From assembly GCA_021775625.1 (NCBI GenBank), contig JAJFHM010000346.1, forward strand, positions 1-39,273: a stretch of DNA of 39,273 nt, written 5' to 3'. The notes under the pieces are model-generated. The model made no database searches. It was not told the DNA's origin and saw nothing but the letters and a program-made list of their open reading frames with translations. The DNA comes from Hyphomicrobiales bacterium. GTDB taxonomy: Bacteria > Pseudomonadota > Alphaproteobacteria > Rhizobiales > JAJFHB01. Both the position numbers and the translations under genes were made by a program. Position 1 is the first letter of the stretch, and the number at the start of each line of letters is the position of its first letter. This document shows, in pieces, positions 1 through 39,273 of this stretch.

Positions 1-80
1 TCGCAGCTAAGGTGCCGGAGCTCACAGTCACCTTTTCTGGGCATTGCTGATATGGTCGAAACGCACCGCCTCCATCGAGC

Positions 81-2513
81 TTATCTCTGATTATCCGCAT
101 CCCTGATCGCGCGCCAAATTCTGGCCGGACTTGCCGGCATATCCATACCGCGGACGCCTGCTGGATGAAGTGCGTCCAGAACTCCGTTCATCACCGCCGT
201 GGTGCCGGCTATTGTCCCAGCCTCGCCCGCTCCCTTCACGCCGAGCGGATTGTGCGTGCACGGTGTCTGCTCGTGATTTGAAACTTCGAAAAACGGCAGG
301 TCGCCGGCGCGGGGCATCGCATAGTCCATGAACGAGCCGCTAAGAAGCTGGCCGCTGTCCGGATCATAGACGCAATGCTCGAGCAGGGCCTGCCCGATCC
401 CCTGGGCAAGGCCACCTTGAACCTGTCCTTCCACGACGAGCGGATTTATCACGCGTCCGAAATCATCGACGACAGCGTATCGGATGATCTCGGTCACGCC
501 GGTTTCCGGGTCGATTTCGAGTTCGCACATATGTGTGCCGTTGGGAAACGTAAAGTTCGGCGGATCATAGAACGCCAGTTCTTCAAGTCCTGGATCCATC
601 TTCTCAAGCGGATAGTTGTGCGGAACATAGGCTTGCTTTGCGATCTCGGCGATGCTGATGATCTTGTCGGTACCGACGACCCTGAACTCGCCGTCTGCGA
701 ACTCGATATCCGTGTCTTCAACTTCGAGGACATGGGCGGCAATTTTCGTTGCCTTTGCAATTACACGATCGACCGCCACCGCAATCGCGGAGCCGCCAAC
801 GGCCGCCGACCTGGACCCGTAGGTGCCCAAACCGAATGGCACCCGCGCTGTGTCGCCGTGGACGATTTCAATCTTGTCGAAAGGGATCCCGAGACGAGAG
901 CAGACAATCTGAGCAAAGGTCGTCTCGTGGCCCTGGCCGTGACTGTGCGAGCCGGTGAATACGCTGATGCTGGAATCCGGATTGACCCTGACACTCGCGG
1001 ATTCGAACAAACCGATGCGCGAACCGATCTCCCCCGACCCTCCGGAAGGTGACAACCCACAAGCCTCAATATAGCACGATACACCCATACCCCTGAGTTT
1101 GCCGCGGGCCTTGGCGTCGGCCCGCCGCTTTTCGAAGTTAGCGTAATCGATGTTTGCCAGACCGGTGTCCAGACAAAGCGCGAAGTCGCCGCTGTCATAG
1201 GTCATGCCGACTGGAGTGGCATACGGCATCTGATCGGATGTGATCAGGTTTCGCCGCCGCAATTCGATCCGATCGATACCGAGCTGACGGGCGGCCTCTT
1301 CCACCAACCGCTCAACCACATAGTTCGCTTCCGGCCGTCCGGCGCCGCGATAGGCATCGACCGGGAGGGTGTGGGTAAAAATGCCTTTAACCTCCGCGTA
1401 GATGGCGGGCGTCCGGTATTGGCCGGCAAGCAACGTCGCGTACAGGTATGTCGGTATCGATGGTCCCCACGTCGAGAGATAGGCACCGAGATTGGCGAGC
1501 GTCGCCACCCTCAGACCGAGGAATTTACCGTCACCATCGAGCGCCAGCTCGGCATGCGTTACGTGGTCGCGCGCGTGGGCATCGGATATGAAGCCCTCGC
1601 TCCGATCGGCGGTCCATTTGACCGGGCGTCCGCATTTGCGCGCAGCCCAGGTTACCAGCGCTTCTTCGGGATAATGATAGCATTTGACACCGAATCCACC
1701 GCCGACATCTGGCGCAACGACCCTCACCTTATGCTCGGAGACATTCAGCACCGATCCGCACATCAGCATACGCGTGAGATGCGGATTCTGGCTTGTCGTA
1801 TAGAGCGTGTAGTCTTCCGTGTCGCGGTCATACCCTGCCAGAGCTGCTCGTGGCTCCATTGGATTTCCGATAATGCGGGAATTGACCAGATCCAGCTCGA
1901 CCACATGGTCTGCATTGGCAAAGGCCTGGTCCGTCGTCGCCTTATCTCCGATGTGCCAGTCGAAGCAGATATTTTCCTTCGCAGCGTCATGAACAAGACT
2001 TGATCCCGGCGCGATTGCGGTCGCGACATTGGTGACCGCGGGAAGTTCCTCATAATCGATCACGATGCGTTCCGCGGCATCCTTGGCCGCGCTCAGCGTT
2101 TCCGCCAGAACGAGGGCCACGCCATCTCCGACATGCCGGACTTTGTCGACGGCGAGCGACCAGTGCGGTGGCTCCACCTGAGGATTGCCGTTCTTGTCGG
2201 TGATTTGCCAGATGGTCGGGATTGATTCAATGCCGTCCTCTCGCATGTCGGCGCCGGTATAGATGGCGACGACGCCTTCGGCCTGCGCTGCTGCACGCGT
2301 ATCGATGTTGCGAATGATGGCGTGGGCGTGCGGGGACCGTAGAATGAACCCCATAACCTGGCCTGGAAGTGTCAAGTCGTCTGTATACCGTCCGCGGCCA
2401 ACCAGAAAACGGCGGTCTTCACGTCGTGTAATGCGTGCGCCGAACCCCATATCTTTTTGGTTCCCACGCGTGGTGTCCATGCCGTTCGTTTCATTCGCTT
2501 TCACGTCTGTCAT
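81..2513 (-). CDS. Xanthine dehydrogenase/CoxL-family molybdenum hydroxylase large subunit
   Basis: 810-aa ORF; N-term [42 protein letters not shown]-term [21 protein letters not shown] with the conserved Glu of the family. Confidence 0.93.
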
Positions 2514-2597
2514 GATTCACTCCAAAAATTTTCCCGGCGCTTCCTGCCGTCCCCGAACCGGGCCGGTATTCGCGCCTGTTTGCAGGACCAGTCGTGG

Positions 2598-2981
2598 CTA
2601 ATCCACCACCGCAATGGCGTCGATTTCGACAAGTAAATCCGGATTGAAAAGGTCCGCACGAACCGTCGCTCTTGCCGGCGGCTGCTCGGCAAAATACTCG
2701 CCGTAGACCTCGTTCATGCCGGCGTAGTTGGCAAAATCGGTGATGTAGACGGTGGTTTTTGTGATGTCTGACAGGCTGCCGCCGGCCGCGGTAACGAGTT
2801 CCTTGATGTTTTCCAGGACCTGCCTGGTCTGTTCCCTGACGTCGCCTTTGCCGACCATTTCGCCATGTTCGTCCAGCGCAACGATCCCGGCGACGAAGAC
2901 CATTTCACCCGACTTGGTAGCCATGGAAATCGGCGCCGGCGGCGTCGCCACCTTGGGCGTGGAAATTACTTGCTTTGCCAT
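2598..2981 (-). CDS. RidA/YjgF/Rut-family protein (with PAR Arg retained)
   Basis: 127 aa; MVFVAGIVALDEHGEMVGKGDVREQTRQVLENIKELVTAAGGSLSDITKTTVYITD...PPARATVRADLFNPDLLVEIDAIAVV. Confidence 0.92.
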   Translation of the reverse strand: MAKQVISTPKVATPPAPISMATKSGEMVFVAGIVALDEHGEMVGKGDVREQTRQVLENIKELVTAAGGSLSDITKTTVYITDFANYAGMNEVYGEYFAEQPPARATVRADLFNPDLLVEIDAIAVVD

Positions 2982-3194
2982 TTCATCACTCCATGATTTT
3001 CCTGTTATTTCAAATACCTACACGCAACCATCTGTTGTTGACTCTTCGAGTTCCTCTGGGACAATGCGGGTGTGCCGCAGTCATCTCAGTGTCTGTAAAT
3101 GCTGTGATTGTCGAATAAAAATAAATGCCCATTTCGGCTTGGCCCAGCGGCGAATGAGAGATCCATCACACGCTCGCAACGGGAGGAGCACATC

Positions 3195-3590
3195 ATGGTC
3201 AAGAAGACATTCAACAGTCCTGACGACATCCATCACCCTTTCAGCCATTATTCACATTCGGTCGTTGTCGAGGGCATCGACAAACTCATCTTCTGCGCCG
3301 GCCAGGTCGCGGGAGACGGAGAAGGTAATATTCTTGGACCCGAAGATTTCGAAGCCCAGGGCGAACTCGTCATGGCCAACATGAAGCAGGTTTTGAACGA
3401 GGCCGGCGCCGAATTGACGGACGTCATCAAGCTGGTCAGCTATGTCTGCAGTCCGCATGACGTGATTAAAGTTCGCGCCCTGGTCAAAAAGCACTTTCCG
3501 GTCAATCCCCCGGGCAATACGATCTGCGTTCTGCGTGGTCTCGCACATCCCGACTACCTGCTCGAAATCGACGCGACTGCCGCGGTGTAA
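3195..3590 (+). CDS. RidA/YjgF-family protein lacking the catalytic Arg
   Basis: ORF 3108-3590; ATG at 3195 preceded by gggaggag; LIFCAGQVAGDGEGNILG...VLNEAGAELTDVIKLVSYV...PPGNTICVLRGLAHPDYLLEIDATAAV. Confidence 0.88.
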   Translation: MVKKTFNSPDDIHHPFSHYSHSVVVEGIDKLIFCAGQVAGDGEGNILGPEDFEAQGELVMANMKQVLNEAGAELTDVIKLVSYVCSPHDVIKVRALVKKHFPVNPPGNTICVLRGLAHPDYLLEIDATAAV

Positions 3591-3593
3591 TCG

Positions 3594-4688
3594 CTAATCA
3601 CCTTCACCGACCTCGCAGTTGACAGCCGGCATCACGGCGCTCGCCATCAGTTCCATCGACTGGATGGCGAGCGCCTTGTCCATCCAGTCATGTCCCGCAT
3701 AAAGCAGTGTCCCGAACCCGCCGGTCTCCTCGCGGAATGCCAGGATCTGGTCGGTGACACTGTTCGCGGTTCCGCAAATCACCAATTGGTCGACGATCGT
3801 ATCCACGGACAGTTGATCATCCGGCATGTCCGGATCCGTCTTGAACAGATTGGCGCGCCCTGCCCGCTTCAGTTTCTTGAAGAGCGAATTGTAATAGAAG
3901 TGGTACGGACCATCGGGACCCTTGGCATAGTCACGCGCGGTGTTGTCGTCGTCGCAGACGAAGATGCTTTTCGCCACCCGCCAGTTTGACGGATCGGCCC
4001 GCCGTCCGGCGTTGTCGCAGCCTTCAACATATTTTGGCCAATGGGTCTTGACCCATTTGGGCTGGAGGAAGTTTGCGGATATGGGGTCCCACCCGCGTTC
4101 CGCTGCAGCACTCACGCCCTTCGAATATGGCGCCACCGCGGTGACCACGATCGGCGGGTGCGGCTTTTGATAGGGTTTGTGGATATATCCCTGGCCGACG
4201 TCCGCCAACAGTGTCCGGGCGGTTGAAACAGTCCAGTATTTTCCCGTGATGTCGTAGGGCGGTTCACCGGACCAGATTGCGAGGATCTGATCGATCGCCT
4301 CGACGAACATTTCGGTCCGGTCGTTATCGAGATTGCCAAACACCTCTGCGTCCGAGGGAAGTCCGCCCGGACTGATACCGAACAGAAAGCGCCCCTCTGC
4401 GAGGTGATCGACCATGGCAACCTCCGCCGCCACCATGGCGGGGTGATGGTTGGGCAGGTTGACCGTGCCGGTGCCCAACTTGATCTGCGAGGTCGCATCA
4501 AGCACCCAGGCGATAAAGATCAGGCTGGACGTGATGGTCTCCGCAGCGTCTGTGACATGTTCACCAAAGAAGCCCTCCGAATATCCAAGCTGATCGGCAA
4601 GAACCGCCAGTTGCCGGTCTTCCCGGTAAGTCTCCGCGAGCGGCCGGCCGGGCGGGTGAATGGGCATTGTGAAAAAGCCAAGCTTCAT
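3594..4688 (-). CDS. LLM-class (bacterial luciferase-like) flavin-dependent oxidoreductase
   Basis: MKLGFFTMPIHPPGRPLAETYREDRQLAVLADQLGYSEGFFGEH...LGTGTVNLPNHHPAMVAAEVAMVDHLAEGRFLFGISPGG; start placed at Met44 of the track ORF. Confidence 0.9.
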   Translation of the reverse strand: MKLGFFTMPIHPPGRPLAETYREDRQLAVLADQLGYSEGFFGEHVTDAAETITSSLIFIAWVLDATSQIKLGTGTVNLPNHHPAMVAAEVAMVDHLAEGRFLFGISPGGLPSDAEVFGNLDNDRTEMFVEAIDQILAIWSGEPPYDITGKYWTVSTARTLLADVGQGYIHKPYQKPHPPIVVTAVAPYSKGVSAAAERGWDPISANFLQPKWVKTHWPKYVEGCDNAGRRADPSNWRVAKSIFVCDDDNTARDYAKGPDGPYHFYYNSLFKKLKRAGRANLFKTDPDMPDDQLSVDTIVDQLVICGTANSVTDQILAFREETGGFGTLLYAGHDWMDKALAIQSMELMASAVMPAVNCEVGEGD

Positions 4689-4752
4689 AGCCAAATCCTG
4701 ATCGGACGCGGGACAACCGGCACCATCCCGGCCCAGGTTTTTCACGCCCTGG

Positions 4753-7032
4753 TTACTTGATCGCCAGTTGCTTGTCCCAAACAGGATCGCTCGCCGCCAG
4801 CACGACCTCGGTTTCAATCTGCGTGGCGCAGGACGGGCAGAAGAATTGGCGGAACACCATCTCCGGGTCGATGAACAGTTCGGGGTCGACGATCAGGGGG
4901 TTGGCCTCTTGTATGTTGTTGTCCTTTCTGACCAATCCGAACTTGTAGTTCTCCGTGGCAGGTCCGATGACGTGGCCACAGTTTTGACAGGCGACATTGT
5001 TCTTGGCATCCATAACAAGGCGGTTGCTGATCCGGCGTACGAAATCGCCGTTGGCGCCATCCGAGCCCGTAGCGTCCGGTGTCTTGCCGAGTCGGTTTTC
5101 GCGTATTTTTTCACGTTCCTTTTTCGTCGCCTTGGCATCAACCGCCCCGTTAGCCACCACCACGCCGTAGAACTTCCTGGCCGCTTCCACGGTGACTGCA
5201 TCATTGATGACATCCGCCAGCACCTTCTCAGGCGGGCGAACAAGTGGATCGCCATAGCCGCCGCCACCACTCCAGGTATGCTCGAAGACATCCAGTGGCA
5301 TCTCCTGCGTCTCATATTTCGGCGGCAGATATTCGAGTGTGCCTTCGACGTCCGATATGTCAGCTGGAATCTCACCGCGCGCGAACCACTCATCGACATT
5401 GGAGTCGCGCATCATTTTGTACATTGCGGTATTTCCGGGATAGCCACCGTCAACACCAAAAGCGGTTGGAAACGCCTGACCGAAGGTTGCAAGCACGAGG
5501 TCTATCGGCTGACCATCGGTGTCATGAGGAATCCAGCATGATGTCGCCCCCATTCCACCGCGATACTCGCCCGGCCCACCGGAGTCTTTGGTTTCGCGCC
5601 GGTAGAGATAGAGGATCGGATAGAAGCCTTCATTGGTCTCGACATTGGGGCATTGACCGGTAATTGCGGCCATCAGGCCTGCCGTATCGACGCCGTCCGC
5701 AAAAGTCCTGGCGCCCCAGCCGCCCGCCATGCAGTCCATGATCATTGTCACAAAAGGCAGCTTGTTGTTGTCGATACCCGAGGCAATGACGGTGGTCCAG
5801 GATCCGACGCAGCCGGACAGCAACCGATCCTCCAGCTCCGGCACGCTGGCCAGCATGCGCGCGATGCAGTTGTTGGCCGCATTGGTTGCCGACCAGGTGC
5901 CTGCAATGGAACCCATTGAAACACCGTGAGGGAACTCCGCGTTAATGACCGTGCCCACCGGCGTGATGAACTTGAGGGCGCGGTGAAGCCCGCCCAGCGC
6001 CCACGGAATGTCGTAACAAAGCTGCGGCATGATCGCGACTGTGGAACCACCCACCGCACCGGCGCGGGTGCAGTTGATCATACCGGCGTTGGGATCGGAC
6101 TCGGAGAAATCGAACTCCAGTTCGTCGTCCCGCTTGGTCATGGCGAGTACGGTTTTGTAAACGCCCCTGTCTTGCGTCTTGCAGACTTCCTGATAGGTTT
6201 CGCAACGCCAGGTACCGTCAGGGATCTGGCGCAAGCGCTCGCGAAACCGCTTCTCGGCATAGTCCATCTGTTTCTTCATCACCGAGTTTATCGTCTTCGC
6301 TCCATAGCGATCGATCAACTCAAGCATGCGCTGCTTGGCAACATTGTTCGAGGCGATGTGGGCGCGCAGATCGAGACCGACGAGTGCCGGCGCGCGCGAG
6401 CGGCGCAGATAGACGTCCTCTATGTCTTTGCGGATCATCCCGCCCTCGACAATCTTGATCGGGGGGTATGTCATCCCTTCCGCGAAGTGCTCTTCGGCAT
6501 CGACGCACCATGAACCGACATTGACCCCGCCCAGGTCGACCTGGTGGATCGTCGAACCGGTCCATGCGAAAAGCTGACCATCGACAAAAATTGGCGAAAG
6601 CATCGCTACGTCTTGCGGGTGAAGCGCGCCGATCCAGCAGTCGTTACACAAGAACATATCATCCTGTTCGATGCCCGGATTGTCACTCCTGTGAACAACT
6701 GTCCATTTGACCATGAAATCGACATTGGCGGCGTGCGGCAGGTAATAGGGCCCGATGTTGACGATATCGCCCAACTCGTCACACAAAACCACGTTGAAGT
6801 CATTGGCATCGGTCGCCACGGGTGAACCGGAGATCTTCTTCAGGGTCTGACCCTGTTCGTCGTTGATCTGCCACAACTTGTGCGCCACCACCTCAAGGGT
6901 AATGGGATCGACTTCATGATCCTTGTCGTAGGGAAACACTTTCAGCTTCGGCGATATCTCACTCAACTCCGGACGCTTGCCTTCAGAATAGAAGTGCTCG
7001 GAACCGGGAATTTTCATTATTGTCCTGGCCAT
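4753..7032 (-). CDS. Hydantoinase B/oxoprolinase-family protein with C-terminal acetone-carboxylase-gamma-like Cys4 domain
   Basis: 759 aa; DPITLEVVAHKLWQINDEQG, HTWSGGGGYGDPLVRPPEKVLADV typical of HyuB; C-term CQNCGHVIGP...PELFIDPEMVFRQFFCPSCATQIETEV. Confidence 0.88.
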   Translation of the reverse strand: MARTIMKIPGSEHFYSEGKRPELSEISPKLKVFPYDKDHEVDPITLEVVAHKLWQINDEQGQTLKKISGSPVATDANDFNVVLCDELGDIVNIGPYYLPHAANVDFMVKWTVVHRSDNPGIEQDDMFLCNDCWIGALHPQDVAMLSPIFVDGQLFAWTGSTIHQVDLGGVNVGSWCVDAEEHFAEGMTYPPIKIVEGGMIRKDIEDVYLRRSRAPALVGLDLRAHIASNNVAKQRMLELIDRYGAKTINSVMKKQMDYAEKRFRERLRQIPDGTWRCETYQEVCKTQDRGVYKTVLAMTKRDDELEFDFSESDPNAGMINCTRAGAVGGSTVAIMPQLCYDIPWALGGLHRALKFITPVGTVINAEFPHGVSMGSIAGTWSATNAANNCIARMLASVPELEDRLLSGCVGSWTTVIASGIDNNKLPFVTMIMDCMAGGWGARTFADGVDTAGLMAAITGQCPNVETNEGFYPILYLYRRETKDSGGPGEYRGGMGATSCWIPHDTDGQPIDLVLATFGQAFPTAFGVDGGYPGNTAMYKMMRDSNVDEWFARGEIPADISDVEGTLEYLPPKYETQEMPLDVFEHTWSGGGGYGDPLVRPPEKVLADVINDAVTVEAARKFYGVVVANGAVDAKATKKEREKIRENRLGKTPDATGSDGANGDFVRRISNRLVMDAKNNVACQNCGHVIGPATENYKFGLVRKDNNIQEANPLIVDPELFIDPEMVFRQFFCPSCATQIETEVVLAASDPVWDKQLAIK

Positions 7033-7035
7033 GAT

Positions 7036-9117
7036 CTAACCCTCGCCTTGTGGTGTGATGCGAACATTGCCATAGCCGTCCATGCGGGCCCGCTGGCCGG
7101 GATGGATCAGTGCCGTGGTCGCTTCAAATCGGATGATTGCCGGTCCATCAAACGCCATTCCCGGTCGCAAGCCGCCGCCGTAAATACCGGTCTCGACCTC
7201 CTCTCCGAGTTCGCGCCAGTAAAGCTTCTCAACACCGGTTCGGGCGGACGTCGCGTCTGCCTGACCTTCTTCCACTTTCTGAATACTGGCGTTTTGCACA
7301 CGGGTCGCGCCCACCACCCGATAGGTGACCAGTTCGATGCCGGCTTCCCGGAAGCCCGATCCGCGGCCAAAAAGCCGTTCATACCGGGTCTCGAATTCTG
7401 CCAGCACGTCCTCCAGAAGCTTTGCGGTCACTTTGCCTTGTGGCACCGGCGTGTCGACCTGATGGACCTGGCCTTTGTAGCGCAGCTCTACGATGCGCTG
7501 CAGGGTGACGTCTCCCCCCCTGGTCCCGTCTGCATTCAGGTTCTCCAGGGCTTCCACCTCAAGCACTTCGAAATGCTTGCCGAACGTTGCGGGGTCGAAT
7601 GGCGCAAGTGCGAGGTCAGACAGCTGGGTTACCGTGGTCAGGTCCGACACCGCGAGGCCGAGCGCGGAGAATGCCGATGCGATATTGCCCAGAGGGAAGA
7701 TTGTCTCCTGAACACCGAGCTCGCGCCCAAATGCCCCGCCGTGCACCGGCCCGGCTCCGCCAAAACCGTAGACCACAAAGTCCCGTGGATCATAGCCGCG
7801 CTCGATGGTCATCTTGCGCATCAAATCGGACATGTGGTGATTGGCGATTTCGATCATCCCGGACGCCGCGTCCCGCACGCTCATATTGAGCGGGCGCGCA
7901 ACTTTTTCCTCAATCGCCTTTTCCGCCAGCGTACGGTCCAGTTTGAAGTTTCCACCGAGGAAGTAGTCAGGGTCGATATAGCCCAGGACCACATCCGCAT
8001 CGGTGACCGTTGGGTCCGTGCCTCCCCTGCCATAACAGGCCGGTCCGGGATCAGCCCCGGCGCTTTGCGGGCCGACGCGCAAGCGGTCGAGGTCGACCCA
8101 GCCGATGGAACCGCCGCCGGCACCAATCGAGACGATGTCGATGGTCGGCGCGAGCAAAGTGTACTGGTTGATGGTCGACGTCGATGTAATGATCGGCTCA
8201 CCGTCGACCACGAGACCGACATCGAAACTGGTACCGCCTACATCGGCGCAAATTATGTTGGGGTGACCCAGCATTTGGCCGAGGAATTTTGACGCCACCA
8301 CACCACCCGCAGGTCCCGAAGCGAGGGTGTTGACCGAACGGCGTTCCGAATCCGCGGCCCGCATGGAACCGCCCATGGATTGCATGACGAACAACGGCGC
8401 CGTCATCCCCCGGCTGCTCAGCGAGCCTTGCAGTTCTCCAAGATATGACGTGAGAAGCGGTGCGATGTGCGCGTTCACGGCAGTGGTTGCTGAACGTTCA
8501 TATTCGCGCATGGCAGGGGCAATGTCGCTCGATATGGAGACGTGCATGCCCGGCGCTTCCTCTTCAATGATTTCGCGCATGCGGCGCTCGTGGCTGCGGT
8601 TTTTAAACGACCACAGAAAGCATACGCCGATGGCTTCGACGTCCAGGGCCTTGAGCATCAAAACCGCTTCACGGGCGCTGTCCTCGTTCAGGGGCACAAC
8701 AACTGCCCCTTTGTAATCAACCCGCTCGAAGACTTCGGCAATCCGCGACTTCGGGACGATGGGCGTCGGTTTATTGGAGTATGAATACTGCTTCAGCTCG
8801 GATTCAGAGCGGCCGGCTGAGCGCCCTATGATGCGCATTATCGGCAGGATGTCGCGATGACCCGCCGTCGTAATGAAACCGATTTTCGCACCGGACCCGG
8901 TGATCATGGCGTTCGTCGCCACTGTGGTCCCGTGATAAAAATAGTCGATGCTTCCGAGGACACCACGATCCTGGTCGATGGCGTCGACGACGTCCACCAC
9001 GCCTTTGGAAAAATCCGGCGGTGTCGATGGGCGCTTGGTCACCTCGATTTCGCCGTCGTCACGCAGATAGACAAGGTCGGTGAAAGTCCCCCCGGTATCC
9101 ACCCCAATCGTGCCCAT
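7036..9117 (-). CDS. Hydantoinase A/oxoprolinase (N-methylhydantoinase A/acetone carboxylase beta-like)
   Basis: 693 aa; MGTIGVDTGGTFTDLVYL, HGTTVATNAMI, CADVGGTSFDVGLV, SIGAGGGSIGWVD. Confidence 0.93.
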   Translation of the reverse strand: MGTIGVDTGGTFTDLVYLRDDGEIEVTKRPSTPPDFSKGVVDVVDAIDQDRGVLGSIDYFYHGTTVATNAMITGSGAKIGFITTAGHRDILPIMRIIGRSAGRSESELKQYSYSNKPTPIVPKSRIAEVFERVDYKGAVVVPLNEDSAREAVLMLKALDVEAIGVCFLWSFKNRSHERRMREIIEEEAPGMHVSISSDIAPAMREYERSATTAVNAHIAPLLTSYLGELQGSLSSRGMTAPLFVMQSMGGSMRAADSERRSVNTLASGPAGGVVASKFLGQMLGHPNIICADVGGTSFDVGLVVDGEPIITSTSTINQYTLLAPTIDIVSIGAGGGSIGWVDLDRLRVGPQSAGADPGPACYGRGGTDPTVTDADVVLGYIDPDYFLGGNFKLDRTLAEKAIEEKVARPLNMSVRDAASGMIEIANHHMSDLMRKMTIERGYDPRDFVVYGFGGAGPVHGGAFGRELGVQETIFPLGNIASAFSALGLAVSDLTTVTQLSDLALAPFDPATFGKHFEVLEVEALENLNADGTRGGDVTLQRIVELRYKGQVHQVDTPVPQGKVTAKLLEDVLAEFETRYERLFGRGSGFREAGIELVTYRVVGATRVQNASIQKVEEGQADATSARTGVEKLYWRELGEEVETGIYGGGLRPGMAFDGPAIIRFEATTALIHPGQRARMDGYGNVRITPQGEG

Positions 9118-9207
9118 GTTTACACTCCCTGTTTTATCGGCGCATCTTGCCTATGGCACCGCATGACCCGCAACCGGGCTGAACCTGATTGACCCGCTCA
9201 ATATGCC

Positions 9208-11007
9208 CTAGACCACAAGCTCCGCCAATTCGAAGTGATCCTCGGTGACGTAGGCCAGCCCCTTGGTGCAAATCCGGTAGTAAGGAATTGTGACCAGCGA
9301 TACGAACTCGAGATTCATCTGCGGCGTTTCCAGCGTGCAGCCCATGTCACGCCAGGCATCTAACAATTCGTATTGAGCCGCGAAAACTTCATCGAACGGC
9401 TTGTCGGTCGCCAGCCCGTTCAATGGAGTGGGCAGTGATGCTGCGACTTTACCATCGCGAAGCGCTATGAAACCTCCGCCCATGTTGATGATCTCGTTGG
9501 CGGCAGACGCCATGTCTGCATCTGACGCGCCGACCAGAACGATATTCTGATTGAACACGTTCGCAGTGGTGCCAATACAACCATCGCCTATGTCAAAGCC
9601 CTTGACGAACGCAACGCCAATTTCACCGGTGCCCATAATGCGGTCGATCATGCTGATCTTGTTGATGCCACGGGCGGGGTCGGCCAGGATTTCGCCGTCC
9701 ACAACCGGCAGGGTTTCAATTGCCTCGGGTGTTTCAAGAGAACCGTCTCGCGTGGTGATGACCCGGACGTCCACAGTCGAGCCTGCGCCTTCCGGAGCCG
9801 CGATCCGGAAATCTTCCGGCGCCAGCACACGATCGATATTCATGGTGCCGTAGAGCCAATCGGGATAGTCCGGGTTCTTCAGCGGCTGGGTCATCTTGCC
9901 GTCTTCCACCCAAACTGTTCCATTCGCCATGACTTTGGCGATCTTGAATTCTTCCAGGTCGTCAACGAACAGGATATCGGCGAACTTGCCCGGGCCGATC
10001 ATGCCCATGTCGTGATTGACACGGTAGAACTCGGCCGGCTGGATTGTCGACATCTGAATGGCGGTGATCGGATCGACACCGTTCTTGATCGCGACACGGA
10101 TCGCATGATCCATCTGGCCACGCTCCAACATCCAGTCGGGCGTGACCACGTCGGTGCATATCTGATAGGCGCGCGACTGGTGGTCCTGTTGGGTCACGGC
10201 CGGCATGCAGGCCTTGATGTCTTCGCAGGCACTGCCCTCGCGGATCACCACATAAAGACCAAGTTCGGCCTGCCGCCTGCATTCCTCCGCGGTGACCATT
10301 TCGTGGTTGTGCATGATGCCGGCTGCGATCCAGGCATTGGAGATCTTGTCGTCGCTCATGCCGGCGGAATGGCCTTGTATGACCTTGCCTTGCCTGAGGC
10401 ACTCTTCCATCAGACCCAATAGTTCCCGGTCCCGTAGATTGCGGTGCAACATCAGTTCCGGAGAGATCTCTTCGATGCCTTTGGTTTCCGGCCAGTTGAG
10501 CGCGTCCATCAGATCACCGATGCTGGGTGCGTTCGGGGATGCGGGAAATCCAATGCCCCGGTTCTGGGTGTAACACATGGTGGGGACGACGAAGATCGGC
10601 TTGACCGGCGTGGCGAGGCACTCGTCGAGGAAGAAACGCGATCCCTTGATCCCGTTGACGATGGCATGGCCGTAAAATCCGTCGACAATGGCGGTCGATC
10701 CATGCAGCAGCCGGCATGTGGCGAAAACCGTCGAGTTGCAGTAGGTGTGCCACTGATGGCAGTGCGGGTCGATCAGGCCCGGCACCAGAAAGCGGCCGGC
10801 GGCATCAATGACTTCGGTGTTGTCATCCTTGGTATATTCGACATCGCCGACAGCCGCGATCCGGTCACCCTTTATGGCGATGCCGTCGGCGTGAATGGAG
10901 CCGGTATGGGTGTTGACGATCTGCCCGTTTACGATGACCTTATCGGCAGGCTCGTATCCCATTGCGACGTCTATGAGCACTTCACGTACCAGTCCGTTTG
11001 ACTGCAT
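9208..11007 (-). CDS. Adenine deaminase-like amidohydrolase with adenine-deaminase C-terminal domain
   Basis: 599 aa; GRFLVPGLIDPHCHQWH, QGHSAGMSDDKISNAWIAAGIMHNHEMVTAEECRRQAELGLYVVIREGSA. Confidence 0.85.
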   Translation of the reverse strand: MQSNGLVREVLIDVAMGYEPADKVIVNGQIVNTHTGSIHADGIAIKGDRIAAVGDVEYTKDDNTEVIDAAGRFLVPGLIDPHCHQWHTYCNSTVFATCRLLHGSTAIVDGFYGHAIVNGIKGSRFFLDECLATPVKPIFVVPTMCYTQNRGIGFPASPNAPSIGDLMDALNWPETKGIEEISPELMLHRNLRDRELLGLMEECLRQGKVIQGHSAGMSDDKISNAWIAAGIMHNHEMVTAEECRRQAELGLYVVIREGSACEDIKACMPAVTQQDHQSRAYQICTDVVTPDWMLERGQMDHAIRVAIKNGVDPITAIQMSTIQPAEFYRVNHDMGMIGPGKFADILFVDDLEEFKIAKVMANGTVWVEDGKMTQPLKNPDYPDWLYGTMNIDRVLAPEDFRIAAPEGAGSTVDVRVITTRDGSLETPEAIETLPVVDGEILADPARGINKISMIDRIMGTGEIGVAFVKGFDIGDGCIGTTANVFNQNIVLVGASDADMASAANEIINMGGGFIALRDGKVAASLPTPLNGLATDKPFDEVFAAQYELLDAWRDMGCTLETPQMNLEFVSLVTIPYYRICTKGLAYVTEDHFELAELVV

Positions 11008-11031
11008 TGTCTCGCCTCCTCTCGTCCTGCT

Positions 11032-12531
11032 CTAGGCACCGGTTATCAGGCCAAGGACCATTTCTTTGTTTGCATCCTTTCTTTCGACCGTTTCGACGAT
11101 CTTGCCGTCACGCCAAACCAGAATGCGGTCGCTCATTCCGACCATTTCGGACAGCTCCTGGCTGATGAAAATCACCCCCGCGCCCTCTTCAACCAGCTGA
11201 TTCAAGAGCTTGTAGATCTCCACCTTCGCCCGAATGTCGACGCCTCGTGTCGGTTCGTTGAAGATAATAATTTTGGAACTCGCATTGAGCGATCTTGCAA
11301 TCATCACCTTCTGTTGATTGCCGCCGCTGAGAAACATGGAGAGCGTGTCCAGGCTGGGCGTTTTGATGTCCAGCTTCTGCTTGTAGGCTTCGCAGTCCTT
11401 GATTTGCTCGCCGTAGGAGAGAAATCCATACGAGGCGTATTGCTGCATCGCCGAGAGCGTGGCGTTATCGGCAACGGACATTGTGAGGATGAGCCCCTCC
11501 GATTTGCGGTCCGCAGGCAGATAAAACAGGCCCGCTTCGATCGCTTCGCTGGGCGTCCGTGCCGCATAGGGTTGACCCAGAAGCTCTATCCTGCCTTCGG
11601 CCAGTTTTCTCAAGCCCAACAGGGATCTGACAAAATCCTCGTTTCCCGATCCGAGCAATCCGGCGAACGACACGATCTCACCGGCATGCAGATCAAAGCT
11701 GATATTCGTGTAGCGGCCGTCTGCATCGCTGCAATTTTGGACGCTGAGAAGTTTATCGCCCTTTTTGACTTTGACCTTGGGATACGGCTCCTTGATTTCT
11801 TCGCCAACCATGAGCCTGGGCAATTCGTCGATCGAGGTGTCCTTCAGATTGACGGTCGCAACCTTGTTGCCATCGCGCAGAACCGTTGCGCGATCACCTA
11901 TCCGTTTGACCTCTTCGAGATTGTGGGAAATGTATATAATCCCGACGCCGGCTTCACACAGGCCGGCGAGGATTTCAAACAGCCGCTCGGTTTCCTTATC
12001 CGTAAGTGCCGCAGTCGGCTCATCCAGAATGAGCACCTTGGCATCGAGAGCCAGTGCCTTGGCGATCTCAACCACCTGCTGTTCGTGGACGCTGAGCCGT
12101 CCGACGCGATCTTCCACATCTATTTCGAACCCGAGGCGATCGAGGACCGCGCGCGATCTTCGGTGGATTTCATTCCAGTCCACCATACCGTTCGAGGTCA
12201 CATCAATTCCAAGATGAATATTCTCAGCCACGGTCAATTGCGGTACCAGCATGAATTCCTGGTAGACCGTGCATATGCCAAGCTCCTTGGCATGGATCGG
12301 TGAACTGATGTCGGCCGGCTCGCCGTTCATTGAGATGGATCCGCTGTCCATCTGTTCGGCTCCGGACAGGATCTTGATCAGCGTTGACTTGCCCGCACCG
12401 TTCTCGCCCAGCAGGACATGGATCTCCGAGGCATTGAGTTCGAAATCAACGCCTTTCAAGGCATGAACGCCCGGATAGGTCTTGTCGATGTTCGCCATGA
12501 TCAGCAAACTATTTTGGGTTTGATCGTTCAC
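11032..12531 (-). CDS. Sugar-type ABC importer ATP-binding protein (duplicated ATPase domains)
   Basis: 499 aa; GENGAGKSTLIKILSG, LSVHEQQVVEIAKALALDAKVLILDEPTAALT; second half FLSGGNQQKVMIARSL, FNEPTRGVD. Confidence 0.94.
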   Translation of the reverse strand: MNDQTQNSLLIMANIDKTYPGVHALKGVDFELNASEIHVLLGENGAGKSTLIKILSGAEQMDSGSISMNGEPADISSPIHAKELGICTVYQEFMLVPQLTVAENIHLGIDVTSNGMVDWNEIHRRSRAVLDRLGFEIDVEDRVGRLSVHEQQVVEIAKALALDAKVLILDEPTAALTDKETERLFEILAGLCEAGVGIIYISHNLEEVKRIGDRATVLRDGNKVATVNLKDTSIDELPRLMVGEEIKEPYPKVKVKKGDKLLSVQNCSDADGRYTNISFDLHAGEIVSFAGLLGSGNEDFVRSLLGLRKLAEGRIELLGQPYAARTPSEAIEAGLFYLPADRKSEGLILTMSVADNATLSAMQQYASYGFLSYGEQIKDCEAYKQKLDIKTPSLDTLSMFLSGGNQQKVMIARSLNASSKIIIFNEPTRGVDIRAKVEIYKLLNQLVEEGAGVIFISQELSEMVGMSDRILVWRDGKIVETVERKDANKEMVLGLITGA

Positions 12532-12686
12532 GGTTTATCGGATCGCCTGTGATGTTGTTCGCAAGATGCGGGGAAACCCGGCGCAAGTGCCAAGTGCTGA
12601 GCTTTCCACGTTGAACAGTTGTCCACTATCAGCCAAACGCAATCGAAGGCTTCACCTTCGAACACCGCTTGGATTTCGGTGTCGGC

Positions 12687-12717
12687 CAAAGACCCGCCCG
12701 AACCGAGCGGGTCTTTG
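12687..12717 (-). terminator. Intrinsic hairpin between SBP and ATPase genes
   Basis: Perfect 11-bp stem CAAAGACCCGC / GCGGGTCTTTG with 9-nt loop, immediately 3' of the minus-strand SBP stop. Confidence 0.65.
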
Positions 12718-12734
12718 ACCAAAGAGTGTTTCGT

Positions 12735-13871
12735 CTATTCGACGAGAGTGGCGCCCGGTTTCCAGCCCGGTGCAGCAAAGTCGATCCCGACGAGAGAATC
12801 TTCGAACTGCCCGATGTTTTCAGGGGTATAGGCCCTGATCGGAACGAACATCTTTTTCGGAACCGGATTGCCTTCCAGAATGTGGACCAGCATGTATGTG
12901 GCGTACTTGCCTTCAAGTGCGGCGCCTTCGCTCAGGCCCCAGGCAAACCAGCCCTGCTTGAGAAATTCGATTGATTCCTCATCCATGTGGACGCCGGTGA
13001 CAAACACGTCACCGGGTTTCTTGCCAGCAGCGCGCAGCGCGGAAATGGCGCCTTTGCACTGGAAGTCGGCTGTACAGAATATAAGCTTCATGTCGGGCCA
13101 CGTGGCCAGGGCATCTTCTGTCAGCCGCTGGGCGACCGTTCTGTCCATCTCATGAAATCTTTCACCGAGGATGGTCATGCCGGGTGCCAGTTTGGCGAGG
13201 GTTTCCTTGAAGCCAAGCGCGCGTTGCTTGCCCCACTCCACGCCCGGAGGTCCGTTGAGCATGAAGATCTTGGCGTCTGCGGGCATGCGTTCGGCCGCGA
13301 GTTGGGCCTGGATGATACCGGTTTGATAATCATTTATCGAAACGCCCGGTGCGCCCGCATAGGATGTCGGGATCAAGGCGCTCGTGGTCGGGATGCCAGC
13401 ATCCCAGGCTTTCTTGACCGGCACGGAGACGGCAGAGTAATCGACCGCTGAGATCACCATTCCGTCGACGCCGCGGGCGATGAAATCCTCGATATCGGAA
13501 ATCATTTGCCCAAGTTTCAAATAGCCTCCGGCGGGACGCAGATCCAACTTCAAACCCAATTCTTTCGCCGCCTCATAGGCGCCGTAGGCAACCGCTACCC
13601 AATAGGGGTCGCGAACGTGGGGAATGACCATTCCAATATGATACTTTTTGGAGGCTTTGGGCTTCCACCAATCGATGTTTTCACCATCCCGCAGAACCCA
13701 CGTACCAGTGGGTTCCGCTCCGTACATCGCCCGATACTGCTCGACCGTAACAGTGCGGCCGGCTTCTTCGGCAGTTGCCTGCGGCGCAGATATAATCGAT
13801 GAAGATGCAAAAAGGCCAAGTACGGCAAAGGATAATATCCGGATTTTATTTTTAAGCTTTAGTATTTTCAT
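12735..13871 (-). CDS. TorT-like/sugar-type ABC periplasmic binding protein
   Basis: 378 aa; N-terminal signal peptide; WWKPKASKKYHIGMVIPHVRDPYWVAVAYGAYEAAKELG...DIEDFIARGVDGMVISAVD. Confidence 0.88.
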   Translation of the reverse strand: MKILKLKNKIRILSFAVLGLFASSSIISAPQATAEEAGRTVTVEQYRAMYGAEPTGTWVLRDGENIDWWKPKASKKYHIGMVIPHVRDPYWVAVAYGAYEAAKELGLKLDLRPAGGYLKLGQMISDIEDFIARGVDGMVISAVDYSAVSVPVKKAWDAGIPTTSALIPTSYAGAPGVSINDYQTGIIQAQLAAERMPADAKIFMLNGPPGVEWGKQRALGFKETLAKLAPGMTILGERFHEMDRTVAQRLTEDALATWPDMKLIFCTADFQCKGAISALRAAGKKPGDVFVTGVHMDEESIEFLKQGWFAWGLSEGAALEGKYATYMLVHILEGNPVPKKMFVPIRAYTPENIGQFEDSLVGIDFAAPGWKPGATLVE

Positions 13872-13937
13872 CTTATTCCTCCCTTTATGCCCCCTACAAC
13901 GTGTTCTAAAAGGTAAAAAACTCTATATATGCCACTC

Positions 13938-14936
13938 TTATATATCTCCTTTCTGGCGATAGCGATCTACAACTATTGCCGCAATAATAATAATACCTAT
14001 CACCATTAGCTGAACGAATGATGATACGTTGTACAAATTCAGACCGTTCTTGATGATTGAAAGCATCGCGACGCCAACGATGATGCCGAACACCCTTCCG
14101 ACGCCACCGCCGAACGCAACGCCGCCGATGACCGCTGCGGCTATTGCATCGAGTTCGCGTCCAGATCCCATATTGGGAGCGCCGATACCCCCGCGCGACG
14201 TCAGCACCGCTCCGGCCGCGCCGGCGAACAGACCACAGATGACGTAAGCGAGGATTCTGGTGCGCACGATCTTAATGCCCGCCAATCGGGCCGCCTCCCG
14301 GTTGCCGCCGATGGCATAAGTGTGCCGACCCGCAGTCGTGCGCCGAAGATAGAGGTACAGGAGGGCAAAGCCGAGTGCGCTGACAAACACGGCAAACGGT
14401 ACCGGGCCGATATGGCCGTTGCCGAGAAACAGCATGCTGTCAGGAATATTTCCGTGCAGAGGGATACCGCCTGTGGAGTAAAGCGCTAACCCGCGAACCG
14501 CCGTCAGCGTCGCCAGGGTGACGACGAAAGCGTTAACCCCCCAAAACGCGATAATCGAACCATTGACCAACCCAACAATGCCGCCGACCAGGATCGCAAC
14601 AATGATCCCCGGGATGACACCGAAGGTCCAAACTGTGCCCACCATACACACGCTGGTCAGCGCAATGATGGAGCCGACCGAAACATCCACGCCGCCTTCG
14701 ATGAGAACCACCGCTTGACCGCAAGCCAGCAGAGCAAGTGGCGCCGCCTGCCGGAGGACATTTTGCGCGTTCAGCAGCGTTGCGAACCGCGGCTCAAGGA
14801 GTGAAAACATAATAATCAGCGCAATGAGGAAAATGAACAATCCCCATTTGAGCGCGAATTGCCCGATCACCTGAGCGGCGTCGGCAGAGTTCGATCGAGC
14901 GGTGCCGGAGGCCCCGTGAATGTCATCATCCGACAT
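13938..14936 (-). CDS. Sugar-type (RbsC-like) ABC transporter permease
   Basis: 332 aa multi-TM; VLIEGGVDVSVGSIIALTSV, TYAIGGNREAARLAGIKIVRTRILAYVICGLFAGAAGAVLTSRGG. Confidence 0.93.
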   Translation of the reverse strand: MSDDDIHGASGTARSNSADAAQVIGQFALKWGLFIFLIALIIMFSLLEPRFATLLNAQNVLRQAAPLALLACGQAVVLIEGGVDVSVGSIIALTSVCMVGTVWTFGVIPGIIVAILVGGIVGLVNGSIIAFWGVNAFVVTLATLTAVRGLALYSTGGIPLHGNIPDSMLFLGNGHIGPVPFAVFVSALGFALLYLYLRRTTAGRHTYAIGGNREAARLAGIKIVRTRILAYVICGLFAGAAGAVLTSRGGIGAPNMGSGRELDAIAAAVIGGVAFGGGVGRVFGIIVGVAMLSIIKNGLNLYNVSSFVQLMVIGIIIIAAIVVDRYRQKGDI

Positions 14937-15081
14937 CGTTAAATTCCCCCCAAAGGACGTTTCCCAGACAGGTGATACTTGAACATTATGATCAACAATC
15001 CACGATCAGAGGACGGCGTCATTGCCAATTATTGACTGTTTTTCGTTGTCTCTTCACCAAGAATCTACGCAATCAACTTGA

Positions 15082-15095
15082 TTATCGTACGATAA
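15082..15095. promoter_or_regulatory. Palindromic operator candidate TTATCGTACGATAA
   Basis: 14-bp perfect palindrome in the divergent 14936/15274 intergenic region. Confidence 0.65.
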
Positions 15096-15109
15096 ATAAC
15101 GTAACCTGA

Positions 15110-15123
15110 TTATCACACGATAA
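15110..15123. promoter_or_regulatory. Second operator copy TTATCACACGATAA
   Basis: Same TTATC-N4-GATAA half-sites, exactly 28 bp downstream of the first; flanks also repeat (TGATTATC..ACGATAAATA). Confidence 0.65.
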
Positions 15124-15273
15124 ATAAGATAATGGGTCGTTGTCAATCGCTTCCTGACCAGTTGCTCGCGAGAATCCGGTGCCCGGGCGAGCGGCCGCGG
15201 ACCTGGAAGGACAGCCTCCAGCAGCGGCGCGCTGAAGCAGCGATTGGACCGGCCACAAACAGGGATGGCATCA

Positions 15274-16560
15274 ATGGTGCGCTATCTGAAAACAGCGATT
15301 ACGGCTGAAGAACGCGCAGAGGCGGATGACCGGGTCAAACGTGTGGTCGAGGCCGCGCTCGAAGACATCGTCAAACGCGGTGACGATGCGGTGCGCGACA
15401 TGTCGATCAAATATGACAACTGGAATCGCGACGATTTCCGGCTGACGTCGGACGAAATCGAAACCTGCCTCGCGAAACTCAAACCAAGAGACCGTACCGA
15501 TATCGAGTTTGCTCAAAAACAGGTGCGTAACTTTGCGCAGATTCAGCGCGACGCACTGCAGGACGTCGAAGCAGAAACGCTTCCTGGCGTCATTCTCGGG
15601 CACAAGAACATTCCGATAAATTCGGTCGGTTGCTATGTGCCCGGAGGCAAGTATCCGCTCCTGGCATCTGCCCATATGTCGGTGGTGACCGCCAGGGTCG
15701 CAGGCGTTAAGCGCATCGCGACCTGTGCCCCGCCCTTCCAGGGCGAAATCGCACATGCCATCGTGGCCGCGCAGCATCTCGCCGGCGCTGATGAAATCTA
15801 CGTGCTCGGCGGAATTCAGGCGGTTGGAGCGATGGCGCTTGGCACATCGTCCATTGCGCCGGTCGATATGCTGGTTGGACCGGGCAATGCCTTTGTCGCG
15901 GAGGCCAAGCGGCAGCTTTTCGGTCGCGTCGGCATTGACCTGCTTGCGGGGCCAACCGAAACCTTGGTCATTGCAGACGACACGGTCGACGGAGAATTGT
16001 GCGCCACGGATCTGCTCGGCCAGGCCGAGCATGGACCGACTTCGCCCGCGATCCTCGTCACCAACTCCGAGAAGCTCGCTAAGGACACGATAAGCGAGGT
16101 CGAGCGCCAGCTCCTGGTTCTGTCGACAGGCGAAATCGCCGGCCAGGCGTGGCGCGATTACGGTCAGGTAATTGTCTGTGACGACGAAGCAGAAATGCTC
16201 GCGGTAGCCGACGAAATCGCTTCCGAGCACGTCCAGGTCATGACCCGCGACCCCGACTATTTCCTGAACAATATGAGCAACTACGGTTCTTTGTTCCTCG
16301 GCCCGCGCACCAATGTTTCCTACGGGGACAAGGTCATCGGCACCAACCATACCCTTCCGACCCGCAAAGCAGCCAGATACACCGGCGGTCTGTGGGTCGG
16401 CAAGTTCCTCAAGACCTGCACCTACCAGAAAGTGTTGACCGACGAAGCGACCACCCTGGTCGGCCAGTACTGCTCGCGTCTTTGCGCGCTTGAAGGTTTC
16501 GCTGGCCACAAGGAACAGGCCGATATCCGGGTCCGCCGCTATGGCGGTAGGAACACATGA
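15274..16560 (+). CDS. Histidinol-dehydrogenase-family protein, HpsN (sulfopropanediol dehydrogenase)-like
   Basis: ORF 15244-16560; MVRYLKTA start; [65 protein letters not shown]. Confidence 0.88.
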
Positions 16561-17327
16561 GCGAAGATTTGCCCCGCACCCCCTCCTTCGAGCTTGCCGG
16601 CAGGCGGGCGCTCGTTACCGGCGGCAGCCGTGGGATCGGCCGCGCTTCGGCAGCGGCTCTGGCTGGGGCGGGCGCCCATGTCATACTGGTGGCACGCGAC
16701 CAGGCTGACCTGGATGAAGCGCACGCGGCAATTTCCGATGCCGGCGGATCGTGTGAGGCTTTGGCCCTCGACGTCACCGACATCGCGGCTTTTGAGGCGG
16801 CGATCGCCGCCCAGGAACACATCGACATATTCGTTAACAACGCCGGCACCAACCGGCCAGCGCCGTTCGTCGAGGTTAAAGTGGAAGACTTTGATCTCGT
16901 AGTGGGACTGAACCTGAAAGCAGCGTTCTTCTGCGCCCAGGCCATTGCACGGTCCATGGTCCGCAACAAAACCAAAGGGTCAATCATAAACATGTCGTCC
17001 CAAATGGGACACGTCGGCGGCCGCAACCGCACGGTTTACTGCGCCTCCAAACATGCGCTGGAAGGGCTCACAAAGGCGATGGCCCTCGATCTGGCCGGGA
17101 ACGGAATTCGCGTCAACAGCGTCTGCCCGACATTTATCGAGACGCCCATGACGAAGCCTTTTTTTGAGAATGCGGAATTTGCGGCCGATACGCTGTCCCG
17201 CATACCACTGGGGCGCATTGGCGAGTTGAAAGATGTGATGGGCCCGGTGGTGTTTCTGGCGAGCGATGCTTCGGCCCTGATGACGGGGTCCAGCCTGATG
17301 GCCGACGGCGGATGGACCGCACAGTAG
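16557..17327 (+). CDS. SDR-family NAD(P)-dependent oxidoreductase
   Basis: 256 aa; [27 protein letters not shown]...[20 protein letters not shown] overlap with the upstream gene. Confidence 0.95.
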
Positions 17328-17402
17328 CAAAGTGCGTCGCGTGCATATGGCGCGTTGAACGCACGGACGTGTGATTGAGTGATCTAAACGCGAGGGAGAG
17401 AG

Positions 17403-18365
17403 ATGATGTCTGCTGTGAAGAAAGTGGATAAGAAGGCGATTTATGAGGCTGCGGAGAAGCTCTCCAACTGGGGCCGGTGGGGCGATGACGATCAACTTGG
17501 AACGATCAATCACGTCACCCCACAGGACATTATCGCAGCTGCCGGGCTGATCAGAAAAGGCAAAGTCTTCGCCCTCGGCTTAGCCCTCGATGAGAAGATT
17601 CAGTCCGGACAGTTTGGCGGGCGCTGGAATCCAATCCACACCATGTTGGCGACGGGAACCGACGCAATTGCCGGCAACCAGGACATCGTGCCGAACCTGC
17701 GCTACGGCGACGATGCGGTCAACATGCCGTGCCAGAGTTCGACACAATGGGATGCCCTCGCCCACATCTTTCTGGATGACAAGATGTACAACGGCTACGA
17801 CGCCAAACTCGTTGACAGCAACGGTGCGCAGAAAAACGGCATTGAGCACATGCGGGACAAAATGGTCGGCCGGGGCGTGCTGCTCGACGTCGCCCGCTGG
17901 AAGGGCACCGACGCGCTTGATGACGGCTATGCGATCAGCAACGAGGACCTCGATCAGACTGCCGCTGCGCAGGGTGTCGAAATTTGCCGCGGCGACTTCG
18001 TCATCGTGCGAACCGGCCAGCAGGAAGCCTATATGGCAAGAGGCGACTGGGGCACCTATGCCGGCGGCGACGCCCCGGGTCTGGCGTTTGAAACCGCTTA
18101 TTGGATATACGAGAACGAGATTGCCGCTATCTGCGCCGACACCTGGGGCTGCGAGGTTCGGCCGAACGAAACCACCGAGGCCAATCAGCCGTGGCACTGG
18201 GTCGTGATCCCGAAGATCGGGATCTCGATGGGTGAGATTTTCTACCTCAAGGAACTGGCGGAGGATTGCGCCGAGGACGGCGTCCACGAGTTCTTTTTCT
18301 GCGCCCCGCCGATGCACTTGCCTGGCGGTTGCGGTTCACCACTGAACCCGCAGGCAATCAAGTAG
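17403..18365 (+). CDS. Cyclase-family (kynurenine formamidase-like) protein
   Basis: 320 aa; NWGRWGDDDQLGTINHVTPQDI, CQSSTQWDALAHIFLDDKMYNGY; preceded by gagggagagag. Confidence 0.87.
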   Translation: MMSAVKKVDKKAIYEAAEKLSNWGRWGDDDQLGTINHVTPQDIIAAAGLIRKGKVFALGLALDEKIQSGQFGGRWNPIHTMLATGTDAIAGNQDIVPNLRYGDDAVNMPCQSSTQWDALAHIFLDDKMYNGYDAKLVDSNGAQKNGIEHMRDKMVGRGVLLDVARWKGTDALDDGYAISNEDLDQTAAAQGVEICRGDFVIVRTGQQEAYMARGDWGTYAGGDAPGLAFETAYWIYENEIAAICADTWGCEVRPNETTEANQPWHWVVIPKIGISMGEIFYLKELAEDCAEDGVHEFFFCAPPMHLPGGCGSPLNPQAIK

Positions 18366-18389
18366 GCTCCAGCGCGGGAAACCACAGAT

Positions 18390-19607
18390 CTACAATGAAG
18401 GATTGGCGAGCGGCAGGCCGACCTGCGCGCGCCCGTGGTCGGTCAGGTTCGCATCGAAGTTCTGCGTGACGTGGCGCGATGCCACCAGAATGTCGAGGAA
18501 AACCCGCCCTATGTCATTGCCCTTATAAACCGCGCGCGCGCCGGCCAAATCCCACAGGACCTTCGCGGCCTCAAAAGCACGCCGTCCGGCATAAGCCGCG
18601 TTCGAACGGTAATTGGTACGCTCGACATCGTCGGGCCGATAATTTTCATCGGCCGAACGTTCAGTGATGATGCGGCAATCTTCTCTGATGAGTGCCTCAG
18701 CCGCCTGCAGATTGGCTGCCGCCTCGGCAATCTTTATCTGCTGGGCCTGATAGCTGCCGCTCTCCGCGCCCGACATAATGGTGACACTCTTGCGGGTCTG
18801 CGCCAGATATTCGTCCAGCATGTATCGAGCCATGCCGATGACCGAGGCGGTGAGCAAAATGCCGAACGTCATGTAGACCGGGGGCCGGAACACTGCGCCC
18901 GGATTACTGGCCCGCCCGGCAAAATCGCCGCCCCTGAAATCGTCAACGGTGACCACCCGGTGGTCGGGCACAACGAGATCGTGCACCTGAACATCGTGGC
19001 TGCCGGATCCCTTGAGCCCAATGCCGTGCCAGGTGTCCAGTATCTCAACTTGCCCGGCGGGAATGAGGAAATAGGTTTCAGTCGGCGCACCGCCATCCGG
19101 CTCCTCGGTCATGCCCGACAATATGACCCAGTCGGCGCCGGGGACGCCGGTGACGAACGGCCAGCGCCCGGTCAGGCTGACGCCGCCATCGACCCGTTTC
19201 GCCTTGCCGATGCGGGGGATGAGGATGCCTGACACCAAGGCATCCGGCTGGTGGCTCCAAACGTCGTCCTGGGCTTGCTCCGGCCAGCGGGCGATCATGT
19301 AATTGTGCATGATGTACTGAGCCAGCACCCAGCTGGTGGAGCCGCAGCCGATGCCGGCCGGCACCAGTATGTCCACCATGGAATGAAGCGGCGCCTCAAG
19401 CCCTCCGTAACGGGCCGGTTGCAGGACACGGGCGATGCCGGTCCGGCGGATGTCAGCACAGGTCGCATCCGGCAGGCAGCGCAGATCATCGGCCTCCGGA
19501 ATCCGCTGGCGCAGGATCGGGATCAGATCATGGGCGTGTCGCACCACCGCTTCATAGTTTTCCGCTGCCGGCATATCGCTTCCGGTCCTTGCTGAGGCCT
19601 CGCTCAT
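18390..19607 (-). CDS. Acyl-CoA-dehydrogenase-fold flavin-dependent monooxygenase (HsaA/DszC-like)
   Basis: 405 aa; GIARVLQPARYGGLEAPLHSMVDILVPAGIGCGSTSWVLAQYIMHN...RWPFVTGVPGADWVILSG...LKGSGSHDVQVHDLVVPDH. Confidence 0.85.
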   Translation of the reverse strand: MSEASARTGSDMPAAENYEAVVRHAHDLIPILRQRIPEADDLRCLPDATCADIRRTGIARVLQPARYGGLEAPLHSMVDILVPAGIGCGSTSWVLAQYIMHNYMIARWPEQAQDDVWSHQPDALVSGILIPRIGKAKRVDGGVSLTGRWPFVTGVPGADWVILSGMTEEPDGGAPTETYFLIPAGQVEILDTWHGIGLKGSGSHDVQVHDLVVPDHRVVTVDDFRGGDFAGRASNPGAVFRPPVYMTFGILLTASVIGMARYMLDEYLAQTRKSVTIMSGAESGSYQAQQIKIAEAAANLQAAEALIREDCRIITERSADENYRPDDVERTNYRSNAAYAGRRAFEAAKVLWDLAGARAVYKGNDIGRVFLDILVASRHVTQNFDANLTDHGRAQVGLPLANPSL

Positions 19608-19675
19608 GACTTCCTCCGCTTAATTTCGATGCGTCCGCGCTCTAAATTTGACTAACCAGATCCGTTTTGCAATAT

Positions 19676-19689
19676 TTATCGAATGATAA
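19676..19689. promoter_or_regulatory. Third TTATC-N4-GATAA operator candidate (TTATCGAATGATAA)
   Basis: Same half-sites and spacing as 15082/15110; lies in the divergent region between the monooxygenase (ends 19607) and cupin, overlapping the annotated cupin ATG (19683), which suggests the cupin may start at 19707. Confidence 0.6.
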
Positions 19690-20135
19690 TTTACGAGGAC
19701 CCCGTCATGGATGCACCAGTCGAAGACCCAAACTGGCCGCACGATGTTCGCGACGAATTTGCGCGCAACCAGCAAAACGGTGTTATCGGCAGCACTCTGG
19801 TTTCGGAGAGTTCGCGCGTGCGCGTCTGGCACATCCGGCTGAAGCCGGGTGAACGCATGCCGTTTCATCGTCACGCCCTGGATTATTTCTGGACCGCGAT
19901 GGCCAAGGGCCGCTCGCTTTCCCATCAACAAGACGGAACCACGGCCGAACATGATTATGAAATCGGCGAGACGTTTCACGGCAATTTTGCAGTCGATGAG
20001 TATCTCTATCACGACCTGGAAAATATCGGCGACACGGATCTGATATTCACCACCGTGGAGTTCCTCAACAGCGCCAACGGGGCCATTGCCGTGCCCGACG
20101 AGGTCCGCTTGAATTCCGCAAGAACGGCCGCTTAG
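19683..20135 (+). CDS. Small cupin-domain protein
   Basis: 150 aa; SSRVRVWHIRLKPGERMPFHRHALDYFWTAMAKG; alternative start MDAPVEDPNWPH at 19707. Confidence 0.8.
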   Translation: MIIYEDPVMDAPVEDPNWPHDVRDEFARNQQNGVIGSTLVSESSRVRVWHIRLKPGERMPFHRHALDYFWTAMAKGRSLSHQQDGTTAEHDYEIGETFHGNFAVDEYLYHDLENIGDTDLIFTTVEFLNSANGAIAVPDEVRLNSARTAA

Positions 20136-20304
20136 TCGAACAAAAATCATAGTGATGCTCCGCGTCTGCTGCGATTGGAGCGGGGCACTTTCGATCATAC
20201 GGGCTTATTTGATGGCGGCGCCACAGTGTGGGGCCATGCTCGTCATCGCGCTCTAACAGTGATCCGCTTCAACCATTCCAACCGCGTAACTGGAGACCGC
20301 AGAC

Positions 20305-20655
20305 ATGCAGATTGAACGTCATCTTTCAGGTCCGAGAATGAGTAAGGCCGTGGCACATGCCGGCACGGTTTATGTTTCCGGGCAAATGGCGGTTGCGAAA
20401 CGCGGCGCATCCATCACCGAGCAAACTGAGGAAATTCTGGGTCTTCTCGAAAGCTACCTGGCGGAGGCCGGCAGCAACAAAACCAAATTGTTGATGGTGA
20501 ACATTTGGCTGGCGGACATCGCAGACTTTGACGAAATGAACCGGGTGTGGGATAGCTGGGTGTCACCCAAACACTTGCCCGCGCGCGCCACGGTGGAAGC
20601 GAAGCTCAACAGCCCCGACTGCGGTGTCGAGATTGCGGCAATCGCTGCGCAGTGA
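20305..20655 (+). CDS. RidA/YjgF-family protein
   Basis: 116 aa; AGTVYVSGQMA...TEEILGLLESYLAEAGSNKTKLLMVNIWLADIADFDEMNRVWDSWV...PARATVEAKLNSPDCGVEIAAIAA. Confidence 0.9.
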   Translation: MQIERHLSGPRMSKAVAHAGTVYVSGQMAVAKRGASITEQTEEILGLLESYLAEAGSNKTKLLMVNIWLADIADFDEMNRVWDSWVSPKHLPARATVEAKLNSPDCGVEIAAIAAQ

Positions 20656-20802
20656 GATTGGCGCCCCACACCGCGGCGAGCCACGCGGACGGAATCGATG
20701 GAAACGGCGATTTCACGCAAAAGTTGTTAACACTTTGGCCGCAAGCAGGTTGCAACGACCGCTAGTATTTGCCACACATGCCGCACCGACATTAGGGAAC
20801 AC

Positions 20803-21504
20803 ATGATTGAAAGAGCCACAAATAAGACGACAGCAGTGTCGCTGAACGAGCGGGACGCGCCTGCGGGTCCCGACCGCAAGCGAAGCCGCCGACTGTCGCC
20901 AGAACAGCGCGCTCAGGATATCATTGAAAAAGCCATTGAAATGTTTGCCGATGTCGGATTTGACGGCAGCACGCGGGAACTGGCCAGCCGTCTCGGCATT
21001 ACGCAGCCACTGCTCTATCGCTACTTTCCGACCAAAGAGCACCTGATTCGCGAAGTCTATCACACGGTTTACCTGAACCGGTGGAGACCGGAGTGGGAGG
21101 CTTTGCTTGCGGACCGCTCTCGCCCGTTGCGCGAACGACTGCAGGAATTTTACCGAGACTATACCGACGCTATTTTCAGCCGCGAGTGGATCAGGATCTA
21201 CCTGTTCTCCGGCCTTCGCGGATTCGATATCAACAAATGGTACGTCAAACTCGTCGAAGAACGCATATTGAAGCGCATATGCGTCGAGTACCGGCACGAA
21301 CTTGGGTGCAGGGCGCGAAAGAAGGACGTGGCCGAGTTGGAACTGGAAGCGTCCTGGACGCTGCACGGCGGTATTTTCTATTACGGTGTCCGCAAACACA
21401 TTTACGGATTGCCGGTGGCCAAAAATAAAGACGACATGATCAACAATGCATTGGAAGTGTTCTTCGTCGGCAGTGAGAAAATTTTCCGCAACGCTGATAG
21501 TTAG
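20803..21504 (+). CDS. TetR/AcrR-family transcriptional regulator
   Basis: 233 aa; RAQDIIEKAIEMFADVGFDGSTRELASRLGITQPLLYRYFPTKEHLIREVYHTVY. Confidence 0.93.
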   Translation: MIERATNKTTAVSLNERDAPAGPDRKRSRRLSPEQRAQDIIEKAIEMFADVGFDGSTRELASRLGITQPLLYRYFPTKEHLIREVYHTVYLNRWRPEWEALLADRSRPLRERLQEFYRDYTDAIFSREWIRIYLFSGLRGFDINKWYVKLVEERILKRICVEYRHELGCRARKKDVAELELEASWTLHGGIFYYGVRKHIYGLPVAKNKDDMINNALEVFFVGSEKIFRNADS

Positions 21505-21539
21505 ATCGCTTCACGTTCATATGGAAACGTGAAGCGGTC
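21504..21539. terminator. Bidirectional hairpin between convergent tetR and VOC genes
   Basis: GATCGCTTCACGTT / AACGTGAAGCGGTC, 14 pairs with one G-T, 8-nt loop. Confidence 0.6.
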
Positions 21540-21556
21540 CAGAACAAAGGATCCGG

Positions 21557-21946
21557 CTACAGACCGGCCGCATCCGCTTCATCGGGCGCGAAATCAATGT
21601 GAATGTGGTTGGCGTCGCAATCGAACACGTTGATCTGCAGGATCCCGAAACCGGGAACGCGCACTGCTTCGTATTGAATTCCGGCTTTCTCGAGCCGGGC
21701 GACAAAATCCGCAAGCCCGGTCGCTGAGAGCGCGAAGTGCTCGATCTTCGGTTCGATCGAATCAGGCTCGTTTTCGACGCCAACCATGTGCACGACCGCC
21801 TGCTCTCCAACATACAACCATGCTCCCGGGAACGGAAACGGTGGCCGGGGTCCGTTTTCCATTCCGAGAATTGTGCAGTACCAATCCACCATGCCATCGA
21901 GGTTGGAGGTTCGCAGGTTCACGTGATCCAGGCTTTTCAATTGCAT
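21557..21946 (-). CDS. VOC-superfamily (glyoxalase/dioxygenase-like) protein
   Basis: 129 aa; LDHVNLRTSNLDGMVDWYCTILGMENGPRPPFPFPGAWLYVG...NVFDCDANHIHIDF. Confidence 0.9.
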   Translation of the reverse strand: MQLKSLDHVNLRTSNLDGMVDWYCTILGMENGPRPPFPFPGAWLYVGEQAVVHMVGVENEPDSIEPKIEHFALSATGLADFVARLEKAGIQYEAVRVPGFGILQINVFDCDANHIHIDFAPDEADAAGL

Positions 21947-21959
21947 CTGTATACCTCCG

Positions 21960-22397
21960 TCAAGTTAGGGTCTGTTTGTATCGTGCATAGACGATACAGC
22001 CGATACCGGCCCCGACAAGCAAAAGACCGGCGAACTGCCATGGGCTGATCTGCTCCTTGTAAACCAGCCAACCGACAATTGTAGCAAGAGCAATTGAACC
22101 CCCGTAGACCAGCGGCGTCACGAACCCGACATTTCCCCCGATGCTGAAGGCGCGGGACAAAGCCATGATGAAAATAGCCACGCCGATGCCGGCGACGAGC
22201 GCCCACACGATACCCTTGGCGTTGTTTTCGCCCGCAAATGTGGCACCGGAATAAAGGAACAGGCCAAGCGGCACGAACGTTCCCAAGGCATTGACAATGG
22301 CTGCCACCAGATTTGAATCGGCGAACAGCGCGGCGCGGCTTATACCCACCAAGAACACGGCGTAGGCAACTGTGGCCAACAGAACGAGCCAATACAT
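21960..22397 (-). CDS. Half-size EamA/DMT-type membrane transporter
   Basis: About 145 aa with 4-5 hydrophobic helices; VTPLVYGGSIALATIVGWLVYKEQISPWQFAGLLLVGAGI. Confidence 0.75.
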   Translation of the reverse strand: MYWLVLLATVAYAVFLVGISRAALFADSNLVAAIVNALGTFVPLGLFLYSGATFAGENNAKGIVWALVAGIGVAIFIMALSRAFSIGGNVGFVTPLVYGGSIALATIVGWLVYKEQISPWQFAGLLLVGAGIGCIVYARYKQTLT

Positions 22398-22481
22398 GAA
22401 ATCTCCCCTCAAGTGCCCTCAAATGATTTATCCAGGTCTATCAATGGTATCTCGAATTCGGACGCATCCAGCCCGGGCTTG

Positions 22482-23150
22482 TCAACGGCCAATCAAAAAG
22501 CTTCTGCACCCGGCAAGTGTGCGCCGTTGTTTGAAATCGATGACGTTGTCGGCCGGATTCTGAAGCGCATTGACGGCGCGCACATACAGCGGCAACGCGT
22601 GAGAATAGGCGTCATAGGGGCGCATCCGCGCCACCATCCAGTCAAGCTTGGCGCGGGCATCGGTGGCAGAATATTTGCCGGTTTGCACCCATTCATTCAC
22701 CAGCCAGTCCAATGACTCAAGGAACGACAGGGAGTCCGCGGCCTGCAGAATGTCCTCCTCTGGATTGCCTCCGATTTCGTGACGCAATATGAGGCTGCGG
22801 ACCTGGAGAATGAACGCCTCATCAGCCTTGTTGCCATCGCGAAGCCACTCCTCGACAACATCGGCGGAGCGCACCGAGTGGGCAAACAGGTAATCGGCAT
22901 CATCGAAACGATCCGGAGTACTGGTCGGACCCCCGGGGAAAAACCGTTCTGCGTCATGGACCAACGCGGCAAACTTCAATGCGTCCCCGGCTTTGCCCGA
23001 AATCTTCATCGCCCAGGCCCTGGTGCACAGCAGATGCTCAAGCTGATAAAACCCATCAAGCCAGTCAACTGCCGCCAACTCCAGGCTACTGAAAGTGGCA
23101 TCGGCGTAGCGGCCGGCAAGCTCGTCAGCCATAGTCGTATCGTCATCCAT
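22482..23150 (-). CDS. HD-domain (phosphohydrolase-like) protein
   Basis: 222 aa; YQLEHLLCTRAWAMKI...FAALVHDAERFFPGG...LILRHEIGG; overlaps the CoxS-CoxL stop by 8 bp. Confidence 0.65.
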   Translation of the reverse strand: MDDDTTMADELAGRYADATFSSLELAAVDWLDGFYQLEHLLCTRAWAMKISGKAGDALKFAALVHDAERFFPGGPTSTPDRFDDADYLFAHSVRSADVVEEWLRDGNKADEAFILQVRSLILRHEIGGNPEEDILQAADSLSFLESLDWLVNEWVQTGKYSATDARAKLDWMVARMRPYDAYSHALPLYVRAVNALQNPADNVIDFKQRRTLAGCRSFLIGR

Positions 23151-26061
23151 CTGGGCTGGCCGGCATCGTGGTTGTCAGATGTTTGCCGTGCAGTGCGCGC
23201 CAGACAGTTTCCGGTGTTATCGGCAGCTCAGAAATCTCGACGCCGAAATCGCTCAGCGCGTCGCAAATGGCATTTGCGACCGCAGCGGCCGGTGGGATCG
23301 TGCCCACTTCGCCAACGCCGCGCACTCCAAACGTGGTCGTTGGCGACGGCTCCTCGGTGTGCAACAGCTCAATGGGCGGAACATCGGCAGCCATCGGCGC
23401 GAAATAGTCCATCATCGTACCGTTTATCAATTGCCCGGTTTCCGGGTCGTATCGCAGCTCTTCGTTCAGTGCAGCGCCCAGTCCCTGCACGACAGCACCG
23501 CGCACCTGCCCTTCCACAAGCAGCGGATTAATCTGCGTGCCGCAATCATGCACCATGATGAACCGCTCAACCGAAAATTCCCCGCTCTCGGCATCGACCG
23601 AAACGACCGCGGCCGCCGTGCCGAATGAAAACGCGGCCTCCGCAGGCTCGAAACTGGCAGAGGCTTCCAGCCCCGGGCTATCGCCTGCCGGTATCCCCTG
23701 CCCCAGTATGGCGCCGCTGAACACTCTCGACAGTGGCACTTGCCGTTCATGGTCGGATATGTGCCGGACCACCCGGCCATCGACAACAATTTCTTCGACG
23801 GGCGCCTCCAGAATGGCCGCACCCAAACGCAATGTCTTTGAGAGAAACTCTTCGCCCGCCTGCTTGATCGCGCCAGAGGCGGCAATTATCGTGCGGGAAG
23901 CAAAGGCGCCTGTGTTGAGCGGCGACGCAGCCGTATCGCCGGCATGGACATGGATGCAGTCAAAATCCACACCGAGCACATCGGCGCAGACTTGCGCAAA
24001 GGCGGTTTCGCTGCTCTGGCCAAACGTTGAAACACCTGTGTAAAGATCAACTCCGCCCGTCCTGTTGGCCCGCAAGGTAACGCTCTCGTGGGCGCCATAT
24101 TGCGAGCCCCGATGCGCCAGAAAACGGGCACTGGCGTAGCCTGTGCGTTCCACAAATGAGGCTAAACCGATACCTGCAAATCGCCCGTCCGGCCGCTGTC
24201 GGTTCTCGTTCAATCGGTGCGCAGAATAATCCACCGCATCTGCAGCCATTTGCAGTGTTCTCAAGTAGTCACCGCTGTCATAAATCACACCACTTGGCGT
24301 GGTCCAGGGCAAATCCTCCGGCGCCAGCATATTCTGTTGCCGCAGCATCAGTGGGTCGGCGTTGAGTTTGCGTGCCAGGCGATCGATGAGCACTTCAAGC
24401 GCGAAATTCACTTCCGGCTGCCCATAGCCGCGATAGGCTCCGATAGGCGTTCTGTTCGTCAACGCAACACTGCGTTCGACCGAGCCGTCGGCAACCTTGT
24501 ATGGGCCGGCGAACACCACGCTCGATAATTGCGCGGAACCAAACGAGGAGTTCCAACCACCGAGGTCGGTAGTGTACTTGTTCTTCAGAGCGACGATCCG
24601 GCCGTCATTTCGGGCACCAATCGTATAGTGATGCACCGCTCCTCGTCCGTGGGTGCTGGCGCGAAAAAACTCCAATCCGTCTTCGATCCATTTTACCGGA
24701 CGACGGGTGGCCATGGCGTGCAGGCAGGCCAGCACATCCTCGGGATAAACCCCAAGCTTCATCCCAAAGGCACCACCAACATCACTTGCGCTGACGCGGA
24801 TGCTCCCTTCATCCAGGCGTAAAGATTCCGCCAACTGCTTGCGGACCAGATGCGGCACCTGGGTTGACGAATGGACCATCAGGTCGCGGGCACCGGGACG
24901 CCAGGTAGCGATCACACCGCGCGGTTCCATGGGCAAAGGGCTGACGCGATTAACCCGAAACTGACCCGAGACCACGAGATCCGCATCGCTCAGCTGTTTC
25001 TCGGGGTCGCCACCGCGAACCTCACTGCGCGACAGAAGATTGGACGCCAGGACATCAGAATGCATCACCGGGGCGGTGTCTTCCAATGCGTCGAGCGGAT
25101 CGGACACATGTGGCAGGGGTTCGTACTCGATTTCGAGCAATTCGATCGCATCCTCGGCAGCTGCCCGGCTGCTTGCAGCAATGCTGACAACCGGCTGCCC
25201 CTCATAAGTCGCCCTTTCCTGCGCCAACGCATAGTAGGACAGCTTGGGGGCTCCAGGCACCGGGCGCAACACCGTCAACGGATCGCTGAGGTCGCGAACC
25301 TCGGCTCCGGTCAGTATGTGCTTGACGCCGGCCACTACTGCGGCCTTGCTGATATCGATCGACTTAATTCGGACGTGCGGAAACGGACAACGCGCAACGG
25401 CCATTTCGAGTTGAAGGGAGAATTGCACGTCGTCGACAAACTGGCCGTCGCCGCACAAGAGCCGGTCGTCTTCCTTGCGCGGCGGGCTCTGGCCGATGTA
25501 GCGATCGACTTTGCATCCGTCTTGAGCCTCCCGTGGGGGCAAGGGAACATGCACCGTCGCACTGTCGGCGGCGGAACCCTCAATGTCATCAGGGCAGCCG
25601 AGATACTCTTCGACGGCTCGCAATATGCCTTCGTACCCGGTGCATCGGCACAGCACGCCGCTAATTTCTTCGCGAATTGTTTGCCGCGACGGCGGTGGTG
25701 TCCGATCAGCAAGGCTCAGCGCCAGCATCAAAAAGCCCGATGTGCAGAAGCCGCACTGCACCGCATGATGTTTTTTGAACAGGCTTTGCAACCTGCTCAG
25801 TTGGTCGCCTTCGGCAAGAGATTCCACCGTGCGGACCACTGCGCCATCCAACTGAGCGGCCAACATGATGCACGACTTTATCGCTTGCCCGTCCACTAAA
25901 ACGGTGCACATGCCGCACACGCCCTGCTCACAGCCAACGTGAACGCCGGTCATGCCCTGACGATGACGCAGAAAATCCGCGGCGTGCATGCGAACAGGTA
26001 CGGTATCCTCGATTTCCGAACCGTTCAGCGTGACCATGATTTCGATCCGATTAGCCGTCAC
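23143..26061 (-). CDS. Fused CoxS-CoxL molybdenum hydroxylase ([2Fe-2S] small subunit + Mo large subunit)
   Basis: 972 aa; GCEQGVCGMCTVLVDG and QCGFCTSGFLM, CRCTGYEGI (two 2Fe-2S sites), then large-subunit motifs DVGGAFGMK, AYRGYGQPEVNFALE, GVRGVGEVGTIPPAAAVANAI. Confidence 0.93.
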   Translation of the reverse strand: MTANRIEIMVTLNGSEIEDTVPVRMHAADFLRHRQGMTGVHVGCEQGVCGMCTVLVDGQAIKSCIMLAAQLDGAVVRTVESLAEGDQLSRLQSLFKKHHAVQCGFCTSGFLMLALSLADRTPPPSRQTIREEISGVLCRCTGYEGILRAVEEYLGCPDDIEGSAADSATVHVPLPPREAQDGCKVDRYIGQSPPRKEDDRLLCGDGQFVDDVQFSLQLEMAVARCPFPHVRIKSIDISKAAVVAGVKHILTGAEVRDLSDPLTVLRPVPGAPKLSYYALAQERATYEGQPVVSIAASSRAAAEDAIELLEIEYEPLPHVSDPLDALEDTAPVMHSDVLASNLLSRSEVRGGDPEKQLSDADLVVSGQFRVNRVSPLPMEPRGVIATWRPGARDLMVHSSTQVPHLVRKQLAESLRLDEGSIRVSASDVGGAFGMKLGVYPEDVLACLHAMATRRPVKWIEDGLEFFRASTHGRGAVHHYTIGARNDGRIVALKNKYTTDLGGWNSSFGSAQLSSVVFAGPYKVADGSVERSVALTNRTPIGAYRGYGQPEVNFALEVLIDRLARKLNADPLMLRQQNMLAPEDLPWTTPSGVIYDSGDYLRTLQMAADAVDYSAHRLNENRQRPDGRFAGIGLASFVERTGYASARFLAHRGSQYGAHESVTLRANRTGGVDLYTGVSTFGQSSETAFAQVCADVLGVDFDCIHVHAGDTAASPLNTGAFASRTIIAASGAIKQAGEEFLSKTLRLGAAILEAPVEEIVVDGRVVRHISDHERQVPLSRVFSGAILGQGIPAGDSPGLEASASFEPAEAAFSFGTAAAVVSVDAESGEFSVERFIMVHDCGTQINPLLVEGQVRGAVVQGLGAALNEELRYDPETGQLINGTMMDYFAPMAADVPPIELLHTEEPSPTTTFGVRGVGEVGTIPPAAAVANAICDALSDFGVEISELPITPETVWRALHGKHLTTTMPASPDG

Positions 26062-26131
26062 TGTCTCGCCTTATCGATTTCGAGCCGGACGACGATACGC
26101 CATCGATCCAGTCCCCCAGTCCGTTCACACT

Positions 26132-27157
26132 CTAAGAGGATGGCTGCATTTCCTTGACCACCACATCGCCGTCGATGACGATTGGCTCATCGTCGAGAAA
26201 AAGGCTGCAATCGCGCATTGGGATATCGAGGTGGCAGGCGGTGTCGTTGAGCCCGCCCAGCTCGTTGTTCGGACCGGTTGAGAACATCACATTCCCGTAA
26301 AAGGAACGCAGCTCCATCCCCATACCGCCGGGGAATTGCGTCAGTCCATGCCAATTGGCACGCTCGTCCAGCCCCCATCCAACATGCGACATGCCGTTGC
26401 CTCTGGGGTCTTTGAATGCGTCCATGTAGCTCTTGATCAGGTCGGCCTCGATCCCGCCGCGAATGTCTTGCACGAACCCTTTCTCGATCGTGTACGTCAC
26501 CGGCTCGCGCACATATGAGTTGAACGGCAAAAGCACATCGCCCATTCCGAGGACGATCTGCCCGTCAACACCATCATCGGCACCGCCGGTAAAGACGAAG
26601 CCTGCCGGCCAATGATCCCAGCGCCCCGGCTCATCCGTGTAGCCATATTCGCTAATGGTCGGATAGACGCCAAGTTTGTAAGTGATGTCGGTTCCGTGCG
26701 GGCTCGTAATCCGCATGTTTTTCGCCTTGGACAAAATTTCGGCACCCACCTCGACGCGTTCCCGGATCTCTTTTGACGGCATCAGCCTCGCCAATAGCGG
26801 CGCCGGTTCGACAGCGGTGAGAACACGCGCTCCGGCCGCCTGGATGGCCATTTGCTCAGGGCTGAACAAAAGGAATATGAGATCGACCACCATATCGGCC
26901 TGTTTGAGTGCCTCAACCGCTTCCGCGTTCTGGGCCAACTGCGAAATACCAACTTCCCAACTCCCCGATCCCGGCTGTGGTGTCGGCAGACGCATATGAT
27001 AAATCTTGGCGCCAAGTGTGCGGCCGGCATTCAAAAAGGCGTCGGCATAGTCCAGCCGCTCATCGCCCTGTGACAGCACGACGACACTCTCGCCTTCGTG
27101 AACTCCACTCATCTCGAGTTGAATTCGGCAAATTTCGTTGAGAGAATTTTGATCCAT
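26132..27157 (-). CDS. nicX: 2,5-dihydroxypyridine 5,6-dioxygenase-like ring-cleavage enzyme
   Basis: 341 aa; ISEYGYTDEPGRWDHWPAGFVFTG, VLGMGDVLLPFNSYVREPVTYTIEKGFVQDIRGG, MSHVGWGLDERANWHGL, FSTGPNNELGG, CHLDIPMRDCSLFLDDEPIV as recalled from NicX, with the H...H-x-D ligand set retained. Confidence 0.85.
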   Translation of the reverse strand: MDQNSLNEICRIQLEMSGVHEGESVVVLSQGDERLDYADAFLNAGRTLGAKIYHMRLPTPQPGSGSWEVGISQLAQNAEAVEALKQADMVVDLIFLLFSPEQMAIQAAGARVLTAVEPAPLLARLMPSKEIRERVEVGAEILSKAKNMRITSPHGTDITYKLGVYPTISEYGYTDEPGRWDHWPAGFVFTGGADDGVDGQIVLGMGDVLLPFNSYVREPVTYTIEKGFVQDIRGGIEADLIKSYMDAFKDPRGNGMSHVGWGLDERANWHGLTQFPGGMGMELRSFYGNVMFSTGPNNELGGLNDTACHLDIPMRDCSLFLDDEPIVIDGDVVVKEMQPSS

Positions 27158-27190
27158 GATGCATATCTCCTTTAACGCGTCCTTTGGGTT

Positions 27191-28015
27191 CTACGACTTG
27201 CGGACACCCGGTAGCAGCGGAGCCAGGACGTCGAAAAATCCTTCGAAATTGTCCCACGGCACCATATGGCCGGCGCCGGGTACCGACAGAATTGGAATTG
27301 CCGGATTGGCCGCCGCTAAATCCGCTGCAGCCTGGGCAGGAACGACAGGGCTGTCCGCGCCGCGCACAAGTGTCGCCGGGGGTGCGATCTGCGTCCAGTA
27401 TTCGAAAAAGTCCTCGGTCTGAAACCCCTCATGGGTTTCCACAACCGCCGTTTCATCACAGGTGGCCAAAATATCGGCGCGCAGTTGCAACTCGCGCTCC
27501 GGCCATTTGGGGTAAAAGCGCCGCACCTGCTCCACCGTGGTTCCCTGCTGGGCTTCATGCAACTGCGTCAGAAAGGCCTCGCGGTTCGTGGGGTAAGGTC
27601 CACGCCCGGGCCCTGAAACGGGCGGATCGACCAAAATCAGGTGGCCATGCCCGTGCAGCGCAAATCCGACCGCATAGGCGGCCGCGATCCGCGCACCAAG
27701 TGAATGGCCGATAATCGTGGGAGCCCCCAGTTCGAGCGCCGAAACAATCCCGTCGACGTCCGCGGCATAATCGGCGAGCCGGTAGTTTCCCGACGCAGCC
27801 ACGGTCGTCTTCCCCCTTCCCCGCAAATCTGGAACCACGACCCTGAAGCCCATGTCCGACAAGGCTACAGCGATGAAATCTGCCGTTGCCGCCGGGCTGG
27901 TGATCCCCGGCAAGATCAAAATGGTGCCCCGTCGAGCATCACCATATTCCAGAAGATGATGGCTCAGACCGTTGGCCTGGATGGTGTGGGAACGTCCCGA
28001 AACGGCTATGCTCAC
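27191..28015 (-). CDS. nicD: N-formylmaleamate deformylase-like alpha/beta hydrolase
   Basis: 274 aa; LPGITSPAATADFIA, PDLRGRGKT, GHSLGARIAAAYA, LVDPPVSGPGRGPYPTNRE, VPGAGHMVPWDNFEGFF resembling NicD; GTG start overlaps the upstream TGA. Confidence 0.8.
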   Translation of the reverse strand: MSIAVSGRSHTIQANGLSHHLLEYGDARRGTILILPGITSPAATADFIAVALSDMGFRVVVPDLRGRGKTTVAASGNYRLADYAADVDGIVSALELGAPTIIGHSLGARIAAAYAVGFALHGHGHLILVDPPVSGPGRGPYPTNREAFLTQLHEAQQGTTVEQVRRFYPKWPERELQLRADILATCDETAVVETHEGFQTEDFFEYWTQIAPPATLVRGADSPVVPAQAAADLAAANPAIPILSVPGAGHMVPWDNFEGFFDVLAPLLPGVRKS

Positions 28016-28191
28016 GCGACCGCCTCCGCTTGCACCGGCAATGAGCCAAGGGCTAACCCTGCATCAGCAACCTCCGGGGCATGAAAAGTTGCCTCCCGCA
28101 CATTCCGCTCGGAATGTCGGCGCATCAGCTCCGGGATCTCGGTTTCCATCGTCGTGTTTGAACTGGGTACGATCAATCCGATGCGGTGCAT
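28012..28191 (-). pseudogene. Truncated/fused maleate isomerase (NicE)-like ORF, 59 aa
   Basis: Hand translation: MHRIGLIVPSSNTTMETEIPELMRRHSERNVREATFHAPEVADAGLALGSLPVQAEAVA*; N-terminus is the NicE/Asp-Glu racemase-family RIGxIVPSSNTTMETEIP motif; SD agggagga upstream; stop overlaps nicD GTG (GTGA). Confidence 0.75.
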
Positions 28192-28225
28192 TCTGTAATC
28201 CTCCCTGTGCTGTCTCCATCCCGCT

Positions 28226-28879
28226 CTAGCCAGCCAACTGGAACAGGATCATGAGTGAAACCATCAGCGTCGCCGCACTCAAGGCGGCACACACCTTCGC
28301 CCAGAACTCGACAGCGGGCGCCGCCGTGCCGCGGGTTCCGACTGACAGTGTCTCGAGCGCATCTCGGCCGCGGCCGGGACGGGATGCTGCCCCCGTCGTC
28401 GGGCTCGCCACCGGGTGCAACTGTGTCTCACCGCCCAACAGCGCTTGTTCGAGATTTTCGGCGAATTCACCGGTCACCCGGTCCGCCTGCTTCGCGATGA
28501 CCTTTTGCCCGACACTGCCCAGGGCGCCCGCCAACGCGGCCTCGCCTTCAACGATGACATGTGTGATCCGATCGCCTGCCGGCTCAATCATTACTGTACT
28601 TGCCACCCGAAAATTTCCGATCGCGCCGCGCACCGCCTTGCCGGTCGAAGTGAACTGGATCCGCTCTTGATGGACTTTGTCGCTGATGTGCACCCTGGAT
28701 TCGAAGGTTGCGCTGAGCGGACCCAAATTCTGCCTCACACGAACCGATAAGGTATTGGCATCGACGATGGAGACACTTTCGATCCCGGGTATGCACTCGG
28801 CAACCAGGGCCGGTTGGTCGAAGAAAGTCCAAACCTTCGAAACGCTTTCGTTCACATCAAACTGTTGACGAAATTTCAC
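28226..28879 (-). CDS. CoxG-like SRPBCC protein with C-terminal membrane anchor
   Basis: 217 aa; MKFRQQFDVNESVSKVWTFFDQPALVAECIPGIESV; C-terminal hydrophobic VCAALSAATLMVSLMILFQLAG. Confidence 0.88.
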   Translation of the reverse strand: MKFRQQFDVNESVSKVWTFFDQPALVAECIPGIESVSIVDANTLSVRVRQNLGPLSATFESRVHISDKVHQERIQFTSTGKAVRGAIGNFRVASTVMIEPAGDRITHVIVEGEAALAGALGSVGQKVIAKQADRVTGEFAENLEQALLGGETQLHPVASPTTGAASRPGRGRDALETLSVGTRGTAAPAVEFWAKVCAALSAATLMVSLMILFQLAG

Positions 28880-29751
28880 GACGACACCTCGCTGGCGGCG
28901 GCTGCGCGTAGGTCTCTAAGAGTGCGCCTGAGATGCACCGTAACCAGATGCGTCCGGTACTGCTCGCTCGCCCGAATGTCGGTCTGCGGAGAAATCTCTG
29001 TGCCGGCGATTTCCGCAGCTTCGCCGATGTCCCCGTCGGTCAGATCCGAACCCTCCAGCCGCGCGGCTGCCTTGATGGCAAGAACCGGAGTTTCATCCAC
29101 ACCGCCCAACCCGATCCGAATATCTTGCCACTTACCCGAAGCCGATCGATTGCCGCAGACAGCAACCGACATGACCGCAAAATCATTGTGCCGTCGACAC
29201 ACCTCGTAAAAGGCGAAATGATCCGGATGCTTCGGAAAGGTGATTTGGGTGACCATTTCGCATGCGTCGATGGCAGGAAAGTAAGAGCCTTCATAAAAAT
29301 CCGGCATCGAAATTTCGCGCGCACCGTTTGCGCTGACAACCCGCACGCGGGCGCCCAACACCAACGCACCCAGCGGCATTTCGGCGGTTGGATCGCCCTG
29401 AGCGAGGCTTCCGCCAATGGTGCCTCGAGCGCGAACCTGGCGGTCGCCGACCCATCGCACCATCGCCGCAATCAGGGGCAGGCGGTGGGCAATGACCGGT
29501 GACGTCTCGATCGTATTGTAGCGCAACAGGGCGCCGAGGACCGTATCGTCGCCGTCGACATCAACACCATCGAGATTGGGAACGTGGTTGATATCCACCA
29601 GCGCCGGCGGCCGCCACAGGCGCATATTCATCATCGGCATCAGGCTTTGCCCACCAGCGAGGATGCGCGCGTCTCCGGAATAGTCGTCCAGCAACCGCAG
29701 GACCTCCTCCACCGACGCGGCCTTGTGATAGATGAAGTCCGCGCTCTTCAT
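28876..29751 (-). CDS. CoxM-like FAD-binding medium subunit of molybdenum hydroxylase
   Basis: MKSADFIYHKAASVEEVLRLLDDYSGDARILAGGQSLMPMMNMRLWRPPALVDI...TIGGSLAQGDPTAEMP; start at Met50 of the track ORF; ATGA overlaps with both neighbours. Confidence 0.93.
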   Translation of the reverse strand: MKSADFIYHKAASVEEVLRLLDDYSGDARILAGGQSLMPMMNMRLWRPPALVDINHVPNLDGVDVDGDDTVLGALLRYNTIETSPVIAHRLPLIAAMVRWVGDRQVRARGTIGGSLAQGDPTAEMPLGALVLGARVRVVSANGAREISMPDFYEGSYFPAIDACEMVTQITFPKHPDHFAFYEVCRRHNDFAVMSVAVCGNRSASGKWQDIRIGLGGVDETPVLAIKAAARLEGSDLTDGDIGEAAEIAGTEISPQTDIRASEQYRTHLVTVHLRRTLRDLRAAAASEVSS

Positions 29752-30845
29752 GACTTCGAAGCGTCGGAGTTGGAAGCGGCGACCTTGACGCCCGACAATC
29801 GCGACAAGACGTGATCGACAGGTGATTTTGTGGCCGCGATCGGCCGGCTGGGTGATTTGCGGCTCCAGACCGTTTCGGGCCGGACCTGCAACACCCAAAG
29901 GTCGTCATCCGTCCCGATCGCCCACTCGATGTCCTGCGGCGCGCCACGGTCGGCCTCGATCCGTTTGCCCAGCTTTGCCAGAAACTGGATGTTCTCGTCG
30001 CTTAGACAGACCATCTCCTGGCGGGACGGCTCAATTGGCGCCAACCCGACCGTACCGGCGTCTGGTTTGAAGCGATACTCTTCGGTTTGCGTCGCGACTT
30101 GCCGCTTCAAAACATCAAAGGTCACCTTGTCGATGACGAACAGGCTTGGCGTGATGTCGCCCTTGACAACCCCCTCACCTAAACCCCAACACGCTTCGAA
30201 AACGATCTTGGAGCGGTCGCCGGTGAGAGGATCGAGCGTGAACATGACCCCCGCTGAGCGGGCCTGAACCATTTGCTGGACGCCGACGCACATCGCAATA
30301 TCACCCTGCGTGATCACGGTGTCTCCATCCCGCTGGTACGACAGGACTGTCTCGCTAAACATACCCGCCCAGCACATCCGCATATGCTTGAGCACGTCAT
30401 CTGCTCCCGAAATCCATAAGTAAGTCTCGTATTGGCCAGCGAAGCTGGCGCCCGCGAGATCCTCGGATTCACCGCTTGACCGGACGGCAACCGGCACGTT
30501 GGCGCATGCTGTGCGAACCTCCAATTCCGCATAGCTCTTTCGCACTGTTGCTTCCAGGTCGAGCGGCAAGTCTGCGGTCATAATCGTTTCGGTCAGATGG
30601 GCCGTTTCGGCCTGAATGTCAGCCAGGGCCAGACCGGGGACCGCCTGCCGCACACGCCTGGCCTCACCGACAAGTCCCGCAGCGTCCAGAAAGTCCCGAT
30701 ATGCCACGGTGGTGATGCCAAATCCCGGCGGCACCGCATAACCGGCCGCCATCGAGGTGGCCAGGCTCGAGAACTTGCCGCCCAATAGCGGATCCCCCGG
30801 CGCCGCGGCGTCGTCAAGCCATACGATGCGCGAAGCCGCGGTCAT
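29748..30845 (-). CDS. PEP-synthase N-terminal (ATP-grasp) domain protein, phenylphosphate synthase beta-like
   Basis: 365 aa; LGGKFSSLATSMAAGYAVPPGFGITTVAYRDFL, VAVRSSGESEDLAGASFAGQYETYLWI, MFTLDPLTGDRSKIVFEACWGLGEGVVKGDITPSLFVID. Confidence 0.85.
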   Translation of the reverse strand: MTAASRIVWLDDAAAPGDPLLGGKFSSLATSMAAGYAVPPGFGITTVAYRDFLDAAGLVGEARRVRQAVPGLALADIQAETAHLTETIMTADLPLDLEATVRKSYAELEVRTACANVPVAVRSSGESEDLAGASFAGQYETYLWISGADDVLKHMRMCWAGMFSETVLSYQRDGDTVITQGDIAMCVGVQQMVQARSAGVMFTLDPLTGDRSKIVFEACWGLGEGVVKGDITPSLFVIDKVTFDVLKRQVATQTEEYRFKPDAGTVGLAPIEPSRQEMVCLSDENIQFLAKLGKRIEADRGAPQDIEWAIGTDDDLWVLQVRPETVWSRKSPSRPIAATKSPVDHVLSRLSGVKVAASNSDASKS

Positions 30846-32719
30846 TACCCCGACTTTTCAACTATGCGTACGAGCCCGACATTGCCGTCAACTTCGATAA
30901 TGTCGCCGGTCGAGATAAGTGTCGTGGCATACCCGGTTCCAACAACTGCGGGCAGGCCGTACTCGCGTGAGATAATGGCGGTATGGGCCATGATGCCTCC
31001 GACATCCGAGACGGCGGCAGAAATTTTCGGGAAGACGGGCGCCCAACTCGGCGCGGTGATGCGGCAAACCAGGATGTCGCCATCCTCGACTTCATAGAGC
31101 TGCTCGGTCGCGGTGATGACCTTTGCGCGGCCTTTGACCTTGCCGGCAGATGCCGCAACACCGCGCAACTGGTCGCTAGATGTCGTATCAACGCCAATCC
31201 ATTCATCGACCGTTTCCTGGGTGATGCCCCAAAGCATGATGGTGAGTGGTTCTGTAATCGTTTCGGGCGGCGTCCCAAGTGCCGGCGGCGGCGACCATTT
31301 CGCCAACACATCGCGAATGCCGCGCCGGCGTTCGATAATCGGGCGCCAGTAGATTTCGCCGCGCGATTGAGAGCCCGTCGCCCAGCCGATCAGCAGGTCA
31401 TAAAGCGCGTCGTAGATTTCATGACGATGCAGATAGAAAATATCTTCGCGATCGTCAAAGAAGTTGCGCGTGACGAATATGTCGCCCAATTCCCGAACCT
31501 TTGACCAGAAAATCGAATGGTGCCAGTGCTCCACATAAAAATTGTGGTCTTCGACAAAGGGGAACACCTTGCGGGTCAACGCGACCAGCCCGTCGAAGGC
31601 TTCGCGGTCCTCATCTGTTGGCAAGTGTTCGCGATACTCCGCGGTAACGCGTTCGCGCCGCGCGACGATCTTATCCAGCGGACGGCGCACGTCCTCACCG
31701 CGTTGCAACGCGGAGATGTAACCAGAAATCGCAGACAGCGGCAGCCGCAAATCGTCCATCCAGACCGGATCGGAATGCGTATATCCAGCTCCCGTTGAAT
31801 ACCAGAACCAGGGATCCTTCGCCGCTTCCAGGGCTTCCAGCCATTTTGGACCATTCTCGGCCTTGGCTATCGCGCCGAGAACGCTGTCAGGGGAATTTTG
31901 CCCCAAAATGACGTCGGCGACGTCCAGTTCGACGGCGAGCGCGGCCAGGCCACGCAACTCGTCGTCAGGCCTGAACAGCAAGATGTCGATACCCGACACC
32001 ATGTCCGTTATCGTCTGGTCGGTAATGCCAGGAAATGCGCTTTGGCAGAATTCGCGAAAAGTAAGATAGGCGCCGTAGCCCAGGTTGAGCATCTCGAAAT
32101 GGTAGGACCCCATCTCGAGCATATTCTCAATCATACGGCTGTATGAGGTCAAAAGATCGTAGGATGAATAAAGCCCCCGATGCGAGAAAACGTGCTTTTC
32201 GTGCTCGTATTCTGGCAACGGTTCGAATTCAATTGCCTTGAGCCGCTCGATGCAGTCCTTGGCTTTGTCTTTCCAGTTTTCGTAAATTTCGTCCCAATTT
32301 TCGAAATAGTGGCCGGCCCGAGACGCAAAGATCTCGCCTCGCTCGGCCAGTTTGTCAGGGTCCGTGACCGAATTGGGGCTGATATAGAGATAGCCGTTGA
32401 TGACACGGTGATCGATGCCCATCGCGGGCGGCACCGGCCAAACACGGTTCGACATCTGGCTGGCAGCAACCCACCAGTTCTCGGTCATTATGGTGTCGAA
32501 CGGATAGAGTGGCTCCGGATTGTGCATCCCGTCGAAAAACCAGAACTTCGATTCTTCCAGTTCCCGCCGTTCGGGGCTGATGTGCATGTAATAGGGATAA
32601 AGCTCCTGCCAGCCCGCGGCACCCTTCGGAGAGGCAATGTCGAATGGACTGGAGAAGCCGGATTTAGAGGTCGATGCTTTTGCATCGGGGGCCTTGCCGG
32701 AACTTTGATTATTGCCCAT
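30845..32719 (-). CDS. PEP-utilizing phosphohistidine-domain protein, phenylphosphate synthase alpha-like
   Basis: 624 aa; C-term DILVCRITAPSWAPVFPKISAAVSDVGGIMAHTAIISREYGLPAVVGTGYATTLISTGDIIEVDGNVGLVRIV with swivelling His; TAATG overlap with beta. Confidence 0.85.
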   Translation of the reverse strand: MGNNQSSGKAPDAKASTSKSGFSSPFDIASPKGAAGWQELYPYYMHISPERRELEESKFWFFDGMHNPEPLYPFDTIMTENWWVAASQMSNRVWPVPPAMGIDHRVINGYLYISPNSVTDPDKLAERGEIFASRAGHYFENWDEIYENWKDKAKDCIERLKAIEFEPLPEYEHEKHVFSHRGLYSSYDLLTSYSRMIENMLEMGSYHFEMLNLGYGAYLTFREFCQSAFPGITDQTITDMVSGIDILLFRPDDELRGLAALAVELDVADVILGQNSPDSVLGAIAKAENGPKWLEALEAAKDPWFWYSTGAGYTHSDPVWMDDLRLPLSAISGYISALQRGEDVRRPLDKIVARRERVTAEYREHLPTDEDREAFDGLVALTRKVFPFVEDHNFYVEHWHHSIFWSKVRELGDIFVTRNFFDDREDIFYLHRHEIYDALYDLLIGWATGSQSRGEIYWRPIIERRRGIRDVLAKWSPPPALGTPPETITEPLTIMLWGITQETVDEWIGVDTTSSDQLRGVAASAGKVKGRAKVITATEQLYEVEDGDILVCRITAPSWAPVFPKISAAVSDVGGIMAHTAIISREYGLPAVVGTGYATTLISTGDIIEVDGNVGLVRIVEKSG

Positions 32720-33123
32720 TTAATCTCCCTCACATGAGAATTTGTTTGTGGCCATTGCAACTTGAAAAGCAGCCAGATGCTTGGTTCAACGTCGTAACGC
32801 CCTCGCAACGTTGTTCGACGTCGAGTTGGCCGGTGTCGTGGATTTTACGCGCCCCATCAGCGCCGACCGCCGGCTTAGCGCAGAACGCCGTTTCGGTCGC
32901 GGCGATCCTCAGAGCCCGATTGGCTTCTGAGATAAATCTTATCGCGGTGAAATCGAAGGGAAGATCAGCAAAGAGGGTAGCGCACCAATCATCGCAGCGG
33001 GTGCGTTGTCCGCACCCTGAGCCCGGAGTGAATTGTCCAAAATCTTCCGATACCATCGTCTTGATCTTGCCGAAGCAACACCTGCAGCGGTGGAGCGTCT
33101 GTTACGTGGCCCATTTTGGTATT

Positions 33124-33135
33124 ATGGTATACCAT
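33124..33135. promoter_or_regulatory. GntR-type palindrome ATGGTATACCAT
   Basis: 12-bp perfect palindrome fitting the GntR/FadR-type TNGTNNACNA core; between gntR and the 32719 operon start. Confidence 0.5.
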
Positions 33136-33239
33136 TGTAGCTCTGCGAACGCAATGCTCTGCACCGTTGTCGCCACGCCAGTGAGATTGGAACGCGTGGT
33201 CAAACAGTTGACGCTCGCACAAAAATTAACTCATCAGGA

Positions 33240-33983
33240 CTAAGCATCGTCAAGCTCTTTGAGACGCTCCAGCGCCATGCTGCTGGACTTTTCGATGTGC
33301 GACATCATCAACTTTTCTGCCCGTTCGGACTTACCGGAAGCAATGGCATCGAGTACAGCAGTGTGCTCTTTAAGCGCTCTCTTGAGTGTCGCACTTGAAT
33401 ATTTGTATCTCGAACGATAGGTGACGGTTACCGCCAGCACCTGCCGCACCAGAGTCAACAATAGCTGGCTTCCGGCGGCCGCCGCGATGGCTTCGTGAAA
33501 AGCCAGATCCGCCTGCGCCTGTTCGAGTGATGTTCCATCGGTTCCCAGCCGCTGCTGCGCGGCCAGCGCGTCAGCAACTCTGTCGAGCCCCTGGCGGTTT
33601 TGAGCAAGCGCCGCGCTGGCCGCGGCATGGGCTTCAAGCACCCGGCGGACCGAAAATATCTGAGCGATATCGCCGTAGGTGACGCGCCGCACGCGGGCGA
33701 AACGCCCAGGCTCCAGATCGACAAGCCCTTCGCCCTGCAGCGTGAACAATGCCTCGCGCACCGGGGTCCGGCTTACGCCGAGTTCCTTGGCGAGTTCGCG
33801 TTCCCGCAGCGGAGAGCCGGGCGCCAATACACCGCCCAATATTGCCTTGCGCAGTACTTGCGCCACACCTTCGCTGGTGCGCATGGCCATCGGCCCGTCA
33901 ATCAATCCTCCCAGCAAATCCGCCATTGGCGGCACCTCCAACGTCGTTCCCAACCAAAGCAGTGTTGTAAACGGTTCCGTCAC
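33240..33983 (-). CDS. GntR-family regulator, FadR/FCD subgroup
   Basis: 247 aa; VAQVLRKAILGGVLAPGSPLRERELAKELGVSRTPVREALFTLQGEGLVDLEPGRFARVRRVTYGDIAQIFSVRRVLEAHAA; a later start (Met20) is possible. Confidence 0.93.
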   Translation of the reverse strand: MTEPFTTLLWLGTTLEVPPMADLLGGLIDGPMAMRTSEGVAQVLRKAILGGVLAPGSPLRERELAKELGVSRTPVREALFTLQGEGLVDLEPGRFARVRRVTYGDIAQIFSVRRVLEAHAAASAALAQNRQGLDRVADALAAQQRLGTDGTSLEQAQADLAFHEAIAAAAGSQLLLTLVRQVLAVTVTYRSRYKYSSATLKRALKEHTAVLDAIASGKSERAEKLMMSHIEKSSSMALERLKELDDA

Positions 33984-34139
33984 ATTAGCTGGGATGATTG
34001 ATGTTAAGCCAGCCGGTAATGTCGTTGGATGCAGAAAATTTCCTACTGTCGATACCGATTTCCTCCCTCAATCATTCAGCATGCGGTGTGGCTGTATTCT
34101 TGACTTCCACTCAGCTATTCACTCTTTCGCGCCAGTATC

Positions 34140-34850
34140 CCGAAAAACCCCTGTGTTCTTCGCGATATCTCCCCTGTTATGACGCGCACGTCCGCTGTTC
34201 TGCAGAAAAACAGAAAAGTGGGGTCTTGGAGCACAAGGCATTGATATTGCGATGAAATTCAGAGAGCCAAGGCGGCCATTGGCCGTGGCCTCCCTGTTTT
34301 GAGGCCAATACCGCAAAGAATGCCCTGTTTCCGGGAGGTTAGAGATGTTTCGTCCCTGAAATACAGCTTAGTGGGGGTGACTGGTGGTGCAGGTAGTCTT
34401 GAGCGAACCCGTCTCCGCTACACCATTCGCTGATACACGGAAATATACAGGTGAAAATCGCGAACTCAAACACTCTTGGTTAATAATCGCCAAAAATATC
34501 TCCGCAATAACAGAGGCTTAAGGCACGAATTCCCTCAAGACTCGAACAAGGAATTTATGCCGTCGAACAAGGATCTTACTGACGATAACAGGATAACGCA
34601 TGGTGGATCGAGGAATACTGCAACGACCTTGCAATAGGTTCAAATCCGGGGCAGCCCCCGCCTTTACCGAACATCGTTGATATGGGCGAGACAACCCGCC
34701 CATGCGGTTCAGACGGAGGTCCGCCCTTCATCCTATTAGCATCTTAGGGTCAGGACCCATGAACACGGCGGCAGAGCTGAGTTCCACGGCCATGCCACGG
34801 CGGTGTTCGGAACTCTGAAATCGGCACTGTAGCCATATCTGAAAAATTGG
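34140..34850. other. Non-coding, possibly decayed mobile-element/repeat region
   Basis: No convincing CDS; lower GC stretch; recurring CCCTGT motifs (four between about 34148 and 34330) and an IS-end-like GGGTC-AG-GACCC at 34747-34758. Confidence 0.3.
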
Positions 34851-34869
34851 AGCCGGATTGTTCCTCTGA

Positions 34870-36231
34870 TTACCACTCCAGTGCCAGGACCCGCACCGGC
34901 GATGCCTCAGCATCTCTTAGATTCAGCGGCATCATCACGATGACCGGATGGTCACTGCCAAGTGCGCCCATGTTGCAAAGGTTCTTGAGGATGCACACGC
35001 CCCGTTCAAGCAACACGGCCTCAGCGTCCAATTGATCCTTTCGCGCAGATGCGGCGCCGAGCGCCTTTCTGCCCGCATCGAGCTCAAAGTCCGCTCCGAC
35101 GACCGTGTATCCCGCATCGGCGATCCACCTGGCCGCGTCCGCGCTGAGGCTGGGCGAAAACGCAAACCAGCCCGCATCGTCATAACACACCCGCTCGTCA
35201 AATCCGGATCTCAGCAGAAGGATGTTGTCTGAATGCACTTCACCGACCGCCGAAAGCAAGATTTCAGCACTGATGGTGCCCTCATTCGCCATACCTGTCA
35301 GGTCCGCGATGTCCGCCCGGCGCTCCAACTGCTCGCCCATGAAACCATCAATGCCGATGCCCGCACCAACATATTTCGGGGTCAGCAGATGGGTGTGAGA
35401 ATGTCCGGCGAATCGCACGCGCGTTTCCTGGACCGGATCACCCTGTTCAAACGACTTTGCCAGGCCTGTCGAGACCTTGCCCATCCAGTTCTCTGTGACC
35501 GGCAATGACAGATCGGTGATGCGTGGGTCGGGTCCGGGCCATTCGGTCAGTGCGACCGGACTTGCCGGACCGCCGTCGGCGCCGGGCAGGCGCAAGGGCC
35601 AGCCCACCAGAAAAACACGGTCCTGCTCGATGGCACTCAGTTTGACCACGTGCTCCAGATGCATGAGGTTGGCACCCAGCACAATCTGATGTTCGGTGAA
35701 TTCCGGATTGGTGACCAGCCTCCCGTCCATCTCGCGTGCCACGTAGTCCTGCGGAAAATCGATTACCAGCGCCCGGCAACCACGCTCGACAATCCACTGC
35801 GAGCCGTCCGCGTCGACATATGGCGATTTTTGCCAGTAGTCGCCAGTGCTGTGCGGGTGCACTTCGTGCAGATTGGAACGCAAAATCAGAAGGTCACCCG
35901 CCTTGACGTGGTCACCGCGTTGCTCCAGGACGTCGGCATTCACGGCACCCGATGGAACCAGATCCGACACGTCCACCACAGCGGCCTCGCCGCACAGTTG
36001 GTTCAGGTCGCAGTCGTCCAGCGTCCGGCCGCCATGGATCATGTGACACGGCGCGTCGACATGGGTGAACCCGTGTTTTGGCCAGTCAACCCCGGTTTCG
36101 GGCAAGCAGCCGTCTCCAGGGTCCAAATGCAACGTGTCGCCACTCCAACTCCAGTGTGAGCTGATCTGATTGCTCAGGCAAATAACAGCCACCTCGTTAT
36201 CCTCCGCGTGATTCATTGCCCTTGACAGCAT
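34870..36231 (-). CDS. Tandem-domain cyclase-family protein, N-terminal domain motif intact
   Basis: 453 aa; N-domain KHGFTHVDAPCHMIHGG; C-domain GHSHTHLLTPKYV (degenerate); likely start Met6 (36216). Confidence 0.82.
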   Translation of the reverse strand: MLSRAMNHAEDNEVAVICLSNQISSHWSWSGDTLHLDPGDGCLPETGVDWPKHGFTHVDAPCHMIHGGRTLDDCDLNQLCGEAAVVDVSDLVPSGAVNADVLEQRGDHVKAGDLLILRSNLHEVHPHSTGDYWQKSPYVDADGSQWIVERGCRALVIDFPQDYVAREMDGRLVTNPEFTEHQIVLGANLMHLEHVVKLSAIEQDRVFLVGWPLRLPGADGGPASPVALTEWPGPDPRITDLSLPVTENWMGKVSTGLAKSFEQGDPVQETRVRFAGHSHTHLLTPKYVGAGIGIDGFMGEQLERRADIADLTGMANEGTISAEILLSAVGEVHSDNILLLRSGFDERVCYDDAGWFAFSPSLSADAARWIADAGYTVVGADFELDAGRKALGAASARKDQLDAEAVLLERGVCILKNLCNMGALGSDHPVIVMMPLNLRDAEASPVRVLALEW

Positions 36232-36262
36232 TTGGTTGGTCCCTAATCATACGCCCGTCAGA

Positions 36263-36274
36263 ATTGTTAACAAT
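36263..36274. promoter_or_regulatory. GntR-type palindrome ATTGTTAACAAT
   Basis: 12-bp perfect palindrome fitting TNGTNNACNA, in the divergent 36216/36342 promoter region. Confidence 0.5.
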
Positions 36275-36341
36275 ATACAAAATGCTTAACGTGGCCCAAA
36301 AAGCTGACCCCATGCGAACGGGCCAAGGGAGGACATTGGAA

Positions 36342-37475
36342 ATGTCACGCAGCAAGGATTTGAAACAACGCACTCCGCAGGGCACGACACGCCGCGCGCT
36401 TTTGAAGACCACCGCCAAGGGTGCGGTCCTCGGCGGGACGGTACTGGCCGCTCCCTGGATCTGGAACAGAGACGCTCTTGCCGCCGGCGAAGTGAACGTA
36501 CTGGCCTTCGGTGGATACGAAGAGCCCGGCATGCTCGACGGTTTCGAAAAGACCGGCATCAAAGTGAACCTCAAAATCCACGACGGTTCGGACGAGGAGA
36601 TGGTGGCCCTGATCAAATCGTCGCCGGCCGGCACGTTTGACATCATCACCCCGACAAGCGCCTACGTGCCCAAAGCCGCGAAAGATGGTCTGCTTCTCGA
36701 GATGAACCCGGGCGATTTCCCGCTCGGAGACTACTTCGACGTCATCGCCAAATGGCCGCCCTGCTATATTGACGGCAAGATGTACGGTCTGATCAACCGT
36801 TTTGGTTATTACGGCATCACCTACAACCACAAGAAGTTTTCCGAAAGCGACGTCTCCAGCTACTCGGTGTTGTTCGACAGCGCGGTCAAAGGCCGTGTCG
36901 CCCTGTTTGACTGGTTCCTGCCGAACATGGGCTGTATGTCGAAATACAACGGCAACGCCATGCCCTACGACCTCAACGATGCCGCCTTCAAGGGACTCGC
37001 CGATCGCGTTATGAGCCTGCGTCCCCAGGTCGGCCTCGTCGGCAACACCTCGCAGGTGATCCAGGCGATGGCCGGTGGCAGTTACGATCTGGCGATCGCC
37101 GGCGAGTGGGTGCAGGCCGGCATGTATGACGATGGACTGCCGTTCAAGGCGTTGGTGCCCAAGGAGGGTGGCGTGACCTGGGATCAGGCCGTCTGCGTTG
37201 CCGCCAACACGCCGCGCAGGGAAAACGCAATCAAGTTCGTGCAGTATGTCGCTGGACCGGATTTTCAGTCGAAGCTCGCGGTCGCCAAGACCTATTACAG
37301 CATGGTCCCGAACAAGAAGGCGGCGGCCATGCTTCCTGCAGACAAGCGCGAACTGTTGAACCTGGCGGATCTCGACAAGTTCGATGAAGTGTTCATGGCC
37401 AACCTGTCGCCGCGCAAGGATCCGGACAACCGGCAGGCCTGGCTCGACACCTGGGAGAATTTCAAGAACGCCTAA
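36342..37475 (+). CDS. Spermidine/putrescine-type ABC substrate-binding protein with Tat signal
   Basis: ORF 36216-37475; ATG at 36342 after agggagga; TRRALLKTTAKGAVLGGTVLAAPWIW; NVLAFGGYEEPGMLDGFEKTGIKVNLKIHDGSDEEMVALIKSSPAGTFDIITPT. Confidence 0.87.
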   Translation: MSRSKDLKQRTPQGTTRRALLKTTAKGAVLGGTVLAAPWIWNRDALAAGEVNVLAFGGYEEPGMLDGFEKTGIKVNLKIHDGSDEEMVALIKSSPAGTFDIITPTSAYVPKAAKDGLLLEMNPGDFPLGDYFDVIAKWPPCYIDGKMYGLINRFGYYGITYNHKKFSESDVSSYSVLFDSAVKGRVALFDWFLPNMGCMSKYNGNAMPYDLNDAAFKGLADRVMSLRPQVGLVGNTSQVIQAMAGGSYDLAIAGEWVQAGMYDDGLPFKALVPKEGGVTWDQAVCVAANTPRRENAIKFVQYVAGPDFQSKLAVAKTYYSMVPNKKAAAMLPADKRELLNLADLDKFDEVFMANLSPRKDPDNRQAWLDTWENFKNA

Positions 37476-37487
37476 TCCCTCACCTTG

Positions 37488-37523
37488 ACTGGACGCCGCA
37501 GTGCTTTTAGAGCGGCGTCCAGT
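37488..37523 (+). terminator. Intrinsic terminator/attenuator between SBP and cyclase
   Basis: Perfect 12-bp stem ACTGGACGCCGC / GCGGCGTCCAGT, 12-nt loop, followed by tcttt. Confidence 0.7.
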
Positions 37524-37557
37524 TCTTTCGCGTTCTCATTCCGGTCCGGGCAACTTC

Positions 37558-38898
37558 ATGGCGATAATTGACTGCTCACAGCTGATCGAACCCCACTGGT
37601 TGTGGGACACCTATCCGTACGTGTCGCAGACATATCACCTGGGCGATGAGTTCCAGGAGTTCGGTTTGAAGTGGTACGGCTCGGGTTTCACCTATATTTC
37701 AACACCCGGCTGGCATAACAAGGGCGGCAAGACGTTCGACGACTACCCAATGTCGGCCTTTGCAGGTGTGGCGGCGCTGGCCGATATCTCCGGCGCCGCT
37801 GAAACAGACGTCAGGACGATTTCCGACAAACTGGCCGATCTTGCGCGCCGGGACATCCTCATCCTGCGCACCGGGCATGCGGATGCGGTGCCAAGCCGCC
37901 GGCAGGAATACTGGCGCAATGCTCCGTCCGTTTCGGCAGAATGCGCGGACGCAATCGCCAGGGCCGGCTTCACTCACGTGGCGATCGATCTTTCATGCGA
38001 CGACATTCCGGCTCATCGGCCGGACGGCGAAGGCAGCTTTTCCAACCCGAACGGCGCATTTCGCACGGCGCTGCACAAGCGCGGGCTGCTGTTGACCGAG
38101 AATTGCGAGAACCTGAACAGTCTCGACCAGGGGGAAGTTTTCTTCGCGTCTCTTCCCCACTCCATCCCGAAGGGCACCACCAGCCCGACACGTCCGGTGG
38201 CCCTGACCACCTGGCCGTCGGACACGCCCCGCATGGTCGACGTTTCGACACCCATCTTCAATCACTGGCGGTGGAAGCTTGACGTCTATCAGGGCCGCAG
38301 CATGGATGCAGGCGACGATGCTGACGAAACCCATTTTATCTTTGGCGGCCATGGGTTCACGCATTGCGATGCGCCTTGCCACATGCGCAAGGGCGCCTCG
38401 ACAATCCATCAGATGCCCAATTCCGGACTCGACCAGTTCATCCACGACGCAACGCTGGTCGACTTCTCGGATCTCGATCTTCCATTCCCGATCACCCGTG
38501 ACCTCGTCAAAGAGCGGGCCGCCAACAAGTACCGGCCGGGTGATCTGATCATTCTGCGCAGCGATCTTACAAACAAGATGGGCTATGAAAGCCGCGAATG
38601 GCATCTCAAGGCGCCCAACCTGGAAGAAGACGCGGCGAAATGGATCGCAGAACAGAAACCTGCCGGTGTGTGCCTCGATTTTCCTCAGGACTACATCGCC
38701 CGCGAAATGCCGACGCGGCATGTCTACAACAATGAATTCGTCGCCCACCACGCCATATTCTCGGCCGACCTTCCATTTATCGAGGACCTGAAGGATCTCG
38801 GGGAACTCACCACCGATCATCCGTTCGTGATGGCGATCCCGCTGAAAATGAACTGTGTCGACGGCGCCCCGATGCGGGTGATTGCGCTCGAATGGTGA
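37558..38898 (+). CDS. Tandem-domain cyclase-family protein, C-terminal domain motif intact
   Basis: MAIIDCSQLIEPHWLWDTYPY start; N-domain GSGFTYISTPGWH (degenerate); C-domain GHGFTHCDAPCHMRKG; C-term DHPFVMAIPLKMNCVDGAPMRVIALEW. Confidence 0.85.
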   Translation: MAIIDCSQLIEPHWLWDTYPYVSQTYHLGDEFQEFGLKWYGSGFTYISTPGWHNKGGKTFDDYPMSAFAGVAALADISGAAETDVRTISDKLADLARRDILILRTGHADAVPSRRQEYWRNAPSVSAECADAIARAGFTHVAIDLSCDDIPAHRPDGEGSFSNPNGAFRTALHKRGLLLTENCENLNSLDQGEVFFASLPHSIPKGTTSPTRPVALTTWPSDTPRMVDVSTPIFNHWRWKLDVYQGRSMDAGDDADETHFIFGGHGFTHCDAPCHMRKGASTIHQMPNSGLDQFIHDATLVDFSDLDLPFPITRDLVKERAANKYRPGDLIILRSDLTNKMGYESREWHLKAPNLEEDAAKWIAEQKPAGVCLDFPQDYIAREMPTRHVYNNEFVAHHAIFSADLPFIEDLKDLGELTTDHPFVMAIPLKMNCVDGAPMRVIALEW

Positions 38899-39273
38899 CG
38901 GCACGCAAGCCCGGAAGCCCCGCACGGCATAAGCGCGCGCCGGTGTCCAATCTTTGGTACGGCATATTGCCGGCGGTCGTGCTCATGGCCGGCTTCTTCA
39001 TTTTGCCGATCGGCTACACAATCGGCCTCAGTTTCACCGACCCGGAAGCGAGTGGGTTCACGCTGACGAATTATGCAACGTTCTTCGCCAATGACCGGTT
39101 CACCGACGCCCTCATGCGCAGCGTCTACATGTCGGTCATCGTCGTCGTCCTAAGCAGCCTCTTCGCCTATCCGCTCGCCTATTTCCTGACTTATCTGGCA
39201 CCGCCGAAGCGCCGGCTGCTGCTCCTGTTTGTTCTCATCGCGCCGTTCTGGACGAGCTTCACGATACGCGCTT
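38892..39273 (+). CDS. Polyamine-type ABC transporter permease, 3'-truncated by window end
   Basis: Hand translation MVTARKPGSPARHKRAPVSNLWYGILPAVVLMAGFFILPIGYTIGLSFTDPEASGFTLTNYATFF...; PotB-like N-terminus; start overlaps upstream stop. Confidence 0.83.
   Translation, partial: MVTARKPGSPARHKRAPVSNLWYGILPAVVLMAGFFILPIGYTIGLSFTDPEASGFTLTNYATFFANDRFTDALMRSVYMSVIVVVLSSLFAYPLAYFLTYLAPPKRRLLLLFVLIAPFWTSFTIRA

Follow-up and report, generated by a model that had tools for sequence, protein, structure and literature searches.

A 59-residue nicE remnant ahead of nicD points to an in-frame internal deletion in an hpd-type pyridine operon of a Hyphomicrobiales bacterium

HpdA, a 3-hydroxypyridine dehydrogenase, is reportedly a molybdo-hydroxylase of four components, among them SRPBCC/CoxG as a separate subunit, and its cluster reportedly also encodes PEP-utilising and PPDK-like proteins, with 2,5-dihydroxypyridine cleavage as the next step. 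The cluster is reported from Ensifer adhaerens HP1 (Wang 2020, AEM), and PMC11962113 describes a role for CoxG in this system. The maleate isomerase NicE is represented in the PDB by 4fq5/4fq7 and 2xec/2xed, in which a middle section of ~196 residues, bearing both catalytic cysteines, is part of the complete ~250-aa Asp/Glu racemase fold with its two lobes.

We analysed a contig of a Hyphomicrobiales metagenome-assembled genome (MAG; GenBank GCA_021775625.1, contig JAJFHM010000346.1) over its 39,273 nucleotides, hereafter the window. A set of genes on one strand follows, in order of transcription.

30845..32719, minus strand: PEP-utilising mobile-domain protein
29748..30845, minus strand: PPDK_N (ATP-grasp) protein
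28876..29751, minus strand: FAD subunit (CoxM-like) of a molybdo-hydroxylase
28226..28879, minus strand: CoxG-like SRPBCC protein
28012..28191 (TGA stop included), minus strand: delta-nicE ORF, 59 aa, apparently an internally deleted nicE, from its translation and NicE similarity (the stub)
27191..28015, minus strand: nicD-like N-formylmaleamate deformylase with a GTG start (phmmer to the deformylase 4l0c, E 1.3e-46)
26132..27157, minus strand: nicX-like 2,5-dihydroxypyridine 5,6-dioxygenase (phmmer to 7cn3, E 9.6e-94)
23143..26061, minus strand: fused 2Fe-2S/molybdopterin hydroxylase subunit
22482..23150, minus strand: HD-like protein, whose counterpart in actinobacterial clusters is placed between coxG and nicE or nicD

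The genes for the PEP-utilising and PPDK-like proteins, together with those for the SRPBCC, FAD and Mo subunits, adjoin nicX-nicD, which is the hpd layout. This make-up corresponds to the one reported for the 3-hydroxypyridine (hpd) genes in Ensifer adhaerens HP1, a likeness of gene content that extends to the separate CoxG subunit and to the PEP-utilising and PPDK-like proteins ahead of ring cleavage. The operon therefore resembles an hpd cluster more than one for nicotinate, with a predicted hydroxylation of 3-hydroxypyridine to 2,5-dihydroxypyridine, and the nicotinate pathway implied when this DNA was first read from its letters alone is probably wrong. Among the window ORFs examined there is no isochorismatase-type nicF; the operon (22482-32719) does not carry one, and eight isochorismatase-family genes lie elsewhere in the MAG. 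The NicX-like dioxygenase (26132-27157) has no match in Pfam or NCBIfam, yet it is 71-83% identical to many relatives and matches 7cn3 clearly.

Relatives were collected by a dioxygenase search, which yielded 80 loci. In three Pseudonocardia loci (L046, L047, L048) and one from a Frankiales MAG (L056) the genes run pepA, ppdk, coxG, hd, nicE, nicD, nicX, xdh, and nicE, which is intact there (249-260 codons), directly precedes nicD, so that the comparison of orthologous loci proposed in the sequence-only reading does find an intact gene at the syntenic place. These hpd-type clusters share with the window the pepA-ppdk-coxM-coxG and nicD-nicX-xdh neighbours and the overlap of the nicE stop with the nicD start; they differ in that their nicE is intact and the HD gene lies ahead of it, whereas in the window the HD gene follows xdh. 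Six actinobacterial hpd-type clusters (L060, L062, L073, L082, L084 and L086) carry an intact nicE after xdh and not before nicD. Judged by these gene orders, nicE moves within the hpd-type operon, standing before nicD in some clusters and after xdh in others. An intact nicE is present in 10/10 related clusters with the PEP-utilising gene (pepA), the window being the exception. Two Rhizobiaceae loci (L044, L045) hold nicE-nicD-nicX within a nicotinate-type set, ordered in L045 as FAD monooxygenase, isochorismatase (nicF-like), nicE, nicD and nicX; the L045 protein, which is intact, is matched along its entire length by the maleate cis-trans isomerase 4fq7 (E 2.7e-65) and serves below as the reference for numbering.

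The features at the place where these relatives carry nicE are the following.

28199..28206, minus strand: Shine-Dalgarno-like AGGGAGGA, 7 nt ahead of the delta-nicE ATG
28078..28191, minus strand: NicE N-terminal part, residues 1-38, ending ...ATFHA (phmmer to 2xed/4fq5; HMM of syntenic NicE)
28077..28078, minus strand: deletion junction by alignment; residues 39-234 of L045 NicE, ~196 codons, have no counterpart here
28015..28077, minus strand: C-terminal part of NicE, stub residues 39-59, PEVADAGLALGSLPVQAEAVA (aligned without gaps to the C-termini of L045/L044 NicE)

The ORF, read from 28191 to 28012 on the minus strand, translates as MHRIGLIVPSSNTTMETEIPELMRRHSERNVREATFHAPEVADAGLALGSLPVQAEAVA, and its TGA stop overlaps the GTG start of nicD (GTGA). 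Translation, coordinates, the Shine-Dalgarno AGGGAGGA and the overlap are all as first reported for this stretch. Because the 59 residues have no match in Pfam or NCBIfam, the similarity to NicE rests on phmmer and on HMMs built from syntenic genes. Residues 2-38 match the maleate isomerase structure 2xed (E 3.9e-6) and the maleate cis-trans isomerase 4fq5 (E 8.7e-5); against NicE HMMs built from related loci the head scores 47-54 bits, with 53.6 bits over positions 2-40 of the syntenic model, and the N-terminal NicE motif IVPSSNTTMETEIP is present. By this significant similarity residues 1-38 are a maleate isomerase N-terminus, as had been proposed for the first ~38 residues. A chance ORF with a fortuitously NicE-like start, which its shortness and the lack of Pfam and NCBIfam matches might suggest, is refuted by the bit scores of the head, by a tail that also belongs to NicE and by the position of the ORF where nicE stands in relatives.

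The 21-residue tail had been called unrelated-looking, a description that the comparison with NicE C-termini contradicts. In a gapless alignment the tail pairs with the final 19 residues of L045 and L044, the most similar intact NicE proteins (PEVADAGLALGSLPVQAEA vs PSVPGAGAALGNIPLRKAA). Since a MAFFT multiple alignment misplaced it, we used pairwise and C-terminally anchored tests, in which the observed score is reached by 1 of 20000 shuffles and by 9 of the 4153 C-termini taken from real ORFs of all loci, all 9 of them NicE. Scored by HMMs alone, the tail does not stand out from shuffles, because NicE C-termini vary: the general model gives it -0.6 bits and the clade model 3.4 bits, a score that a few shuffles equal, mostly at other positions of the model. 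On the anchored alignments, residues 39-59 are the NicE C-terminus.

Both ends of nicE are thus present in one ORF, colinear and without the middle, which entails an in-frame internal loss: compared with intact L045 NicE, residues 39-234 are missing, ~196 codons or ~590 nt. The idea of an internal deletion that preserved the Shine-Dalgarno, the frame and the stop/start coupling is therefore supported, and strengthened by the tail also being NicE. What the stub shares with the NicE of the PDB structures is the N-terminal 38 and C-terminal ~20 residues, the place before nicD and the Shine-Dalgarno; what it lacks is the middle ~196 residues. Catalytic cysteines 77 and 196 (L045 numbering) fall within the missing stretch, the two cysteine motifs (ACLVA and SACVQMP) are absent, and 59 residues without a Pfam match fall short of the two-lobe fold. 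With both cysteines and most of the fold missing, the product is presumably not an enzyme, and the stub looks like a nicE pseudogene, an internal deletion remnant of ordinary gene decay. Over 26 codons comparable with Actibacterium there are 11 synonymous and 4 non-synonymous differences, and in GC3 both head and tail resemble the neighbouring genes. Codons, GC3 and invariant residues give no sign of decay, which is consistent with a recent deletion; selection predicts the same, and a single sequence cannot discriminate between the two.

A second in-frame internally deleted NicE occurs in Pseudonocardia acidicola (G391:C123:36572-36817, minus strand; L152/L157), where 91 residues join model residues 1-42 to ~199-243 (62 bits, clade model). 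Its left breakpoint and that of the stub lie no more than ~4 residues apart; it differs in its greater length (91 vs 59 aa), its longer C-terminal part and its genomic place, near molybdo-hydroxylase genes. The same genome has three intact NicE-like genes. The deletion is an independent event, which shows that such deletions occur; two cases are too few for a pattern.

Could the junction be a product of assembly or of a mixed population, with an intact nicE in the organism and a chimeric or minority junction in the contig? The evidence is a single contig from a MAG of 376 contigs that is 61.6% complete, and a near relative illustrates the hazard. Actibacterium naphthalenivorans (dioxygenase identity 82%) has two nicE copies, one in an hpd cluster, whose contig runs coxG then nicE, and one in a nicX-isochorismatase-nicE set (L140/L155 and L141/L156, on contigs C29 and C15 of G388). 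Both contigs end inside nicE, and the 95 bp at their ends (the nicE 5' end with its Shine-Dalgarno) are identical; it is this shared 5' end that broke the assembly, so assemblies are prone to fail at nicE. However, repeat-driven misassembly requires a shared word at the junction, and no direct repeat is found there within 500 bp, making a simple error of assembly less likely; relatives share at most a few bases at both breakpoints, repeats usually break contigs and seldom yield a precise in-frame deletion, and the bin holds no further fragment of the window nicE. We consider an artefact of this kind unlikely. The two copies in the sister cluster also mean that one would be dispensable, and redundancy is a plausible cause of the loss by analogy. 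In the incomplete MAG itself, no other NicE exceeds 29% identity; other racemase-fold ORFs reach 20-29% and lack NicE motifs. Two ORFs with 27-29% identity to NicE have paired cysteines, set in another motif, and, as candidates, could in principle act on maleate.

The sequence-only reading had further suggested that the stub perhaps now serves as a leader peptide for nicD, a possible but doubtful role. The overlap of intact nicE with nicD in L056 is GTGAGC, identical to that of the window, which argues that the coupling goes back to the operon with its nicE intact and did not arise as a leader. The overlap is of the TGATG type in L046-L048; a single base separates stop from start in L044 and L045, where the counterpart of the window Shine-Dalgarno AGGGAGGA is AAAGGAGG. 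RNA folding around the stub is ordinary compared with shuffles (z 0.47), scans found no promoter, Rfam match or terminator above chance at the stub, and the sole terminator-like match lies inside nicD, at chance level. In addition, nicD seems to have an SD-like GGAGG of its own inside the stub tail.

A putative role as translational lead-in is possible in principle, the stub being kept by selection to load ribosomes onto nicD once the enzyme had become redundant. The intact Shine-Dalgarno, frame, invariant N-terminal residues and GTGA overlap would fit such a role, but all of them are inherited from intact nicE, an in-frame outcome has a chance of 1 in 3, and the locus has neither unusual RNA structure nor promoter or terminator signals. 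Nor is a short ORF conserved across several of the genomes searched, as expected of a leader: relatives carry full nicE. No second case of the stub or its nicD turned up in family, class, Rhizobiaceae-type or Rhodobacterales-type genomes (one of these empty searches, run without a positive control, carries little weight), so that selection is not measurable, and one IMG/VR pattern scan gave no match. Selective retention of this kind strikes us as highly improbable. Still less probable is the bolder version in which one in-frame deletion turned an enzyme into a coupling peptide selected to load ribosomes onto nicD, a route that the Pseudonocardia acidicola breakpoint would hint is repeated.

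We favour instead, with a probability of about three in four, a single in-frame deletion that removed the ~590-nt interior of nicE from an hpd-type operon, left a non-enzymatic stub and was passively non-polar. The ancestral nicE would have stood directly 5' of nicD, overlapping it translationally in an hpd-type pyridine operon, and one deletion would have reduced it to 59 codons. With Shine-Dalgarno, frame and GTGA overlap preserved, ribosomes that initiate at the stub should still reach nicD, and the deletion is probably non-polar for nicD and nicX. Such non-polarity would be a passive consequence rather than the work of an evolved leader, a role that is not needed to explain the observations. 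Maleate isomerisation would presumably be supplied by another gene (none was found in the incomplete MAG) or have been lost in the lineage.

Although of modest broader importance, the locus offers a tidy case of a catabolic operon that has lost one enzyme in frame, probably without polar effects. For this hpd-type cluster, annotation with a maleate isomerase of its own is unwarranted and, if the genome truly has no other NicE, the pathway would be predicted to end at maleate.

Follow-up and report, generated by a model that had tools for sequence, protein, structure and literature searches.

A two-component aryl dikinase in a molybdenum hydroxylase operon of the 3-hydroxypyridine type: a possible phosphate relay in a Hyphomicrobiales bacterium

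Results

Gene organization of the locus

The window analyzed in this study is a 39,273-nt contig (JAJFHM010000346.1) of a Hyphomicrobiales bacterium. The following features, all on the minus strand, make up the locus:

33240..33983, minus strand: GntR/FCD regulator (Pfam GntR and FCD)
30845..32719, minus strand: alpha, substrate-binding and phosphohistidine (swivel) subunit of a two-component aryl dikinase, PpsA/CreH/HpeH-like (PF00391, NCBIfam PRK08296.1-5, fold, His579)
29748..30845, minus strand: beta, ATP-grasp subunit, PpsB/CreI/HpeI-like (PF01326, PDB match 9goj, tree)
28876..29748, minus strand: CoxM-type FAD subunit of a molybdenum hydroxylase (PF00941 and PF03450)
28226..28879, minus strand: CoxG-type SRPBCC protein with a hydrophobic C-terminal tail (PF06240, tail sequence)
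28066..28188, minus strand: remnant of an Asp/Glu-racemase-type gene in the maleate isomerase position, mostly deleted (identity to relatives)
27191..28015, minus strand: alpha/beta hydrolase, candidate N-formylmaleamate deformylase (NicD) (PF00561)
26132..27157, minus strand: NicX-type 2,5-dihydroxypyridine 5,6-dioxygenase (7cn3 match, aligned ligands)
23143..26061, minus strand: CoxS-CoxL fusion, [2Fe-2S] and molybdopterin subunits (PF00111/PF01799/PF01315/PF02738/PF20256)
22482..23150, minus strand: HD-domain protein, proposed dephosphorylating enzyme (metal ligands, fold, presence in 25/26 complete loci)

A first-pass annotation of this DNA had given the coordinates and sizes of alpha and beta and their TAATG overlap correctly. 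It had also described a run of ATGA overlaps through the downstream genes, which is true of the beta-CoxM junction, but CoxM and CoxG are joined by GTGA, and gaps of 210 bp (CoxG-NicD), 33 bp (NicD-NicX) and 70 bp (NicX-CoxSL) follow from the coordinates. Two elements were absent from that annotation: the HD-domain gene, which overlaps CoxSL, and the remnant, which corresponds, at 59-73% identity, to the first ~40 codons of a gene that is intact in relatives. As the maleate-isomerase-type gene is reduced to this remnant, the lower pathway here may finish elsewhere or not at all.

The CoxS-CoxL fusion has the GVGE catalytic Glu and an AYRGYGQPE loop, and the CoxG-type protein is probably a membrane recruiter, judging from its hydrophobic tail. 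The NicX-type protein matches 7cn3 with an E value of 9.6e-94; its H258, H309 and D311, present in all 21 relatives covering these positions, align with H265, H318 and D320, which we take to be the Fe ligands of NicX 2,5-dihydroxypyridine dioxygenase. With the ring-opening enzyme thus specified, 2,5-dihydroxypyridine is a likely intermediate of the pathway.

The kinase pair is a two-component aryl dikinase

The ATP-grasp subunit (beta, 365 aa) and the substrate-binding plus swivel subunit (alpha, 624 aa) are encoded by two separate genes. The ATP-grasp domain of beta (PF01326) was detected at E 3.9e-84, and its best PDB match is 9goj, which is HpeI (E 9e-66). The C-terminus of alpha is a PEP-utilizer phosphohistidine domain (PF00391, residues 545-615, E 5.7e-21), and the protein scores above the cut-off for NCBIfam PRK08296.1-5. 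Its motif SDVGGIMAH579 fits the catalytic His motif defined for two-component aryl dikinases, T/S-x-x-G-G-x-x-x-H (PMC12167813), with Met replacing the regulatory Thr, and an alignment of 39 alphas shows no variation at His579. When its AlphaFold model was compared using Foldseek, alpha resembled rifampin phosphotransferase (RPH) over its full length (5fbu, TMq 0.59), while only the swivel is common to alpha and PEPS/PPDK. In both the alpha and the beta trees, the same Cox-linked set forms one clade adjoining the Pps/Cre/Hpe kinases; this clade is apart from RPH in both trees and from PEPS in the beta tree.

By these comparisons the pair belongs with the two-component aryl dikinases PpsAB, CreHI and HpeHI, and its catalytic His579 and ATP-grasp motifs are intact. 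The proposal of a split pair like phenylphosphate synthase, rather than a PEP synthase or RPH, is thus borne out by profiles, fold comparison and both trees.

Three narrower identities were considered and rejected. PEP synthase is ruled out by the two-gene structure, the missing C-terminal PEP/pyruvate domain, and the separation in the beta tree and in fold; RPH, by its single fused chain as opposed to two genes and by its separate clade in both trees. For phenylphosphate synthase sensu stricto, a CBS-domain third subunit and phenylphosphate carboxylase neighbors are both present in the Azoarcus control locus, but a domain search found neither in the window's operon, and the annotation had likewise seen no CBS subunit.

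Conservation of the operon

Genes in related GC-rich loci were called with a codon-usage caller. CoxM lies downstream of beta in 38/38 related loci (alpha identity at least 59%, contig extending past beta), almost always accompanied by CoxG, CoxS and CoxL, and the operon was absent from all surveyed loci in which alpha identity was 56% or less. Given that the pair is locked to the hydroxylase/NicX operon and placed as described in the trees, neither of the two outcomes named in the first-pass annotation as contrary to its proposal was seen: the pair groups neither with antibiotic phosphotransferases nor with genuine PEP synthases, and it is not missing from orthologous NicX/Cox operons.

Among the 26 complete loci, relatives of the GntR/FCD regulator were found in 21 and of the NicD candidate in 20; CoxS and CoxL are separate genes in the other 25, being fused only in the window. 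NicX is missing nearby in 7 of the 26, and the substrate therefore need not be 3-hydroxypyridine everywhere. The HD gene is present in 25, in two alternative positions and often overlapping its neighbor, and it is kept also in loci without NicX. A divergent locus on a Thermomicrobium roseum plasmid (alpha 28%, CoxL 29%, HD 33% identity) retains alpha, beta, M, S, L, HD and GntR.

The operon is rare among the 395 + 399 genomes searched. When members of the CoxL clade without the kinase were sought in these, nothing turned up beyond the genome of the window itself and a single contig fragment of 2.7 kb, with no room for the pair; the genome of this fragment (98% complete) gave no alpha or HD match elsewhere.

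The HD-domain protein

This conserved gene is a new element beside the kinase pair and the hydroxylase. Its product shows the H...HD...D metal ligands and the all-helical fold of the HD superfamily, with H39, H65-D66, H91, H124 and D139 invariant among relatives, while its Pfam HD score is under the cut-off and its fold matches, cyanamide hydratase among them, reach E ~0.01 at best. In cre-type clusters of Rhodococcus (kinase pair, P450, SDR and ALDH) there is also an HD protein; it shares all five metal ligands with the protein of the window, to which it is only distantly related (hhalign probability 22%).

Discussion

We propose, with a probability of roughly 0.65, that the pair serves a catabolic operon of the 3-hydroxypyridine type as its activating kinase, working in a relay in which: beta would bind ATP, the beta-phosphate of which would move to His579 on the alpha swivel domain; alpha would pass this phosphate to the pyridine 3-hydroxyl, yielding AMP and Pi; CoxG would recruit the molybdenum hydroxylase (CoxSL/CoxM), which would hydroxylate this phosphate ester at C6; the HD-domain protein would strip the phosphate to give 2,5-dihydroxypyridine; and NicX would open this ring, with NicD then deformylating the product. 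The sequences themselves show which family the kinase belongs to, that its active sites are intact, what type of hydroxylase is encoded, that the NicX ligands are present, and that kinase, hydroxylase and HD genes are tightly conserved together; from these we infer the substrate, the order of the steps and the HD protein as phosphatase. The earlier suggestion that an N-heteroaromatic is phosphorylated as an activation step keeps its core, an aryl kinase tied to the operon, but phosphorylation probably precedes ring hydroxylation and takes place on the 3-hydroxyl, not on the hydroxylated product. An experimental precedent for kinase, transformation and phosphatase is the Hpe pathway, whose carboxylase requires its substrate to be phosphorylated (PMC9618137).

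The first-pass annotation knew of no described pathway with this combination of genes; this was wrong, as the 3hpd/HpdA cluster for 3-hydroxypyridine in Ensifer adhaerens HP1 is reported to be of this type. Wang et al. reportedly described it in 2020 as encoding a molybdenum hydroxylase with a separate SRPBCC (CoxG) subunit, a PEP-utilizing protein and a PPDK-like protein, and leading to 2,5-dihydroxypyridine; both kinase-like proteins are said to be involved in HpdA activity, the need for the pair having been left open. Compared with this reported description of the cluster, the window has the same layout (kinase-like pair, CoxM/S/L, separate SRPBCC and 2,5-DHP dioxygenase) but differs from HP1 in the fused CoxS-CoxL and in the isomerase remnant. 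The HP1 3-hydroxypyridine dehydrogenase cluster (AEM 86:e01313-20) is cited in PMC11962113 and PMC10117386, and the reported spread of 3hpd/HpdA through Alpha-, Beta- and Gammaproteobacteria, Actinobacteria, Rubrobacteria and Thermoleophilia (PMC10117386) agrees with the loci found in our survey.

The kinase might activate the substrate while the HD protein is a hydratase, an oxygenase or a regulator and another enzyme removes the phosphate. HD folds are indeed functionally diverse, hydratases included, and cyanamide hydratase is among the fold matches; however, HD proteins are genomically coupled to kinase pairs both in cre-type clusters and in this module, with identical metal ligands, and we consider this explanation unlikely. 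Slightly less likely still, the pair might spare the pyridine and spend ATP on maturing or activating the molybdenum hydroxylase, a role that CoxD-type ATPases have toward CO dehydrogenase. This would be consistent with the linkage of the pair to hydroxylase genes even in loci without NicX, and with the reported involvement of both proteins in HpdA activity, but alpha retains the full small-molecule-binding architecture of RPH and adjoins phenol kinases in the trees, and the conserved HD phosphohydrolase-like gene would be left unexplained. That the kinase works after hydroxylation, on a pyridone or dihydroxypyridine as proposed in the first-pass annotation, seems improbable: aryl kinases accept many phenols (PMC12167813) and dihydroxypyridine offers a free 5-hydroxyl, but NicX, with its ligands intact, is known to use free 2,5-dihydroxypyridine, so that phosphorylating this compound would block the next step. 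Finally, a split PEP synthase or antibiotic phosphotransferase lying beside a pyridine operon by chance is hardly credible, even though relatives are auto-annotated as "PEP-utilizing enzyme" or "PEP synthase", given the missing PEP/pyruvate domain, the trees that set the pair apart from PEPS and RPH, and the conserved operon.

This type of gene cluster has reportedly been described before (3hpd/HpdA), but we found no demonstration of the phosphate relay: our search, which covered open-access literature, yielded no demonstrated phosphorylated hydroxypyridine intermediate. The relay, if true, explains why 3-hydroxypyridine hydroxylation requires the kinase pair, and carries the phosphorylate-transform-dephosphorylate logic of Cre and Hpe over to molybdenum hydroxylases and N-heterocycles. 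With the conserved HD protein as a named phosphatase candidate, a three-enzyme reconstitution becomes simple. More tentatively, at somewhat less than even odds, the aryl dikinase, an ester-only molybdenum hydroxylase and an HD phosphatase might form a general protect-hydroxylate-deprotect cassette, reused for several N-heteroaromatics, including those of the NicX-less loci and the Thermomicrobium copy.

Aerobic aryl kinases in catabolic operons, CreHI and HpeHI, were also known before this study (PMC12167813). CreHI of the 4-cresol pathway in Corynebacterium glutamicum is likewise an aerobic two-component aryl dikinase, but oxidation in the cre pathway is by a P450 at the methyl group; the cre-type kinases of Rhodococcus are ~41-45% identical to the window pair and belong to a different clade. 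HpeHI, from the hydroxyphenylethanone pathway of Rhodococcus rhodochrous GD02, has two components as in the window, and phosphorylation, transformation and dephosphorylation were shown in vitro (PMC9618137, PMC12167813), the middle step there being a biotin carboxylase and the phosphatase a NagD-type protein. PpsABC of Thauera/Azoarcus has the same alpha/beta split, the Azoarcus KH32C pair being 45%/38% identical to that of the window, whereas PpsABC has a CBS subunit and feeds a carboxylase in anaerobes, neither of which is present in the window's operon.

Gene layout of the operon

The two genes that the first-pass annotation had read as a split kinase both have open and intact frames, encoding alpha (the substrate-binding and swivel subunit) and beta (the ATP-grasp subunit), and meet in a TAATG overlap. 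A GntR regulator gene lies upstream of their operon, which contains:

30845-32719, minus, alpha, 624 aa; Pfam match confined to the phosphohistidine (mobile) domain of PEP-utilising enzymes
29748-30845, minus, beta, 365 aa; ATP-grasp domain (Pfam)
28876-29748, minus, CoxM (FAD subunit of a molybdenum hydroxylase); ATGA overlap with beta
28226-28879, minus, CoxG (SRPBCC protein); GTGA overlap with CoxM
28066-28188, minus, in-frame remnant of an Asp/Glu-racemase-type gene (maleate isomerase position), between NicD and CoxG
27191-28015, minus, alpha/beta hydrolase (NicD candidate)
26132-27157, minus, NicX-type dioxygenase
23143-26061, minus, CoxS-CoxL fusion ([2Fe-2S] and molybdopterin subunits), a single 972-aa frame
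22482-23150, minus, HD-domain protein, 222 aa, overlapping CoxS-CoxL; absent from the first-pass annotation

Identity of the kinase pair

The nearest solved relative of beta is 9goj, the HpeI subunit of hydroxyphenylethanone kinase (PMC12167813). For alpha, the AlphaFold model (pLDDT 88.5) aligned over its whole length with rifampin phosphotransferase (RPH) only (5fbu, TMq 0.59), whereas PPDK and enzyme I resembled it chiefly via the swivel domain, a pattern also reported for HpeH (JBC 2025, PMC12167813). Alpha carries the catalytic motif SDVGGIMAH, with His579 invariant across 39 aligned alphas.

Tree anchors were drawn from annotated plasmids: an Azoarcus PpsA/B locus with a CBS subunit and phenylphosphate carboxylase genes; two Rhodococcus “cre-type” loci with P450, SDR, ferredoxin, reductase and aldehyde dehydrogenase genes; a Rhizobium “hpe-type” locus with biotin carboxylase and HAD genes (both labels are our own, assigned by gene content); and one annotated RPH. 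In the alpha tree (quick method), Cox-linked alphas formed one clade (SH-aLRT 100) distinct from every anchor. The same loci formed one clade (97/90) in the beta tree (careful method), nested in the two-component kinases (93/91) and separate from four PEP synthases and three RPH-type entries. Some long branches (Thermomicrobium, HpeI-type) were placed with uncertainty. The pair thus groups with neither PEP synthases (beta tree) nor RPH (both trees), the two placements that would have spoken against the first-pass reading.

Neighbourhood survey

Scanning one genome per species yielded 79 loci. The proposed tie between the pair and the Cox operon held at alpha identities of at least 59%: all 41 such loci are Cox-linked where the contig permits, with CoxM in 38 and the contigs of the other three stopping too early. 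The remaining 38 loci, at 56% or below, all lack this operon; four of them show weak (26-32%) CoxM matches. The operon is rare, as no close alpha relative was found among 60 related genomes.

Complete loci, i.e., those with kinase, CoxM, CoxG and CoxL, numbered 26 including the window. As counted with a purpose-made simple gene caller, 25 of them carry the HD gene, 20 NicD and 19 NicX; a maleamate amidohydrolase candidate with an isochorismatase fold is encoded in 19, and a candidate maleate isomerase of the Asp/Glu-racemase type in 18. The position of the HD gene differs between lineages: it comes after CoxG in actinobacteria and after CoxL in most proteobacteria, and it often overlaps its neighbour by 4 bp. 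CoxS and CoxL are separate genes in the other 25 complete loci but fused in the window, whose isomerase-type remnant lacks most of the gene and shares up to 73% identity with the beginning of the complete gene found in relatives. Each of these two features may be real or an effect of the assembly (62% complete, 376 contigs).

At four surveyed loci (L007, L008, L011 and L020), the kinase, hydroxylase and HD module occurs with NicX not nearby. Genes of RidA-like, deacetylase-like and NMT1-type ABC transporter proteins accompany it at L011 and L020, which suggests other substrates. Alpha is present twice at each of loci L036 and L038. An Amt-family transporter gene adjoins the GntR regulator in 13 of the 26 complete loci (L017:7653-9068 and 12 others), the window not among them.

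Hydroxylase, dioxygenase and HD protein

The CoxL portion contains the catalytic glutamate (GVGE), and its loop reads AYRGYGQPE, where CO dehydrogenase has a loop with a cysteine. Among the best plasmid matches of this portion are dehydrogenases of nicotine pathways (38%). The ligand triad of the NicX-type protein (H258, H309, D311) is intact, as it is in all 21 relatives spanning these positions, which makes free 2,5-dihydroxypyridine the most likely intermediate entering ring cleavage.

The HD protein's five metal-ligand positions (H39, H65-D66, H91, H124, D139) are invariant in 32/32 members and kept in the HD proteins of Rhodococcus cre-type clusters, to which overall similarity is weak (hhalign probability 22%). 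Its model (pLDDT 92.4) has the HD-superfamily fold; the top matches are HD proteins such as YpgQ, but cyanamide hydratase is among them too, and none has an E value below 0.01. Beyond the core loci, the profile matched solely a Thermomicrobium roseum plasmid region (L104, NC_011961.1 56118-66286) carrying a divergent cassette of alpha (28%), beta (40%), CoxM, CoxS, CoxL, HD protein (33%) and GntR, with FAH-family, antibiotic-monooxygenase-type and cyclase genes downstream where NicX would stand. The strongest indication that the kinase, the hydroxylase and the HD protein function as one unit comes from this divergent and independent copy.

Proposed relay and relation to a known cluster

We propose, with a probability of about 0.65 for the relay as a whole, that the kinase pair would phosphorylate the 3-hydroxyl of a 3-hydroxypyridine-type substrate, the molybdenum enzyme would hydroxylate C6, the HD protein might then remove the phosphate, and ring cleavage would follow. 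A phosphate ester, being less electron-donating than a phenolate, should favour nucleophilic attack at C6, and may also trap the substrate inside the cell. The middle enzyme of the Hpe pathway accepts the phosphorylated substrate only, and a phosphatase step then follows (PMC9618137).

A PEP-utilizing protein and a pyruvate-phosphate dikinase are reportedly involved in HpdA activity in Ensifer adhaerens HP1, their function being said to need study. The window cluster is of a kind already known, because that strain has a four-component 3-hydroxypyridine dehydrogenase cluster, according to the title of its description and sentences citing it (Wang et al. 2020); the taxonomic spread quoted for it in PMC10117386 is consistent with our survey. 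The role proposed for the kinase and HD protein is a hypothesis that is now directly testable. No report of a phosphorylated hydroxypyridine intermediate was found in the open literature, which is weak evidence as most subscription papers lay outside the search.

Rest of the window

Adjoining the operon (34870-38898), a PotD-like solute-binding protein gene lies between genes for two cyclase-family (PF04199) proteins. A second catabolic cluster (81-14936) includes another CoxL-type gene (81-2513) and genes for a luciferase-like monooxygenase, hydantoinase A/B, an amidohydrolase resembling adenine deaminase and a sugar-type ABC transporter. The ATPase and permease families of this transporter also adjoin the kinase pair at surveyed loci L007, L008, L037 and L044.
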